A stretch of 64,000 nt of DNA from Paenibacillus sp. SYP-B4298 (GTDB taxonomy: Bacteria; Bacillota; Bacilli; Paenibacillales; Paenibacillaceae): assembly GCF_027627475.1 (NCBI RefSeq), contig NZ_CP115484.1, positions 4,596,501 to 4,660,500 of the forward strand, read 5' to 3'. How positions within the stretch are numbered: the stretch's first letter is position 1; the number at the start of each line of letters is the position of its first letter. A program made the translations under genes and the position numbers. Below, one piece after another: positions 1 through 64,000 of this stretch. The notes below the pieces were generated by a model. That model was not told where the DNA came from. It saw nothing but the letters and a program-made list of their open reading frames with translations, and did not search any database.

Positions 1-1059
1 GCCCGCAACATGCCGAAGATCCGTCTGAGCTGTGATGGAGAGCGCGCCGTAGAGCAGATTCAGCAGCCCCGCGAAGACCCACAGCGCCGAACAAGCTGCC
101 GACTGCTCAGGAAACAGCATGAATACAAATCGCAGCAGGCCATACACACCTGCTTGCACCATGATCCCCGCTGCCAGCATGGATACAGGCGGGGGCGCCT
201 GCCGATAGAACTGCAACAACCACGTGTGAAACGGCACCACCGGCAGACGCAGCAGAAACCCCGCTGCCAGTAAGACATATATGAGCCACTTCAGCCCGTC
301 TGCCATACCGCTATCCGCTGGGCCGACTGGCTCGTCAGGCGACAACAGGTTCGGGGCCTCCCACACTTCCCCTTCGCTATAAAGCTTCGAATATAGCGCA
401 TCATAGCTCCCGCTAAGGGTCTCCTGTGCAGACGCGTCATCCAACAGCGCTGCATGGTTGCTAGGAGCGGAGCCCCAGCCTAGCAGCAACGCCAAGCCCA
501 GCAGCAGCAGCGCCGAGCTTACAGCAGAATAGTTAAGATAGGCTCTGGAGGCTTCCTCCTTCCGCTCCCCTCCCCATATGCCCAGCAGCATATAGATCAC
601 AACGAAGGCCGTTTCCATGAATAGAACAAACATGAATACATCACGTGACAGCAGCAAGCCGAACGAGCAGGTTTGAAGCACAAGAAACAGCACATAGTAG
701 GTCTTCCAGCGCTTTTTAATATGTATGAACGAGGCCGCAGCCGAGATGGCAAACACGAGTGCCGCAAGCACTACAAGGGGCAGTGAGAGACCGTCAACAG
801 CTAGATGATAATCAAATTGAAGCTCCGTATGACCCCACGGAAGTCGAAACCATGGCAGCCGCTCATTAAACCCTTCGCCCCCGCGCCCTGGCTGATAGGA
901 GATGAACAACACCATCGATAACAGCAACGGCAACGCCGAGATGGCGGCAGCGATGTAACGAAGCCATACCACCCGGTATGAGGGTAGCGACAGCAGCAAT
1001 AGCGCACCCAGTGCAGGTGTAAAAAGAATCACGGTTAAAATTGGCAACCCGGTGAGCAT
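1..1059 (-). CDS. nuoM: NADH-quinone oxidoreductase subunit M-like protein (C-terminus cut by window edge)
   Basis: An open frame of 353 codons runs off the left edge. The start is ATG at 1059, with GGAGGAAAT just upstream inside the end of the nuoL-like gene (3-nt gap), so the two are translationally coupled. Hydrophobic segments fit an antiporter-like complex I membrane subunit. The segment with PFHTWL and APPPVS and the later GVYGLLRF match the NuoM/ND4 core. The TM5 glutamate is present (LFMETAF). Key positions differ from canonical NuoM: the TM7 Lys is Arg (LLRLPVVPFH), the His of the usual PDAH motif is missing, and the TM8 Lys is Gln (MVQAGVYG). A hydrophilic loop of about 60 residues follows the fourth or fifth segment. 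Role inferred: membrane arm of a respiratory or ion-translocating complex. The partner subunits A-K are not next to it. Confidence 0.8.
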   Translation of the reverse strand, partial: MLTGLPILTVILFTPALGALLLLSLPSYRVVWLRYIAAAISALPLLLSMVLFISYQPGRGGEGFNERLPWFRLPWGHTELQFDYHLAVDGLSLPLVVLAALVFAISAAASFIHIKKRWKTYYVLFLVLQTCSFGLLLSRDVFMFVLFMETAFVVIYMLLGIWGGERKEEASRAYLNYSAVSSALLLLGLALLLGWGSAPSNHAALLDDASAQETLSGSYDALYSKLYSEGEVWEAPNLLSPDEPVGPADSGMADGLKWLIYVLLAAGFLLRLPVVPFHTWLLQFYRQAPPPVSMLAAGIMVQAGVYGLLRFVFMLFPEQSAACSALWVFAGLLNLLYGALSITAQTDLRHVAG

Positions 1060-1062
1060 CCG

Positions 1063-2799
1063 TTATTTCCTCCTTCTTCCCCGCCGCTCCCACACATCAA
1101 CCATCAGGCTGGGCAAAGCCTCCATCATGCGCTCATCCAGTCGTTGCAGCCAATGCCCGACCTTGTCCAGACCAGCCATCAGCTTGGCACCGAATCGACG
1201 GAAAGCACCATCCAGCACAGCATCCGCCCATGAGACGATTGACGAATTTGTATGAGCCTCCCTCGAGAGGGAACGACCGTTATGGACAGCCAGATACAGG
1301 CCGCAGCCTGACGAGAGCAGCAATGGGAGCCATACCGACCCATCATAGGAAGCCACATCCACTTGCAGCCACCGGAACAGACCGCCCTGCTTCCCCCATA
1401 TAAGTTCTATAGCTGCGAGCAGCACGAGCAACAGAGCCAGTGCAGCAGGCACAATGCCCTGCGCTCTGCCTGGGGCTTCAGCCCGATGCAGCTCATCGCT
1501 CAGCAGCACGATAGCCCGTCCCGCATAGAATGCCGTACCCGCCAGTGCGGCGAGAGCAGCCGCGAATAGAAGCACATGAGTCGATAACGCAGCCTGCAAT
1601 AACTGCTGATAGGCCCAGAAGCCGGGCAGTGGAGGCACGCCTGCCAGAGAGAGCGCCCCGATGGCTGTGACCCATCGTGTCAGAGATCGAGGTGAACGGC
1701 GACGGGCCTCACCCGCTGCTGGATGCAGAACACCGTACCCGAGCACCATCAAGAACCCCGCCAGGCTATAGCCGATCAATAGATAGACAGTTCCCGAAGT
1801 TGCATATGTGCCCACTCCTAGCAGCATCAGACCTAGTTGGCTGACGGCCACATAGCCAGCCATACGAGCGAGCTTGTGCTGCATGGCTGCAGCGGCCGCA
1901 CCGATCAGCGCCGAAGCGGCGCCTAGCCAAGCCGCCGTCTCCATAATAAGTGGTGATGCTTGTAGTGCCGCCATAGCGCGCAATAGCATTACGATACCGG
2001 CTGGAGCCAGTGCCATGCAGAACATCGCTGCCTTGGCTGGCAGCGGAACAGGCCCGAGGTGCTGAAGCCACAGATGAAAGGGAAATAGCCCGGATTTTGC
2101 AGCGGCAGCGATAAGGAGCAAAGCGGAGATGAGAGCCGTAATCCACTTGGCCATATTCGTTGCCTGACCTTCAAATACGTTCTGTATGGATGCGAAATCA
2201 AGCGCGTGCTCCGGCATATACCAGAACAACAGTAGAATCGCGAGCAGGAGAGCAAGGTCTCCTACAACAGCGAATATATATAATCGCAGCACCGTTTCTT
2301 TGGCTCCATTGCGCTCATGCCAGAAGCCTGCCAGCAGAACGGAGGCAAGCCCCAGAAGCTGCCAGCAAGCGAACAGGGTTAGCATATCAGCAGCTAACAC
2401 CAGCCCTATCATCGCACAGCCGAGCAGCGACATATACCCGCAGAATAATCCGGCACGCCCATCCCTGCTCATATATGAAGCACTATAGATCAGACCACAG
2501 ACATGCAGCAGACTGATGACGCATAATAATAGCGTGGTTAACTGAGTCACTTCAATACCAAGACTCACCTGAACCGAACCAACCTTGAACCAGGTGAACT
2601 TCCCGCTGAATTCATTATTCGCTCCCATGAGCTGCTCCTGCATAATACACAGCGATAGCATTAAGGAGCCTACGGAGGCAACGATGGCCGTCCAGACAGC
2701 TAGTCCTTCAGCAGCACGCCCCAGTGTCATGACGAATATAAATGCAACGAGCGGAAGCAACGGGACGACCCAGGCGTACTGGGCATATATCGTCGACAT
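1063..2799 (-). CDS. nuoL: NADH-quinone oxidoreductase subunit L-like protein
   Basis: About 578 aa, shorter than typical NuoL (about 610-650). I chose the ATG at 2799, 6 nt after AAGGAGG; an adjacent ATG at 2802 and a TTG at 2832 are alternatives. Multiple transmembrane segments and SYMSRDG, close to the NuoL SYM motif, support the family. The TM7 Lys is kept (AAAKSGLFPFHLW), but the TM5 Glu of WEGVGL is Gln (WQLLGL). The HAATMV stretch is not recognisable and the TM12 Lys of GFFSKDE is absent (GFWAYQQ). The protein ends in an amphipathic basic tail. It directly precedes nuoM and follows dps, with no nuoA-K genes in between. It could belong to a reduced complex I or to another ion-translocating complex of the same family. 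Confidence 0.8.
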   Translation of the reverse strand: MSTIYAQYAWVVPLLPLVAFIFVMTLGRAAEGLAVWTAIVASVGSLMLSLCIMQEQLMGANNEFSGKFTWFKVGSVQVSLGIEVTQLTTLLLCVISLLHVCGLIYSASYMSRDGRAGLFCGYMSLLGCAMIGLVLAADMLTLFACWQLLGLASVLLAGFWHERNGAKETVLRLYIFAVVGDLALLLAILLLFWYMPEHALDFASIQNVFEGQATNMAKWITALISALLLIAAAAKSGLFPFHLWLQHLGPVPLPAKAAMFCMALAPAGIVMLLRAMAALQASPLIMETAAWLGAASALIGAAAAAMQHKLARMAGYVAVSQLGLMLLGVGTYATSGTVYLLIGYSLAGFLMVLGYGVLHPAAGEARRRSPRSLTRWVTAIGALSLAGVPPLPGFWAYQQLLQAALSTHVLLFAAALAALAGTAFYAGRAIVLLSDELHRAEAPGRAQGIVPAALALLLVLLAAIELIWGKQGGLFRWLQVDVASYDGSVWLPLLLSSGCGLYLAVHNGRSLSREAHTNSSIVSWADAVLDGAFRRFGAKLMAGLDKVGHWLQRLDERMMEALPSLMVDVWERRGRRRK

Positions 2800-2976
2800 C
2801 ATCTTCCTCCTTCTCCGATCGACCTTCTTCAAAGTGTAACAAATGGCGTGCCTTGCGTCTATAGATGTTCATGTGCGTGAATGATTCCTGCCTCCCGCCG
2901 TGTGACAGCTCCATAGAAACAGCACAAAGGCTGCCCCAAAGGCAAGTAGCCCTCGAAGCAGCCTCCCAATCCAGCT

Positions 2977-3444
2977 CTAACCCTGGTACGCCTTGAGCAT
3001 CCAGATCGTCTTCTCCATCCATTCCTGCCGACCAATCAACAGATCAGCGGTCGGTGCATCCTCGCTCGCCTCTGCCTGCTCCGCAAGCAGCTTGCTCTCA
3101 GCCGCTAGCTGCAGGAGATCGTCCGACAATTGACGCACCATCTCCTCCGCAGATTCTCCACCGTTCGCCTCCCGGATGGAGGCTGAGGACAGTTGCTCCT
3201 TTAATGTCGAGACGGGCTTGCCGCCAAGTGTCAACACTCGTTCCGCCAGCTCATCCAGGATAAGGGTTGCCTCATTGTACAGCTCTTCAAATTTCTCATG
3301 AAGGGTAAAAAAATGAGGGCCTTTTACATACCAGTGAAAATGATGGAGCTTCATATACAATACACTCCAGTTAGCGACCTGCTTGTTTAGGCCTTCGATG
3401 GTTTCAAGGGAATGCTGCCTTTTCTCCGGCGCTTTGGTTGCCAT
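2977..3444 (-). CDS. dps: Dps-family ferritin-like DNA-protection protein
   Basis: 155 aa, a usual Dps length. The N-terminal third has the Dps signature: HHFHWYVKGPHFFTLHEKFEEL followed by ILDELAERV carries the conserved His, Asp and Glu of the inter-subunit ferroxidase site. The family oxidises Fe(II) with peroxide, stores iron as a dodecamer and often binds DNA. The N-terminus is short and moderately basic (KAPEKRQ), so DNA binding is uncertain. The ATG at 3444 has GAAGGAG upstream. The gene lies between atpC and the nuoL-like gene, separated from both by 150-250 nt, so it is probably transcribed alone. No PerR box was identified by eye. Confidence 0.92.
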   Translation of the reverse strand: MATKAPEKRQHSLETIEGLNKQVANWSVLYMKLHHFHWYVKGPHFFTLHEKFEELYNEATLILDELAERVLTLGGKPVSTLKEQLSSASIREANGGESAEEMVRQLSDDLLQLAAESKLLAEQAEASEDAPTADLLIGRQEWMEKTIWMLKAYQG

Positions 3445-3658
3445 TGCAAATCCTCTCCTTCTTCGTTGTACTCTTGGACAATCGATCGTCCTTCATTTCA
3501 CTCAGGACAGCCGCATAACAGCAGCTTGCCCTGCAGATCGGGACTCCCTATATCAAGCGAGCAGCATGGATCGCCTGAGCGCATAGGACTGCTCTTAGTC
3601 TGTCCCGTTCATCTTGTCTTATCCTTACCCTCGCCCCACCCGGCTGAAACAGACCGAA

Positions 3659-3701
3659 AACTAAAAATCGCCCTCCGCAAATGCGAAAGACGATTTTAGT
3701 T
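3659..3701 (-). terminator. Terminator of the ATP synthase operon
   Basis: On the minus strand the arms AACTAAAATCG and CGATTTTTAGTT face each other across an 18-20-nt loop region, immediately after the atpC stop codon. The U-tract is weak but interrupted T runs follow. Confidence 0.6.
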
Positions 3702-4102
3702 TATGCGTGTTTTTTGACGCTAATCCGGTTCATAGCGCGTTGCAGAGCCAGCTCGGCACGACGGAAATCATACTCATCCTGTCTTGCCTTCAGACGCTGC
3801 TCGGCACGATTTTTGGCTGCCATTGCGCGGTCGAGGTCAATATCCGGTTGCCGCTCGGCGCTCTCTGCCAAGATAACAACTTTATCTTTACGAACCTCTA
3901 CAAAACCACCGTTTACTGCAATAAATTCATCGCGCTTGCCCTTTTTAATAACGACAGCCGCAATCTGCAGCGGAGTAACGAATGGAATGTGGCCCGGCAA
4001 AATACCAAGCTCCCCTTCCATACCTTTAACGGTGACCATTTCTGCCTCTTCGGCATAAACCTTACGCTCAGGCGTTACAATTTCCACTAAAAAGGTGCTC
4101 AT
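3701..4102 (-). CDS. atpC: F1Fo ATP synthase epsilon subunit
   Basis: 133 aa, a normal length. It starts at the ATG at 4102 after GGCAGGAGGATTTCAC. The N-terminal beta-sandwich ([14 protein letters not shown], then [13 protein letters not shown]) and the C-terminal two-helix region ([13 protein letters not shown]) are typical. Epsilon sits in the F1 central stalk with gamma, couples rotation and can inhibit ATP hydrolysis through its C-terminal helices. It is the last gene of the atp operon, 25 nt after atpD. Confidence 0.97.
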
Positions 4103-4127
4103 GTGAAATCCTCCTGCCTTGTTTGCA

Positions 4128-6426
<2,299 letters not shown>

Positions 6427-6446
6427 TCATTTCACCGCCTTTATTG

Positions 6447-6514
6447 CCCGGCCATGAAGCAGCCCTTGCCCCGCTTAGCCAGCAAGCAAGGACGCTGCTT
6501 CATTACCTCCGGGC
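6447..6514 (-). other. Large inverted repeat between atpA and atpG
   Basis: The 104-nt space between the atpA stop and the atpG start folds into a long hairpin. Outer arms are cccgg/ccggg (6447-6451 and 6510-6514), main arms atgaagcagc/gctgcttcat (6454-6463 and 6493-6502), and inner arms ccttgc/gcaagg. There is no T-run on the minus strand, so it is not a plain terminator. An RNA stability or processing element inside the operon is the likely role (inference). Confidence 0.65.
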
Positions 6515-6530
6515 CTGGTGTTGTTATATA

Positions 6531-8060
<1,530 letters not shown>

Positions 8061-8070
8061 CTACAGTGCT

Positions 8071-8610
8071 TTATGCTTTCAATGATTTTTCCAGACGCTC
8101 AAGCTTGCCAGACAGGCTGCCATCGTACAGACGATCGCCGATCCGCACTTGAATGCCTCCAAGCAATTCAGGACGCTCAACCTGCGTCGCACGAACCTTC
8201 TTGCCAATGATCGCGCCGAATTGGGCAGCTACCTTGCCTAGCTCGTCATCAGACAGCTTGTGGGAGGTATAGACTGTAGCATCCGCTTGTCCCAATGCTT
8301 CCCCGGCAATCTTCTTATAAGCTTCATAGAGTTCTTCGGTAATGTTGATGCGTCCGCGGCCAATAAGCAGCTCTACACTTCTTAGCACATCATCCGATAC
8401 GCGGCCGGTCAGCGCACTCTTCATGATTTCGGATTTCACATCCGAAGCTATATTTGGAGTTTCGAGAAATTTGGAGACCTGCGCATCGCCAGCTACTGCC
8501 TGAGCAACAAGACCAAGCTCATTTTCGAACTCCGCTACCTTGCCGCTCTGCTGTGCCAGCTCGAACAGCGCTTTGGCATATCGCTTCGCTACGACAGTAT
8601 CGCGGCTCAT
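8071..8610 (-). CDS. atpH: F1Fo ATP synthase delta subunit
   Basis: 179 aa. The N-terminal helical domain begins VVAKRYAKALFELAQQSGKV, and the C-terminal part ends LLGGIQVRIGDRLYDGSLSGKLERL, both hallmark delta/OSCP regions. Delta links F1 to the b-subunit stator. The start overlaps the atpF stop by 4 nt (ATGA), consistent with translational coupling. Confidence 0.97.
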   Translation of the reverse strand: MSRDTVVAKRYAKALFELAQQSGKVAEFENELGLVAQAVAGDAQVSKFLETPNIASDVKSEIMKSALTGRVSDDVLRSVELLIGRGRINITEELYEAYKKIAGEALGQADATVYTSHKLSDDELGKVAAQFGAIIGKKVRATQVERPELLGGIQVRIGDRLYDGSLSGKLERLEKSLKA

Positions 8611-9092
8611 GATTTGCCTCCTACCTCTTTGAGGTATTTGTCTACAAGCTGCTGCTGAGATTTCTCGTCAATCTGTTTTTCCACGATTTTGGAAGCAATC
8701 TGAACCGACATGCCGCTAACCTCGCCGCGCAGCGCAGCGATCGCTTTATTCTTCTCGGTCTCAATATCTTTCACTGCTTCGTTCTTCAGACGGCCTGCCT
8801 CGGATTTAGCGGTATCGATAATATCGTCGGCTTGCTTCGTGCTGGTCACTCTAGCTTGTTCTATAATGTCATAAGCTTCCTTACGAGCGTCTTGAAGAGC
8901 TTGCTTCTGCTCTGCCAGCTGCTGCTCAGATTGCTTGCGATTTTGCTCTGCCGATGTAATCTGCTCCTGAATAAGCTCCCTGCGCTTTTCCATAATACCG
9001 AACAGCGGCCCGAAAGCATATTTGTTAAGGAACCAGTACAGTACCAAAAAAGCCACTATAGCAATGAGCGTTGAGGATGGTACAAAATCCAA
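8607..9092 (-). CDS. atpF: F1Fo ATP synthase b subunit
   Basis: 161 aa from a TTG start at 9092. I chose it because CGAAAGGAG lies 9 nt upstream and the resulting protein has the usual b-subunit length; the frame stays open to 9140 without a good ribosome binding site. One N-terminal membrane helix (LIAIVAFLVLYWFLNKYAF) is followed by a long charged coiled coil (EKRRELIQEQITSAEQNRK...). The dimeric b subunit is the peripheral stalk from Fo to F1-delta. It lies between atpE and atpH. Confidence 0.93.
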   Translation of the reverse strand: MDFVPSSTLIAIVAFLVLYWFLNKYAFGPLFGIMEKRRELIQEQITSAEQNRKQSEQQLAEQKQALQDARKEAYDIIEQARVTSTKQADDIIDTAKSEAGRLKNEAVKDIETEKNKAIAALRGEVSGMSVQIASKIVEKQIDEKSQQQLVDKYLKEVGGKS

Positions 9093-9197
9093 TGCTGACA
9101 ACTCCTTTCGCAAATGGTTTCCTATTGAAAAATGCGCCAATCATAACGAAGGCGTGGAGGCAAAGGCCTTCCCCGCCTTCAAATGTTTAAGGTTAAA

Positions 9198-9428
<231 letters not shown>

Positions 9429-9513
9429 TTAAGGATGTTTTTTAGAAGCACGTTTGTATGTTGCTCATCCCGGTTAATGAAGCATAATCTTCCTAACCAA
9501 GCTTATACAGAAA

Positions 9514-10284
9514 TCAATGATCATGCTCTTCGTGGACAGTCGCTTGCGCGATGTACACCATCGTCAGCACCGTGAACAGGAAGGCCTGAATCGCGCCGAC
9601 GAAGATACTGAAGCCTTGCCATACGGCAAGCAGTGGAACACCTACCCAGTTCAGCATCAAGATGGTGGAAATCAGAACCTCACCGGCAAAGATATTGGCG
9701 TAAAGCCGCAATGCCAATGTGACTGGCTTCGCAATCGTCTCGATGATATTGAGCGGAAACATAATCCAGAATGGCTGGAAGTAGTGCTTAATGTAATGCT
9801 TCGTATTCGTCGTAAGACCAAGTATATGGATGACGAAGAATACAAGCAGAGCCAGACCTGCCGTTACTGAAATATCCGCAGTCGGAGATTTCCAGAAAGC
9901 AACGTGAGCGTGTCCGCCCTTGGAGTCAAGCAGCTCTTGAGAAATGATGACGAGATTGCCCAGCTTTACTTCCTCATGAGCATCAAAGACAATTCCAAAT
10001 GGCAGACCAAGCAGGTTCGATACAAAAATGAACATGATCAGGGTCAAGCCAAAGGTAACAAATTTCTTCGCCTTCTCAAGCGGCATCGTACTCGCAACGG
10101 TGCTGTGCATGAATTCAAGCGCCCACTCCATGAAGTTTTGCATTTTCGTCGGATTGGTGACAGACAGCTTGCGCGTGGCAAGAACACCAAGCACCATACA
10201 GATGATGGTTGTGACCACGATTGCTATGACTGTAGAAAGGTCGAAACGAAGTGACCCGAGTTCAATTATCGGGAATAAATGCAT
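9514..10284 (-). CDS. atpB: F1Fo ATP synthase a subunit
   Basis: 256 aa from the ATG at 10284, which has AAAGGGGTG 9 nt upstream. A GTG at 10296 overlaps the atpI stop as GTGA and is an alternative. Five or six membrane segments are visible. The conserved helix NIIETIAKPVTLALRLYANIFAGEVL carries the essential Arg (LALRLYAN) of the half-channel. Subunit a conducts protons to the c ring. The region VLTMVYIAQA near the C-terminus is also family-typical. Confidence 0.97.
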   Translation of the reverse strand: MHLFPIIELGSLRFDLSTVIAIVVTTIICMVLGVLATRKLSVTNPTKMQNFMEWALEFMHSTVASTMPLEKAKKFVTFGLTLIMFIFVSNLLGLPFGIVFDAHEEVKLGNLVIISQELLDSKGGHAHVAFWKSPTADISVTAGLALLVFFVIHILGLTTNTKHYIKHYFQPFWIMFPLNIIETIAKPVTLALRLYANIFAGEVLISTILMLNWVGVPLLAVWQGFSIFVGAIQAFLFTVLTMVYIAQATVHEEHDH

Positions 10285-10292
10285 ACTAGTTT

Positions 10293-10673
10293 TCACCCCT
10301 TTCCACTGGAATCTCTTACACTGTGTACTAATGCAATGACAAGCGCAATAAATTGAACATAAAAGCTCGAAAGGAGGGTTGCGGGCACACTGAACTGCTC
10401 AGGCAGCTTGACGGCAATCATGACGACCAGCAGCACGACAGCGAGGCGCGCGCCTAACCCGATGCTAACTCTCTTGGGGCGATCCTGCTGCATCGCTTGA
10501 TCGATGGCATGGATTCTTCTGCGCAGCAAAAGCGCATTCATAAGACTCGCTATTAGGCCGAGTATGACTCCAGCAACAACCGTCCGGCTGTCTGGAACCA
10601 GGAACCTGAAGGCGATACAGGCTGCTACAAGCAACAGAGAAGAACGAATCGCACGCCTCACAATTTCATCCAT
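10293..10673 (-). CDS. atpI: ATP synthase subunit I
   Basis: 126 aa with four hydrophobic segments and a basic loop (LLRRRIHAIDQAMQQDRPKR). It is in the position of atpI, upstream of atpB, and has the AtpI-family layout. The family is thought to help c-ring assembly. Its start overlaps the preceding AtpZ-like gene by 8 nt. Identification rests on position and topology more than on strong motifs. Confidence 0.85.
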   Translation of the reverse strand: MDEIVRRAIRSSLLLVAACIAFRFLVPDSRTVVAGVILGLIASLMNALLLRRRIHAIDQAMQQDRPKRVSIGLGARLAVVLLVVMIAVKLPEQFSVPATLLSSFYVQFIALVIALVHSVRDSSGKG

Positions 10674-10887
10674 CGGTATTCCCCAGCACCTTTCTCACCA
10701 GCATGACGCAGGACAGTATACCGACCGCCAGACCAACGATCAGGCCCACTGCGGTCCAGCCCTTCGAGCCGCCAAGCCAATCTCCGGCAAAATACCCTAA
10801 AACCATGCAGATTGCGACATTCAAGCCGAGCGCGCCGACCATGCCGGCGGCGAGCAGCGGGTTGTCCTTCTTATTGTTTGGATTCAT
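10666..10887 (-). CDS. AtpZ/AtpI-family small membrane protein (first gene of the atp operon)
   Basis: About 73 aa from the ATG at 10887 (an ATG two codons upstream is possible); AGGGG lies upstream. Two hydrophobic segments are joined by a short loop: GMVGALGLNVAICMVLGYFAGDWLG and then GLIVGLAVGILSCVMLVRKV. The GxxxGxWLG...GLxxGxxxG pattern is that of AtpZ (the ATPase gene 1 family), reported elsewhere to act with AtpI in c-ring assembly and Mg/Ca handling. It overlaps atpI and follows the operon promoter by about 25 nt. Confidence 0.8.
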   Translation of the reverse strand: MNPNNKKDNPLLAAGMVGALGLNVAICMVLGYFAGDWLGGSKGWTAVGLIVGLAVGILSCVMLVRKVLGNTDG

Positions 10888-10913
10888 GGCCATACCCCTG
10901 TCAATCCTCATAT

Positions 10914-10943
10914 ATTTTATCGAAGCGACGCAAGGTTTGTCAA
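10914..10943 (-). promoter_or_regulatory. Sigma-A-type promoter of the atp operon
   Basis: On the minus strand, TTGACA (10943-10938), an 18-nt spacer, then TAAAAT (10919-10914). It lies about 25 nt upstream of the first gene of the operon, so the leader is very short. Confidence 0.75.
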
Positions 10944-11020
10944 TCAATATAAATTCAAACATTTAGTGAACGGAACCCGCTAAACCCTTGATCCTCATGG
11001 GTTCTCTGCTCACACTAACC

Positions 11021-11037
11021 GTACAGTAGCACTGTAC
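11021..11037. promoter_or_regulatory. Perfect palindrome upstream of the atp promoter
   Basis: gtacagt-agc-actgtac: 7-nt arms around a 3-nt centre, about 80 nt upstream of the -35 box and 39 nt after the wecB stop. No T-run follows on the minus strand, so it is not a clear terminator. An operator is possible (inference). Confidence 0.45.
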
Positions 11038-11075
11038 ACTGTAGACTTTTTCAGCAATAGCACGCGATACGCAAA

Positions 11076-12224
11076 TTATGAACGTTCTGTGAACGAGTCC
11101 GGCCGTTCTTCATTCCTGCCAAAATGATGCAGGATGGCTTGTGCAATGCGGATAGACGCTTTGCCGTCTCCATATGGATTAGCGGCATTGCTCATCCTGC
11201 TATACAACTCCTGATCCTCCAGCAGCGCCTTCGCTCTGGAATAGATCAGCTCCTCCTCCGTACCTACCAGCTCCAGTGTTCCAGCATCGATGCCCTCCGG
11301 GCGCTCGGTCGTATCCCGCAGCACAAGCGTAGGCACGCCGAAGGACGGGGCCTCTTCCTGCAGGCCGCCAGAATCGGTCATAATCATGTACGTGTGAGGA
11401 TAGAAATTGTGAAACTCAAATACATCCAGTGGCTCGATCAGCCGGATGCGCGGATGATCACCGAGCAGCTCCTGAGCCGGCTCACGAACAGCCGGATTCG
11501 GATGGACCGCATAGATGATCGCGACATCCTCATGCTCATCGGCGATCCGCTTGACCGCCCGGAATACATTGCGGTGCGGCTCACCGAGCGATTCCCTGCG
11601 ATGCGCAGTCATCAGTATTACCCTTTTCCCCTTCGCCCAATCAAGCACAGGGTGCCCGAAGTCTTCACTGACGGTATACTGGAATACATCAGTGGCCGTA
11701 TTGCCAGTGACATAGATTCGGCTATCCGGCTTGTTCTCCTGGCGCAGATTATTCGCCGAACGCTCTGTAGGCGCGAAATGGACGTCCGACAAGACACCCG
11801 CAAGCTGGCGATTCATCTCCTCCGGGTACGGCGAGAGCTTATTCCATGTGCGCAGTCCGGCCTCCACATGCCCGACCTGAATCTGCTGCAGGAAGGAGGC
11901 GTAGCTAGCTAGAAATGCAGTCTGTGTATCGCCATGCACTAGCACCATGTCCGGCTTCGACTCGCGTAGAATCGGCTCCAGCCCCTCCAGCACGCGCACG
12001 GTCGTCTCGGTCAAGGTCTGGCGTTCCTTCATCACGTTCAAATCATAATCTGGCTGAATCTTGAAAAATTCCAGCACCTGATCCAGCATCTGACGATGCT
12101 GAGCCGTGACGCACACGAGCGACTCGATATGCTCGGGATGCTTCTGAAGCTCCAGCACGAGCGGAGCCATCTTCACCGCCTCGGGACGGGTGCCGAAAAT
12201 GCTCATAATTTTCAATTTGGACAA
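11076..12224 (-). CDS. wecB: UDP-N-acetylglucosamine 2-epimerase (non-hydrolysing)
   Basis: 382 aa from a TTG start at 12224 with TAGGAGTGAGGG upstream. The N-terminus KLKIMSIFGTRPEAVKMAP, the middle VGHVEAGLRTWNK...YPEEMNRQLAG and the C-terminal DSGGLQEEAPSFGVPTLVLR match the family (MnaA in B. subtilis, WecB in E. coli). It interconverts UDP-GlcNAc and UDP-ManNAc for wall teichoic acid linkage units or other surface polysaccharides. It lies 13 nt after upp and probably shares its transcript. The C-terminal tail (NEERPDSFTERS) is hydrophilic. Confidence 0.96.
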   Translation of the reverse strand: MSKLKIMSIFGTRPEAVKMAPLVLELQKHPEHIESLVCVTAQHRQMLDQVLEFFKIQPDYDLNVMKERQTLTETTVRVLEGLEPILRESKPDMVLVHGDTQTAFLASYASFLQQIQVGHVEAGLRTWNKLSPYPEEMNRQLAGVLSDVHFAPTERSANNLRQENKPDSRIYVTGNTATDVFQYTVSEDFGHPVLDWAKGKRVILMTAHRRESLGEPHRNVFRAVKRIADEHEDVAIIYAVHPNPAVREPAQELLGDHPRIRLIEPLDVFEFHNFYPHTYMIMTDSGGLQEEAPSFGVPTLVLRDTTERPEGIDAGTLELVGTEEELIYSRAKALLEDQELYSRMSNAANPYGDGKASIRIAQAILHHFGRNEERPDSFTERS

Positions 12225-12237
12225 CGTTCCCTCACTC

Positions 12238-12873
12238 CTAATTATGCATCGTTCCGAACATCCGGTCTCCAGCGTCGCCAAGTCCAGGAATAATATAGCC
12301 ATGCTCATCCAGATGGCTGTCCTGCGCAGCAACATAAATATCGACATCAGGATGCGCCTTCTGTACCGCTGCCACACCCTCCGGCGCAGCGATCAGACAC
12401 ATCAGCTTGATCTGCTTGCAGCCGCGATTCTTCAGCGATTCAATCGCTGCATTGGCCGAGCCGCCTGTTGCCAGCATCGGATCAATGACGATCAGCAGCC
12501 GCTCCGCCGCATCTGTCGGCAGATTAATATAATATTCGACCGGCTGCAGCGTCTCCGGATTGCGAGACAGGCCAATATGTCCCACCTTCGCCGACGGAAT
12601 CAGCTTGAGCATTCCTTCGACCATGCCAAGACCTGCTCGCAGGATAGGAATGAGTCCAACCATGCGCCCGGACACCACCTTGCACTCCGCCGTCGCTACA
12701 GGTGTATCCACATTTATACTTACAAGCGGAACATCCCGTGTAATTTCATAGGCCATCAAGGTTGCTACCTCATCCACGAGCTCCCGGAAGTCCTTCGTAT
12801 TGGTATGTTTATCGCGAATAAATGTCAGCTTGTGCTGAATTAGCGGATGATCGCAAACGATCAATCTGCCCAT
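12238..12873 (-). CDS. upp: Uracil phosphoribosyltransferase
   Basis: 211 aa. The start ATG at 12873 follows TTAAGGAGGACGAACTC. The PRPP-binding loop [16 protein letters not shown] and the uracil-side [10 protein letters not shown] at the C-terminus are characteristic. It converts uracil plus PRPP to UMP (pyrimidine salvage). It sits between glyA and wecB as in bacilli. An extended -10 promoter lies about 50 nt upstream. Confidence 0.97.
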
Positions 12874-12919
12874 GAGTTCGTCCTCCTTAAACCATCTGTG
12901 GTAGCTGTTTATCCAAACC

Positions 12920-12928
12920 ATTATAGCA
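12920..12928 (-). promoter_or_regulatory. Extended -10 promoter upstream of upp
   Basis: TGCTATAAT on the minus strand, a perfect TGnTATAAT. No good -35 box is visible at 16-18 nt, which fits an extended -10 promoter. It lies beyond the glyA terminator and so would drive upp-wecB. Confidence 0.6.
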
Positions 12929-13056
12929 TTGTCAGGACGAGGCTGCACGCAAACAATTGAACAACTTCGAAAATTATGTCGCTTCAGCCGCTCAGTTGAG
13001 CCAGATCATCTCCGAGATCGCCTCATGATGCAAGCTACCTCCCGCCTGCAAATTCA

Positions 13057-13090
13057 AACGCCCGAAAGTCCAAGAGGACCTCCGGGCGTT
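13057..13090 (-). terminator. Terminator after glyA
   Basis: On the minus strand, AACGCCCG...GGTCC, loop TCTT, GGACT...CGGGCGTT: a long GC-rich stem 17 nt after the glyA stop, followed by TGAATTT. Confidence 0.8.
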
Positions 13091-13106
13091 CGGGCTAGTA
13101 GCCAAA

Positions 13107-14354
13107 TTAGTAAGTCAGACCAGAGTACAATGGATACTGAGCAGTCAGCTCGCGCACCTTAGCTTTGGATGCTGCCAGCACAGCCTCATCCTTAGGATTC
13201 TTCAGCACGTCGGCAATCACGTCGGCAATGACCTTCATCGCCGCCTCATCCATGCCGCGGGAAGTAGCCGCCGGCGTTCCCAGACGAATGCCGCTTGTAA
13301 CGAACGGGCTAGTCGGATCGAATGGAATCGCATTTTTGTTCGCTGTAATGCCGACCTGATCCAGCACATGCTCAGCTTCCTTGCCTGTAATATTCAGATT
13401 GCGCGTATCGATCAGCATCAGGTGGTTGTCTGTACCGCCAGATACCAGATTCAGGCCGCGAGCGACCAGTCCTTCAGCCAGCACCTTGGCATTCTTGACT
13501 ACATTCTCGCCATAGGCTTTGAAGGAAGGCTGCAATGCTTCGCCCAGCGCAACCGCTTTGGCTGCGATCACATGCATCAACGGGCCGCCTTGCGTGCCAG
13601 GGAATACCGCTTTGTCAATCGCTGCTGCCCACGGCTTGCGGCACAGAATCATCCCGCCGCGCGGACCGCGCAAGGTTTTGTGTGTAGTGGTCGTTACGAA
13701 ATGGGCATGTGGAACAGGGCTTGGATGCTGGCCGGATGCAACCAGACCCGCGATATGCGCCATGTCCACCATGAACAGCGCGCCTACGTCGTTTGCGATT
13801 TGTCCGAGCTTTTCAAAATCGATGATGCGCGGATACGCGCTCGCACCGGCAACGATCATTTTAGGACGATGCTTGAATGCCGCCTTGCGCACCTCTTCAT
13901 AATCAATGGTGAAGCTGTCTTCACTAACGCCATACGCTACGAAGTTGTACAGCAGACCGGAGGCATTAACCGGGCTGCCATGCGTCAGGTGACCGCCGTG
14001 CGCCAGGTTCATGCCAAGCACCGTATCGCCAGGCTTAAGCGCCGCCAGGTAGACCGCCATATTGGCTTGTGCGCCGGAGTGAGGCTGCACGTTCACATGC
14101 TCTGCGCCAAACAGCTCCAGCGCGCGCTTGCGGGCGATGTCCTCCGCGATGTCCACATACTCACAGCCGCCATAGAACCGTTTGCCTGGATAGCCTTCCG
14201 CATATTTGTTGGTCAGTGCAGAGCCCATTGCTTCCATAACGGCCTCGCTGACGATATTCTCCGATGCGATCAGCTCGATGTTATCGCGCTGGCGCTGAAG
14301 CTCCAGATTAAGCGCATGTAAAATTTCAGGGTCCTGCTTGCGTAAGTTTTCCAT
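13107..14354 (-). CDS. glyA: Serine hydroxymethyltransferase
   Basis: 415 aa, the full family length. The PLP lysine is in [16 protein letters not shown]. The substrate and folate region [21 protein letters not shown] and the conserved [12 protein letters not shown] are present. It interconverts serine and glycine with tetrahydrofolate and feeds one-carbon metabolism. The ATG is at 14354 with GGAGGAGCAG upstream. It is downstream of ywlG and upstream of upp, as in B. subtilis. Confidence 0.98.
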
Positions 14355-14459
14355 TGTCTGCTCCTCCTAACCGCTCCATGGCGGCAATATAATTGAATGC
14401 TGAACGCTCCATCTGACACCCGATTCGGCTTACACCCATCGGTCATAAGGAACGGACTG

Positions 14460-15065
14460 CTACTTGCATGTATCGTACTGCGAGTCGTCCATCGGGCGGG
14501 CAGTAGGCTGCGCCTCCAGCTCGTAGACGGCTCGCGCGCCGCCGATCAGCTTCGGACGTGTCCATGCCATCGAGACATGGGCTTCGCCCAACTGCTTGAT
14601 AGACGGACGAACCGGCACCGCCACCTTGCGCAGATGCATCCCGATGAAGGTATCGCCGATGTCAATGCCTGCATGAGCCTGTACGGACTCAACCAGCACG
14701 GCATCCGGCAGACTGCGATAGGCATATGCAGCCATCGACCCGCCCGCGCCAGGCACCGGCACGGCTCCTACTTCCTCCAGCCCGTATCGATCGGCTGCCT
14801 CCCGCGAGAGGACAAGCGCCCGATTCAGATGCTCACAGCACTGGAAGACGGGGTAGAAGCCTAATTGTTCCTGAACGGCCGAGACTCCGGCATAGATCTG
14901 CCTGGCAACATCAAGCGTACCCGCCGTTCCGATCCGCTGACCGAGCACCTCGCTGGTGCTGACGCCAATAACCAACAACTGGCCGGCGCGAAGCCTGCCA
15001 ACCTCGGCAAGCTCCCTCACCAATTTCTCCGTCTGGACGGCAATTACGTGAAGTCTGGTATCCAT
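14460..15065 (-). CDS. ywlG: YwlG-like protein (TIGR01440 / UPF0340 family)
   Basis: About 201 aa from the ATG at 15065. The conserved stretches VIGVSTSEVLGQRIGTAG, FQCCEHLNRALVLSRE and GIDIGDTFIGMHLR match the UPF0340 family. Its biochemical function is not established to my knowledge; the conserved Cys-Cys-Glu-His and the Asp residues look like a metal or catalytic centre (inference). It follows rpiB by 14 nt in the order conserved in bacilli. Confidence 0.9.
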   Translation of the reverse strand: MDTRLHVIAVQTEKLVRELAEVGRLRAGQLLVIGVSTSEVLGQRIGTAGTLDVARQIYAGVSAVQEQLGFYPVFQCCEHLNRALVLSREAADRYGLEEVGAVPVPGAGGSMAAYAYRSLPDAVLVESVQAHAGIDIGDTFIGMHLRKVAVPVRPSIKQLGEAHVSMAWTRPKLIGGARAVYELEAQPTARPMDDSQYDTCK

Positions 15066-15078
15066 GGCTGGGCCTCTG

Positions 15079-15537
15079 TTAAGACTGGACGCTGAACTGC
15101 TGTTCCAACTGCTTAACCTTGTTGACCCGCCCGACATGCCGTTCTCCCTGGGAGAACGGCGTCTCCAGCCAGATGCGGATGATCTCCTGGGCTACCCCAG
15201 GTCCAACCACACGCTCGCCGAGCGCCAGCACATTCGTATCGTTGTGCTCGCGTGTCGCTTGGGCGGAGAACAGGTCATGCACCAGCGCGCAGCGAATGCC
15301 CGGAATCTTGTTGGCAGCAATCGACATGCCGATGCCAGTGCCGCAGATTAATATCCCTCTGTCCGCCGTCCCTTGAACGACGCGATCGCACACGCTCATT
15401 GCATAATCGGGGTAATCAACAGACTGGTCGCAGCTACAGCCGAGATCTTCCACCTCATGCCCCAATTGTTGAATAAACGGAATAACAACATCCTTCAGCC
15501 GATACCCGGCATGATCGGCTCCAATAGCGATTTTCAC
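15079..15537 (-). CDS. rpiB: Ribose-5-phosphate isomerase B / RpiB-LacAB family
   Basis: 152 aa from a GTG start at 15537 with AGGAGG 8 nt upstream. N-terminal KIAIGADHAGYRLKD, the DYPDYA motif and ILICGTGIGMSIAANKIPGIRCA are all diagnostic. The Cys of ILICGTG is the general base in RpiB. It interconverts ribose-5-P and ribulose-5-P. It sits between ywlE and ywlG. Confidence 0.96.
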   Translation of the reverse strand: MKIAIGADHAGYRLKDVVIPFIQQLGHEVEDLGCSCDQSVDYPDYAMSVCDRVVQGTADRGILICGTGIGMSIAANKIPGIRCALVHDLFSAQATREHNDTNVLALGERVVGPGVAQEIIRIWLETPFSQGERHVGRVNKVKQLEQQFSVQS

Positions 15538-15703
15538 ACTAACAACCTCCTCGCAGGATCATCTCCGCAAAGCGTACCGCGCACGCACAAGGCGGGCACA
15601 GCTTCTTGCGGCCGCATACTGATCTTATTATACCTGATTTATCCTTACTTAACAGACAGGCTCCTATGGTTGCCATCCAGACCCCTGTCAGCCGCCACAA
15701 GAC

Positions 15704-15740
15704 AAAAAAAGAGCAGGCGCGCACATGCACGCTAGCTCTT
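15704..15740 (-). terminator. Intrinsic terminator between ywlE and rpiB
   Basis: On the minus strand, AAGAGC..GCG....CGC...GCTCTT followed by seven T residues. It separates the ywlE transcript from rpiB-ywlG-glyA. Confidence 0.85.
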
Positions 15741-15870
15741 GCCCAGGCGACCGGCCGTATCATCCGATGCTCCATCGTGGTTACCCACTTCCGTCGCCAG
15801 TTACACCGGATCTGTCTTTGATATTCTCATCATAACGGAAATCGCAGCCAAAATCAATCATCGATCGCGC

Positions 15871-16455
15871 CTACTTGCGATCCTTCGACAATATGCCCAG
15901 CAGACGGTCAAGCGCCCTGTCGATCTCCTCCGCTGCCTGAGTATAGCGCTCCAGCGTACCCCCGAACGGGTCGGCAATATCGAATCCTGGAATACGACCC
16001 TCGAGCTCCAGCAGCCGCTGCCGCTGCTCATCGCTCAGCCTTCCGCCCAGCGCCTGATTCATATGCAGCTCCGTATATAGCCCCTCCAGCTCAGCAATAT
16101 CAGCCAGAACGCGCGGATCATCCTCCACAAATTCCCTCAACGTGTGAGCCTTGTCCACCGCCTGCGGGTAGCGTTCAAGCAGATGTCGCTTATGCCCCGC
16201 GGTCATGGTCAGAATCAGATCCGCCCAGGCAACCGCCTCTGCCGTCAAGGCCCGCGAGACGCCATCATGCTGGACATTGAGCTGCGCCAGTGTCTTGGCT
16301 GCATGCGCGGAGACAGGCAATCCGTCCACTGTCGACACGCCCGCTGAACGCACCTCAATTGCCACTCCCTGCGCCTTGCTCTTATGTCGCAGCAGCGCCT
16401 CCGCCATCGGACTTCGGCATGTATTGCCTGTACATACAAACAAAATGCGCCTCAC
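15871..16455 (-). CDS. ywlE: Low-molecular-weight phosphatase, probable protein-arginine phosphatase YwlE
   Basis: 194 aa from a GTG start at 16455 (GGAGGGC 8 nt upstream). The P-loop is FVCTGNTCRSPMAEA. A Thr after GN (CTGNTCRS), rather than the Ile of tyrosine phosphatases, is the marker of arginine phosphatases that oppose McsB. The catalytic Asp lies in ADPFGG. It is about 40 aa longer than B. subtilis YwlE, mostly through an insert (about 100-140: DKAHTLREFVEDDPRVLADIAEL region and an Arg/Glu-rich helix). It is a cytosolic stress-response regulator by family. Confidence 0.92.
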   Translation of the reverse strand: MRRILFVCTGNTCRSPMAEALLRHKSKAQGVAIEVRSAGVSTVDGLPVSAHAAKTLAQLNVQHDGVSRALTAEAVAWADLILTMTAGHKRHLLERYPQAVDKAHTLREFVEDDPRVLADIAELEGLYTELHMNQALGGRLSDEQRQRLLELEGRIPGFDIADPFGGTLERYTQAAEEIDRALDRLLGILSKDRK

Positions 16456-16505
16456 TGTATAACGCCCTCCTTATAAGCCCTCATACAATAGCTTACCACT
16501 TCCAA

Positions 16506-17066
16506 TTATAATAAAAACATGATGCCGAATGCGAGCAGAACCATTCCTCCGCACGCCTCTCCATACTCGCCCAGAGTATGACTGACCCGTCGACCCAGAA
16601 GCAGTCCGAGCACCGACATCAGACCGCCGAAGAACCCGAACAGCAGCACCGTCATGACGACATCTGTTTTGAACATACCCATGGACACCCCCACCGAGAA
16701 TGAGTCGATGCTGACGCTCAAGGCGAATACCGTTATGCCCCAGGCGGAGCGATGATTAAATGAACGCGCAGTCTCTCCCCGTAGCGAGTTGTAGATCATA
16801 TGCCCGCCCAGCAGCACAAGCAGACCTCCGGCAGCCAGCACCGCTACATCGCCGAGCAGATCGCTCATGTATCCACCTGTATACATACCCAGCAGAGGCA
16901 TCAGAATATGGAATAACGCGATGACTGTGCTCAGCTTCAGAATATCCAGAAGACGGATGCCCCTCAATCCGATACCAATCCCCAAGGAGAAGGCATCCAT
17001 ACCTAGCGCAATTGCCATTAACAGCAAGGTAATGAACTGGCCAGCCTGCACGTTCGCTTCGATCAT
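16506..17066 (-). CDS. mntP: Manganese efflux pump MntP
   Basis: 186 aa, six membrane segments. The paired motifs with conserved Asp, MDAFSLGIGIG in TM1 and SIDSFSVGVSMG in TM4, are the MntP signature. It exports Mn(II). The ATG at 17066 follows GGGGGGAGCAGG. It is the ywlD position in B. subtilis, between sua5 and ywlE. No Mn riboswitch (yybP-ykoY) was recognised upstream. Confidence 0.94.
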   Translation of the reverse strand: MIEANVQAGQFITLLLMAIALGMDAFSLGIGIGLRGIRLLDILKLSTVIALFHILMPLLGMYTGGYMSDLLGDVAVLAAGGLLVLLGGHMIYNSLRGETARSFNHRSAWGITVFALSVSIDSFSVGVSMGMFKTDVVMTVLLFGFFGGLMSVLGLLLGRRVSHTLGEYGEACGGMVLLAFGIMFLL

Positions 17067-17160
17067 CCTGCTCCCCCCAACCCATGTCCGAATTCTCTCT
17101 CATTCATATGCGGACAGGTTAGGGATCATGCCGACAAGCTACAACGGCAGCGTGTGCTGC

Positions 17161-18237
17161 CTAGACCTGATCTATATGGCCAGAGGCGGCCTTGAGCAAC
17201 CGGTTCATCAATGCCGCTCCAATCCCTTCCACTGGGCATGCTTCCGCCCAGATCGATTCGATCTGCTGCGCATCGAAGGCTCGCAAGGCGGCATATAGCC
17301 CGCGGGCAGCCGTTTCCAGATCGTTCAGACTGCCACAGACCGCCACCAGATCGGCCTCGAACAGCCCCTTATGCTCCTCATAGGTGAGCACTCCGGTTCT
17401 GAGGCCATTGCGGCTGGCCTCGGCCAGCTCGCGCCGAATATGAGCCGTGACGCGCTCCGCGTCTCCTGCTACCACAGTCAAACGACCCTGTGGTGCATAA
17501 TGCCGGTACTTCATGCCTGGAGAACGCGGCGCCTGCTTCCCCGGATCCCAGCCGCTATCCTCCAGCACCTCGCCCACCTCCCGCAGCTCCTGCGCAGAGA
17601 CGCCTCCAGGCCGCAGAATGCGAATCGCCTCACGCCCGCCATCGCCACCGCCAGGCACCAGTTCCACGACGGTCGATTCCAGTCCGACGCCCGCCGGACC
17701 GTCATCGACAATGCCACTGATCGCTCCAGCCAGATCGTCTGCCACATGCGCAGCCGCTGTCGGACTGGGACGGCCTGAGCGGTTCGCGCTTGGCCCAGCG
17801 ACCGGGCAACCGGCAGCCGCAATCAGCCGCAGCGCGGTCTCATGGCGTGGCATTCGCACCCCCAGCGTATCCAGACCGGCGGTCACAAGCGGCGACACAG
17901 CTCCGGCGCGAGCGGGAAGCACCAGCGTCAGCGGGCCCGGCCAGAAGCGCTTCATCAGTTGCCCCGCCAGCTCGCTCCATGGCTCCAGCAGCTCCTCCAG
18001 TTGGCTGATGGCGGCCACATGAACGATGAGCGGATTGTCCGATGGCCGCCCCTTCGCGCGAAAGATGTCCGCCACTGCCTCTGTATTGCGGGCATCCGCC
18101 CCCAGGCCATAGACCGTCTCCGTCGGGAAGGCGACCGTGCCGCCTTCGCGCAGCATTGCAGCCGCTTCTCTTATTGCTTGCTCGTCCTGGTCTCCGCCTG
18201 CTCCCAAATGCCAGATACGGGTTGAGATTGATTTCAA
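17161..18237 (-). CDS. ywlC: L-threonylcarbamoyladenylate synthase (Sua5/YwlC)
   Basis: 358 aa from a TTG start at 18237 (AAAGGA 9 nt upstream). The N-terminal YrdC domain (about 15-215) has TVAFPTETVYGLGADA, the KGRPSDNPLIVHV nucleotide site, and GPSANRSGRPSPT. A C-terminal Sua5 domain (about 245-350) begins after SPGMKYRHYAP. It makes threonylcarbamoyl-AMP for t6A37 tRNA modification. The locus position, next to mntP and spoIIR, is that of ywlC. Confidence 0.96.
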   Translation of the reverse strand: MKSISTRIWHLGAGGDQDEQAIREAAAMLREGGTVAFPTETVYGLGADARNTEAVADIFRAKGRPSDNPLIVHVAAISQLEELLEPWSELAGQLMKRFWPGPLTLVLPARAGAVSPLVTAGLDTLGVRMPRHETALRLIAAAGCPVAGPSANRSGRPSPTAAAHVADDLAGAISGIVDDGPAGVGLESTVVELVPGGGDGGREAIRILRPGGVSAQELREVGEVLEDSGWDPGKQAPRSPGMKYRHYAPQGRLTVVAGDAERVTAHIRRELAEASRNGLRTGVLTYEEHKGLFEADLVAVCGSLNDLETAARGLYAALRAFDAQQIESIWAEACPVEGIGAALMNRLLKAASGHIDQV

Positions 18238-18363
18238 GATGGATCATCCTTTTTATGTCATAATCATTATTACGAAGCTTCAATTGACTATCCTTCATGC
18301 ATGGCTTCAATGGTTTAATATCACAGTATGGCATTTCCACTTGAATATCAACCGTCAAATGAA

Positions 18364-18390
18364 AAAATCCAGAATGCTAGATTCCGGATT
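18364..18390 (-). terminator. Terminator after spoIIR
   Basis: On the minus strand, AATCCgGAATctagcATTCtGGATT followed by TTTTT, about 65 nt after the spoIIR stop. Confidence 0.8.
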
Positions 18391-18455
18391 CCCCCTCTTA
18401 TCTTCTTCTCCATCCCAACGATAAACTAGCAAGCTGCATATTAGACTCAGGAGTG

Positions 18456-19181
18456 TTAAGAGAACAGCCCCTTCACAAATTGAATCATCGACTTGAGCAT
18501 TTCCCAGAGGAAGAACTTCACCTCCGTCTCCGGCGCATCCTCCCCGTCTCCTGCCGATTCTGCGTGTGCGTCTGCTAATGCCGCCTGCACCTCTCCGTTG
18601 GCTGCTTCCGTGGCGGATTTCGTTGCCCCCTCGCTGCCGCCTGCTGCTGCGGAAGCCGTCGCTTCCCCGCTCACCCCGTCTACGAAGCACAGGGGAGGGA
18701 ACAGCACACACCACCAGTTCTGCCCTTCACCGCTGCCCAGCGTAATTCGCAACGCTTCATAGTCGCCTGCCGGATACACCGTATGTCCATACATCTTGGT
18801 AGGGAACGGCACGACGCCCAATTCAACGCTGTAGCCATATTCGAAGCCCCGTGCTTGGAGCTCTTCACCAACCGCCTGCTGGAGTTCAGGAAGTCTCGCA
18901 GTAATCACAGCACGCGCTTGCTCGATCGTCTGCAGCTCCGGAGCCCAGTCCGCCATCTTCGCGATGACTGCATCCCGTACCTGCCGTTTCACCAGTTGAT
19001 CCTGCGGCGAATCGGAGTTTGCCAGCACGCGCAGCCGGATCGCCTCCTGCGGAATTTCTCCTTCAGCAACAGCGGCATCCAGCCGATGTCCCTCCCAACT
19101 CATCAGAACCACTGCCAGTACAAACAACATGAGCGACGCCGACTTGCGAAATGAACGACGAGTATGATTGCGAATGACCAT
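18456..19181 (-). CDS. spoIIR: Stage II sporulation protein R
   Basis: About 241 aa from the ATG at 19181 (GAGGAG about 12 nt upstream; a GTG at 19190 is an alternative). An N-terminal membrane or signal helix (SLMLFVLAVVLM) is followed by the SpoIIR core: RLRVLANSDSPQDQLVKRQVRDAV and later NWWCVLFPPLCFVD. SpoIIR is secreted from the forespore and triggers SpoIIGA processing of pro-sigma-E. After the core comes a Ser/Ala/Glu-rich linker and a C-terminal helix (FLWEMLKSMIQFVKGLF). A sigma-F/sigma-G-like promoter lies upstream. Confidence 0.95.
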   Translation of the reverse strand: MVIRNHTRRSFRKSASLMLFVLAVVLMSWEGHRLDAAVAEGEIPQEAIRLRVLANSDSPQDQLVKRQVRDAVIAKMADWAPELQTIEQARAVITARLPELQQAVGEELQARGFEYGYSVELGVVPFPTKMYGHTVYPAGDYEALRITLGSGEGQNWWCVLFPPLCFVDGVSGEATASAAAGGSEGATKSATEAANGEVQAALADAHAESAGDGEDAPETEVKFFLWEMLKSMIQFVKGLFS

Positions 19182-19249
19182 AAGACACACAAGCTCCTCT
19201 CATCCGCACCCGTCGGTGCGCGGCTTGCGTTCCGGAACGTCTATGTCCC

Positions 19250-19278
19250 TAGTATGTCCGCCCTCGCAATCTTTAAAC
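19250..19278 (-). promoter_or_regulatory. Forespore-type (sigma-F/sigma-G) promoter candidate for spoIIR
   Basis: On the minus strand, GTTTA, 14 nt, then GGACATACTA. This fits the sigma-F -10 consensus GGnnAnAnTR and contains CATACTA of the sigma-G type. The -35 is one mismatch from GTATA. It lies about 70 nt upstream of the start. Confidence 0.5.
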
Positions 19279-19458
19279 CTAGCAAATTACAAGACGCTTT
19301 AAGGCGTGAAGATGCATGCGTCCGTTGGGTGCCGCACCTTTCGATAGGCTTCATGCCCGTCCGAGGTGCATCACTAGCCGCCAATAACGCAAAACACGCC
19401 GCCATTCGGCTTGGTAGCCGCTTGACGACGCTCCTCTGTGCGATGCTCCTTCTATGCT

Positions 19459-20172
19459 CTACATTCTATGTCTCCACTCATCCTGCAGCACGCCATATTT
19501 CGTCTTCATACGGGACAGAATATTGATCCATCGTTCGGCAAACAATCCCAGAAAAAACACATTGCTCAGGGCATGCGCCAAATCAAAATAGAAGCTGGCT
19601 GCATAGACGCTGGCAAAGACAGGCCAGGTCAGCTCGCCGAAGTAGCCGATCAGATACCATATATTCATGATCCAGCCGAACACAAAGCCCCAGATCAAGC
19701 CAAATGCCATCTTGCCCCACCGCTGCAGCATCCACCCCTGATGGCGCAGCAATCCCGCTGTAAAGCCCATCATGCCCCAGCAAAACATCTGCCACGGCGT
19801 CCACGGCCCTTGCCCCAAAAACAGGTTGGAGACGACCGCAGCAACGCTGCCGATGATGAAGCCGACCTCTGGCCCCAGCACCAGCGCACTGACAATGATG
19901 ACGAACGAGGTCGGCTGCACGCTTGGAAGCGACACGAACGGCACACGTCCGATTGCGGCGATAGCGGACAGCACCGCGATCATTACCATGCTCTCGGCAT
20001 GGAAGGAGCGACGCTCGAAGCGTACCCAGAAGGGCATCATGACCGCTGCCAGCATGAGCAGACTGAGCGGCAAATAATATTTCTCCCACCATAGCGCCGC
20101 CGCCAGCAGCACAAAGGCAATCGCAAACCCGCTTACATAGAGCGCTCGCCTAAGCCCAAGCCTTGCCTCCAT
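19459..20172 (-). CDS. ECF transporter S component, probable cobalamin/corrinoid-specific
   Basis: 237 aa, about six membrane segments. The segment VQPTSFVIIVSALVLGPEVG, followed by SNLFLGQGPWTPWQMFCWGMMG, is the ECF S-component pattern I associate with corrinoid S components of the CbrT/CblT kind. S components bind the vitamin and topple in the membrane. The start overlaps the ATPase gene by 40 nt (ATG at 20172, GAGGAGG upstream). It is the last gene of the set that starts behind the cobalamin riboswitch about 10 kb upstream. The specificity is inferred from that riboswitch and the DUF4430 partners. Confidence 0.85.
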   Translation of the reverse strand: MEARLGLRRALYVSGFAIAFVLLAAALWWEKYYLPLSLLMLAAVMMPFWVRFERRSFHAESMVMIAVLSAIAAIGRVPFVSLPSVQPTSFVIIVSALVLGPEVGFIIGSVAAVVSNLFLGQGPWTPWQMFCWGMMGFTAGLLRHQGWMLQRWGKMAFGLIWGFVFGWIMNIWYLIGYFGELTWPVFASVYAASFYFDLAHALSNVFFLGLFAERWINILSRMKTKYGVLQDEWRHRM

Positions 20173-22028
20173 CTGCCCACATCCTCCTCAGTTATCAGCT
20201 CAGGCCATCTGCCGCCCGCCGCGCGCTGAATGGCTGTTGTGTAGAAATAGTTTTGCCTGAAAAATTCGCCGGTCGCCTCTGGCCCGATCATCTGTCCATC
20301 GAACAGCAGCGCGCAGCGCGTAGCATAGCGGGCGGCAAACTCTACATCATGGCTGACCATGACAATCGTGCGCCCGCCGCGGCGCCACCGCTCCAGCAGC
20401 TCCGCCAGCCGATGCTTCTGATACGGATCAAGTCCCTTAGTCGGCTCATCCAGCAGCAGCACTTGCGGGTCAGCGAGCAGCACCAGCGCCAGCGCCACCT
20501 TCTGCTGCTGTCCGCCACTCAGATCATGAGGATGCGCATGCAGGAGCGGCTCCAGTCCCAGCAGCCCCTGCAGCTCATCGAGCCGCCGCTTCTGCTCCTG
20601 GGCAGGCAGCCCAAGCCGCTCTAACCGATCATCGAGCAGTTCCTTGACCGTATCGCGGTTGAAATAGAGCAGCGGGTTCTGAGCCAGATAGCCAAGCTGC
20701 TCCATCCGCTCCTGCAGCTTCCACTTCGCCAGCGGACGGCTGGCCAGCTCCACATTCCCGCGCTGAGGCTTCAGCAAGCCAGCCAGCAGGCGCAGCAGTG
20801 TCGACTTGCCCGCTCCGTTGCCACCCATCACCGCCAGCAGCTCGCCAGCTTGCACCTCGAAGGAGCAGCCGTGCAGCAGAAAGGGCCCCTCCTTCTCATA
20901 CTGGAAGAAGATCGAGCGGCAGGCTAGCACGGCTGCACGATCCGCTCCTATATCCGCCGCAGCCCGCTCGCCCAGCCTGCTGTCCGCTCCTCTGCTACCT
21001 GCTCGCACGCTGCCTTCTTGGCCGAAGCCGCCTTGCTCTTCCCGGCTATCCTGCGTCTGCTGCTGACTCTCGCGCGATGCGTCTCCTGCCTGCTCAGCCT
21101 CTCTCGTAGCGCGGTCACCGCTCATGCTCTTGCCTGCCGCGCCGGGCAGTTCCGGGCCACGAGTCCTCTCGTCGCCAGTTCCCGCACGCTGCTGATCCGC
21201 CAGCGCAGCGAGCCAGGCTTTGCCCTCGCGCACCGTCAGCGGCAGCCCTGCGCCCGGAGCGCCAGCCTGCAACGCCATCCGACTCACGGATGGCAGCAAC
21301 GGCAGCAGCGCCTCCTCGCCGCGGCTGGCGATCCGCTCGATGACCTCGCGGGGCGTCCCCTTGTCGCAGATCGTCCCCTGCGCGAACACACATACCGAGG
21401 TCGCCAGTTGGAAGAGCTCCTCCAGCCGATGCTCCGCGATGATGATCGTCAGCGACAGCTCCTGATTGAGCCGCTGCAGCACCTGCACGAATTCCTTGGC
21501 GGCGATCGGATCAAGCTGTGCTGTCGGCTCGTCCAGCAGCAGCACCTTCGGCCGCATCATTAATACCGAGGCAAGGTTCAGCAGTTGCTTCTGCCCGCCG
21601 GACAGCTCATGCACTGATTGCCGCAGCCAGCTCTCCATTCCAAGGAAGGAGACCATCTCTGCCATCCGGCGCTGAATGACTGCAGGCGGCAGATTGAGAT
21701 TCTCCAGAGCGAAGGCCAGCTCCTGATGCACATTGCCCATGACGATCTGCGCATCGGGGTGCTGGAACACCATGCCGATCTCGGCGGCTGCCCGCATAGG
21801 GGACAGCGCGGCAATCGGCTGCCCTTCATAGACAATTTCGCCGCTGCGATGGCCTTCCGGCCACACCTCCCGCTTGAGCTGGCGCAGGAAGGTCGTCTTG
21901 CCCGAGCCTGTCGCACCGCACAGCAGGAGAAACTCCCCTTCTGCGATCGTCAGCGAGATGTCCGACAGGGCAGGCACCGTCTGCTCCGGGAAGGTAAATG
22001 TTACATGTTCGATCTGATATTGCGCCAT
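20133..22028 (-). CDS. ecfA: ECF transporter ATPase, fused tandem ABC domains (EcfA-EcfA')
   Basis: 631 aa with two complete ABC ATPase domains in one chain. Domain 1 (about 1-235): GATGSGKTT, LSGGQKQLL, VLLLDEPTAQ. Domain 2 (about 370-600): GGNGAGKST, LSGGQQQKV, VLLLDEPTKGLD. They are joined by an unusually long charged low-complexity linker (about 265-365, rich in Gly, Glu, Arg, Gln). It powers the ECF module with EcfT. It overlaps ecfT by 28 nt and the S-component gene by 40 nt. A fused ATPase is known in some group I ECF systems. Confidence 0.94.
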   Translation of the reverse strand: MAQYQIEHVTFTFPEQTVPALSDISLTIAEGEFLLLCGATGSGKTTFLRQLKREVWPEGHRSGEIVYEGQPIAALSPMRAAAEIGMVFQHPDAQIVMGNVHQELAFALENLNLPPAVIQRRMAEMVSFLGMESWLRQSVHELSGGQKQLLNLASVLMMRPKVLLLDEPTAQLDPIAAKEFVQVLQRLNQELSLTIIIAEHRLEELFQLATSVCVFAQGTICDKGTPREVIERIASRGEEALLPLLPSVSRMALQAGAPGAGLPLTVREGKAWLAALADQQRAGTGDERTRGPELPGAAGKSMSGDRATREAEQAGDASRESQQQTQDSREEQGGFGQEGSVRAGSRGADSRLGERAAADIGADRAAVLACRSIFFQYEKEGPFLLHGCSFEVQAGELLAVMGGNGAGKSTLLRLLAGLLKPQRGNVELASRPLAKWKLQERMEQLGYLAQNPLLYFNRDTVKELLDDRLERLGLPAQEQKRRLDELQGLLGLEPLLHAHPHDLSGGQQQKVALALVLLADPQVLLLDEPTKGLDPYQKHRLAELLERWRRGGRTIVMVSHDVEFAARYATRCALLFDGQMIGPEATGEFFRQNYFYTTAIQRAAGGRWPELITEEDVGRWRQGLGLGERSM

Positions 22029-22906
22029 CTCAGCACCTCTCTAGCATCCATTACAACCGGCGTCAGCACGAAGCCGACAAAGCAGACATAATGCATTACG
22101 GTAAGATAAGAAAAATCAGGCGGCAGCAGCTTGGGATAGACCGAGTAACGCCCCAGCCCCGCCGCCGCTCCCGCTATCGTCGCCAATCCTGTGCCGCCCA
22201 GCCACCAGAGCGCCAGCTTGTCGCGACGTTCCATTCGGTAGACGAGCGCATAGCTGCGCTTGCCTAGCCCATAGCCTCTGGAGCGCATCGACATGCCCGT
22301 CTGCAGCGCCTCCTCCAGCGACCAACTGACGAGCGTGTGCAGCGTGTCCATCGCTTCCTTCGCCTGAAGCCATTTTTTCTTCTTATAATGAAAATAACCC
22401 TGTGACCGCTGCACCTGAATAATCTCCTTCATCCTCCGCTTGAGCAGCGGCACGAAGCGCATCGCGACCGTAATGACAAAGGCCGACCTGGGCGCTACTC
22501 TGGCGAACAGATATAAGAATCTGCCAGGGGTAATGACCTCGTTGTAGCCGATGAATGCAATGAGCACTGTCAGCAGAGAGACGGCGAGCATCGCGCCGTA
22601 GGCGATCGACTCCAGCGTGACCGGCAGATCGCGGAAATAGAACAGGATCGTCCGTCCGCGGCTCGTAATGAGCGGATTGGCGATCAGGATGACGAGCGCC
22701 AGCAGCACATAGTAAGGGAGCGGACGGATTAGCCCGCGCGCTCCCCCTTGGAACCCGGCGACTGCGGTCACGACCAGCAGCAGCGTTAGCAGATAGACGG
22801 GATGCTTGAGCATCATCGCCGCCGCGAACAGGAATACGAAATAGCCAAAAGCCAGAGCCGGGTGCAGCGAATAGAAGCCGCCCGGCCAATTATTCTTCTT
22901 TTCCAT
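22001..22906 (-). CDS. ecfT: ECF transporter T component
   Basis: About 301 aa from the ATG at 22906, inside the end of the upstream lipoprotein gene (17-nt overlap); the ribosome site is weak. Hydrophobic segments in the first half are followed by a cytoplasmic coupling region and the motif MRSRGYG, matching the Ala-Arg-Gly/Ser coupling motif of EcfT (here Ser-Arg-Gly). The scaffold joins the S component to the ATPases. The frame is open for 62 codons upstream, but that part is out of family and overlaps the DUF4430 domain. Confidence 0.9.
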   Translation of the reverse strand: MEKKNNWPGGFYSLHPALAFGYFVFLFAAAMMLKHPVYLLTLLLVVTAVAGFQGGARGLIRPLPYYVLLALVILIANPLITSRGRTILFYFRDLPVTLESIAYGAMLAVSLLTVLIAFIGYNEVITPGRFLYLFARVAPRSAFVITVAMRFVPLLKRRMKEIIQVQRSQGYFHYKKKKWLQAKEAMDTLHTLVSWSLEEALQTGMSMRSRGYGLGKRSYALVYRMERRDKLALWWLGGTGLATIAGAAAGLGRYSVYPKLLPPDFSYLTVMHYVCFVGFVLTPVVMDAREVLRWRNIRSNM

Positions 22907-23993
22907 CCCACAGACCGCCCATCTCGACCCCGAGATCATTGCCCAGATCCTCGGTATAGCGCCATTCAATATGCTGTCCGGCCTTGACCGTCCATACCCC
23001 GGCTCCGCGGTTCGGATATTTGCCGTTAATATTGTACATCCAGCCGCTGCCGGAGCCGTAGTCAAATTCATATATATTGTCGATGCCTTCAATATAGGCT
23101 GTCGCGCCGCGACCGCGGAATTCCATATGAATCTTGTTCTCCCGCGTGACCCGCTTCAGCACATCCAGCACGGTATCCTCCTGCTCGATCTCCACTTCCG
23201 TCTTCGCGAGTATATCGCCGACATCCGACGGCCCTACGATCGAGACGGTCACTGTCGCCGCCTTCACCTCCGAAGCAGCAGGCTTGCTGCCCTTAGCAGC
23301 AGCATCGCCAGTGCCTGCGGCTGCGCCTGATGGCGGCACGCTCTTGCCGTCTGCCGCCCCGCTCGTCGCGGCCTTGCTGTCTCCAGCCTTGTCTGACGAG
23401 CCCGCGACGGAGCCGCCAGCACCAGGCTTGCTCCCTGACGACGAGCCTTCGCCAGTCGTCGGCTTCGCCTTGCCGCCATCGGCTGCGCCGGCCTTGCTGC
23501 TGCCCGCGGGCTCACTGCCAGCCGCGGAGGGCTTGGCCCCGGCCTTACTGCCTTCCGCAGCAGGCTGCTTCGCGGTCGTCCCCTCCTGCGGCTTCGCCTC
23601 TGCCCGGCCGGCTTGGGCTGCGTCAGCAGGCACAGCCTCGCCGCCAGCACCGGACGCCGCGGTCGCATCAGCGCCGCTCGCCCCGGCAGCAGACGCTTCG
23701 CCTTCGCTATCTCCGCCAGCCGCCGCACTCGCTTCGCTGTCACCGGCTGCTCGGACATCGCTGTCGCCCGCATCATTCACGCTCGCGCCATTGGCGTCTT
23801 GCCGGGCGTCAGTCGCACTGGACACCTCGCCCTTGTCCGGCAGGTTGGCCGCAGAGCCAGCAGCCAGCTTGCCTGCCCCCGTCCCGCTAGCTGGCTGCTC
23901 GGCTGTCACGCCTGCGCAGCCTGCCAGCAGCAGCAAGAGGAGGGCAAAGCTTGCCAGAAGCAGCGGGTATTTGCTTGCCCATCGCCTGTTCAT
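22890..23993 (-). CDS. DUF4430 (transcobalamin C-terminal-like) lipoprotein
   Basis: 367 aa. The lipoprotein signal has lipobox LLAGC (Cys about residue 26). An Ala/Gly/Ser/Lys-rich spacer follows (about 30-240), then a DUF4430 domain (about 245-360) with the hallmark GSGWMYNINGKYPNRGAG and HIEWRYTEDLG. DUF4430 corresponds to the C-terminal beta domain of animal transcobalamin and intrinsic factor (InterPro transcobalamin-like C-terminal). It is probably tethered to the membrane outer face and delivers corrinoid to the S component (inference). The long spacer would let the domain reach into the wall. It overlaps ecfT by 17 nt. Confidence 0.85.
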   Translation of the reverse strand: MNRRWASKYPLLLASFALLLLLLAGCAGVTAEQPASGTGAGKLAAGSAANLPDKGEVSSATDARQDANGASVNDAGDSDVRAAGDSEASAAAGGDSEGEASAAGASGADATAASGAGGEAVPADAAQAGRAEAKPQEGTTAKQPAAEGSKAGAKPSAAGSEPAGSSKAGAADGGKAKPTTGEGSSSGSKPGAGGSVAGSSDKAGDSKAATSGAADGKSVPPSGAAAGTGDAAAKGSKPAASEVKAATVTVSIVGPSDVGDILAKTEVEIEQEDTVLDVLKRVTRENKIHMEFRGRGATAYIEGIDNIYEFDYGSGSGWMYNINGKYPNRGAGVWTVKAGQHIEWRYTEDLGNDLGVEMGGLWDGKEE

Positions 23994-24057
23994 CGGTATC
24001 CCCCGTTCTCATCCATACACGTCTTCTTTAGCTTCTCACCCTGCTTGGCAGCTTCTG

Positions 24058-27000
24058 TCAGGCCGCTGGCTGCTCTGTGCGAGCCGCCTGCTGCTGCTGA
24101 AGCTGCAGCAGCAGCACTACTGCCAATTCCCTTGTTACAGGAGCTTCCGGATAGACATTCCCCTTCGCTCCGGGCAACAGATTCTGGTTATAGAAATAGA
24201 CCACCGATCGCTCCGCCCACGGAGCCACCAGCTTCAGATCATCCGGGAGCAGGTCGTCATCCGTAATGACAGCATCGGCGAAGCCGAACGCCCGACCCAG
24301 CATGACCATCATCTCCTGCCGGGTAATGGCCTCATTTGGCGTGAACATGCCTTTGCTGCCCCCTTGCACCAGTCCTGCGCGGGTAGCTGCCATAATCGGA
24401 GACGCATACCATTGCGTATTCATTACATCAGTGTATACCGAATCGTGTGGTTGTTCAATCGCCAATCCGAGCATTCTGACCAGCATCGACGCAAATTCCG
24501 CACGGGTCATATTCCGCTGCGGCTCAAACCTGCCCGATTGTCCAGCGCCTTGCACAATACCTGCTCCCACCGCTTTGCCGACAGCCTCCAGCGCCCATGC
24601 CGAGATCGATCCTTCGTCGCGGAAGCCCGTCACACTGCCATACAGCGGTGTTTCCTCCTCCGTCTGCTCCATCTGCTCTGCCTGTCCGCGAAGATCGGAG
24701 AAGTCATAGACCCCCTTCTCCTGCTGCAACGCCCGCTTGTAAGCGAGCAAGCCCAGCAGCCCTTGGTGAGTCGCCATATAATTGCTCGCTCCGCCCGCGG
24801 TGTGGGCAATTCCACCATCCTGATTGACAAAGCTTCGCAGATTACTATAGAGATTGCCCTGCGCCTTGACGAACCGCGGGTCGTCGAGCGGTATGCCGAG
24901 CGCAGACAAAGCAATGATCACCTGTGCGACGCTCTCGCTATTCTCCTGTCCCCATGCGTTCATGCCCCCACTGGCAAGCTGCTGACCGGACAGCCAGCTT
25001 AGCGCTTGGGACGTTGCCTCCATGACCCGCTCCTGCCTGCTGTATCCTGCGAGCGCCTGCAAGGCCATGGCCGTAACATCGACATCGCTTGCTCCACCCT
25101 CCTCCTTGCTGAGCGGGAAGCCTCCGTCTGTATTTTGCTGCTCCAGCAGCCACTCAACCAGCTTGCTCCGGCTCCATGCCGCTTCTGGCGGAATAACAGC
25201 CTGAACGGCATCCAGCGCCAGCAAGGCATAGATCGCGCCATTGGTGCCTTGAGCCGTCATGCGCTCGTTATTGTAGATTCTCTCGAGGAAATTATAGCCT
25301 GCAATATTGGTCGGGTCTTTGCCTATAGCGGCTGCCGCCAACGCTGTCCGCTCATAATCCGTCACCTTGCGGAAGCGCCCCCCGTTGTCACGGATGTACT
25401 GCTCCAGCGTCTCATAATAAGCTGCCGGAACCGTCCTGCCCGCACGCGCCAGCGCCAGCGCATCCCAATCATGGAATGGGTCATATTCGGCAAAGTTGGC
25501 GCTCGCTGCGATCCAGTCCGCCGCCCCTCGAATCGTCTCGTCCAGCTTCTCCGGCAGCACCTTCTTGCTCTCCTCCGCTTTGCTGCCCGCTACGCCTGTT
25601 CCTTGGCCTGCTGCCACCAGCTTGTTCTGAGCGTCTGTCAGCTCCTTCAGCAGCTTCACCAGCTCCAGGCTGTCGCTACCACTCTCGTTCAGCGTCTTCT
25701 CCGCCAGCTCCAGCACTCGCTTCAACTCGTTCCATGATGCGGCAGTATAGTCAGTCGCCACCAGGCCCTTGACCTCATTGACCTTGCTGCGCAGCACCTC
25801 TCTGTTCTGACCGCCAATGATCGAATCGAAGCCGCCGATATCCTTGCCCAGATCCTTCGTATAACGCCAGCGCAGCACATCGCCAGCCTGAAGGGTCTTC
25901 GTCCCCGCACTGTACGACGGATAGCTGTCGTTGACCGAATACATCCAGCCGCTATAGATGCCATGATCGAATTCGGACAGCCCATCGATTCCCTCTACAT
26001 ATAAGGAGTCCGCACTCCCTCTGTAGGCAACGGACTTGCCTTGGCTCTCCGCATACCGCTCCATAAGTGTAAATGCGGTATCCCCGCTCTTCAGCTCTAC
26101 ATAGACAGGCTCAATAATATAGCCCTGGCCGATCGATATTTTCTCAATCGACAGCTTCACTTGGGGCGCATGACCGCCGCCATTGCCAGGTGAGGGAGTA
26201 CCCGTGCCTGGGTTCGTGCCCGGATCGGTTCCGGGATCAGTTCCGGGGTTCGTACCAGGATCGGTTCCGGGGTCGGTTCCGGGGTTTGTACCCGGATTCT
26301 CTCCTCCCGGTTCATCCAGAGCGTAGGTCACAAACCGGCCAAATGCATTCGTCTGTACGATCAGACTGCCATTGTCCTCATAAGCATACATATCCTGCGT
26401 TGGATCATTGGCGCGCGGCACCTGCTTGAAGAGGTCATCGCTTCCCCAGAAGCCAGCCTGCAGCTTCCCGTGGCCCGCAAACTTCAATGTCGCTTGCGCC
26501 TTCAATTCCTTGAATGACGGCCCCGACAGCTCGATGGCGGTGCCGATCGACACCACCTTAGCCGGGGCAGCGTCCGCCTCGATGGCCGCTGTCAGCTCTT
26601 CGTTCGACAGACTTGAGAGCATCGGCAGTTGGAAGAGCGCTCCTTTGCCGCCAGTCGTGCGCGGCCAGCTTAGCGAGACATCGCCATAGGTGAGCTCCAA
26701 CTTCGGAATGCGGCTCCCCAGCGTCTGCAGCCCTATAGGCGCGGTATGATCCTGCGGAAGAGTAATGCTCAGCTCCGAATTTCTCGGCTCGACCACAATC
26801 GATAGGCCGGAGCCGAGCAGATAAGGGGTCAGTGTCACCTTCACCCTGGGGCTGACAATATACAGCGTGCTGTACTCGGAATCATCCGCTGTGCCCTCCG
26901 CATCGCTCATGTCATACAGCTTCGGCTTCCCTGTCAGGAAGCGCTCATACGCATTGAGCGCCAGCATGGCCTGATGGGTCGCTATGTAGCTAACCTTTTG

Positions 27001-28188
27001 GTCCAGCTCATGTTTGAACCCGCCAGACGTGTCGAGATGCGCGATCAGTGCATCGATGGCGGTTCTGCCTAGCTTCTGGAACCTTGCATCGCTAGCTGGA
27101 TCAATGCCGAGGCTGGTCAAGGCGATGATGACTTGTGCGCTGCTCTCGCTTGATTCACCAGGGGAGAGCACGGAGCCGAAGCCGCCGGTGTCCCGTTGTA
27201 TCGAGGACAGCCAGGCAAGGGCGCTATCTACCGCCTGCTTCACCTGCGGACGATCCGTATAGCCCGACAGCGCCTGAAGCGCCATGGCGGTCGTATCGAC
27301 ATCCTCCGTCTGATTGATCAGGAAGGCCCCTTCACTCGACTGCATGGTCAGAAGGCGGGCGATCAGTTCGTCCCTGCCGATGTCCGCCGCGGCAGGCACC
27401 TCATAATGGCGTGTATCCAGCGCGATCAGGGCAAAGGTGAGCGCATTGGCAGCCTCTGCCACCATGCCATGACGGATGAACTTGTCGATCAGATCATAGC
27501 CGCCAACATTGCGCGCATCCTTGCCGATGGCCGTCACGGCCATCGCGATCCTCTCCGGGTCGGTAGCCTTGGAGAAGTCGCCCCCTACCTCGATAACGCT
27601 GCTCCGCACATAATCATAGTAGGGCGATTCCGGTAGAGTCAGACCCGAGCGCACCAGCGCCATGGCATCCCAATCATTAAACGGATCATAAGCGTTGTAC
27701 GCCTTCCTGTCCACGATCCACTTGCCGGCGCCTTCAATAAGCGCGCGCAGCTCCTTCAGCTCAAGAGGTGCGCTCGCGTCTCCAGCCTGAGTTAGGTCGC
27801 CCTCCGCCTGCGATGGCAGAGCCGACTCAGGCTGCGTGCCCTCTACGGTATCGACCGGAGCAGTCCCCGTATCCGGTTGGAGCACTGCCTCCTCGCCCGG
27901 CTCCAATTCCGCGCCAGGCGCCGAGGCACTTGCCCCGTCTGTCTCAGACGCTTCTGTCCCAGCCTCTGCTTGCCCGGCAACAGACTGCTCGTCTGGCAAG
28001 CTTGCCGTCGACTGCTCGCCTGACGACCCACCCTCTGACTGCTGTGTGTCAGTAGTGGAGGTTCCCTCCTGCTCAATGCCTGCCAGCTCCTGTACGGCCG
28101 CCGCACCAAGCGCTGGCTGCAGCCCCGTAACAGCCAGCACTAGCGCCAGCCAGAGCGCCAGCATTCTGCGCCCGAATAATGTCTTCAT
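24058..28188 (-). CDS. SLH-anchored surface protein with two alpha/alpha-toroid domains and DUF4430 (transcobalamin-like)
   Basis: 1376 aa; ATG at 28188 with AAGGAGAGGG upstream. Layout in order: signal peptide (1-29); acidic Ser/Gln/Glu linker (30-145); terpenoid-cyclase-type alpha/alpha toroid 1 (about 145-430; repeats ending TTAMALQAL, AQVIIALTSLG); beta region (about 435-630); PGTDP/PGTNP repeat linker (about 635-675); DUF4430 (about 680-780; YSGWMYSVNDSYP, RWRYTKDLGKD); FIVAR-like helical segment (about 785-865); toroid 2 (about 880-1170; VTAMALQALAG, AQVIIALSALG); three SLH modules (about 1190-1365). Toroid plus DUF4430 is the architecture of animal transcobalamin and intrinsic factor. 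It is likely a wall-held corrinoid-binding protein feeding the ECF system. Corrinoid binding is inferred, not shown. Confidence 0.85.
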   Translation of the reverse strand: MKTLFGRRMLALWLALVLAVTGLQPALGAAAVQELAGIEQEGTSTTDTQQSEGGSSGEQSTASLPDEQSVAGQAEAGTEASETDGASASAPGAELEPGEEAVLQPDTGTAPVDTVEGTQPESALPSQAEGDLTQAGDASAPLELKELRALIEGAGKWIVDRKAYNAYDPFNDWDAMALVRSGLTLPESPYYDYVRSSVIEVGGDFSKATDPERIAMAVTAIGKDARNVGGYDLIDKFIRHGMVAEAANALTFALIALDTRHYEVPAAADIGRDELIARLLTMQSSEGAFLINQTEDVDTTAMALQALSGYTDRPQVKQAVDSALAWLSSIQRDTGGFGSVLSPGESSESSAQVIIALTSLGIDPASDARFQKLGRTAIDALIAHLDTSGGFKHELDQKVSYIATHQAMLALNAYERFLTGKPKLYDMSDAEGTADDSEYSTLYIVSPRVKVTLTPYLLGSGLSIVVEPRNSELSITLPQDHTAPIGLQTLGSRIPKLELTYGDVSLSWPRTTGGKGALFQLPMLSSLSNEELTAAIEADAAPAKVVSIGTAIELSGPSFKELKAQATLKFAGHGKLQAGFWGSDDLFKQVPRANDPTQDMYAYEDNGSLIVQTNAFGRFVTYALDEPGGENPGTNPGTDPGTDPGTNPGTDPGTDPGTNPGTGTPSPGNGGGHAPQVKLSIEKISIGQGYIIEPVYVELKSGDTAFTLMERYAESQGKSVAYRGSADSLYVEGIDGLSEFDHGIYSGWMYSVNDSYPSYSAGTKTLQAGDVLRWRYTKDLGKDIGGFDSIIGGQNREVLRSKVNEVKGLVATDYTAASWNELKRVLELAEKTLNESGSDSLELVKLLKELTDAQNKLVAAGQGTGVAGSKAEESKKVLPEKLDETIRGAADWIAASANFAEYDPFHDWDALALARAGRTVPAAYYETLEQYIRDNGGRFRKVTDYERTALAAAAIGKDPTNIAGYNFLERIYNNERMTAQGTNGAIYALLALDAVQAVIPPEAAWSRSKLVEWLLEQQNTDGGFPLSKEEGGASDVDVTAMALQALAGYSRQERVMEATSQALSWLSGQQLASGGMNAWGQENSESVAQVIIALSALGIPLDDPRFVKAQGNLYSNLRSFVNQDGGIAHTAGGASNYMATHQGLLGLLAYKRALQQEKGVYDFSDLRGQAEQMEQTEEETPLYGSVTGFRDEGSISAWALEAVGKAVGAGIVQGAGQSGRFEPQRNMTRAEFASMLVRMLGLAIEQPHDSVYTDVMNTQWYASPIMAATRAGLVQGGSKGMFTPNEAITRQEMMVMLGRAFGFADAVITDDDLLPDDLKLVAPWAERSVVYFYNQNLLPGAKGNVYPEAPVTRELAVVLLLQLQQQQAARTEQPAA

Positions 28189-28255
28189 ATCGTGTCCCTC
28201 TCCTTAACCTTAGGTTTACTATGTATGCTGTTCCCGCTCTTTAGCGTTTGTTTTG

Positions 28256-28425
28256 GCAGGGCGTGTCTTCCGGCCCGCTCATCGGGCATCGTTCGCCACC
28301 CTTTTCTCCTGCGCTGCGTCACATCTTATTCACGTCCCCTTGTTCTCTTGACGAACCCCCGGCATGCCTGCGGCAGAGTGCCCCGCACCGAACGAGCATT
28401 CAATTCCACCCGCTCCCTTCGGAGC
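28256..28425 (-). repeat. Diverged copy of an intergenic repeat element
   Basis: Read on the plus strand this stretch (AGGGCGTGTC... TTCTCTTGACGAACCCCCGG... GCCTGCG) aligns by eye with the reverse complement of the element at 40478-40642. It shares the terminal GGCGTGTC, the GGGCATC block, CTTTTC, GCTGCGT and the central GACG-CCCCCGG block. It lies in the 446-nt gene-free gap between the SLH gene start and the upstream DUF4430 gene. The far end is poorly defined. The rest of the gap holds only a modest GC-rich hairpin near 28570-28620, a possible terminator of the upstream gene. Confidence 0.55.
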
Positions 28426-28634
28426 TTGAGGACACCGCCAGGGCCTCCTGCGCTATTTTGTCGTTCAAATCGTGGATAAGCGTCCAACTGCCCTCTCTCT
28501 TATGAACACGATTTAAAAGACAAAACACTCTGCGCCCTCCTTGCCGTCAAGAGCGGGCTTCCAGTTAAGCCAGGATGCCTGCCGACAGCAGGCGGCTGGT
28601 GTTGCCAGCCTGCCTCCTGTCCAGCCAAGGTAGG

Positions 28635-29432
28635 TCAGTGAACTGTAATTACAATCGGTATCGGACGAACCAGATTATAGGAGCTGCTGCCGAACTTGTT
28701 CGCAGTAATGCTGTAGGTTCCCGGCGTAGCAAAGGTAATGGTTGCTTGCCCGCTAGCATTGGTCGTATAGGAGCTGGCAGCGCCGTTAATACTGATCGTT
28801 GCACCGGCAATCGGCCCGTATGGCAGCGGTGTCCCCCAGCTTGCGGGCTGACCCGTCACAGTGAAGGTTACGCTCTGTCCAGCAGAAATAGACGTCGAAG
28901 ATGCAGAGATCGCGCCAAAATCATACGTGGAGTAGTCGCCAATGTAGAACACCTCGACCAGATCATTGGCCTGCAACGTCTGATCGCCCACTCCGACCAG
29001 CGGCAGTACCCCATTCACCTTATACATCCAGCCGGAATTCGGGCCTTGATCCTGCTCCGCCTCCCCGGCAATTGCGGAGATATAGTTCCCGCCATAATTG
29101 ACTTCGATGACATCCGGGTCAGTCACATCATATCCATTTTGCTCCAGCACCTTCAGTATGGCGTGAATAGCAAGCGGAGTTGAGCTGGTCTGATACCAGT
29201 TGCCCACACTGTTATTGCCTACAACATCGGTAATATCATATGCTTCCACGTCGATCTCCTGTAGCGGAATAACGGTACTGCTCCAGCCCTCAATTCTTAC
29301 CTGTACCGGAATTTCACCGCTGCTCGCCGCGGCAACGCCGGAGGCCAGGGGCAATCCGGGGTGTACAACAGCCAGCAACAGGAGCAGGCTAAACCATAGG
29401 GATAGCGTTTTTTTCCATAATTTTGTTGTCAT
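28635..29432 (-). CDS. Secreted DUF4430 protein with Ig-like C-terminal domain
   Basis: About 265 aa from the ATG at 29432 (AAAGGA 9 nt upstream; ATG at 29438 also possible). Signal peptide TLSLWFSLLLLLAVV... ends near an Ala-rich site. A DUF4430 domain follows (about 35-150; NSGWMYKVNGVLPLVG, then LVEVFYIGDY). The C-terminal about 100 residues form a beta-rich Ig-like or carboxypeptidase-regulatory-like domain (AGATISINGAASSYTTNASG). There is no visible anchor, so it is predicted to be released or wall-associated. It is the first gene after the cobalamin riboswitch. It may act as a soluble corrinoid scavenger handing over to the anchored proteins (inference). Confidence 0.8.
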   Translation of the reverse strand: MTTKLWKKTLSLWFSLLLLLAVVHPGLPLASGVAAASSGEIPVQVRIEGWSSTVIPLQEIDVEAYDITDVVGNNSVGNWYQTSSTPLAIHAILKVLEQNGYDVTDPDVIEVNYGGNYISAIAGEAEQDQGPNSGWMYKVNGVLPLVGVGDQTLQANDLVEVFYIGDYSTYDFGAISASSTSISAGQSVTFTVTGQPASWGTPLPYGPIAGATISINGAASSYTTNASGQATITFATPGTYSITANKFGSSSYNLVRPIPIVITVH

Positions 29433-29635
29433 CGTCATCTTTCCTTTCCATCCATGAAAATAAGTACCGAGCTTGCCTCTACATGCGCGCATAACACAAA
29501 AACACCTTTCCCCAAGCGCGAGCCTGAAAAAAAGATGTGAAATACAAGCCGGCCGGGCTCCAAGCCAAATAAGCCGCCCCAGGCAGACCGTTCTATCTCA
29601 CCCCCTTCTCATCCTCGTGAGTGTGGCAAAGCTCC

Positions 29636-29822
29636 ATCATGGCAGGTCTCCTGGCTTGGCATCATTGCATGAGCTGCACCTTCCCGTTATACACAGTGGC
29701 AATTGCAGCCTGCTCCGCTTCACAGTGGCGGGACCGCGCCGGGATTGCACCGGCCTTCCCTATTAAGCCTGATCTCCCCTGCCGCCCATAGGGACGACAG
29801 ATATGGAAATAAGGCACCATCA
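29636..29822 (-). ncRNA. Cobalamin (AdoCbl-type) riboswitch
   Basis: On the minus strand the order is GGTGCC (near 29818), AATAGGGAAG, GCCGGTGCAATCCCGGC, then GCGGTCCCGCCACTGTGA, and at the 3' end GCCAGGAGACCTGCC. These are the B12-box and core elements of the family. The remaining leader to the DUF4430 start (about 200 nt) has a GC-rich helix near 29555-29585 and a seven-T run near 29530, which could be the expression platform (inference). It should lower expression of the downstream transport genes when cobalamin is plentiful. Confidence 0.95.
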
Positions 29823-29866
29823 TGGGATATGAAGTTATGTAACCTAGCAACTTCCAATCGCCTAAA

Positions 29867-29894
29867 AGTATACTATACTGACAGGATAAATCAA
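29867..29894 (-). promoter_or_regulatory. Sigma-A-type promoter driving the riboswitch
   Basis: On the minus strand, TTGATT (29894-29889), a 16-nt spacer, then TATACT (29872-29867). It is 45 nt upstream of the riboswitch 5' element. Confidence 0.65.
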
Positions 29895-29952
29895 TAACAA
29901 TTAACGTTTAGTTGACGATGAGTGCAGACAACTTGTATCCATACAAAAACAA

Positions 29953-29981
29953 CCGACCCAAAAACAATGTTTTTGGGTCGG
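29953..29981 (-). terminator. Terminator after the giant adhesin gene
   Basis: ccgacccaaaaaca and tgtttttgggtcgg are perfect inverted arms around one base. On the minus strand the stem is followed by TTGTTTTTG. It lies about 85 nt after the adhesin stop and separates it from the cobalamin-regulated genes. Being symmetric, it could also act on the plus strand, where no gene reads in. Confidence 0.85.
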
Positions 29982-30064
29982 CTGCCAGGGAGAGGTGCAC
30001 TACAGGCAAAGCCGCAGTGCCGCCCGGAAATGTCGGACACTCCCTTTAAGATTGCAAAAATGTA

Positions 30065-33000
30065 TTACCTTCTTCGGCGTACAGCCGGACTGCGTCCAAG
30101 CAGCAGCCATGCGCCTGCAGCTATCGCCAGCATACCCATAATGAGCGTTGTATAGGAAGCTTCCTCGCCCGTTCTAGGCAGCTCGGCACCACTGCCGGAC
30201 AGCGCTTGACCGCCATTCACTTCACGGTCGCCATTGCTGCCTGCCCCGGAATGCTCGGCTCCAGAGCGGTCGATGCCTGTTGAATCACCGTCACCGTTCT
30301 GGCCGTTGCCGGAATGCTCAGCACCGTCGTGGCCGCCTGCACCATTGCCGGATGGGTCTGGCGTTGTGCTTGAGCCGTCGCCATTGCCACCATTTCCGTT
30401 ATCCTCTGTGATCGGGTGATCCTCATCGTCCGAAGAATCCGGCTGCTCTGGCTCCTGATCACCAGGCTCCGGTGTCCCTGTCCGTGGTGTCTCGATTCCT
30501 GGATTTTCTGTCCCAGGTGTTTCACCTTCAGGAGTTTTGGTGCCTGGCGTCTGAGTTCCAGGTGTTTCCCCTCCAGGTGTTTTCGTTCCTGGCGCTTCAT
30601 TGCCTGGTGTTTCATTTCCTGGTGTTTCATTCCCCGGCGTTTCTCCTGGCTGACCAGGATCAGGCGTTGTGCCGCCTTCACCACCTTCGACTGGTGTGCT
30701 TGGCTCCGGGTTCGTCGGTTGGCTCGGATAATACACATTGTACTGGTTCGTTACCGTCAGTTCGACAGCCGCTTGCGGATTGAAGTCGATCGTGAACCGT
30801 ATAGGTGTCGCATCCAGTCTGTAGCCGCTTGGGGACTTGGTCTCCACAAGCTCATAATTGCCCGGCTTCAGTCCGTCTACAACCAGTTGACCGTTATCAT
30901 CGGTTTCCAGTCCAGTATGAACGACCGTACCGTCTGCCTGGCGCAGCGTGAACTGTGCGCCCTTCAGCATACGTGTCTTATTATTCTGGTCTACCTTGGT
31001 CAATTGTACAGAGCCGGTCGTCTGCTCATTCGACACTTGAACCCTAAGTGTCTCCTGCTGCCCCTCTACAATTGTAAATGTAATCGGCGCTGCAAGCCGG
31101 TCATAGCCCGCCGGAGCAGCCGTCTCTACCAATTGATAGGTACCAGGCTTCAACTGATCTGCAACAATCAGACCGTCGTTGCCTGTCGTCAGACCAGAGT
31201 AGACCTCTACACCCGCTTCATTCATAATCGCGAACACTGCGCCCGCCAGCGGAGCATTATGATTGTCGGCATCCACCTTCAACAGCTCCACTGCGCCTGG
31301 TGTCAGCGTGTTCTCGAATGAAATGCTGAGCGTCTGCTGCTGGCTTTTTACAATGTCAAATGAAATCGGTGTGCTGTCCAGCTCGTAGTTGGCTGGCGCC
31401 TTCGTCTCGATCAGCTCGTATCGCCCTGGCACAAGCTCATCAATGAGGAGCTTGCCCTGCGCATTCGTCGTCAGGCCGCTGGCCACTTCAACGCCTTGCG
31501 CATTCAACAGCTTGAACTCCGCTCCCGCCAGCACGCGATCTGCATGATCCGCATCCCGCTTCGTCAGCTCCACCGCGCCGCGATCCAGCTTATTCGCCAC
31601 TGTCAGCTCTACAGCCTGCTGCGGATTGAACGGTATAGTGAAGTTTATCAGTGTCGGAGATACCACGTAATGCTCCGGTGCCGCGGTCTCCACCAGGGCG
31701 TAGACCCCCGGCTTCAAACCAGCTACCCGCAATTTGCCATCCTGGTCGGTCGTCAGGCCGCTTCTCAGTGTCTGACCCGACCCGTCCCGCAGCTCGAATA
31801 CGGCACCTGGCAAGGTTAAGCTCGCGTCCAGCTCATCGACCTTGGTCAGCTCTACGGCTCCGGTCATCCGTGCATTGGACTTGCTCACTGCAAGCATCTC
31901 CTGCTGGTTCTTCACGATCGTAAAGGCGACAGGTGTCGTGTCCAGCACATAGCCTGGAGCAGCACTCGTCTCTACGAAACGGTAGTCGCCCGGCAACAGA
32001 TCGCTCACCGTGATCTTGCCGCTCGCATCCGTCGTCAGCCCGGAGAGCATCATCTGATTTTGCGCATCGCGCAGCTCGAACACGGCCCCGGCGATGACCA
32101 TTCCGGTAACATCCGCGTCCTGCTTCGTCAGCTCAACCGCGCCGCGAATCAGTTCATTCGTTACCGTCCGCTCTACAACAGCCGTCTGGCTGTAGCTGAT
32201 CGTGAAGGTAACTGGTGTCTCATCCAGCTTGTAGTGCTCCGGTGCCTTCGTCTCCACCAGCTTGTAGCTGCCTGGACGAAGATGGTTCACTACCAGCTTG
32301 CCTTCTGCATTAGTCGTCAAGCCACTCGCAAGCTCTACATCCTGCGCATTCAGCAGCTTGAACTCCGCGCCTTCCAGTGGAAGGGTGTTATCCTGTGCGT
32401 CAACCTTCGTCAGCTCTACTGCGCCATCGATGATCTCATTGGCTGCGACAACCTGCTTCACAGTCTGCTGCCCCTTATCGATGGTGAAGGCGACAGGCGT
32501 TGTCAGCATCACATAGTGCTGTGGCGACTTCGTCTCGATGAAGCTATATGCTCCTGGCTTCAAGCCCTGAACCGTGATCTTGCCGGTGCTGTCAGTTACC
32601 AGATTCTCATAGCCAGGTACGGTAGCGCCAAGCGCATCGACCAGCTTGAACTCTGCACCTGCAAGTACAATACTCTGCTCATCCGCATCGACCTTCGTCA
32701 GCTCGACAGAGCCTGGTGTCAGCGTATTGCTGTGCTGCAAGGTCGCTGCTGCCGTCTGACCCAGCGCAATCGCGAACGGAATCGGCGTAGTATCCCGCTC
32801 ATAATTTGCCGGTGCTGCCGTCTCGATCAGGCGATAGTGCCCAGGACGCAGCCCGCTGGCTGCCAGCTTGCCCTGCTGATCCGTCGTCAGGCTGGAGCGG
32901 ATGACATTCCAGTGATCGGCTGCTGCATCGTATTGCTCCAGGCTGTAGACTGCCCCCTCCAGCACGATACTGTGATCCTCGCTATCCACCTTGGTCAGCT

Positions 33001-36000
33001 CCACCGAGCCCAGTTGGATCGCATTGCTGAACGTCTTCGTTACCAGTTGCTGCTGGTCACGGACAATCTCGATGTCGATCGGCGTGCTGTCCGCTACATA
33101 GCCGAACGGCGCGCTCGTCTCCACCAGCTTGTAGCTACCCGGCTGGAGGTCGGTTACCGTCAGCTTGCCTTGCGCATTCGTCGTCAAGCTGGAGCGAATC
33201 TCTGTATTTGCCGCATCCAACAGCTTGAACGCTGCTCCCGCAAGCGGCCGCTGGTCGAAGCTGTCGATCTTCGTCAGCTCGAAGCCGCCGGATATAAGCG
33301 TATTGCGTGCTTCTACCTGCAAGGCTGACGCCTGGCTTCTAACAATTTCGAACCGAATCGGAGTGGCATCCAGCACGTAATCTGCAGGCGCCTTCGTCTC
33401 GATCAGCTCGTATCGCCCTGGCACAAGCTCATCAATGAGGAGCTTGCCCTGCGCATTCGTCGTCAGGCCGCTGGCCACTTCAACGCCTTGCGCATTCAAC
33501 AGCTTGAACTCCGCTCCTGCCAGCACGCGATCTGCATCATCCGTATCGACCTTCGTCAGCTCCACCGCACCGCGATCCAGCTTATTCGCCACCGTCAGCT
33601 CTACAGCCTGCTGCGGATTGAACGGTATAGTGAAGCTTACCGGTGTAGTCGATACCACGTAATGCTTCGGTGCCGCGGTCTCCACCAGGGCGTAGACCCC
33701 CGGCTTCAAACCAGCTACCCGCAATTTGCCATCCTGGTCGGTCGTCAGGCCGCTTCTCAGTGTCTGATCCGACCCGTCGCGCAGCTCGAATACGGCACCT
33801 GGCAAGGTTAAGCTCGCGTCCAATTCATCGACCTTGGTCAGCTCTACGGCTCCGGTCATCCGTGCATTGGACTTGCTTACTGCAAGCGTCTCCTGCTGGT
33901 TCTTCACGATCGTAAAGGCGACAGCTGTCGTGTCCAGCACATAGCCTGGCGCAGCACTCGTCTCTACGAAACGGTAGTCGCCCGGCAACAGATCGCTCAC
34001 CGTGATCTTGCCGCTCGCATCCGTCGTCAGCCCGGAGAGCATCATCTGATTCTGCGCATCGCGCAGCTCGAACACGGCCCCGGCGATGACCATTCCGGTA
34101 ACATCCGCGTCCTGCTTCGTCAGCTCAACCGCGCCGCGAATCAGTTCATTCGTTACCGTCCGCTCGACAACAGCCGTCTGGCTGTAGCTGATCGTAAAGG
34201 TAACAGGGGTCTGATCCAGCCTGTAGTGCTCCGGTGCCTTCGTCTCGATCAGCTTGTAGCTGCCTGGACGAAGATGGTTCACCACCAGCTTGCCTTCTGC
34301 ATTAGTCGTCAAGCCACTCGCAAGCTCTACATCCTGCGCATTCAGCAGCTTGAACTCCGCTCCTTCCAGCGGAAGGGTATTATCCTGTGCGTCAACCTTC
34401 GTCAGCTCCACTGCGCCATCGATAAGCTCATTGGCTGCGTCAATCTGCTTCGCAGTCTGCTGTCCCTTATCAATAGTGAAAGCTAGAGGCGTAGCCGACA
34501 ACATATAGTGCTGTGGCGCCTTCGTCTCGATGAAGCTATATGCTCCTGGCTTCAAGCCCTGAACCTTGATCTTGCCAGCGCTATCGGTTACCAGATTCTC
34601 ATAGCCAGGTACGGTAGCGCCAAGCGCATCGACCAGCTTGAATTCTGCCCCTTCAAGCACCAGGCTCGGCTCATCCGCATCGACCTTCGTCAGCTCCACC
34701 GAGCCAGGTGTCAGCGTATTGCTGTGCTGCAAGGTCGCTGCTGCCGTCTGACCCAGCGCAATCGCGAATGGAATCGGCGTAGTATCCAGCTCATAATCTG
34801 TCGGTGCTGCCGTCTCGATCAGGCGATAGTGCCCCGGACGCAGCCCACTGGCTGCCAGCTTGCCCTGCTGATCCGTCGTCAAGCTGGAGCGGATGACATT
34901 CCAGCGATCGGCTGCAGCATCGTATTGCTCCAGGCTGTAGACTGCCCCCTCCAGCACGATGCTGTGATCCTCGCTATCCACCTTGGTCAGCTCCACCGAG
35001 CCAAGCTGGATCGCATTGCTGAACGTCTTCGTTACCAACTGCTGCTGGTCACGGTCAATCTCGATGTCGATTGGCGTGCTGTCCGCTACATAGCCGAACG
35101 GCGCGCTCGTCTCCACCAGCTTGTAGCTGCCCGGCTGGAGGCCGGTCACCGTCAGCTTGCCTTGCATATTCGTCGTCAAGCCCGTGCGAACCTCTGCACC
35201 AGCCGCATCCAATAGCTTGAACTCGGCTCCCGCAAGCGGCCGCTGGTCGAAGCTGTCGGCCTTCGTCAGCTCGAACCCGCCGGATATAAGCGTATTGCGT
35301 GCTTCTACCTGCAAGGCTGACGCCTGGCTTCGTACAATTTCGAACCGAATCGGAGTGGTGCGCAGCTCATAATCTGCAGGAGCTTTAATCTCTACAAATT
35401 GATATAGCCCCGGACGCAGATGCTCAACTAGAAGCGTTCCATTCGCATCTGTGGTCAGCACACTGCTGACACCTGGAACCGGGGTTCCATTCCGGTATTC
35501 CAGTCTGAACTCAGCGCCTGCCAGCTTTACCGCGGTATTGTACTGATCCACCTTGGTCAGCTGGACAGAGCCTTCGATCAGATCATTCTCCACCTCTACG
35601 GTTGTCGTCTGTAGATTATGAACAACAACTTGATGCGGAGTCGCATCCAATTGATAATGCTGTGGCGCCTTCGTCTCCACCAGCTTGTAAGTGCCAGCCG
35701 CCAAATCATTGATGAGCAGCATGCCCTGACTGTCCGTGGTGAAGGTCGCTGGCAACGGCTGACCTAGGCGGTCGGTCGTCACCCGAGCATCATGCTGATC
35801 CCGCAGCTCGAATTCCGCACCCGCGAGTAGCGATCCGTCGAATCGATCCACCTTAATCAGCTCGATTGCATTGCGAATCCGGGTATTGGTGAATTCGATC
35901 TGCAATGTCTGCTGCTGCCCTCTATCAATCGTAAACGGAATGGGCGTGCTGTTCACCAGATAGCCTGTCGGCGCTTGGGTCTCAACCAGCGAGTAGTCGC

Positions 36001-39000
36001 CCGGCTTCAGGTTATCCACGAGCAGCTTGCCCGTTGCATTGGTCTGCAGGCCGTAGCGGATCGCGTTGCCCGCTGCATTGCGCAGTGTAAATACCGCGCC
36101 TGCCAGCGATACCGCAGCATCGTCCTGATCCTTCTTCGTCAGCTCCACCGCACCTGGCTGCAGCTCATTAATCGCCAGCACCTCATCCGCCTCGGTCTGC
36201 TGGGCCTCGATGGTGAATGGTACAGGATTGCCGGAAACAACATAATCCTGCGGTGCGGTCAGCTCTACAAATTGATAGCTGCCCGCATCCAGATCCTGAA
36301 TCTTGATTTGGCCATTCTGATCGGTGGTCAGGCTCGTATACCCAGGCACATCCTGATAGCCGCCATTGTGCTGCACCTGCAGCTTATAGACCGCGCCAGG
36401 CAGTCCCAGATTGCGATTATCCTCGCCGACCTTCGTCAGAATGACATCACGAATAATCTTCTTGTTCGCCACCTTGACCTGAATGGCAGCAGCGTTCAGC
36501 TCCACTGTACGGGTATCGGCGATGCCGACCACATAGCCATGCGGCGCTTCGCTCTCACGCAGCACATAGTTGTCATAGAGCAGATTCGAGAAGGTCGCCT
36601 TGCCATCTGCGCCGGTCACCAGCGAGCGAAGCTCAATCTGACCCGTGCTGTCATACAGGGTGAAGCTTGCCCCTGCAAGCGGCGCATCATTGGCCGCATC
36701 GACCTTGAGCACCTCTAGCGCGCCCAGATCGCCAACAGCCGTGCCCGAGCCGGTGGAGAAGCGCACCACATAGCTCTTCTGCGATTCGGTAATCGCGCTC
36801 TGCACGTTGTCGCCTGTGAATTTCACACTGTTGCTCACTGTGGAGCCGCTGATGGCGTTCACGAACGACTGATACTCCAGGATGTATGGTCTGTCGATCG
36901 TGTTCGCAAAGGTCAGCTCGAAGCCCTCCGAGCCATCGCCCAGCGTCACGAAGCTCAGGCTGTAGTCTGCTTCATCCGCAAGACTTCCCTTGCTCACAGC
37001 TCCGTTAACCGCCACCACCGCTTCATAGAGCTTGAAGGACGCCTTCAGGAGCAGTTGGTTCGCTGACATCGCGTCGCTCACCTTCACATTGCTCACCGTC
37101 GACTGCCCGCGGTTGATGTCCAGTCTCCACTGAATCGCTCTGCCGTTCTGGACACCGTCCTTGGCGACATATTCGCCGCCATGCTGCACCGGAACCGAGG
37201 CATTCAGCACGGCAAGCTGGGATGTGCCGTCATACAGTGTAGCGGTGTTGTCATAGCTGCTCGCGACAATCTCGTCTTCCACCGTCGTCTTGTACGTAAT
37301 CTGATAAGCGGTCGTAATCGGGTCATTGAAGGTCAGCCTGAAGCCGCTATTTCCCGAGCCGTCTACCAGGGTATAGTCTACAGCATACTTGTCGCTTCCC
37401 AGCTCATCTTTGACGATGACGCCATTGGCTGAACCATCCAGCTCCAGCGCATGTACCTTGAGCGAGCCGGCAACCAGCTTCTGCTTGCCCTTGTAGTAAT
37501 CGATGACAACGGGTGCCGCCACCAGCTGCTTGTTGTAGTTCAGACCTACGGTCCATGTTACTTCCTTGGTCTGCGCATTATAGCTGCCGCCCTTGAAGCC
37601 ATTGGCCCTCGTGTAGTTATCCGGCGAGAAGATCGCTTCTCTCGTCTTGTCCGGCATATTCACGGACTGCTCCACCCAAGCGATATGCGCTTGATTGCGA
37701 TATTCATGCGTATCGCTCACGATCGGATCGAAGCTGGTCGTGTAGGTAATGGTGTAGTGATCGGCAAATGTGCCCTGGAGGCGAAGGACGAAGCCTTCAT
37801 GGTACCCATTTCCATAGGGTTCTAACGTATAATGCGTATTCACGTCCAGCGTGTTCCCCTGGCTGTCGCGGATGGCGAGCGAGCCTGGCTGAAGCTCCAG
37901 TCGGCTGCCGACAAAGGTGTCGGTGATGACCGGATTTTCCATTGGAAAATGATTGCCGTTAAATGTAATCGTCCAGTCTGTCGTCTTCGCATTATAATTC
38001 GTGCTGCCATTGCTCTTATCCAGAATGACCTGCTGAATCGGTTGCGTCTTGGTTATCGTCTCGCCGTCCCAGGTGACGCGATTGGTGACCGTTCCGTCAT
38101 CGTAGACGCGATCTTGAATCCGGGTCGCATAGACCACCTCATAAGCAGCGTCGATGTCTTGATTGAACTGTAGAGTGAACTGGCCGGCAGTTGCCGTATC
38201 GAGCGTGTAATCGCTCGCCGACACTTCATCTCCCCGAACTGGCGACCCGCTCTCATCAAAGGTAATCGGATAGACCTTCAATGTACCGGGCACCAGCTCC
38301 TGGCTGCCATCAAATTCATCTAGCAGCTGCGCATTGGCCTGAGTGATCGGCTTCTCATTATAATTGTACTGAATTGCCCACTGAATCGTCTGTGTGGCGG
38401 CATTATAGCCAGCAGCGCCCTTATCCAGCGGCTTGCCATGGTTCACGCTTACTGTGGCCGATGTGCTCTGGCTCTGAATGTTGCTCCCGGATAGCTGCGC
38501 CTTGTTCTCGAAGCTGGCCAGTTGCTCATCCGTAATCGTCGTTGCAAATTCGACCTCATAAGCGCTGTTGATCGCCGATGCGAAACGAATCTCGTAGGTA
38601 TTGCCTGACCCTGGGACAACCGTATATTGCGCCGGGTCAACGGGATCGCCCTTCTGTACCGTGCCATCAAGATTTACGGTCAGCTCATAGACTTGAACCG
38701 ACGTCTCATCCAGTTGCAAGCCTGCAGGCAGCTCATCGCTCAGCACCGGGTCCTCAATCTCTCGCTCGGCCTTATTCATCTCGATCGACCAATGAATCTG
38801 AGTCGGATTGAGCGGCTTGTTCGGCACGCCGCGCTTATCCAGCTCGGAGCCGGAGGCCGACTGGAACTGAATCGGGATACGCTTCAGGTCGTCCTTGATC
38901 GGGAACACAATCTCTTGCCGTGTACTTCCGACAATGGTGTGCTCGCTGAACTTGGTCTCTGCCTTGAACGTTCCCGAAATATCCGAGCGCTGCTCAACCA

Positions 39001-40453
39001 ATGCATTAAAGGTAAAGGTGACTGTCCCATCCATCGTCACAGCGAAGGTGCCATATTGATTCAAGGGACCGTCAAACTCATTATACAATTCGAAGGCATC
39101 CGGCAATTGGAATACAAAGGTATCCCCGGCCTTGTAGCCATGGCCGTTCTCCAGCGCCCATGTGTAGGATACGCTGACCGGATCGCCCAGCTTCGGCCGA
39201 TTGCCCGGATTGGCAGAGGAATCGATGAGTTGATCGTTGTCATCACGCAGCTCTACGCTCGTCAGGATGCTGTCCGTAGACGGCAGCATGTTCCTCAGCA
39301 TGAGCTGTTGGACGGGAACAACGATCGTCTGGATTCGCTCTCCAAGCTGGAATACCAGCTCCGCATACGCCTGCCCGGCCGTCACCTCACCTAGCTGCGC
39401 TTCAATCGTCAGGGTGCCCTGTATTGTCCGTACTACAGCGCCATTGTCATCTGTTCCCTGTACGGGCTCGCCAGGCGTCCCCTCAGAACCTTCATGAGGC
39501 GCTGAATTCTCCCCCGAGTCCGCCCCGCCGGATGTGTTGTCCTCTGAGGGCTGCCCGCCCGAATCAGGTACAGCATGGCTGTCGGTTCCCGATTCGCCTG
39601 ATGGCTCCGGGCTGTTGTCAGGAACCGTGCCGCTCGCGTCAGGCGTTGCTTCGCTTTCTCCGGCCGCTTCGGTAGCAGCCGGCTCATCGGCGATCGGAGC
39701 CTCATGGGCACTAGCTTCCCCGGCAGCGGGCGAATTCGCAGAGCCTGCCTCCTCTGTGGACACAGATGTCGCGCTGCTGCCCGCTTGATCAGAGGCAGCT
39801 TCCCCGGCAGAGCCTTCAGACGCTAGAGCGCCTTCTTGTGCTTCATCAGAGGATGCCGGAGCGGATGATGCTTCACCATCATTACCAGCGTCCGTCGCTA
39901 TGTCATCGCTCTCAGTAGGGGCCGTCATATCCTCTGTCGTCTCATGACCAGTCTCCATGCTGCCAGAATTGTCGCCCGATGCCTCGCCCTCTGGCGCTAT
40001 CGGCGGCTGACGATCCGGAGCGGCTTCCCCGCTCTCAGTCGTCTCAGGTGCGCCAACTGGCGATGAAGAGCTTGCATCGAAGCTTAGACGGACTGTACCA
40101 TCCGAAGCGATCACATAGCTGCCTGCTTGCTGCTGATCTGTAGTTCGCAGTTCTCCCTGCTCAGAGACAGCATGAACCAGCTCTGGCAGTTGAAAGCTAT
40201 AACTCTCGGCATCCTGCCGATCACTGTGGAGCATCCAGTAGTACGTGATGCGAAAGGTTTCCCCCGCATGCAGCACCCGCTCAGGATACTGTGCGGCATC
40301 GATAGGCAGACCTGCTTCGTTCTCAAGCCTTACATCCTCTAGTACCAACGGACTTCCGCCATCGGCTTTGGCCGACACGATGGACAGCGGTACGAGCAGG
40401 TTGTGAAGCAGCAACATCAACGCAAGTGCCGATATTCGTAGCCTCTTGCTCAC
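30065..40453 (-). CDS. Giant LPXTG-anchored adhesin with collagen-binding-type and SpaA/Cna-B repeats
   Basis: About 3462 aa from a GTG at 40453, with GGAGAGGAG upstream. Layout: signal peptide (1-30); an SdrG/Cna N-type beta domain interrupted by an acidic Ser/Glu/Ala/Pro linker (about 132-337); a second intact domain of that kind; five collagen-binding-type (PF05737-like) domains (about 560-1230, recurring LDKG...W.I.YN...V.D); 21 SpaA/Cna-B-type domains (about 1235-3220; each starts near VELTKVD and contains AGAEFKL and ETKAP, consistent with Lys-Asn isopeptide folds); a Pro/Gly/Thr repeat stalk; and LPRTG, a hydrophobic helix and RRRR. It is covalently wall-linked by sortase, likely the one encoded just upstream. 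Ligand unknown. Confidence 0.9.
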   Translation of the reverse strand: MSKRLRISALALMLLLHNLLVPLSIVSAKADGGSPLVLEDVRLENEAGLPIDAAQYPERVLHAGETFRITYYWMLHSDRQDAESYSFQLPELVHAVSEQGELRTTDQQQAGSYVIASDGTVRLSFDASSSSPVGAPETTESGEAAPDRQPPIAPEGEASGDNSGSMETGHETTEDMTAPTESDDIATDAGNDGEASSAPASSDEAQEGALASEGSAGEAASDQAGSSATSVSTEEAGSANSPAAGEASAHEAPIADEPAATEAAGESEATPDASGTVPDNSPEPSGESGTDSHAVPDSGGQPSEDNTSGGADSGENSAPHEGSEGTPGEPVQGTDDNGAVVRTIQGTLTIEAQLGEVTAGQAYAELVFQLGERIQTIVVPVQQLMLRNMLPSTDSILTSVELRDDNDQLIDSSANPGNRPKLGDPVSVSYTWALENGHGYKAGDTFVFQLPDAFELYNEFDGPLNQYGTFAVTMDGTVTFTFNALVEQRSDISGTFKAETKFSEHTIVGSTRQEIVFPIKDDLKRIPIQFQSASGSELDKRGVPNKPLNPTQIHWSIEMNKAEREIEDPVLSDELPAGLQLDETSVQVYELTVNLDGTVQKGDPVDPAQYTVVPGSGNTYEIRFASAINSAYEVEFATTITDEQLASFENKAQLSGSNIQSQSTSATVSVNHGKPLDKGAAGYNAATQTIQWAIQYNYNEKPITQANAQLLDEFDGSQELVPGTLKVYPITFDESGSPVRGDEVSASDYTLDTATAGQFTLQFNQDIDAAYEVVYATRIQDRVYDDGTVTNRVTWDGETITKTQPIQQVILDKSNGSTNYNAKTTDWTITFNGNHFPMENPVITDTFVGSRLELQPGSLAIRDSQGNTLDVNTHYTLEPYGNGYHEGFVLRLQGTFADHYTITYTTSFDPIVSDTHEYRNQAHIAWVEQSVNMPDKTREAIFSPDNYTRANGFKGGSYNAQTKEVTWTVGLNYNKQLVAAPVVIDYYKGKQKLVAGSLKVHALELDGSANGVIVKDELGSDKYAVDYTLVDGSGNSGFRLTFNDPITTAYQITYKTTVEDEIVASSYDNTATLYDGTSQLAVLNASVPVQHGGEYVAKDGVQNGRAIQWRLDINRGQSTVSNVKVSDAMSANQLLLKASFKLYEAVVAVNGAVSKGSLADEADYSLSFVTLGDGSEGFELTFANTIDRPYILEYQSFVNAISGSTVSNSVKFTGDNVQSAITESQKSYVVRFSTGSGTAVGDLGALEVLKVDAANDAPLAGASFTLYDSTGQIELRSLVTGADGKATFSNLLYDNYVLRESEAPHGYVVGIADTRTVELNAAAIQVKVANKKIIRDVILTKVGEDNRNLGLPGAVYKLQVQHNGGYQDVPGYTSLTTDQNGQIKIQDLDAGSYQFVELTAPQDYVVSGNPVPFTIEAQQTEADEVLAINELQPGAVELTKKDQDDAAVSLAGAVFTLRNAAGNAIRYGLQTNATGKLLVDNLKPGDYSLVETQAPTGYLVNSTPIPFTIDRGQQQTLQIEFTNTRIRNAIELIKVDRFDGSLLAGAEFELRDQHDARVTTDRLGQPLPATFTTDSQGMLLINDLAAGTYKLVETKAPQHYQLDATPHQVVVHNLQTTTVEVENDLIEGSVQLTKVDQYNTAVKLAGAEFRLEYRNGTPVPGVSSVLTTDANGTLLVEHLRPGLYQFVEIKAPADYELRTTPIRFEIVRSQASALQVEARNTLISGGFELTKADSFDQRPLAGAEFKLLDAAGAEVRTGLTTNMQGKLTVTGLQPGSYKLVETSAPFGYVADSTPIDIEIDRDQQQLVTKTFSNAIQLGSVELTKVDSEDHSIVLEGAVYSLEQYDAAADRWNVIRSSLTTDQQGKLAASGLRPGHYRLIETAAPTDYELDTTPIPFAIALGQTAAATLQHSNTLTPGSVELTKVDADEPSLVLEGAEFKLVDALGATVPGYENLVTDSAGKIKVQGLKPGAYSFIETKAPQHYMLSATPLAFTIDKGQQTAKQIDAANELIDGAVELTKVDAQDNTLPLEGAEFKLLNAQDVELASGLTTNAEGKLVVNHLRPGSYKLIETKAPEHYRLDQTPVTFTISYSQTAVVERTVTNELIRGAVELTKQDADVTGMVIAGAVFELRDAQNQMMLSGLTTDASGKITVSDLLPGDYRFVETSAAPGYVLDTTAVAFTIVKNQQETLAVSKSNARMTGAVELTKVDELDASLTLPGAVFELRDGSDQTLRSGLTTDQDGKLRVAGLKPGVYALVETAAPKHYVVSTTPVSFTIPFNPQQAVELTVANKLDRGAVELTKVDTDDADRVLAGAEFKLLNAQGVEVASGLTTNAQGKLLIDELVPGRYELIETKAPADYVLDATPIRFEIVRSQASALQVEARNTLISGGFELTKIDSFDQRPLAGAAFKLLDAANTEIRSSLTTNAQGKLTVTDLQPGSYKLVETSAPFGYVADSTPIDIEIVRDQQQLVTKTFSNAIQLGSVELTKVDSEDHSIVLEGAVYSLEQYDAAADHWNVIRSSLTTDQQGKLAASGLRPGHYRLIETAAPANYERDTTPIPFAIALGQTAAATLQHSNTLTPGSVELTKVDADEQSIVLAGAEFKLVDALGATVPGYENLVTDSTGKITVQGLKPGAYSFIETKSPQHYVMLTTPVAFTIDKGQQTVKQVVAANEIIDGAVELTKVDAQDNTLPLEGAEFKLLNAQDVELASGLTTNAEGKLVVNHLRPGSYKLVETKAPEHYKLDETPVTFTISYSQTAVVERTVTNELIRGAVELTKQDADVTGMVIAGAVFELRDAQNQMMLSGLTTDASGKITVSDLLPGDYRFVETSAAPGYVLDTTPVAFTIVKNQQEMLAVSKSNARMTGAVELTKVDELDASLTLPGAVFELRDGSGQTLRSGLTTDQDGKLRVAGLKPGVYALVETAAPEHYVVSPTLINFTIPFNPQQAVELTVANKLDRGAVELTKRDADHADRVLAGAEFKLLNAQGVEVASGLTTNAQGKLLIDELVPGRYELIETKAPANYELDSTPISFDIVKSQQQTLSISFENTLTPGAVELLKVDADNHNAPLAGAVFAIMNEAGVEVYSGLTTGNDGLIVADQLKPGTYQLVETAAPAGYDRLAAPITFTIVEGQQETLRVQVSNEQTTGSVQLTKVDQNNKTRMLKGAQFTLRQADGTVVHTGLETDDNGQLVVDGLKPGNYELVETKSPSGYRLDATPIRFTIDFNPQAAVELTVTNQYNVYYPSQPTNPEPSTPVEGGEGGTTPDPGQPGETPGNETPGNETPGNEAPGTKTPGGETPGTQTPGTKTPEGETPGTENPGIETPRTGTPEPGDQEPEQPDSSDDEDHPITEDNGNGGNGDGSSTTPDPSGNGAGGHDGAEHSGNGQNGDGDSTGIDRSGAEHSGAGSNGDREVNGGQALSGSGAELPRTGEEASYTTLIMGMLAIAAGAWLLLGRSPAVRRRR
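31390..35370 (-). repeat. Tandem duplication, 1992-bp period, inside the adhesin gene
   Basis: Two near-identical blocks of seven SpaA domains (domains 6-12 and 13-19 counted from the N-terminus). Anchors give the same offset: 31396 versus 33388, and 32721 versus 34713. 1992 bp equals 664 codons, so the frame is kept. Most differences are scattered single bases. Homology decays near 35365-35380 on the upstream side. Confidence 0.9.
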
Positions 40454-40477
40454 TTTCCATCTCCTCTCCGTTCTTAT

Positions 40478-40642
40478 TAGGGCGTGTCTGAACACTCTGA
40501 ACGGATCAGATCTGGCCGAATTTTCGTTCCAGGCAAGGCGCTTTTTCGCAGGCGTACCGGGGGTACGTCAAGAAAAGGCAACGCAGCATGGGGCGAAAAG
40601 GCGGGGAGAGATGCCCTTGAACGGGTGTTCAGACACGACCTA
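40478..40642 (+). repeat. 165-bp palindromic-ended repeat element (MITE/REP-like)
   Basis: Terminal inverted repeats of about 20 bp: TAGGGCGTGTCTGAACACTC at the left and the complement of TAGGTCGTGTCTGAACACCC at the right (2 mismatches). No reading frame of its own is visible. A central ccgggggtacgtc block is shared with the diverged copy near 28.3 kb. It fills almost the whole gap between the sortase stop and the adhesin start, so it may terminate one transcript or carry the promoter of the next. Confidence 0.8.
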
Positions 40643-40643
40643 G

Positions 40644-41249
40644 CTAACTCGCAGATGTGGAGGATGTCTCCCCATCCCTTAGCTCTGCAGTGACAATCAG
40701 ACGGTCGGGCGGATTCTTCTTGCCCGCCGGCGTGCATGTCACCAGCGTCAGCAGCGGTTTGCTGCCGTCATGTAGCACATCCACACGGCTTTTAGGGACA
40801 GAGAAGCTTTCCGTTACGACGAAGGACAGGCTCCGTTCAAGGGTCTGCACCTCGATGACATCGCCAGGCTCAAGCTCCCCCAGACGGTTAAATTGCTTCC
40901 CATAGGTCAAGGAGCGGTGTCCTGCCAAACCCACATTATGTACTCCAATCTGCTTTTTAGGCTCAATCATGCCGATTCCCTCACGAAGCGTCTGCAGTGA
41001 AGCGCCCTCGAATATCACAATCTCCAGCTCCAGCTTGGGGATACGCAGGATGCCTCTGGCGCCCTTGAGCTCCGCAGCCCCTTCAGGGCTGACCTCCACG
41101 GGTTGCCCTGATGAGGATAACTGCTCCAGCCACTCCGTGTTGCCAAGCTGCTCGAAGCTCGCAATCAACTCCGCCTGATGAGCTTCATATTGTCTGTTCT
41201 CCAATAGAGGGTACAGTACCAGTGCAAGCCCCGTCAGCATCAGCGCCAA
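40644..41249 (-). CDS. Sortase, class D-like
   Basis: About 201 aa from a TTG start at 41249 (GAAGGAG 10 nt upstream). One N-terminal membrane helix (LMLTGLALVLYPLL), then a sortase beta barrel with catalytic His (GLAGHRSLTYG), Cys in TLVTCTP and Arg in PDRLIV. TLVTC is typical of class D enzymes. It is predicted to cleave the LPRTG of the adhesin encoded immediately downstream and join it to peptidoglycan. It is on the same strand as the adhesin, separated by the 165-bp repeat element. Confidence 0.92.
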   Translation of the reverse strand: MALMLTGLALVLYPLLENRQYEAHQAELIASFEQLGNTEWLEQLSSSGQPVEVSPEGAAELKGARGILRIPKLELEIVIFEGASLQTLREGIGMIEPKKQIGVHNVGLAGHRSLTYGKQFNRLGELEPGDVIEVQTLERSLSFVVTESFSVPKSRVDVLHDGSKPLLTLVTCTPAGKKNPPDRLIVTAELRDGETSSTSAS

Positions 41250-41719
41250 GCCGATCCATCTCCTTCGTATGATACGAAAAACCTCCCTTCCATACGCACA
41301 TTAGACAGCTCTCCTCCTGGCAGGCCGAGAGCTGTATCTAGTTGCACCGTTTGGATTTGCTCCAGTTCGTGTCAATATAGAACACAGTACCTGGAAGCAA
41401 TAAACAGTATATCTCAGTTACCTAGACAGAATCTGAACAGGGATTTTTTTGCATAAAATCCACACGAGTTCACCAGAAAAAATATACTCCTCCCTTTCAT
41501 ATCAAAGGATAGAAGCCCGAAGGCTCAAAATAAAGCTGGGAATTTTCATGGGAAATATTACTACTCGTGCGCATACATTGGAGGGCAGTTTAGTTGTATA
41601 GGGACAGAGGTTGTCCCATATCCATACTTGACGGTGGAACGAGGAATTATGGGGAAGGAAGATCTGACATATTACGATCTTGCTGCGCTTGCCACCCGGC
41701 AATGAGAGTAACGCTGCGG
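41250..41719. other. Gene-free region between the DivIVA-domain gene and sortase
   Basis: 470 nt, AT-rich. A small hairpin on the minus strand (GAGCC-TTCG-GGCTT near 41510-41525) may end the DivIVA-domain transcript. A TTGACA at about 41368-41373 (minus) has no convincing -10 partner. Frames crossing this region overlap the DivIVA gene out of phase and lack family features. Nothing else recognised. Confidence 0.4.
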
Positions 41720-41977
41720 CTACACTCGGCGTTCCAGCTCTTCTACCCGGCGCTCCAGCTCCTCCAGCTTGTTCAGCAGCTCCATATCTCCAGGGCTTCT
41801 GACCATCCCATCGGAAAGCCTCTTCAGACGCAACAACTCGTGCTTCACCCACTCGTAATCCTGTACAATAATATCCAGAAATTCATTGACCTGATCCCGG
41901 TCATACCCTCTCCATCGGGTATCAAATTCTTTCGTATGTACGTCTAGCGCCGTAAGTTGAAGTCCATTTTGCTTCAT
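41720..41977 (-). CDS. Short DivIVA-domain protein
   Basis: 85 aa; ATG at 41977, AAGGGGG 9 nt upstream. The N-terminal LTALDVHTKEFDTRWRGYDRDQVNEFLD is the DivIVA membrane-binding/cross-over motif (F.....GY...EV..FL). The C-terminus is a short coiled coil (LLNKLEELERRVEELERRV). It is much shorter than full DivIVA or GpsB with their second coiled-coil domain. It may act as an adaptor for curved membranes or the septum. The link to the adjacent sortase/adhesin pair is positional only. Confidence 0.85.
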   Translation of the reverse strand: MKQNGLQLTALDVHTKEFDTRWRGYDRDQVNEFLDIIVQDYEWVKHELLRLKRLSDGMVRSPGDMELLNKLEELERRVEELERRV

Positions 41978-42232
41978 AATCTAGTACCCCCTTAATCTTT
42001 ATCTATAATTTGTACGATTTAATCTAATTATGGTTTCAGTATTTTCTGACTGGATGCTGTGTTCCGTATGGCACATGCAGTACGTGAACAGGGACTCTGC
42101 CGGTCGTCTGGCGACTTCCTACCATACTATATACCTATTTTCCCCGCCGGCTTCACCCATCTAGCGTCCCTTGCAGGTCATGCTATGCTCCTCTATAATA
42201 GATTCAAATCCTTTTGAGGGAGTTGGAATCAC

Positions 42233-42904
42233 TTGAAGAAGAAATGGTTCGCAACTGTTGCCGCAGCCTCCCTGCTGCTGAGTGCCAGTGCCGGTGTCTA
42301 CGCTGGAAGCAATCTGCAGGAGATTAAGGCCTACTTCGATTCGTCGATTAAATTTGTCGTGAACGGAACAGCATTTGAGCCGACGAATGAAAAAGGGGTG
42401 CCCGTGCTCCCGATTATTCATAACGGAACGACGTATCTGCCTGTACGATCCATCTCGGGCGCACTGGACGTTGCCGTCAATTATGATAGCAAGACCAAGA
42501 CGGTGTATCTTGGCGAAAAACTTGAAGGTACCCCCATCTCCGCCGGCTTTGACAACATGTACCATACCAAGGACCCTGAGATGACGGTTTATAAAGGAAA
42601 AGACTATAAGGACGTCTTCTTCGATAATGCGACAGGCAGCCGCTCGAGCTCCTTCATGCTGTATCCAAAAGGGAAATATCAGAAGCTGTACTTGCAGATA
42701 GCCGCCATCGGTGAGGACATCGAGCAATTCAAGGTGGAGGATAGCAAGAGCGGAACCGTGCTGAAGACCGAAACGGTCGCAGTGGCGGATGGACTGAAGA
42801 CGATTGAGGTCAATATCGCGGGTGTCCATGAGCTGTACATTCACGGTGATGTAAGCGACTCGGGCAAGGTGTTTGTCCCGCTGACAACTTCCTATTATAA
42901 ATAA
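42233..42904 (+). CDS. Secreted stalk-domain (copper amine oxidase N-terminal-like) protein
   Basis: 223 aa from a TTG start at 42233 (GAGGGAG upstream). A signal peptide (KKKWFATVAAASLLLSASAGVYAG) is followed by a stalk domain: IKFVVNGTAFEPTNEKGVPVLPI, then GTTYLPVRSISGALD and VNYDSKTKTVYLG. The C-terminal half (about 105-223) looks like an NPCBM-type or jelly-roll beta domain (KDVFFDNATGSRSSSFMLYPKG...). Such proteins are common wall-associated exoproteins of paenibacilli with unknown ligands. It is the only plus-strand gene between 1 and 62 kb. Confidence 0.85.
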   Translation: MKKKWFATVAAASLLLSASAGVYAGSNLQEIKAYFDSSIKFVVNGTAFEPTNEKGVPVLPIIHNGTTYLPVRSISGALDVAVNYDSKTKTVYLGEKLEGTPISAGFDNMYHTKDPEMTVYKGKDYKDVFFDNATGSRSSSFMLYPKGKYQKLYLQIAAIGEDIEQFKVEDSKSGTVLKTETVAVADGLKTIEVNIAGVHELYIHGDVSDSGKVFVPLTTSYYK

Positions 42905-43037
42905 GGCTACTTCAGCTTGAACGGCCGATGCCCTTGTTCGCGGGCTAAGCTTCATCTCGCATAGATTCAGTTGAAGGGGTCAGGCTTGAACGGACCTACT
43001 CGGTCATTATAAAGGTCTGCCTGAACGTGTATACGAA

Positions 43038-43081
43038 GACGCCTCCATAACCACTATGATAGTGGAGATGGAGGCGTTTTT
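43038..43081 (+). terminator. Terminator after the stalk-domain gene
   Basis: acgcctcc...ggaggcgt with an inner ccactat/atagtgg stem, followed by TTTTT. It lies in the 378-nt gap before prmC; the rest of that gap shows nothing I can name. Confidence 0.85.
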
Positions 43082-43282
43082 GGGCATGGTAAGGTAATTA
43101 TAGTGGTCAGCTTCTTCGTGCGGTAGCAGTCTGGAATAGGCGCAAAGGATCAACTCCGCTCATAAAGCTATGCCTTGATATGCGCGCGGCTGATCGCACT
43201 TACCTGCCTCTGCGGCTAGATAGTCATAGCCTAGCCACTAATCACATCCAAGCTAGGCCAGGGCGCGACGACTGCTGTCCTG

Positions 43283-44539
43283 TTACCGACAGCCTTCTGT
43301 GCCACGCTTGTTCAGTCCCAGGACATGACGCTCAATCCCCGCATAGTCGGTAATGATGCGGATCTCATCCCATGCGCCGTAATCCCTCAGTAGCTGCGCC
43401 ACCTCAGGCGCCTGGCCCATGCCCAGCTCGAAGGCGATCAGGCGCGGCGTCTGTGCCAGCTCGGGGAGCTGTGCCAGCATGCGCCGATACGGGTCGAGAC
43501 CGTCCGCGCCGCCATCCAGCGCGAGACGCGGCTCGTAATCCCGCACCTCACGCTGCAGGTGCGGGAGCTCACCCGCCGGTATGTACGGCGGGTTGGAGAC
43601 GATGACATCGGCGCACAGCCCGGCGAGCTCGCCCGGGCTGCCGCCTTCGGGCCGTAGCTGCGCGAACGGCCCGAGCAGGTCGCCCTGCACGAACTGCAGC
43701 CGCCCGTCAACTCCGTGACGGGCCGCGTTCGTGCGGGCGACTGCCAGCGCGTCCTCCGACAGGTCGGACGCGCATACGCGCCACGCGTGACGCTGCACAG
43801 CGAGCGTCACGGCGATGGCGCCGCTGCCGGTGCCGACGTCGATGACCGTCGGCACCGCTAGGCGGGCCTGAGCGCAGCCAGGCCCGGCAGGCGCAGCGCC
43901 TGCGGCGGGCGATCGCGCCGCCGTCATGTGCGCCTCGGCGGGCGATCGCATGCCCGTCTCCGCTGCCGCTGCCGCCGCGGATGCTTCGGCAGGTGCGGGC
44001 GCTCCCGCCTCTCTCACCGCGGCTTGCGGCTCCTGCTGCACGGCCTGCGGCTCCGTTGGCACGGCTACTTCGCCGAGCGCCCTACTCGCGCCCGGTACCG
44101 CCTTCGCAGCCCCTGCGCCACTCGCAGGCCCCGCGCCCGCTCCCGCGCTGCCCACTGCGGCGGGCCACAGCTCGTCCGCGGCTAGCAGCACAGCCTCGAC
44201 GAGCAATTCCGTCTCCGGGCGTGGGATCAGCACGCCTTGACGCACCATGAAGGGAAGCCCGTAGAACCATTGCTCCCCTATAATATACTGCACCGGCTCG
44301 CCTGCCGCCTTGCGCCGCAGCAGCTCGCTCCAGCGCTCCCACAGCGCCGCATCCAGTGGCTCGCTCCAGTCGCGGAGCAGTTGAGCCCGCTCCATGCCGA
44401 GCAGATGCATCAGCAGCAGCTCCGCATTGGGACGCGCCTCATCCACCCCCGCCCCGGACAAAAGAGAAGAAGCCTGCAAGCAGGCTTCTCTTAACGTCAT
44501 TCCGGGGCGATAGGCTATCTCCAAGTCGTTCACGTTCAT
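43283..44539 (-). CDS. prmC: Peptide chain release factor N5-glutamine methyltransferase, with an inserted linker
   Basis: 418 aa against a usual 280-290. N-terminal helical domain (1-110, ending VLIPRPETELLVEAVL), then an Ala/Gly/Pro-rich insert of about 104 residues (127-230), then the SAM-binding domain (VIDVGTGSGAIAVTLA) and the catalytic NPPY (VIVSNPPYIP). It methylates the Gln of the GGQ motif of RF1/RF2. Both catalytic halves look complete, so it is likely active. ATG at 44539 with GGAGGCG. It lies 47 nt after prfA, its substrate gene. Confidence 0.94.
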   Translation of the reverse strand: MNVNDLEIAYRPGMTLREACLQASSLLSGAGVDEARPNAELLLMHLLGMERAQLLRDWSEPLDAALWERWSELLRRKAAGEPVQYIIGEQWFYGLPFMVRQGVLIPRPETELLVEAVLLAADELWPAAVGSAGAGAGPASGAGAAKAVPGASRALGEVAVPTEPQAVQQEPQAAVREAGAPAPAEASAAAAAAETGMRSPAEAHMTAARSPAAGAAPAGPGCAQARLAVPTVIDVGTGSGAIAVTLAVQRHAWRVCASDLSEDALAVARTNAARHGVDGRLQFVQGDLLGPFAQLRPEGGSPGELAGLCADVIVSNPPYIPAGELPHLQREVRDYEPRLALDGGADGLDPYRRMLAQLPELAQTPRLIAFELGMGQAPEVAQLLRDYGAWDEIRIITDYAGIERHVLGLNKRGTEGCR

Positions 44540-44586
44540 CCTTCACGCCTCCACCCATTCACATTACCTCGCTGTGCAGCTTTAGC

Positions 44587-45663
44587 TTATGCCAGATTCT
44601 CTCTCTCCAGCAGCTCCGCCTGCTCTGCAACGGTCAGCGCATTAATAATTTCTCCCATGTCGCCATTCATTACCGTATCCAGCTTATGCAGCGTCAGACC
44701 GATCCGATGATCTGTCACACGGCTCTGCGGGAAGTTATACGTGCGGATGCGCTCGCTGCGGTCGCCAGTTCCGACCTTGCTCTTGCGCTCCCCCGCATAC
44801 TTCGCCTCTTCCTCCTGCCGATGAATATCGTAGATTCTGGCGCGCAGCACCTGCAGCGCCTTCGCCTTGTTGTCATTTTGCGATTTGCCGTCCTGACAAG
44901 TCGCCATGATGCCTGTCGGAATATGTGTCACGCGCACTGCCGACTTGGTCGTGTTAACGGACTGTCCGCCAGCGCCGCTGGAGCAGAAGGTGTCTACACG
45001 AATATCCTTGTCGAGAATCTCAATCTCGACATCCTCCACCTCAGGCATGACCGCCACTGTCGAGGTCGAAGTATGGATGCGTCCGCCGGACTCTGTCACC
45101 GGAATCCGCTGCACGCGATGGGCCCCGCTCTCATACTTCAGCTTGCTGTAGGCTCCCTTGCCGGAGATCATGAAGATAATCTCCTTGTAGCCGCCCAGAT
45201 CGCTCTCATTAGCGTCCAGCACCTCAACCCGCCAGCCCTGGCTATCTGCATAGCGCGTATACATCCGGTACAGATCGGATGCGAAGAGCGCCGCCTCGTC
45301 ACCGCCTGCCGCACCGCGAACCTCAACAATGACGTTTTTCTCGTCATTAGGGTCCTTGGGCAGCAGCAGGATGCGCACACGCTCCTCCAGCTCTGCCAGC
45401 TTCTCGCCCAACTCCTCGATCTCCAGCTTCACCATCTCGCGCATCTCGTCGTCCAGCTTCTCACCCTGCAGAAGCTTGGCATCCTCGTACTGCGCCAAGG
45501 TCTCTTTGTACTCCATAAATGCATTGTATGGCTCTTGCAAATCAGACTGCTCCTTGGAATAATCCCGCAGCTTCTTTGAATCGTTCGCTATATCCGGGTC
45601 GCATAGCAGCTCGCTCAGCTTCTCATAGCGGTCGGCCAGCGCCTGCAGTCGGTCCAACATCAT
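44587..45663 (-). CDS. prfA: Peptide chain release factor 1
   Basis: 358 aa, family length. It has the GGQ loop [24 protein letters not shown], the Gln being the PrmC target, and the stop-codon recognition loop [13 protein letters not shown]. It reads UAA/UAG at termination. ATG at 45663 (AGGGG upstream; the next codon is also ATG). It is operonic with prmC. Confidence 0.98.
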
Positions 45664-45936
45664 TGTTCATACACCCCTAAACTCAATATCTCCGTCCCTT
45701 CATTATATCACATCTGAACGGAAAATGAGCAAGACGCCGCACAATCCCATTCGTTTCTTCTGATATGCGATCATTGTCGATAGCCTTGCGCCATCGCACC
45801 TTCCGCAAGCAACCTCAAGGGGGCAGCCGGACGCCTTCATGTGAGCGAACCACCGCCGTTGCCCGCTCATTCAAGCTCCTGACAGATGTCCAACGCCGTA
45901 GCAGACATCGATCTGCGGTGTCCTCTTATATCCAGT

Positions 45937-46021
45937 TGTGGATAACATCCATTCAAGCTGAAATGTATTAATAAATGCATTTATCCACAAGTTTATTCAC
46001 AATAAATCCACATTATCCACA
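45937..46021. promoter_or_regulatory. DnaA-box cluster 1
   Basis: Three perfect TTATCCACA 9-mers within 85 bp: 45937-45945 (minus orientation), 45981-45989 and 46013-46021 (plus). There is one 1-mismatch copy (TTATTCACA, 45993-46001) and a weaker AAATCCACA (46004-46012). The DNA between is AT-rich. It lies in the 474-nt gap between prfA and ychF. The rest of the gap (45664-45930) shows nothing else. Confidence 0.85.
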
Positions 46022-46093
46022 GGAAGAGGACGATAATATGTAATCTGTATGCTGTAAATGGCTGGTGTGACCAGCTAAGCACGCAATCAATAG

Positions 46094-46117
46094 AAAAAGA
46101 GGCGCAATCGCGCCTCT
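46094..46117 (-). terminator. Terminator after ychF
   Basis: On the minus strand, AGAGGCGC-GATT-GCGCCTCT followed by TTTT, about 20 nt after the ychF stop. Confidence 0.9.
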
Positions 46118-46137
46118 CCTCTTGCCGTGCTTATGGC

Positions 46138-47238
46138 TTAAACATTGAAACGGAAATGCATCACATCGCCGTCCTGTACCACATACTCCTTGCCCTCCAG
46201 CCGCAGTTGTCCGCGTTCCTTGGCTACGTTCATGGAGCCTGCAGCGACCAGATCATCATACGAGACCACCTCGGCACGGATGAAGCCGCGCTCAAAGTCT
46301 GTATGAATCACTCCCGCAGCCTGCGGCGCCTTCATGCCCTTGCGGATCGTCCAGGCGCGAACCTCCTGCACCCCTGCTGTAAAATACGTATACAGTCCCA
46401 GCAGCTTGTAAGCTGCGCGGATAAGCCGGTTCAGGCCCGATTCATCCAGACCCAGCTCCTGCAGGAACATCTCCTTGTCCTCGCCCTCCAGCTCAGCAAT
46501 CTCCGCCTCCACCTTGGCGCTGATCGGCACGACCTCGGCATTCTCGGAGGCAGCGAACTCACGCACGATCTGGACATACGGATTGCTATCCGCATCCGCA
46601 ACTCCATCCTCGCTAACATTAGCCGCGTACAGCACCGGCTTCATGGTCAGCAGATGAAGCTCGCGCACGAGCAGACGCTCATCCTCGGTCAAGTCCAGGC
46701 TGCGCGCAGGCTTATCCTCGTACAGCGCCTCCTTGATCCGCTCCAGCACCTCTACCTCTTGCGCATACTTTTTGTCGCCGCTCTTCATATTCTTCTTGGA
46801 GCGCTCAATCCGCTTCTCCACCGACTCCAGATCAGCCAGCACCAGCTCCAGATTAATCGTCTGAATGTCGCTCAGCGGATCAACCTTGCCCGCAACGTGA
46901 GTAATGTTCTCATCCTGGAAGCAGCGCACGACATGGACGATCGCGTCCACCTCGCGAATATTGGCCAGAAACTTGTTGCCCAATCCCTCGCCCTTGCTCG
47001 CTCCCTTGACGATACCAGCAATATCGATAAATTCAAATGCAGTGGGTACCGTCTTGTTCGGCGTGACCAGCTCGGTCAGCTTGTCCAGACGATGATCCGG
47101 CACCTCGACCACTCCGACATTCGGGTCAATGGTACAAAACGGATAGTTCGCCGACTCCGCACCCGCTTGTGTAATGGCATTAAACAACGTCGATTTCCCT
47201 ACGTTCGGGAGACCGACGATTCCGCAAGAAAGTGACAT
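46138..47238 (-). CDS. ychF: Redox-regulated ATPase/GTPase YchF
   Basis: 366 aa, full length. P-loop [15 protein letters not shown], switch region [24 protein letters not shown], and the C-terminal TGS-like domain ([20 protein letters not shown], then [14 protein letters not shown]). The NKxD-type element is changed to YAANV ([10 protein letters not shown]), the feature behind the ATP preference of YchF/OLA1. It binds ribosomes and is linked to stress responses. ATG at 47238 with AGGGG upstream. It lies between the two DnaA-box clusters. Confidence 0.97.
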
Positions 47239-47400
47239 ATAACGTACATCCCCTTATCCTAAAAGCATAGTCTGTTGCCATTATACCCGATGCTCTCTGC
47301 CAAAGGAAGCCCTTGGCCGGACAAGGCGCCGCTGTATCCTTGCCTTATGGCGAGCATTGGCGAGCTTCTAGCAGAAGAAGGTAGCTCCGCTTACAGCAAA

Positions 47401-47431
47401 GCACCGCGCGCCAGGAAGCAGCGCGCGGTGC
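47401..47431 (-). terminator. Probable terminator of the lipoprotein gene
   Basis: gcaccgcgcg and cgcgcggtgc are perfect 10-nt arms; on the minus strand TTTGCTGT follows. It lies about 97 nt after the lipoprotein stop. Confidence 0.65.
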
Positions 47432-47527
47432 GAACAGAGAGTCGGCACAGACCTTGCTGCTGGTGCAGCAACACACGCCCCCAACCAACTACATGGGCGG
47501 CTTGGCTGACTCTAGCCCATTTCCTGT

Positions 47528-48397
47528 CTATTGTCGCGAGACCTCAAGAGCTTCCCGCGGCACTTCGATAGGCTCAATAGCATTCCATCGGCTGTAATCC
47601 GCCTGAACCTGCTGTCTCAGCCGAACCGCGTGCCCCGCCTCCAGATCGAGGCAAAAATCCGCATCCGTTGTGATGCGAATCGGCAGCGCCTGCAGTTGCC
47701 CCCTTCCAGGGAAACGAATCGTCCAGCTCAGCTTCTTGATCTGCATGGAGGAGCCCGCCTCACCAGTCATCTGCCTCGCCCCAAGCGTGCTATCCAGCAG
47801 CTCTGTCAGCAACAGCCGATTGGCTGCCGAATTCGCCGTGGACGAATAGACCAGCTCGACAGCGCCATCCTCCACGTCCACGAGCTTCATGCTCTGGCGT
47901 GCAGCTTCTCCCAGCTTGCGAAGCTGGCGCGCTGGAGCAGCCTGGTAGTCGGATAGGCTGTGCATCGCATCCGCTTGATCCTCCTCGTCCAACCTGCTCC
48001 ATTCACCGCCGAAGCTCTGATCCTGCACATACATATGCTTTCCATCCAGCAGCGTCCGCCAGCTCGATTGCTCCTCTCCCTTGCCAGCAGTCACCGTCTG
48101 GTCAATACGCAGCGGGTGAAGCGCCACACGCCCCTCTGAGCGCAGATCGAAGCGATCGTCTCCCTCATCTGCGTGAAGCTCCTGCCGAAGCTTCACCGTA
48201 AGCGCGTAGCTGTCTGATGCCTCGACTGCGGCAATGGCCTGCTCCAGCAGCTCGCGGGCAGGCGACAGGCCGGTCACAGTTGTAGCCTTGAGCCTGTCCG
48301 CTCCCGACTGTCCGCAGCCAGCGGCGGTCAGCAGAACCGCGAGCAGCAGGCCCGTAAGCCGCAGTGGGCTAAGGGCGCGTTGGTTCCTGTCATTCAA
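47528..48397 (-). CDS. Putative lipoprotein of unknown function (DUF6612/LppX-like fold suspected)
   Basis: 289 aa from a TTG start at 48397 (AAGGAG 9 nt upstream). Lipobox TAAGC after a hydrophobic helix (LTGLLLAVLLTAAGC). The mature part alternates amphipathic beta strands (YALTVKLRQEL, RFDLRSEGRVAL, KHMYVQDQ...EWSRLDE) with helices, in the style of LolA/LppX-type lipoproteins. I cannot assign a ligand. It is probably monocistronic, with DnaA-box cluster 2 just upstream of its start. Confidence 0.75.
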   Translation of the reverse strand: MNDRNQRALSPLRLTGLLLAVLLTAAGCGQSGADRLKATTVTGLSPARELLEQAIAAVEASDSYALTVKLRQELHADEGDDRFDLRSEGRVALHPLRIDQTVTAGKGEEQSSWRTLLDGKHMYVQDQSFGGEWSRLDEEDQADAMHSLSDYQAAPARQLRKLGEAARQSMKLVDVEDGAVELVYSSTANSAANRLLLTELLDSTLGARQMTGEAGSSMQIKKLSWTIRFPGRGQLQALPIRITTDADFCLDLEAGHAVRLRQQVQADYSRWNAIEPIEVPREALEVSRQ

Positions 48398-48442
48398 CTT
48401 ACTTCTCTCCTTATGTTGGGGTTCATTTGGGTTATCCTAATA

Positions 48443-48540
48443 TTATCCCCAGATTGCCCACAAAATAACGGAGTTTATCAACAAAACTATCCACATTATC
48501 CCCTATTTATCCACAGATTCGGATGTTTCCATGGGGATAA
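48443..48540. promoter_or_regulatory. DnaA-box cluster 2
   Basis: One perfect TTATCCACA (48507-48515) and several 1-mismatch boxes: TTATCCCCA (48443-48451 and, reversed, 48532-48540), TTATCAACA (48475-48483) and CTATCCACA (48487-48495), all within 98 bp. It occupies the whole gap between the lipoprotein gene and the end of the NRPS cluster. Confidence 0.75.
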
Positions 48541-48560
48541 GTCGTTTTTTCGTTTAATCA

Positions 48561-49604
48561 TCAAGGATTCAAGCTCGTATCATTTTCCTGTTGGAGCGCT
48601 TCAATTAAGGCTTCAAGAACGGGCTGTTCTTCCTGCTTTATCCGTTGGATTTTATCAATAATACTATCGACCCGCTCAAGCTCCCCGGTAAACTCCAGCT
48701 TGAGTAGATAATTGCGCATCGCAAAAAACTCATCCTTGAACTGCGTATAGGATTGAATGTATCCATCCAGTCTAAGCGAAGGGAATTGATTCATCAAAAA
48801 CTTAAGCCTCTCCGCCATCATCAGCTTATGTTCCCCTATTACATGCAGCGCCGTCACATCCACATCTCTTTCCTGCAAGGCCATGAGCTTCAAATTCTTA
48901 TTCACAAAATCATAGGTGTCAAGACCATACAGCAACTGGTATCCCTGGTCGTAGTCCATTACATTACGTATTGTCGCCCTGGAATGGACGAAATCCTTGA
49001 GCTGGTCAACAATATAATCCAGTCTTAGATGGAACCGGACCTCATCTCTGGGTCTCATGATAATCAATTTGCTTTCAAATTGTTCATAGTTATAGGTGTT
49101 ATCAAAGAATCCTTGCTTCATCTGATCAACCTTCACGGTTCGACTGGACAACTGTCCTTTGGCATCATATCCATAGAAAGCAAACTCCCCTGCCTCCTGA
49201 TCGAAACCATGAATCATAATCATATGATTAAAATTTTGTTGGCGCTGCTCCGCAGCTGTACCTGGAATATACCTCTCATTGACATGGATACAGATGTATC
49301 GATTCTGACGAATCGATTCCATAATAACGTCTATAAACTCCATCTGATGCTGTATCAGCACGTCCCTGCTAATCAACTGATGCTCCAAGAGCGGGCAAAG
49401 CGGTGACCAATTATATCCCGAAGCATCCGGGAGATAGAATTGAACGGGAAGGAGCGGGCTGTTAACATCCGAAACCAACTGAATATAGTTTTGAAAGATC
49501 CAATGTTGAGCATGAGGCAACTGCCCTATAACCGCCATTTGATAGGCATAATTTAAGTATCCTCTCACCATTGGCTTGTGTACAGGCAGTACTTTCTTCA
49601 TCAT
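48561..49604 (-). CDS. BtrH-like protein lacking the expected catalytic cysteine (NRPS-associated)
   Basis: About 347 aa from the ATG at 49604 (GGAGGAG 6 nt upstream; a further ATG at 49619 has no good site). Sequence style and size resemble the neighbouring BtrH-like protein. The conserved core FNHMIMIHGFDQEAGEFAFYGYD corresponds to the His and Asp segments of papain-like/BtrH folds. The N-terminal segment where the nucleophilic Cys should be (VRGYLNYAYQMAVIGQL) has none. The C-terminal half is alpha-helical (Leu-rich, KLEFTGELERVDSIIDKIQRI). It is the last gene of the leftward NRPS transcript. It may be a structural partner of the other copy. Confidence 0.6.
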   Translation of the reverse strand: MMKKVLPVHKPMVRGYLNYAYQMAVIGQLPHAQHWIFQNYIQLVSDVNSPLLPVQFYLPDASGYNWSPLCPLLEHQLISRDVLIQHQMEFIDVIMESIRQNRYICIHVNERYIPGTAAEQRQQNFNHMIMIHGFDQEAGEFAFYGYDAKGQLSSRTVKVDQMKQGFFDNTYNYEQFESKLIIMRPRDEVRFHLRLDYIVDQLKDFVHSRATIRNVMDYDQGYQLLYGLDTYDFVNKNLKLMALQERDVDVTALHVIGEHKLMMAERLKFLMNQFPSLRLDGYIQSYTQFKDEFFAMRNYLLKLEFTGELERVDSIIDKIQRIKQEEQPVLEALIEALQQENDTSLNP

Positions 49605-49683
49605 CGTATGCTCCTCCATTCAACAACTCGTTATGGTGCGTTCAAACAGGGGATAAGGGAATCCACGGCGACAAATGGCTCGT

Positions 49684-50616
49684 CTATAACGATACGCACT
49701 TGAGGCGTGATAACATCGCTTCTTCATCATCTGCAGCCGCGAGGATTCTGTCTTCAACCTCCTGTTTAGCGTGTTTGAAGGATTCCGCAAATAAGGCTTT
49801 GGATATTACATTCAAAATTACTTCCCAGTTGGTCGCCAATCGCTGGAACTCTGCTTCCCAGCTTGAGAAACTGTGCTCTCTGTAGTGCTCAGAGTACGCA
49901 TTCATGACTAGCCCGAACTGCATTCTTCCTAATATTAATCGATTGAAATAGGCGTAGAGCCTTCGAATGTTGTCTGTTAAATCATCATATAATTCATCCA
50001 TATTCAACTGCGTAATTTCATTGGCGAGCTTCCTAATGCTGCTCATCATATCCTTTTCTTCTATTTTTGCAACCGCCTCACGGAGGATCGACGCCCAATC
50101 CGTTAGGAGCGGCGCTTCTTGAATCTGCCATTCCCCAAAATACTCTGAAGCCTGCTGCAGCACATGAAACGACACCCTCTTTTCTGCCTTCGTGAAATAA
50201 GGGTCTACGATCAACACCTCTTCCGCTTGCAGATCAAGACCCACAACAATGCAAGCGTGGCGATTATGCGTCTTGCCGCAGTAGGGATCCCAATCACAAT
50301 AGTACCCATCAAACCCGATCACTGCCGGGACTCCGTTATCAATTTGCTGTGCAATACGGGATAGTGATTGGGAAAAAGGAGCTTGTTCCAATACAAGCCT
50401 TGCCCCATGAAAATTATATAAATTATTCCATTTATGTTGATCAACTTGATCCTCATCCACATCGTCAGACAGGCTAAAAAAATCCCAGCTATCCCTATAC
50501 ATCAGTCGGTAGTCTCTTTGGTAATGAGCTGTAATCGTAGCGGCAATATCATCTAGACAAGCTGAAAACCGGTTCGTACATTGAATGGGAACCTTGCGTA
50601 TAGATACCTCAATCAT
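49684..50616 (-). CDS. BtrH-like cysteine acyltransferase/peptidase-fold protein (NRPS-associated)
   Basis: 310 aa; ATG at 50616. N-terminal half: CTNRFSACLDDIAATI (Cys13 and Cys20, the latter in the BtrH-N nucleophile position), then PAVIGFDGYYCDWDPYC, and THNRHACIVVGLD with VDPYF, giving a Cys-His-Asp set. The C-terminal half is helical. BtrH of butirosin biosynthesis transfers an acyl group from the carrier protein BtrI onto an aminoglycoside. By analogy this protein could move the NRPS product from the free carrier protein encoded just upstream onto an acceptor, or release it. Family assignment is by motif layout only. Confidence 0.65.
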   Translation of the reverse strand: MIEVSIRKVPIQCTNRFSACLDDIAATITAHYQRDYRLMYRDSWDFFSLSDDVDEDQVDQHKWNNLYNFHGARLVLEQAPFSQSLSRIAQQIDNGVPAVIGFDGYYCDWDPYCGKTHNRHACIVVGLDLQAEEVLIVDPYFTKAEKRVSFHVLQQASEYFGEWQIQEAPLLTDWASILREAVAKIEEKDMMSSIRKLANEITQLNMDELYDDLTDNIRRLYAYFNRLILGRMQFGLVMNAYSEHYREHSFSSWEAEFQRLATNWEVILNVISKALFAESFKHAKQEVEDRILAAADDEEAMLSRLKCVSL

Positions 50617-50643
50617 TCCAAGGCCTCTTTTCTGAATATCGTT

Positions 50644-50913
50644 CTAAGCTTTTGCAATACGTATCATCACTTGTTTCCCGATCTTGTCCAGTGTGTTGAA
50701 ATTTTCCAGAAGTGTTACATCGGAATCAAAATGGATGTGATACAGCTTTTCCAGCAGAATAATAATTTTTATGAACCCGATTGAATCCAGGCCGTAGTCA
50801 ATAAGATTATCCTCAGGTTGAATATGCTCCACGTCGACCTCAAACAACTGATGTTCCTGTATCGCCTCTAACAAGGTCTTATGAATGGCTGCTTCATTGA
50901 TTGGAACAGACAT
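50644..50913 (-). CDS. Free acyl/peptidyl carrier protein
   Basis: 89 aa; ATG at 50913 with GAGGGAGGAAG upstream. Four-helix carrier fold with the phosphopantetheine Ser in YGLDSIGFI (Ser44). Acidic, Ile/Leu-rich helix 3 (DKIGKQVMIRIAKA at the end). It sits 29 nt after the two-module NRPS and before the BtrH-like genes, an arrangement like BtrI/BtrH. It probably receives a chain or a starter acyl group. Confidence 0.9.
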   Translation of the reverse strand: MSVPINEAAIHKTLLEAIQEHQLFEVDVEHIQPEDNLIDYGLDSIGFIKIIILLEKLYHIHFDSDVTLLENFNTLDKIGKQVMIRIAKA

Positions 50914-50942
50914 ACTCCACTTCCTCCCTCTACATAGCCAGG

Positions 50943-53900
50943 TTATAAGCTAACTATCTTGCTCCGCTTGTCTGTAATCAGTTGCGCCATCGCTTCAAGA
51001 TGGTCAGCCTCCAGTAGCAACGCCAGGTCAGTCTGCACTGCAAATTGCTCCTCAATCCGTTGAGCCAGACGAATGAGCAGCAGCGAATGCCCCCCTAGCT
51101 CCAAGAAATTATCCAGCAGACCCACCTGCTCGATCTGCAGGATGTCCTCCCACAGCTCCGCCAAAGCAACCTCTTCCTCCGTTTGAGGAGGAACATAGTG
51201 CTTCAGGCGTGCAGCAGGTGCCGATGGCTCAGGCAACGCTCGCTTATTGACTTTGCCGTTCACTGTTAACGGAAAATGATCGACGAAGATGATTTCTGCA
51301 GGACGCATATATTCTGGTAAATTCCGCTTGGCGAACATCTGCAGGGCAAATTGATCCGCATCTTCTACCGCCCGCCGTAGAATGACATACGCATACAACT
51401 GCAGGTTTCCAGTCCGGTCTGCTTTAGCTGTTACTACGGCTTCCTTTACATTTTTGTGCCTGCGCAGCACGGATTCAATGTCGCCAGGCTCGATACGGTT
51501 GCCAGCTATCTTCAATTGATCATCCAGCCGGCCAATATAGACGATTGTGCCGTCAGGCATCCAACGGGCTGCGTCTCCAGTTCGGAACATTTTCCCTTGA
51601 CCCAAGAATGGATCATCTAGGAATCGTTGTCGTGTAAGCTCCTCATCCGTATACCCAGCGCCAACGCCTATGCCACCAATATATAGCTCCCCAGGAACCC
51701 CTAGTGGGACAGGTTGAGCATTCCCATCAAGAATATAGATGCTCGTATTGGCTATCGGACGTCCAATCGGTACGCTAGTCTGCTTAACTCCAGGCAAGCA
51801 TTGCCAATGCGTCACATCAATCGAGGCTTCGGTTGGCCCATACAGATTGTGCAGCTCTGCATGCATGGTCTCAAAAAATTTCTGCTGCAACTCAATCGAC
51901 AATGCTTCGCCGCTGCATATGACGCGTCGAAGTGTACGGCACTGACTTGCATGCGAGTGATCGAGAAACACGTCCAGCATGGAGGGGACAAAATGAATCG
52001 TCGTTATCTCCTCCGTTTGAATCAGTTCGACCAGATACGGTGTGTTTTTGTGGCCTTCCGGCACAGCTACGACAAGAGCAGCTCCACACATCAGTGGCCA
52101 GAAAAATTCCCATACTGAAACATCAAAGGTATAGGGCGTTTTTTGCAGCACTCGATCCGAGTGGTTTAACTGATACTGCTCCTGCATCCATATGAGCCGA
52201 TTGCAAACTCCCCGATGATGAAGCTTGACCCCTTTGGGCTTCCCTGTAGAACCTGAGGTATAGATGATGTAAGCCAGGCTATCCGGGGTTGCTTGGCTCG
52301 GCAAGTTAGCCGTCGGCTCCTGAACCAGAGCCTCTCTGAGCAAATCCAGCTCTACAGCCAACCCTCCAAAATCCACGATGTCCATTAGGGAGGACTCCGT
52401 CAGCACAACTGCGATCTGCGCATCCTCCAACATGTCGTGGATGCGTCTGGCAGGGAGATCAGGGTCAATCGGCACATACGCGCAGCCAGCCTTTAATATC
52501 GCCAAGAGACATACTGTCATCTCCAGCGAGCGCTGCATGCACACACCGACTATCTGGTCAGCTTCGACTCCTTGCCTCAGCAAATACGAGGCCAACTGAT
52601 TGGCCCGTTCATTCAGCTCACGGTAGGATAGCTGCTCGGTACGGAATACAATCGCGGCCTGATCTGGTGTTCGTTCAACCTGATCCTCGATCCATTGATG
52701 CAGACACCGGTCAAGCGGATAGTGCTGAGCGGTGCCATTCAAGCCTGTCATCAACTGTTGGCGCTCCTCATTACGGAGCAGGGAATACGTCTGATGCGGC
52801 TCTGCACAATGATCTGTCATTTCCTTAAGAATACGAACATAATACAAGGCATATGTATCGCTTTGCTCTTGTGTAACTTCTGCTCCGTTCGTATCCAGCA
52901 TCAGGATCAATTCGCCGGTTGTTGGAATCATGCTGAAGGCAGCCTGCAACACAAAATTGGTATCAGCCACTTCCTTCAGATCCAGAATTTCCATCGATGT
53001 TCCCGCTACCAGATCCCGAATGGCATGGAAATGGACGAAGTTGAAGGCTGTTTCAAATCCTTTATTTCGCCCCAGATTTTTTTGAATTTCACTAAGTGGA
53101 AAATGTCGATATTCCATCATTTCACGTTCATGAGCAAACACAGCCTGTACAAGCTCACGCCAGCTTCCCTCCGCAAGCTGCAATCTGAATGGCAATGTAT
53201 TGAGGAAGAGTCCACGAATTCGATCTCCGCCATCAACCTCTGGACGACCATTACTGACAAGCCCTGTCATAATGTCAGATTGACCGGCTAGGATTTGCAG
53301 CAGCTTCAGGTGAGCAGTCAACAATACGCTTTTAATCGGTACTTTGCACTCCTGAGCCAGCGCACGAATCCCTCGTTCAATTTCGTTGGGTATGGGTCGT
53401 AGCGAACGCTGAAATTGGCGTTGTCCGGTATACTCTGCTAATGTCCAGCGCGGAATCCGGGTTAACGGGAAGGCTTGCAACTGTTCTTTCCAGTACAACT
53501 GGTGAGCCTCAGAACGGATACATTCTCTTTCCATCCATACAAAATCACGGAAATGAAAGGGCTGAGCCTGGGGCTGGCTTAAAGCCTTTCCTTCCAAAAG
53601 CCTATAATATTCCATAAAGATATCGCGAATGATAGAGGTGAAGCTCCATCCATCCAAGATCGCGTGGCACTCCGTCAATGAAAACTGAATCATTTGCGGG
53701 CTGCGAATATGCACTGAGATGCGAAGCAAAGGAGGCTTCAGCAGATTGAACTTGCGCGCTACTTCCTCTTTAACCCATTGCTCAATGTACTCCTCCTGTG
53801 CTTCCTCATTCAGATGGCTTATGTTCTCCTCCAGCACTTCCAAGACCGCTTGCTGATGCACAATCTGGAGCGGCTCTGTATAGGACACGAAATCAAAAGA

Positions 53901-56900
53901 TGTCCGTAATACAGCATGCTGCGACACAATGTGATCAACCGCCCGCTGCAGCTTCTCTCTGTCATATACCATCTGGATCTTCAGGCTCGTCATATTCAAA
54001 TAGGAGGTGGAATCTTCATTCCGATCCATATGAAACAGCATCCCCGCCTGCAAGCCCGTTAATGGATAGGCATCCGCTGCATCCGCAGGCATCGCCCCCC
54101 TGTCCTTGCCGGATAGTCTGGCGAACGGCTCCAGAACGCTAAACATCGTATCATGCGAATCGGCTTCTAATCCTCCCATAGAGGAAGATAACGCCCGAAT
54201 CGTCTGCATATGGAACAGCTTTTGCAGTGTAATAGGGTACCCCTGCTCCTTCATGAGCGTTACGGCCTGGAGTGCTAGAATGGAATCTCCCCCTAGCACG
54301 AAGAAGTTGTCCTCCGCTCCTACACGTTGCACTTGCAGCACTTCCCGCCAGATTGCAGCCAGCTTCTTCTCTGTCTCATCGGCAGGCTCAATGTATGCAC
54401 CATGCGCCTGAAGAGGGCTCACGATGCTGTCCAGGAGTGCCTGGCGATTAATCTTGCCATTAGCTGTAAGAGGCATTTCTGGCAGAACTTCAAATACAGA
54501 CGGAATCATATAATCTGGCAGCTTGCGGAACAGAGCATCTCGAATCTCTGCTGCAGTCGGCGGTTCATGCTCATCAACCATTAAGAAGGCGACCAGACGC
54601 TTAGCGTTGCCCTCTCCCCCCTTTACCAGAACAACAGCCTGCTTAATTCGTGGATATTGGTTCAGCGCCTCCTCGATCTCTCCAAGCTCAATGCGATAGC
54701 CGCGTATTTTCACTTGATCATCGCTGCGTCCGACAAATACGACCTCGTCATTGCTTAGTCGGCGAGCCAGATCCCCGGATTTATACAGGGTTTCAGCCTG
54801 ATCGAAGGGACACGGCAAAAATCGCTGCGCCGTTAGCTCCGGGCGATTCAGATAACCGCGTGCCACACCAATACCGCTAATATAAATCTCGCCGGTTACT
54901 CCTATAGCTACAGGACGCATGTACTCATCCAGCAGATACATATTCAGATCGGGAATCGGCACACCGATGACACTGCCATCCCCCGACTCGGTATCGTGTT
55001 GCGTAATGCGACGAAACGTCGAATGAACCGTCGTCTCGGTAATGCCGTACATATTGATGAGCTGAGGCTTGGCATCACCATGCTTATCAATCCACGGCCT
55101 TAACCCCACAGGCTCCAATGCTTCCCCGCCAAAAATAATATAACGGAGAGCCATGCTACTCCCACTAATGTCGTTCCGCCGCTCATCCTCTCTTAACAGT
55201 TGCTGGAAAGCCGAAGGTGTCTGGTTCAGCACCGTAATCTGTTCTTCCAACAGTAGATTATAGAGATCTTCCGCAGAGCGGCTTGTCCAGTAAGGTACAA
55301 TGACGAGCTTGCCGCCATAAGCCAATGCCCCCCATATCTCCCATACGGAGAAATCGAAGGCATAGGAATGGAACAATGCCCAAATATCCGTTGAATCAAA
55401 ACCATACCAGTGCTCTGTAGAGCTGAATAATCGTGTGACATTGCGATGCTCGGACAACACCCCTTTAGGCTTGCCGGTGGAGCCCGAAGTATAGATGACA
55501 TAGGCCAGATCCTCTCCAGACACGTTAGGAACAGGATTTCCCTCTGTTTCCTCATTTTCTGGAAGCTGATCGATACACACAACAGTGCATCCGCTGGCAG
55601 CCTTAATCGGAAGCAGATGCTCCTGTGTAACCAGCCACTCCATCTGCGAATCCGCCATAATAAATGCCAGCCTCTCGGCAGGGGCATCTGGATCTAGCGG
55701 CACATAAGCCCCGCCCGCCTTGAGAATACCCAGCATGCCAGCAATCATCTCGGTGGAACGATCCATGCATAGCCCAACCAGTTGATTCGCTCCAACGCCT
55801 TGCTGGCGCAACCGATGAGCGAGCTGGTTCGCTCTCCGATTAAGCTCGGCATAGGTCATCTGCACCGCTCCGTACTGTACAGCTACAGCATCAGGCTGTA
55901 TTTCGGCTTGCCGCTCAAAGCGAAGATAGATGGGAGCTGTGGAGGGATCACTCTCCGCCCGATGCTCTCCGCTGTTCCAGCCATATAATAGCTGCTTATG
56001 CTCATCTGTAGAGAACATATCCAGTTCATATAGCAACTTCAGCGGGGCATCCGCAATACTCTCCAGCAGCCTGATATAGTGTGCTCTCATACGTATCGCC
56101 GTCTCAGCATGGAACAGGCTGGAGTTGAACTCCAACCTCCCCTGGAGACCCTGTTCGGTGTCCCAGAGCTCCAAGGTAAGGTCAAGCTTGGATGTCCCTG
56201 TCTCGATCGGCAGCACCTCAAGCGACAGTTGATCGAGCCTCGCGTGAACTGCGGGTGCATTATTATAAGCAAGCATGACCTGAAAGATCGGCGAGTAGTT
56301 CACATTGCGTTCAATAGCCAACTCATTCACTAGTTGTTCAAAAGGCACTTCCTGATTCGAATAAGCCTCCAGCGCCAATTGTTTAATGGTCTGCAGAAAG
56401 CCCAGGAATGGTGCATTCTCATCGACCTGGGCGCGAACCGCAATCGTATTTACAAAGAAACCGATGACTTCTTCAAAAGCCTTATGCCTGCGGTTGGCCA
56501 CAGGTATTCCAACGACAATATCGGATTGACCCGAGTAACGACGAAGCATAATGTGAAAGGCAGCCAGTAGTACATTATATAAGGTCGTTTCTTCCTTACG
56601 CGCCAAGCCTCTTAGTTTGTCCACTAGCAGCTCTGGAAGCCATAACGGGATGTTCGCCCCAGAATAGGTCTGAGTAAGTGGCCGCGGTCTGTCATACGGC
56701 AGCTCCAGCAGCTTCGGCATATCTGCCAGTTGCTCTTTCCAATAGGCCATCTGCTTATGGATTCTCTCCTGCTCCTGCTGCTGGCTTTGCCAGTGGGTAA
56801 AGTCTGCATATTGTACCGGCTTTTCGGCACGCAGCTCCTCTCCCTGGCACAGCGCGTTGTATCCCGTTGCGATTTCCCGGAAGATAAGGCCCATCGACCA

Positions 56901-57455
56901 ACCGTCGGATACAATATGATGCATATTCATGAACAAGAGATGCTCCCCATCGCCTAATATCCATAATGCAGCATAAAACAATGGCCCTGTTGCTAAATCA
57001 AATGGCTGTGCCGACTCTTCATTAATCCGTCTTTGTAGTTCTTCCTCCTGTAGACTCATGTGGGACAAGTCTAAGAGATTTAGGCGAAAGGCGTACTCTG
57101 TGTCTGTGATTTGCCAAGGCACGCCCTCTCTCATCTCAAAGCGAGCGCGCAATATATCGTGCCGCTCTACTAGACGAGCAATGCTCTTCTCCAAAGCGTC
57201 TACACAAATCGGCCCCTTCACCCTGACAGCCAGTGGAATATTATAAGCAGCATTTCCGGGGAGCCAATGGTTTAAGAACCATAACCTTCTCTGTCCCGGA
57301 GATAACGGCTGCGGGCTTGTCCGATCTGTTCGTAGAACTTCGGATGACGTGCGGAGCGACTGTTCCTCCGCTGCTTGTAGCCGTTTATTTAAGAGTGCTT
57401 GCAGCAGCTCCTCCTTCGTTGTTGGAGAAGACTGTTTATTTCTATGCTCCATCAT
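50943..57455 (-). CDS. Two-module nonribosomal peptide synthetase (C-A-T-C-A-T), predicted Thr and Ser
   Basis: 2170 aa, starting directly after the upstream NRPS stop (TAAATG). C1 about 45-480 with HHIVSDG near 178-184. A1 about 505-1000: pocket residues read DFWNIGMVHK, the threonine code. T1 near 1053 (LGGDS). C2 about 1110-1545 with CHAILDG, where the first His of HHxxxDG is Cys but the catalytic second His is kept. A2 about 1580-2060: pocket DVWH-SLIDK, a serine code (position 299 Ile or Val). T2 near 2117 (LGGHS). No epimerisation, methylation or thioesterase domain. Release must be in trans. Specificity is read by eye against the PheA alignment. Confidence 0.93.
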   Translation of the reverse strand: MMEHRNKQSSPTTKEELLQALLNKRLQAAEEQSLRTSSEVLRTDRTSPQPLSPGQRRLWFLNHWLPGNAAYNIPLAVRVKGPICVDALEKSIARLVERHDILRARFEMREGVPWQITDTEYAFRLNLLDLSHMSLQEEELQRRINEESAQPFDLATGPLFYAALWILGDGEHLLFMNMHHIVSDGWSMGLIFREIATGYNALCQGEELRAEKPVQYADFTHWQSQQQEQERIHKQMAYWKEQLADMPKLLELPYDRPRPLTQTYSGANIPLWLPELLVDKLRGLARKEETTLYNVLLAAFHIMLRRYSGQSDIVVGIPVANRRHKAFEEVIGFFVNTIAVRAQVDENAPFLGFLQTIKQLALEAYSNQEVPFEQLVNELAIERNVNYSPIFQVMLAYNNAPAVHARLDQLSLEVLPIETGTSKLDLTLELWDTEQGLQGRLEFNSSLFHAETAIRMRAHYIRLLESIADAPLKLLYELDMFSTDEHKQLLYGWNSGEHRAESDPSTAPIYLRFERQAEIQPDAVAVQYGAVQMTYAELNRRANQLAHRLRQQGVGANQLVGLCMDRSTEMIAGMLGILKAGGAYVPLDPDAPAERLAFIMADSQMEWLVTQEHLLPIKAASGCTVVCIDQLPENEETEGNPVPNVSGEDLAYVIYTSGSTGKPKGVLSEHRNVTRLFSSTEHWYGFDSTDIWALFHSYAFDFSVWEIWGALAYGGKLVIVPYWTSRSAEDLYNLLLEEQITVLNQTPSAFQQLLREDERRNDISGSSMALRYIIFGGEALEPVGLRPWIDKHGDAKPQLINMYGITETTVHSTFRRITQHDTESGDGSVIGVPIPDLNMYLLDEYMRPVAIGVTGEIYISGIGVARGYLNRPELTAQRFLPCPFDQAETLYKSGDLARRLSNDEVVFVGRSDDQVKIRGYRIELGEIEEALNQYPRIKQAVVLVKGGEGNAKRLVAFLMVDEHEPPTAAEIRDALFRKLPDYMIPSVFEVLPEMPLTANGKINRQALLDSIVSPLQAHGAYIEPADETEKKLAAIWREVLQVQRVGAEDNFFVLGGDSILALQAVTLMKEQGYPITLQKLFHMQTIRALSSSMGGLEADSHDTMFSVLEPFARLSGKDRGAMPADAADAYPLTGLQAGMLFHMDRNEDSTSYLNMTSLKIQMVYDREKLQRAVDHIVSQHAVLRTSFDFVSYTEPLQIVHQQAVLEVLEENISHLNEEAQEEYIEQWVKEEVARKFNLLKPPLLRISVHIRSPQMIQFSLTECHAILDGWSFTSIIRDIFMEYYRLLEGKALSQPQAQPFHFRDFVWMERECIRSEAHQLYWKEQLQAFPLTRIPRWTLAEYTGQRQFQRSLRPIPNEIERGIRALAQECKVPIKSVLLTAHLKLLQILAGQSDIMTGLVSNGRPEVDGGDRIRGLFLNTLPFRLQLAEGSWRELVQAVFAHEREMMEYRHFPLSEIQKNLGRNKGFETAFNFVHFHAIRDLVAGTSMEILDLKEVADTNFVLQAAFSMIPTTGELILMLDTNGAEVTQEQSDTYALYYVRILKEMTDHCAEPHQTYSLLRNEERQQLMTGLNGTAQHYPLDRCLHQWIEDQVERTPDQAAIVFRTEQLSYRELNERANQLASYLLRQGVEADQIVGVCMQRSLEMTVCLLAILKAGCAYVPIDPDLPARRIHDMLEDAQIAVVLTESSLMDIVDFGGLAVELDLLREALVQEPTANLPSQATPDSLAYIIYTSGSTGKPKGVKLHHRGVCNRLIWMQEQYQLNHSDRVLQKTPYTFDVSVWEFFWPLMCGAALVVAVPEGHKNTPYLVELIQTEEITTIHFVPSMLDVFLDHSHASQCRTLRRVICSGEALSIELQQKFFETMHAELHNLYGPTEASIDVTHWQCLPGVKQTSVPIGRPIANTSIYILDGNAQPVPLGVPGELYIGGIGVGAGYTDEELTRQRFLDDPFLGQGKMFRTGDAARWMPDGTIVYIGRLDDQLKIAGNRIEPGDIESVLRRHKNVKEAVVTAKADRTGNLQLYAYVILRRAVEDADQFALQMFAKRNLPEYMRPAEIIFVDHFPLTVNGKVNKRALPEPSAPAARLKHYVPPQTEEEVALAELWEDILQIEQVGLLDNFLELGGHSLLLIRLAQRIEEQFAVQTDLALLLEADHLEAMAQLITDKRSKIVSL

Positions 57456-60400
57456 TTATTCGGAATTCTCCCTTCTCAGCATTTCTGAGACTTCTTCATC
57501 ACTCAATCCGCCAAGCTCCTCCAGAATTTGCTGCTTCAGCAAATCGTCCAGATAGGAGGCGAATTCCTTAATGGTGGGATAATCAAAAAATGCACGAACC
57601 GGGAATTCAACATTGAGCATGGACTGTATTCTAGAGATGCACTGGATGGCAAGTATAGAATCCCCGCCCACATCGTAAAACCTATGATTGGTTGTAATAC
57701 TAACGTCTCCAATGACCTCTTGCCACACAGCGATCAGCATCTTCTCGGTCGCTGTAGTCGAATTAAGAGGCTCTTGTTGCTCTGGCCTCTGTTCCCCTTT
57801 CATATGAAGCAACTGCTTGCGGTCAACCTTGCCGTTAATTGTAAGCGGCAGAGAAGATAGAAAGCCGTACTCCGCAGGAACCATATACTCTGGGATGATA
57901 TCTCTCATAAAACTCCGCAGCTCATCCTGCTCCAGCGGCATATCCGCCTCCAGAACACAAAAAGCCGAAAGCTGGCTGGCTCCATGTCCATGATCCTTCA
58001 CAATAACGGCGCAGTCCCGTACAGCAGGATGACGAAGAATAGCACTCTCGACATCGCCAAGCTCGATACGGTAGCCGCGCACCTTCACTTGATTATCCAC
58101 TCGGCCGATAAATTCCAGATTCCCATCCGCCCGAAACCGTACCAAATCCCCTGTTCGATACAATCGGGTCTGCACACCCTCGATTGGTTGTAGAACAAAG
58201 CGCTCCTCATTTAATTCAGGACGGTTAATATAACCACGTGCCACGCCAGCCCCGCCTATGTATAGCTCGCCTGTCACACCGATAGCCACCGGCTCCTGCC
58301 TTTCATCCAGAACATACAACTGCGTGTTGTCAATTGGACGGCCGATCGGTATGGCGCCCTTGCTGCAGCGCCCAGCCGCAATAGAATACGTCGCGCAGCC
58401 AACAACGGTTTCTGTTGGGCCATACTCATTGATGAACAACGTATCAGGGGAATATTGGCGCCATGCCTGCAGCGACTCCCCGTATACCTGCTCCCCGCCC
58501 ACTACGATCACGGCTGCCCAATCGGCAAGTTGTTGAGGAGACAAGCTCTTGGAGAGCAGTTGGAGATGGGCAGGAGTGATCTTGGCCAGTCCCAGTCCGC
58601 TTAACGAAGCCAGAGCCTCACTAATGGCAGGCCCCTCCGTCTCCTTGATGAGATAGACGGTTTCACCTGTAATCAACGGAGTGAACAGACTGGTGACAGT
58701 GAGATCAAAGGCCAAAGAAGAGTGCACAGGCGCCCCTCCTTGCCTATGACCTGCATACTGTTTTTGACACCAGTTGAGGTAATTTGCCAGACCGCGATGC
58801 TCAATCATAACTCCCTTGGGCGTACCTGTAGAACCTGAGGTATAGATGATATAAGCCAACTGGTCGGCTTGGATCGGCTGTTGCGGGTTTGCGGTCGATT
58901 CCTCGCTCCATTGCTTCATGTCCGAGTCCAGCAGCAAGAGCGAAGTACCTTGAGGCAACTGTTCTTCCAGCCCGGATTGCGCAAGCACCAGAGCACATCC
59001 TGAATCCTTCAGCATGAACTCAATTCTCTCTTGTGGGTACTGAGGGTCCAGAGGTAAATAAGCGCCGCCGGCCTTCATTATACCGAGCACACCGGCCAAC
59101 AGCTCTGGCGTGCGCTCGAGCATAATGCCGACCGGAACTTCTGGCCCCACGCCTCTTTTCAGCAATGCGTGCGCAATGCAATTGGCCTTCTCATTAAGCT
59201 CGCGATAGCTCCAACTGTGCCCGTTTCCTTGAACCGCGCATTTCTCGGGGTTATGGGCTGCTTGCTCCTCGAAGAGCTGGGATGCAGTTGCAGTTGGAAT
59301 ATCGCACGCTGTCTCGTTGAACTCGATCACCAATTGCCGGCGGCTTGTTGAATCCAGAAGCTCGAGCTGACCGACCATTCGCCCGCTATGTTCAGAGGCA
59401 TCACTAAGCAATGTGAGCAAGCTTCTGAGTATACTCTCTGTGTATGCCGGCTCGATGTAAGCATCGCGATAAAGCAGGAGCTGAAAGCCCTTGCTGGTTT
59501 CTCGACATGAAAGTTTGAGATGAAATGGTTCTGGACATGCGAATTCACTCACCAACAGCATGGCCTCGTTACTTCTCTCATATGGACTCTCTTGCTCCAG
59601 ATATTCAAACAGATATGGAAAATAGGAAGTCTCCGCTTCCTGCTCCCAAGCAAAAAAATCTTGAGAAGCCTCCATCTCGTTAAAATCAAGCTGAATCCCC
59701 TTCATCAGTTGGTCAAAAGCAATCTCATGATCGGCTCTGATACGGGCAGGAACAGATTTGGAGAGAGGCCCAATAACCGACTGAAGCAACTCATCTGCTC
59801 TCCCGTCCAGTACGTAGCCGATCCCGCCGCATCTGTTATTGGATAGCCTCCAAATGACTGTCTGCCAGGCCGCAGCGAGAACCGCTCTAGCCTGGCAGCC
59901 TGATACCGAAGCCATCCTCTTTATTTGTTCTGACAGTTCCTTCGTCACCACATACGAGTGTGACTCTGGCGCAAACACGACAGACTCTGGTCTGTTATCA
60001 AGAGGAAGCCTTGCCTCCGCACTGCCCGACTCGCTGAGCTCTCTTGTGACCCTATGCCAATACTCTCGCTCGGCTGCTCCACCGCCCTCCGCAATCGCTT
60101 GCTGCCATCTCGTTACCTCATCGTAACGAATAGGCGCTTCACGCTTGGTCGTCACAGAGCAGCACCGCTCATGAATCTGACTGTTCATTACCTGCAGTGA
60201 CCTTAGATCCGCCAGCAGAGCCGGAACGGTCAGTGCCAGATAGCATTGTCCCTCTGCACCGCTCAGGACCAACAGCCGAACCTGTAGATCATGGATGTCG
60301 AAGGAGTAATCATCTCTTTCTCGCTGCAGAACCGAATGCAGTTCATCTTGATCGATCACATCTGGCAAGATGGCGCTTGCGGCTGTCCCCTTCCAGCTAG

Positions 60401-60587
60401 AGCCTGGGTAACCAAGTCCATCACTCACAACGTGCAAGGCAGCATCCAGCAGCCGATCTGCCTGTATTCCTTCCACCCGCACTGCCGTTTGAACCAGCAT
60501 GGCGGCCCCATGCCCCGAATTTGCCAACCGCCACAGCCTCTTTAGCTGCGGCGACCCTTCGTGGACGAACTCAACGTGGCTGTTCAC
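57456..60587 (-). CDS. NRPS module with degenerate condensation domain (C*-A-T), predicted Asn
   Basis: 1043 aa from a GTG start at 60587 (AAGGAGG upstream). C* about 1-430 has no HHxxxDG; the equivalent region reads LTVPALLADLRSLQ, so peptide-bond catalysis is unlikely. A about 450-930: core YTSGSTGTPKG near 582 and pocket DLTK(V)GEVGK, closest to the Asn code DLTKLGEVGK (Asp, DLTKVGHIGK, is the alternative). T near 971 (VGGDS), then a helical tail ending EVSEMLRREN that could dock to the next protein. It lies between the dioxygenase gene and the Thr/Ser NRPS, so Asn is probably the first amino acid. Confidence 0.92.
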   Translation of the reverse strand: MNSHVEFVHEGSPQLKRLWRLANSGHGAAMLVQTAVRVEGIQADRLLDAALHVVSDGLGYPGSSWKGTAASAILPDVIDQDELHSVLQRERDDYSFDIHDLQVRLLVLSGAEGQCYLALTVPALLADLRSLQVMNSQIHERCCSVTTKREAPIRYDEVTRWQQAIAEGGGAAEREYWHRVTRELSESGSAEARLPLDNRPESVVFAPESHSYVVTKELSEQIKRMASVSGCQARAVLAAAWQTVIWRLSNNRCGGIGYVLDGRADELLQSVIGPLSKSVPARIRADHEIAFDQLMKGIQLDFNEMEASQDFFAWEQEAETSYFPYLFEYLEQESPYERSNEAMLLVSEFACPEPFHLKLSCRETSKGFQLLLYRDAYIEPAYTESILRSLLTLLSDASEHSGRMVGQLELLDSTSRRQLVIEFNETACDIPTATASQLFEEQAAHNPEKCAVQGNGHSWSYRELNEKANCIAHALLKRGVGPEVPVGIMLERTPELLAGVLGIMKAGGAYLPLDPQYPQERIEFMLKDSGCALVLAQSGLEEQLPQGTSLLLLDSDMKQWSEESTANPQQPIQADQLAYIIYTSGSTGTPKGVMIEHRGLANYLNWCQKQYAGHRQGGAPVHSSLAFDLTVTSLFTPLITGETVYLIKETEGPAISEALASLSGLGLAKITPAHLQLLSKSLSPQQLADWAAVIVVGGEQVYGESLQAWRQYSPDTLFINEYGPTETVVGCATYSIAAGRCSKGAIPIGRPIDNTQLYVLDERQEPVAIGVTGELYIGGAGVARGYINRPELNEERFVLQPIEGVQTRLYRTGDLVRFRADGNLEFIGRVDNQVKVRGYRIELGDVESAILRHPAVRDCAVIVKDHGHGASQLSAFCVLEADMPLEQDELRSFMRDIIPEYMVPAEYGFLSSLPLTINGKVDRKQLLHMKGEQRPEQQEPLNSTTATEKMLIAVWQEVIGDVSITTNHRFYDVGGDSILAIQCISRIQSMLNVEFPVRAFFDYPTIKEFASYLDDLLKQQILEELGGLSDEEVSEMLRRENSE

Positions 60588-60639
60588 AGTATTCCTCCTT
60601 CAATCGTATCCCGCTTGCGCGTTCTTGAATGCTGTATGA

Positions 60640-61638
60640 CTATATCTCTGGCAACTCATCCCAGTTGGTCATCTCCGACATGCCCACCAGAACCTTCCTC
60701 GCTCCGGTGAATGGCTCTCTGGCATGAGCGGCCATAAGGTTGTCAAGCATTAGAATATCTCCCTCTTGCCATTCAAACTTCACTGTTTCCTTGGCATAGG
60801 CCAAGCGCAGCGCCTCTAATGTAGAATCCTCAATCGGGCTTCCGTCCCCATAATAGGTATTATTGGGGAGATCCTCCTCGGAGTAGATTTGCTGTAGTGC
60901 CTTACGCAATTTCTCGTCGAAGGTGGTAATGTGAAAAAAGGTCGCATGATTAAACCAGATGGGCTCTCCAGTATGCGGGTGTCTCGCACTGGCTCTGCTA
61001 CTGCGTGCAACGCGAAGCCCGCCATCCTTCTTCCATTCCCAACTATAGCCGGCAGATTGGCAGTACTGCTCCACTTGCTCCCGATCCTCTGTCTGAAACA
61101 CTGTTTTCCATGTCAGGCCGATATTATCGCTAAAATTACGAACATATCTCACGCCTTTTTCACGAAAGCGGTTTCTAATGACTTCAGGAATATGGGAATA
61201 AACCTTTCTTACATCTGCAATGGGTGTTTCTCCGCCCGTCTGCGAAGCTGTCTGACAATAGAAAAAAATCTTCTTGGCAAAGCTGTGGGAGTAAGAATTC
61301 TCATTATGAAGATATATCGGCTGATGTGGGGGATAGTCAGTGGAAGTATAAATATTCCCCTCAATCTGGCTGCGCGGGGAAGAGCGCTCGCGATACTCCA
61401 GCAGCTCTCCTGACAGCAAGCGAATAATCTTTTCAAACTGTATGACATCGATGTTGCTGAAGCCGCGAAACAGGATGGCTCCATGCTCCTGCAGCCTGCT
61501 TAATATTTCCTCTCTTTCGGCGCTGATCCATGCGGCTGCGTCAACCCCATCTCCGCCTGTCTCAGCTTGACATACCAAAGGAAAGCGCTTCTCCTCCGAC
61601 AGATATCTCCAGTGAATCTTTGAAGCAGATGGTACCAT
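60640..61638 (-). CDS. SyrP-like TauD/TfdA Fe(II)/2-oxoglutarate dioxygenase
   Basis: 332 aa; ATG at 61638 with AGGAGGAG upstream. Fe ligands: HNE (His111, Glu113 in LHNENSYS) and a distal His near 305 (AAHAREPF) followed by the 2-oxoglutarate Arg (TGARKVLV). The carboxylate is Glu rather than Asp. HxE with HNENSYS is the pattern I associate with SyrP-type enzymes that beta-hydroxylate Asp or Asn held on an NRPS carrier. Its place just ahead of the Asn module fits beta-hydroxylation of that residue (inference). It is the first gene of the leftward biosynthetic transcript. Confidence 0.88.
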   Translation of the reverse strand: MVPSASKIHWRYLSEEKRFPLVCQAETGGDGVDAAAWISAEREEILSRLQEHGAILFRGFSNIDVIQFEKIIRLLSGELLEYRERSSPRSQIEGNIYTSTDYPPHQPIYLHNENSYSHSFAKKIFFYCQTASQTGGETPIADVRKVYSHIPEVIRNRFREKGVRYVRNFSDNIGLTWKTVFQTEDREQVEQYCQSAGYSWEWKKDGGLRVARSSRASARHPHTGEPIWFNHATFFHITTFDEKLRKALQQIYSEEDLPNNTYYGDGSPIEDSTLEALRLAYAKETVKFEWQEGDILMLDNLMAAHAREPFTGARKVLVGMSEMTNWDELPEI

Positions 61639-62025
61639 TCCAACTCCTCCTATTGAACTTTCAAATTTAGTATAAAAGTTTGCGATTGGGAAGAAACTTG
61701 AGGGAATTAGCGTATCAATAGAAATAGAGGTTATTTTGTAATAATTTAATTATTTAAGTCAATTATTAATATTTATACATCTTTTTACACGAAGCTGTCA
61801 ATCAAATTTCTACCTCTCTCGTTTGAGCAGGGAAGAGGTCAACGTTGCTCTTCATCCACTGTCAGCGCCCTTTTGTGGCTTCGACACCAAACTGGAATAA
61901 AAAACCGTGCGACATTTTGAGATATATGGTATTATACCAATTAACACCATATTTTGTTGATTATTCGCTTTTACTAAAATATATGACTCTAGTACCAGTA
62001 GAGTCCAAGGAGCATGTCGAAATTC
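61639..62025. promoter_or_regulatory. Divergent, AT-rich control region of the NRPS cluster
   Basis: 387 nt without a gene. It contains the palindrome ggtattatacc (61928-61938), nested in atatggt...accatat arms (61924-61930 and 61946-61952). It also has gactcta-gtaccag-tagagtc (61985-62005), which ends just before the AAGGAG of the thioesterase gene. A loose TTGTTG/TAAAAT pair at about 61954-61980 could be the rightward promoter. It is much more AT-rich than the flanks. Confidence 0.5.
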
Positions 62026-62781
62026 ATGGTTAACTCGTGGTTTCCCTATTATCATGCCAACCCTTCAACCAGAATTCGCCTCTTTTGCTTTCCATTTGCC
62101 GGAGGAGGGGCCTCCTTCTACAGGAACTGGAGCGCTCGCCTTCCTTGGGCTGAGGTCATAGCCGTCCAATTGCCTGGCAGGGAGAACCGAATTGGTGAAT
62201 TACCCTATGTAATTATCGAGGATGCTCTTCAGGCGCTTGAGACTGCTCTGTTGCCTTTTCTCTCGAAACCGTTTGCATTCATGGGCTACAGCATGGGCGG
62301 GATGCTCTCTTTTCATCTCGCCCAGCAGTTGCAACGCAAATACAACCTCACTCCAGAGCGGCTCTTTCTCGCTGCCAGCCGTCCTCCTTGGGCTTCAGAT
62401 TGGCGGCATTTCTACGACGAGGAGTCAGACGAGGCATTAATTAAACGCTTGCTTTCCATTGGGGGCACGCCAGAAGCCCTGCTGCATCATCAAGAATTAT
62501 GGCCCATGCTATTGCCGACCATCCGTGCAGATTTCCAGCTCTGCTCCAGCCTTAGAATGCCCGATCCGGGCGAGCCATTGTCCTGCCCTATTACGGTATT
62601 TGGCGGAGACGACGATGCGCTCGTAACCACTGACCAATTACAAGAATGGAGAATGGGGACCTTTGGCGAATTCGAGCTTCATTCCTTTGCAGGGGGCCAT
62701 TTTTTCATTGAGCATCATTTGGGGACGATCCACGATTGCATGACGACGCTTCTTTGCATGAATACCATTCAGAAGGGTTGA
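62026..62781 (+). CDS. Type II thioesterase (NRPS/PKS editing)
   Basis: 251 aa. I prefer the ATG at 62026, where the family N-terminus begins (SWFPYY..NPSTRIRLFCFPFAGGGAS); the ATG at 62014 is 1 nt from AAGGAG. The alpha/beta-hydrolase triad is Ser89 in GYSMGG, an Asp in GGDDDALV, and His in GGHFFI. Such enzymes clear misprimed or stalled groups from carrier proteins. It is divergent from the dioxygenase-NRPS genes and 5 nt ahead of the acyl-AMP ligase gene, so it is co-transcribed with it. Single-pass editing rather than product release is usual for the family. Confidence 0.95.
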   Translation: MVNSWFPYYHANPSTRIRLFCFPFAGGGASFYRNWSARLPWAEVIAVQLPGRENRIGELPYVIIEDALQALETALLPFLSKPFAFMGYSMGGMLSFHLAQQLQRKYNLTPERLFLAASRPPWASDWRHFYDEESDEALIKRLLSIGGTPEALLHHQELWPMLLPTIRADFQLCSSLRMPDPGEPLSCPITVFGGDDDALVTTDQLQEWRMGTFGEFELHSFAGGHFFIEHHLGTIHDCMTTLLCMNTIQKG

Positions 62782-62786
62782 TTAGA

Positions 62787-64000
62787 ATGCTGCATATGAA
62801 CGAGCAAGGTACTATTGTTGACATCCTGCTAGGCATCGCTCAAGCAAGACCGGAGGACTTAGCCATTACGCATCTGGATACGGTCAATGAATCCATCTCT
62901 TACGGCATGCTGCTGGGCCGTGCCCGGGCGATTGCTACTGTGCTGCTAGAGACGGGTGCATCCGGCCATAGAGTCATGCTGGCTTATCCCTCTAGCATTG
63001 AATATGTATGCGCATTCTTTGGATGCCTCCTGGCTGGAGCGATCGCTGTTCCCGTCTATCCGCCGAAGCATTCCAAGCAGGATGTACGCTTTGAATCCAT
63101 TCAACAGGATTCCGGCTCTGCATTTGCACTCACCAGCGAAGCTATTTTGACAGACCTGCTCAATAGAAATTCACAGTATGTGCGCCAGGATGGCTTGCGC
63201 TGGATCGTCACAGATACATTGGAGGCCGAGGATCATCGCGATGGGAGCCACCGCCTTCCTACTGCAGACGAGGTTTGCTTTTTGCAATATACCTCAGGCT
63301 CCACCTCCATGCCCAAAGGCGTTATGGTATCGCATGGCAATATTGTGACCAACACGAAAATGATCGCGAGCACATTCGATATGCCTCCATCCGGCACGAT
63401 TGTCAGTTGGCTCCCTCATTTTCATGACATGGGACTGATTGGAAAGACATTGCTGGCTGTCAGTCTAGGATATCATTTGGTGCAGATGCCTCCGATCTAT
63501 TTCATGCAACGGCCAGTGCGTTGGCTGCAGGCCATTTCGACATACAAAGCGGTCCTTACAGCAGCCCCAAACTTTGCATTCGATCTGTGCGTTAAAAAAG
63601 TAACTGCAGAACAAATGGAGGGGCTGGACTTGTCCGATTTAAAAAACGCTGTCTGTGGGGCAGAGCCCATAAGATTCAACACAGTTACTGCTTTCTCTGA
63701 GAAATTCTCGACGATCGGATTCAGACAGGAGGCCTTCTGTCCCTCCTTCGGGCTGGCCGAAGCCACGCTTATGGTATCCGGCTCTGATCCTTATTCCTCA
63801 CCCAATATACATACTTTGGATAAGGGAGAGTTAAAGAATCACCGTGTTGTATTTGCGGATACAGCTAGCTATGCTCAACCCTCCTGTACCACCCATGTCG
63901 TTAGCTGCGGGAAGCCGAACGCAACGACAACCGTAGCGATTGTTGATCCACAGACGGGGATGCTCTGCCCCAACGACCGGATCGGTGAGGTATGGCTTGC
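62787..64000 (+). CDS. Fatty-acyl-AMP ligase (FAAL) domain protein, C-terminus beyond window
   Basis: At least 404 codons, open at the right edge. ATG at 62787 with AAGGG upstream. Core motifs: LQYTSGSTSMPKGVMVSHGN, then SWLPHFHDMGLIG, FCPSFGLAEATLMVSG. The WLPHFHDMGLIG form is diagnostic of fatty-acyl-AMP ligases, which hand acyl-AMP to a carrier protein rather than CoA. It would activate a fatty or other carboxylic acid starter. The remainder (carrier or PKS modules, as in iturin-type systems) cannot be seen. It suggests the product carries an acyl chain (inference). Confidence 0.92.
   Translation, partial: MLHMNEQGTIVDILLGIAQARPEDLAITHLDTVNESISYGMLLGRARAIATVLLETGASGHRVMLAYPSSIEYVCAFFGCLLAGAIAVPVYPPKHSKQDVRFESIQQDSGSAFALTSEAILTDLLNRNSQYVRQDGLRWIVTDTLEAEDHRDGSHRLPTADEVCFLQYTSGSTSMPKGVMVSHGNIVTNTKMIASTFDMPPSGTIVSWLPHFHDMGLIGKTLLAVSLGYHLVQMPPIYFMQRPVRWLQAISTYKAVLTAAPNFAFDLCVKKVTAEQMEGLDLSDLKNAVCGAEPIRFNTVTAFSEKFSTIGFRQEAFCPSFGLAEATLMVSGSDPYSSPNIHTLDKGELKNHRVVFADTASYAQPSCTTHVVSCGKPNATTTVAIVDPQTGMLCPNDRIGEVWL

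What the first reader, a model, noticed from the sequence alone, without database searches (positions are those of the whole stretch)
19459..29894. Cobalamin-riboswitch set pairing an ECF importer with exported transcobalamin/intrinsic-factor-like proteins
A clear cobalamin riboswitch heads a run of six same-strand genes: a secreted DUF4430 protein, an SLH-anchored toroid-DUF4430-toroid protein, a DUF4430 lipoprotein, EcfT, a fused EcfA and an S component. The last four genes overlap. DUF4430 matches the C-terminal domain of animal transcobalamin and intrinsic factor, and the alpha/alpha toroid matches their N-terminal domain. Together this suggests a Gram-positive capture-and-relay route: soluble, wall-held and membrane-tethered binders handing corrinoid to an ECF S component. 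ECF transporters normally need no extracellular binding protein, so the arrangement is unusual.
Basis: partly seen in the sequence, partly recalled or inferred. Interest (0 to 1): 0.88.

Follow-up and report, generated by a model that had tools for sequence, protein, structure and literature searches.

The report
Surface vitamin B12 capture-and-import operon
A Paenibacillus-type bacterium carries a vitamin B12-controlled operon that pairs a B12 importer with three exported proteins built partly like the human B12 carrier transcobalamin; it is a clear example of a widespread system predicted in 2007 but, as far as I could find, never tested for B12 binding.

Summary
A strong cobalamin riboswitch (RF00174, 91.7 bits), the only one in this complete 6.26 Mb genome, heads six same-strand genes: secreted DUF4430, toroid-DUF4430-toroid-SLH, DUF4430 lipoprotein, EcfT, fused EcfAA' and an S component whose only PDB match is the vitamin B12 S component CbrT. 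In 61 genomes of the family, 33 of 40 DUF4430 clusters have this riboswitch just upstream; across the phylum, 49 of 60 DUF4430 genomes have a cobalamin riboswitch (two Rfam families) at the cluster, and no other ligand riboswitch was found. Of 80 loci chosen by S component alone, 75 carry DUF4430. The predicted toroid1-DUF4430 structure has transcobalamin as its top PDB match over both domains, although toroid sequence resembles terpene cyclases and PF01122 is not met. So a corrinoid capture-and-import operon is well supported. It is not unusual: Burroughs et al. (2007) already described this domain pairing, surface anchoring, linkage to CbiO/CbiQ and B12 scavenging. Corrinoid binding and protein-to-protein hand-off remain unproven. 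One caution: the closest lactobacillus cluster (L. curvatus, S 61% identical, no riboswitch) seems orthologous to an L. sakei system reported to import heme.

The parts
29948..29986 (-). Terminator-like hairpin separating the operon from the upstream 3476-aa wall-protein gene
   Evidence: 18-pair stem followed by a T-rich tail
29867..29900 (-). Promoter-like hexamers ahead of the riboswitch (weak)
   Evidence: consensus scan, 9 of 12 matches; number found in region not clearly above shuffles
29624..29804 (-). Cobalamin riboswitch aptamer
   Evidence: RF00174, 91.7 bits, full-length model match; only copy in the genome
28635..29438 (-). Secreted DUF4430 protein with Big/PKD-like C-terminal domain (267 aa from ATG 29438)
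   Evidence: PF14478 62 bits, sub-threshold Big_3_5/PKD; signal peptide by eye
24058..28188 (-). Cell-surface protein: toroid 1 - beta domain - DUF4430 - FIVAR-like - toroid 2 - SLH (1376 aa)
   Evidence: Pfam; AF2 models A1 and A2
26899..27750 (-). Toroid 1 (about aa 147-430)
   Evidence: AF2 and VIA-align: squalene-hopene cyclase Z 23.4, intrinsic factor 2pmv_B Z 19.4 over 243 of 267 residues
25855..26085 (-). DUF4430 (SLBB, transcobalamin C-terminal-like) domain of the surface protein
   Evidence: PF14478 63.7 bits; paired with toroid 1 in the transcobalamin match
24709..25536 (-). Toroid 2 (about aa 885-1160), the best conserved toroid in the nearest relatives
   Evidence: bit scores; AF2 model A1
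24061..24603 (-). SLH repeats, wall anchoring
   Evidence: PF00395 93.5 bits; PDB match to Sap S-layer protein
22890..23993 (-). DUF4430 lipoprotein (lipobox LLAGC, long disordered linker, DUF4430 at 22953-23177)
   Evidence: PF14478 68.3 bits; gene directly before EcfT in the family loci
22001..22906 (-). EcfT, transmembrane component of the energising module (301 aa)
   Evidence: no Pfam hit; homolog of annotated EcfT in L. curvatus, 31% identity; conserved place in operon
20133..22028 (-). EcfAA', fused pair of ECF ATPases (631 aa)
   Evidence: TIGR04520 350 bits, two ABC_tran domains
19459..20172 (-). CbrT-type S component (237 aa)
   Evidence: PF12822 54.5 bits; only PDB hit 6fnp_A, E 8.1e-15

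Best explanation
This is a corrinoid (vitamin B12-type) acquisition operon. When intracellular cobalamin is scarce the riboswitch lets the genes be expressed. The secreted DUF4430 protein and the S-layer-anchored toroid-DUF4430-toroid protein concentrate corrinoid outside and within the wall, probably holding it between a toroid and a DUF4430 beta-grasp domain as transcobalamin does. The DUF4430 lipoprotein holds corrinoid at the membrane and presents it to the CbrT-type S component, which the fused ATPase and EcfT drive across the membrane to feed MetH. Shown here: gene content, riboswitch, conserved co-occurrence, CbrT homology, transcobalamin-like domain pairing in the predicted fold, MetH present and CbiC absent. 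Inferred: corrinoid binding by the exported proteins, the order of hand-off, and expression as one unit.
For: Riboswitch RF00174, unique in the genome. S component's only PDB match is 6fnp_A; the ECF-CbrT complex was shown to transport cobalamin and cobinamide (PMC5997447). In 61 family genomes 33 of 40 DUF4430 clusters have RF00174 upstream on the same strand within 5 kb, against about 0.1% expected per cluster. In the phylum 49 of 60 DUF4430 genomes have a cobalamin riboswitch at the cluster, including the separate Rfam family AdoCbl-II. Of 80 loci picked by S component alone: EcfT 77, EcfA 79, DUF4430 75, toroid 67, same-strand B12 box 59. Foldseek top hit of toroid1-DUF4430 is transcobalamin over both domains. 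MetH is present and CbiC absent in the genome. CbiC occurs in 3 of 30 DUF4430 genomes against 11 of 31 without, Fisher p 0.03.
Against: No binding data. Toroid sequence is closer to terpene cyclases than to transcobalamin and PF01122 is below cut-off. The L. delbrueckii ECF-CbrT complex works in E. coli (PMC5997447), so exported partners may be dispensable. L. curvatus has a 61%-identical S component in the same operon without a riboswitch. Some DUF4430 genes have no cobalamin link (L007, L070, L071, L073-L076).
Confidence: 0.82

Rival explanations
1. The importer carries heme or both tetrapyrroles, as reported for the L. sakei five-gene ECF system, and the exported proteins are heme binders.
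For: L. curvatus, sister species of L. sakei, has the five-gene order LPXTG-toroid, DUF4430, EcfT, EcfA, EcfS with S 61% identical to the window's and no cobalamin riboswitch. PMC7299338 mentions the report of a heme-specific ECF transporter in L. sakei. That it is this cluster is from memory; the paper is not held.
Against: The L. curvatus S groups with a plasmid S from a cobalamin gene region and sits inside a clade whose Paenibacillaceae members have cobalamin riboswitches. The window's operon is under a cobalamin riboswitch in a MetH organism without CbiC.
Confidence: 0.1
2. The importer carries corrinoid, but the exported DUF4430/toroid proteins are not obligate relay steps: they only widen capture, or help specific corrinoids or host-bound forms, or act in the wall in another way.
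For: The L. [quoted passage not shown] coli. Some riboswitch-controlled toroid-DUF4430 genes have no transporter beside them (L042, L062, L069).
Against: A DUF4430 gene accompanies the transporter in 75 of 80 loci chosen by the S component, and the lipoprotein gene directly precedes EcfT in the family loci, which argues for an intimate role.
Confidence: 0.35
3. The toroid domains are secreted terpene-cyclase-like enzymes rather than ligand-binding domains.
For: Best sequence-profile and structural scores for the toroids are terpene cyclases (squalene-hopene cyclase Z 23.4).
Against: They are exported and lie under a B12 riboswitch; the same fold is the N-terminal half of transcobalamin and intrinsic factor. 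Cyclase catalytic motifs were not examined.
Confidence: 0.04

Closest known systems
[quoted passage not shown] 2007, PMC1796856)
   Same: Secreted or surface SLBB (DUF4430) domains fused to alpha/alpha toroids and FIVAR, paralogous pairs in operons with CbiO/CbiQ-type genes, usually no B12 synthesis, predicted B12 scavenging
   Different: That text mentions no riboswitch, S-layer, lipoprotein or permease; here the S component is identified as CbrT-type and the riboswitch link is counted
ECF-CbrT of Lactobacillus delbrueckii (PDB 6FNP, PMC5997447)
   Same: S component homologous over 175 residues
   Different: There CbrT shares one energising module with seven other predicted S components and sits beside nrdJ and pduO; here a dedicated module and three exported partners
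Animal transcobalamin, intrinsic factor, haptocorrin
   Same: Toroid followed by DUF4430-type beta-grasp domain; top fold match over both domains
   Different: Extra beta domain inserted between them, a second toroid, SLH anchoring; PF01122 score below cut-off; cobalamin binding untested
CbrV/CbrU/CbrT plasmid locus of L. plantarum pMF1298-5 (PMC6722938)
   Same: T, A, S with toroid and DUF4430 genes beside cobalamin genes
   Different: Gene order differs; no SLH protein
L. sakei heme ECF system, cited in PMC7299338
   Same: By memory a five-gene ECF cluster; the L. curvatus counterpart has a 61%-identical S component
   Different: Reported ligand is heme; no cobalamin riboswitch in the L. curvatus locus
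BtuG/BtuH surface B12 binders of Bacteroidetes (PMC8941943)
   Same: Bacterial cell-surface B12 capture (abstract)
   Different: Bacteroidetes; their relation to DUF4430 was not tested here; no ECF importer

Membership tests
Cobalamin riboswitch regulon | RF00174 above gathering score directly upstream | tested here: met
   91.7 bits against 31.5
Cobalamin riboswitch regulon | Ligand-dependent switching of these genes | not testable with these tools
   needs in-line probing or reporter
CbrT-type S component | ECF S family domain and homology to CbrT | tested here: met
   PF12822 54.5 bits; 6fnp_A E 8.1e-15 as the only PDB hit
CbrT-type S component | Cobalamin binding and transport | not testable with these tools
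   biochemistry needed
Dedicated (group I) ECF transporter | A, T and S genes together in one operon | tested here: met
   overlapping genes; T 77, A 79 of 80 S loci
Dedicated (group I) ECF transporter | EcfT recognised by Pfam | tested here: inconclusive
   no Pfam hit, but 31% identical to annotated EcfT
PF14478 DUF4430 (SLBB, transcobalamin C-terminal clade) | Score above curated cut-off | tested here: met
   62, 63.7, 68.3 bits against 23.8; profile against human transcobalamin C-domain E 5e-4 over 86 columns, though HH probability only 13% with a single-sequence template
PF01122 eukaryotic cobalamin-binding family | Score above curated cut-off | tested here: not met
   12.6 bits against 25; 2 of 14 homologs reach E below 1, best 0.0029
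PF01122 eukaryotic cobalamin-binding family | Toroid followed by beta-grasp domain in one chain | tested here: met
   Foldseek top hit 8ixt E 2.7e-6 with alignment through both domains; 7qbg_C 340 residues aligned, model 2-640, Z 19.5, rmsd 14.3
PF01122 eukaryotic cobalamin-binding family | Conserved cobalamin-contact residues | tested here: inconclusive
   profile alignment of toroids to transcobalamin gave no usable alignment
L. sakei-type heme ECF system | Heme as substrate | not testable with these tools
   orthology suggested by L. curvatus locus; paper not held

The most novel reading that the evidence does not exclude
An ECF importer fed by a three-tier external relay (free, S-layer-bound and lipid-anchored DUF4430 proteins) that passes corrinoid from protein to protein to the S component, with the same module retuned to heme in Latilactobacillus after loss of the riboswitch. 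That would make it a bacterial counterpart of transcobalamin and the first ECF class with obligate extracellular binding partners.
Probability: 0.3. Interest if true: 0.65.

Novelty: new member of a known kind. Interest (0 to 1): 0.4.

Why it matters
If the exported proteins bind and hand over corrinoid, Gram-positive bacteria have a wall-spanning B12 capture chain comparable in role to the surface B12 binders of Bacteroidetes, and ECF transporters are not always free of external binding proteins. It also bears on the 2007 proposal that animals acquired transcobalamin-type proteins from such bacteria, and on whether one S-component family serves both B12 and heme. The system is common: at least 574 stretches encoding a relative of the S component in the species-level genome collection, and DUF4430 in 62 of 199 Bacillota genomes sampled.

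Tried and rejected
Searching the lipoprotein alone against PDB gave nothing. Profile searches of both toroid-DUF4430 alignments against PDB found terpene cyclases and thioester domains, not transcobalamin. hhalign of toroid profiles with human transcobalamin N-domain gave no alignment (the human sequence was recalled and then verified as 100% identical to 2bb5). VIA-align for the DUF4430-toroid2 model listed no transcobalamin in its 50 rows, although Foldseek did. The L. sakei heme paper is not held. I considered other ligands for DUF4430 clusters: cmscan of 30 of the otherwise unresolved loci found no riboswitch other than cobalamin families (one T-box in L098). I considered calling the pairing unusual or new and dropped it after the 80-locus survey and Burroughs 2007.
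Full report
OBSERVATION. Rfam finds RF00174 at 29804-29624 (91.7 bits), the only copy in the 6,256,982-base single-contig genome. Pfam finds DUF4430 (PF14478) above cut-off in the three exported proteins, SLH and toroid families in the 1376-aa protein, two ABC_tran domains in the 631-aa protein and PF12822 in the S component. EcfT has no Pfam hit; it is identified by position, by an SMRSRGYG motif and by 31% identity to an annotated EcfT. Overlaps are 17, 28 and 40 nt. A terminator-like hairpin at 29986-29948 closes the upstream gene. The 446-bp gap after the first gene is the only long spacing; the consensus scan found no promoter or terminator there, so one transcript is likely but not shown.

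LIGAND. The S component has a single PDB match, 6fnp_A, the CbrT subunit of a vitamin B12 ECF transporter (biochemistry in PMC5997447). The genome encodes MetH (L114) and a radical-SAM protein with a B12-binding domain (L113), and lacks CbiC. In the family, CbiC occurs in 3 of 30 genomes with DUF4430 and 11 of 31 without (Fisher p 0.03), a weak sign that uptake stands in for synthesis; the genomes are related, so the p-value is generous.

CONSERVATION. In 61 family genomes, 30 have DUF4430, forming 40 clusters; 33 have RF00174 upstream on the same strand within 5 kb, where about 0.1% per cluster is expected. The typical locus is riboswitch, one or more toroid/DUF4430/SLH proteins, DUF4430 lipoprotein, EcfT, EcfAA', S, with the lipoprotein gene directly before EcfT. 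The exceptions without riboswitch are the ~1750-aa toroid-DUF4430-SLH proteins of the window's genus (L007, L070, L071), G042:C57 and weak hits. In 199 Bacillota genomes, 62 have DUF4430. Of the 60 besides G000 and G013, 49 have a cobalamin riboswitch at the DUF4430 cluster, counted by hand; G179 and G229 have AdoCbl-II (RF01689) instead, and G253 has both. Of the other 11, four belong to one family (f54), four clusters are cut at contig ends and three are unexplained. No riboswitch for another ligand appeared in the 30 loci scanned. Starting instead from the S component in a named species collection, 80 loci gave EcfT in 77, EcfA in 79, DUF4430 in 75, toroid in 67 and a same-strand B12 box in 59. 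They span Paenibacillus, Bacillus, Sporosarcina, Oceanobacillus, Desulfosporosinus, Moorella and Lentilactobacillus, with single Armatimonadetes and Deltaproteobacteria metagenome bins.

STRUCTURE. AlphaFold2 models of toroid1-beta-DUF4430 (mean pLDDT 80.5) and DUF4430-FIVAR-toroid2 (79.5) are confident in the domains. For the first, Foldseek's best PDB match is rat transcobalamin (8ixt, E 2.7e-6), aligned through both domains across the inserted beta domain; terpene cyclases follow within a factor of two in E-value, matching the toroid alone. VIA-align gives transcobalamin 7qbg_C Z 19.5 over 340 residues (model 2-640; rmsd 14.3, so the relative domain placement differs or is not predicted) and intrinsic factor 2pmv_B Z 19.4 over 243 of 267 toroid residues, against 23.4 for squalene-hopene cyclase. 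By sequence the toroids match terpene cyclases and thioester domains, and PF01122 is below cut-off. The DUF4430 profile aligns over 86 columns to the transcobalamin C-domain (E 5e-4, HH probability 13%). So the two-domain plan is shared, membership of PF01122 by sequence is not met, and cobalamin-contact residues could not be compared.

PRIOR ART. Burroughs et al. 2007 (PMC1796856) already reported the transcobalamin C-terminal-type SLBB domain in low-GC Gram-positives, fused to alpha/alpha toroids and FIVAR, surface anchored, often as paralogous pairs in operons with CbiO- and CbiQ-like genes in bacteria lacking B12 synthesis, predicted to scavenge B12, and proposed its transfer to animals. 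Its text mentions no riboswitch, lipoprotein or S-layer. A published table uses the name 'additional lipoprotein component of putative cobalamin ECF transporter' (PMC9963975). CbrT, CbrU and CbrV names are in use (PMC6722938). The window is therefore a new, well-formed member of a predicted kind. The additions here are the counted link to two cobalamin riboswitch families, the CbrT assignment, and the fold match over both domains.

LIGAND CONFLICT. A tblastn of the S component against plasmids found Latilactobacillus curvatus CP117684 with 61% identity in a five-gene cluster LPXTG-toroid, DUF4430, EcfT, EcfA, S without a cobalamin riboswitch and with a Dyp-type peroxidase about 4.4 kb downstream. 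From memory, L. sakei lsa1836-1840, reported to import heme, is the corresponding cluster; PMC7299338 mentions a heme ECF report in L. sakei, but the paper itself is not held. In the S tree L. curvatus pairs with the L. plantarum plasmid S from a cobalamin region (99/93), inside a clade (100/99) whose Paenibacillaceae members carry the riboswitch operon. I read this as a possible change or widening of ligand in Latilactobacillus. It does not overturn cobalamin for the window, but it shows that genomic context alone cannot fix the cargo.

MECHANISM. Most likely: corrinoid is gathered by secreted and S-layer-bound DUF4430 proteins, concentrated at the membrane by the lipoprotein and imported by CbrT-EcfTAA', under riboswitch repression. 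The steps after 'importer of corrinoid' rest on domain likeness and gene order. The confidence given (0.82) is for a corrinoid acquisition operon with exported corrinoid binders; a true stepwise relay is less sure (see novel case), so the rival that the exported proteins are helpers rather than obligate steps overlaps with the best explanation rather than excluding it.

Noticed in passing
window 15734-15814 (-): ZMP/ZTP riboswitch (RF01750, 52.3 bits) ahead of rpiB, a DUF436 gene and glyA.
   Followed up: partly
G000:C1:1750971-1756154 (L007:6972-12155): A second, 1727-aa toroid/DUF4430/toroid/SLH protein in the same genome, with orthologs in two genus mates (L070, L071), without riboswitch or ECF genes nearby.
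   Followed up: partly
L073, L074, L075 (family f54): Small DUF4430 protein directly followed by a distant CbrT-like S component with no riboswitch; in L073 they sit among what look by eye like LarA, short-chain dehydrogenase and biotin-dependent decarboxylase genes, suggesting another ligand.
   Followed up: partly
L046, L067: Riboswitch-controlled toroid-DUF4430-SLH gene followed by a separate, divergent small S component (about 180 aa) without its own A and T genes.
   Followed up: no
L077, L088, L091: AdoCbl-II riboswitches (RF01689) found in three loci that carry DUF4430 genes, further support for a corrinoid role.
   Followed up: yes
L086, L095, L102, L103, L108: In several clostridial-type operons a separate toroid-SLH gene sits next to the S component, between EcfA and S or just after S.
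   Followed up: no
window 30065-40495 (-) and 40644-41249 (-): A 3476-aa repeat-rich wall protein with an LPRTG motif (by eye) and a sortase gene beside it, separated from the operon by a terminator-like hairpin.
   Followed up: no
L117 5348-5532 (-): Lentilactobacillus kefiri plasmid: cobalamin riboswitch ahead of a DUF5776 protein, a toroid-like protein annotated 'fucose-binding lectin II' and DUF4430, divergent from T-A-S; the homologous L. plantarum 'lectin' matches the toroid profile.
   Followed up: partly
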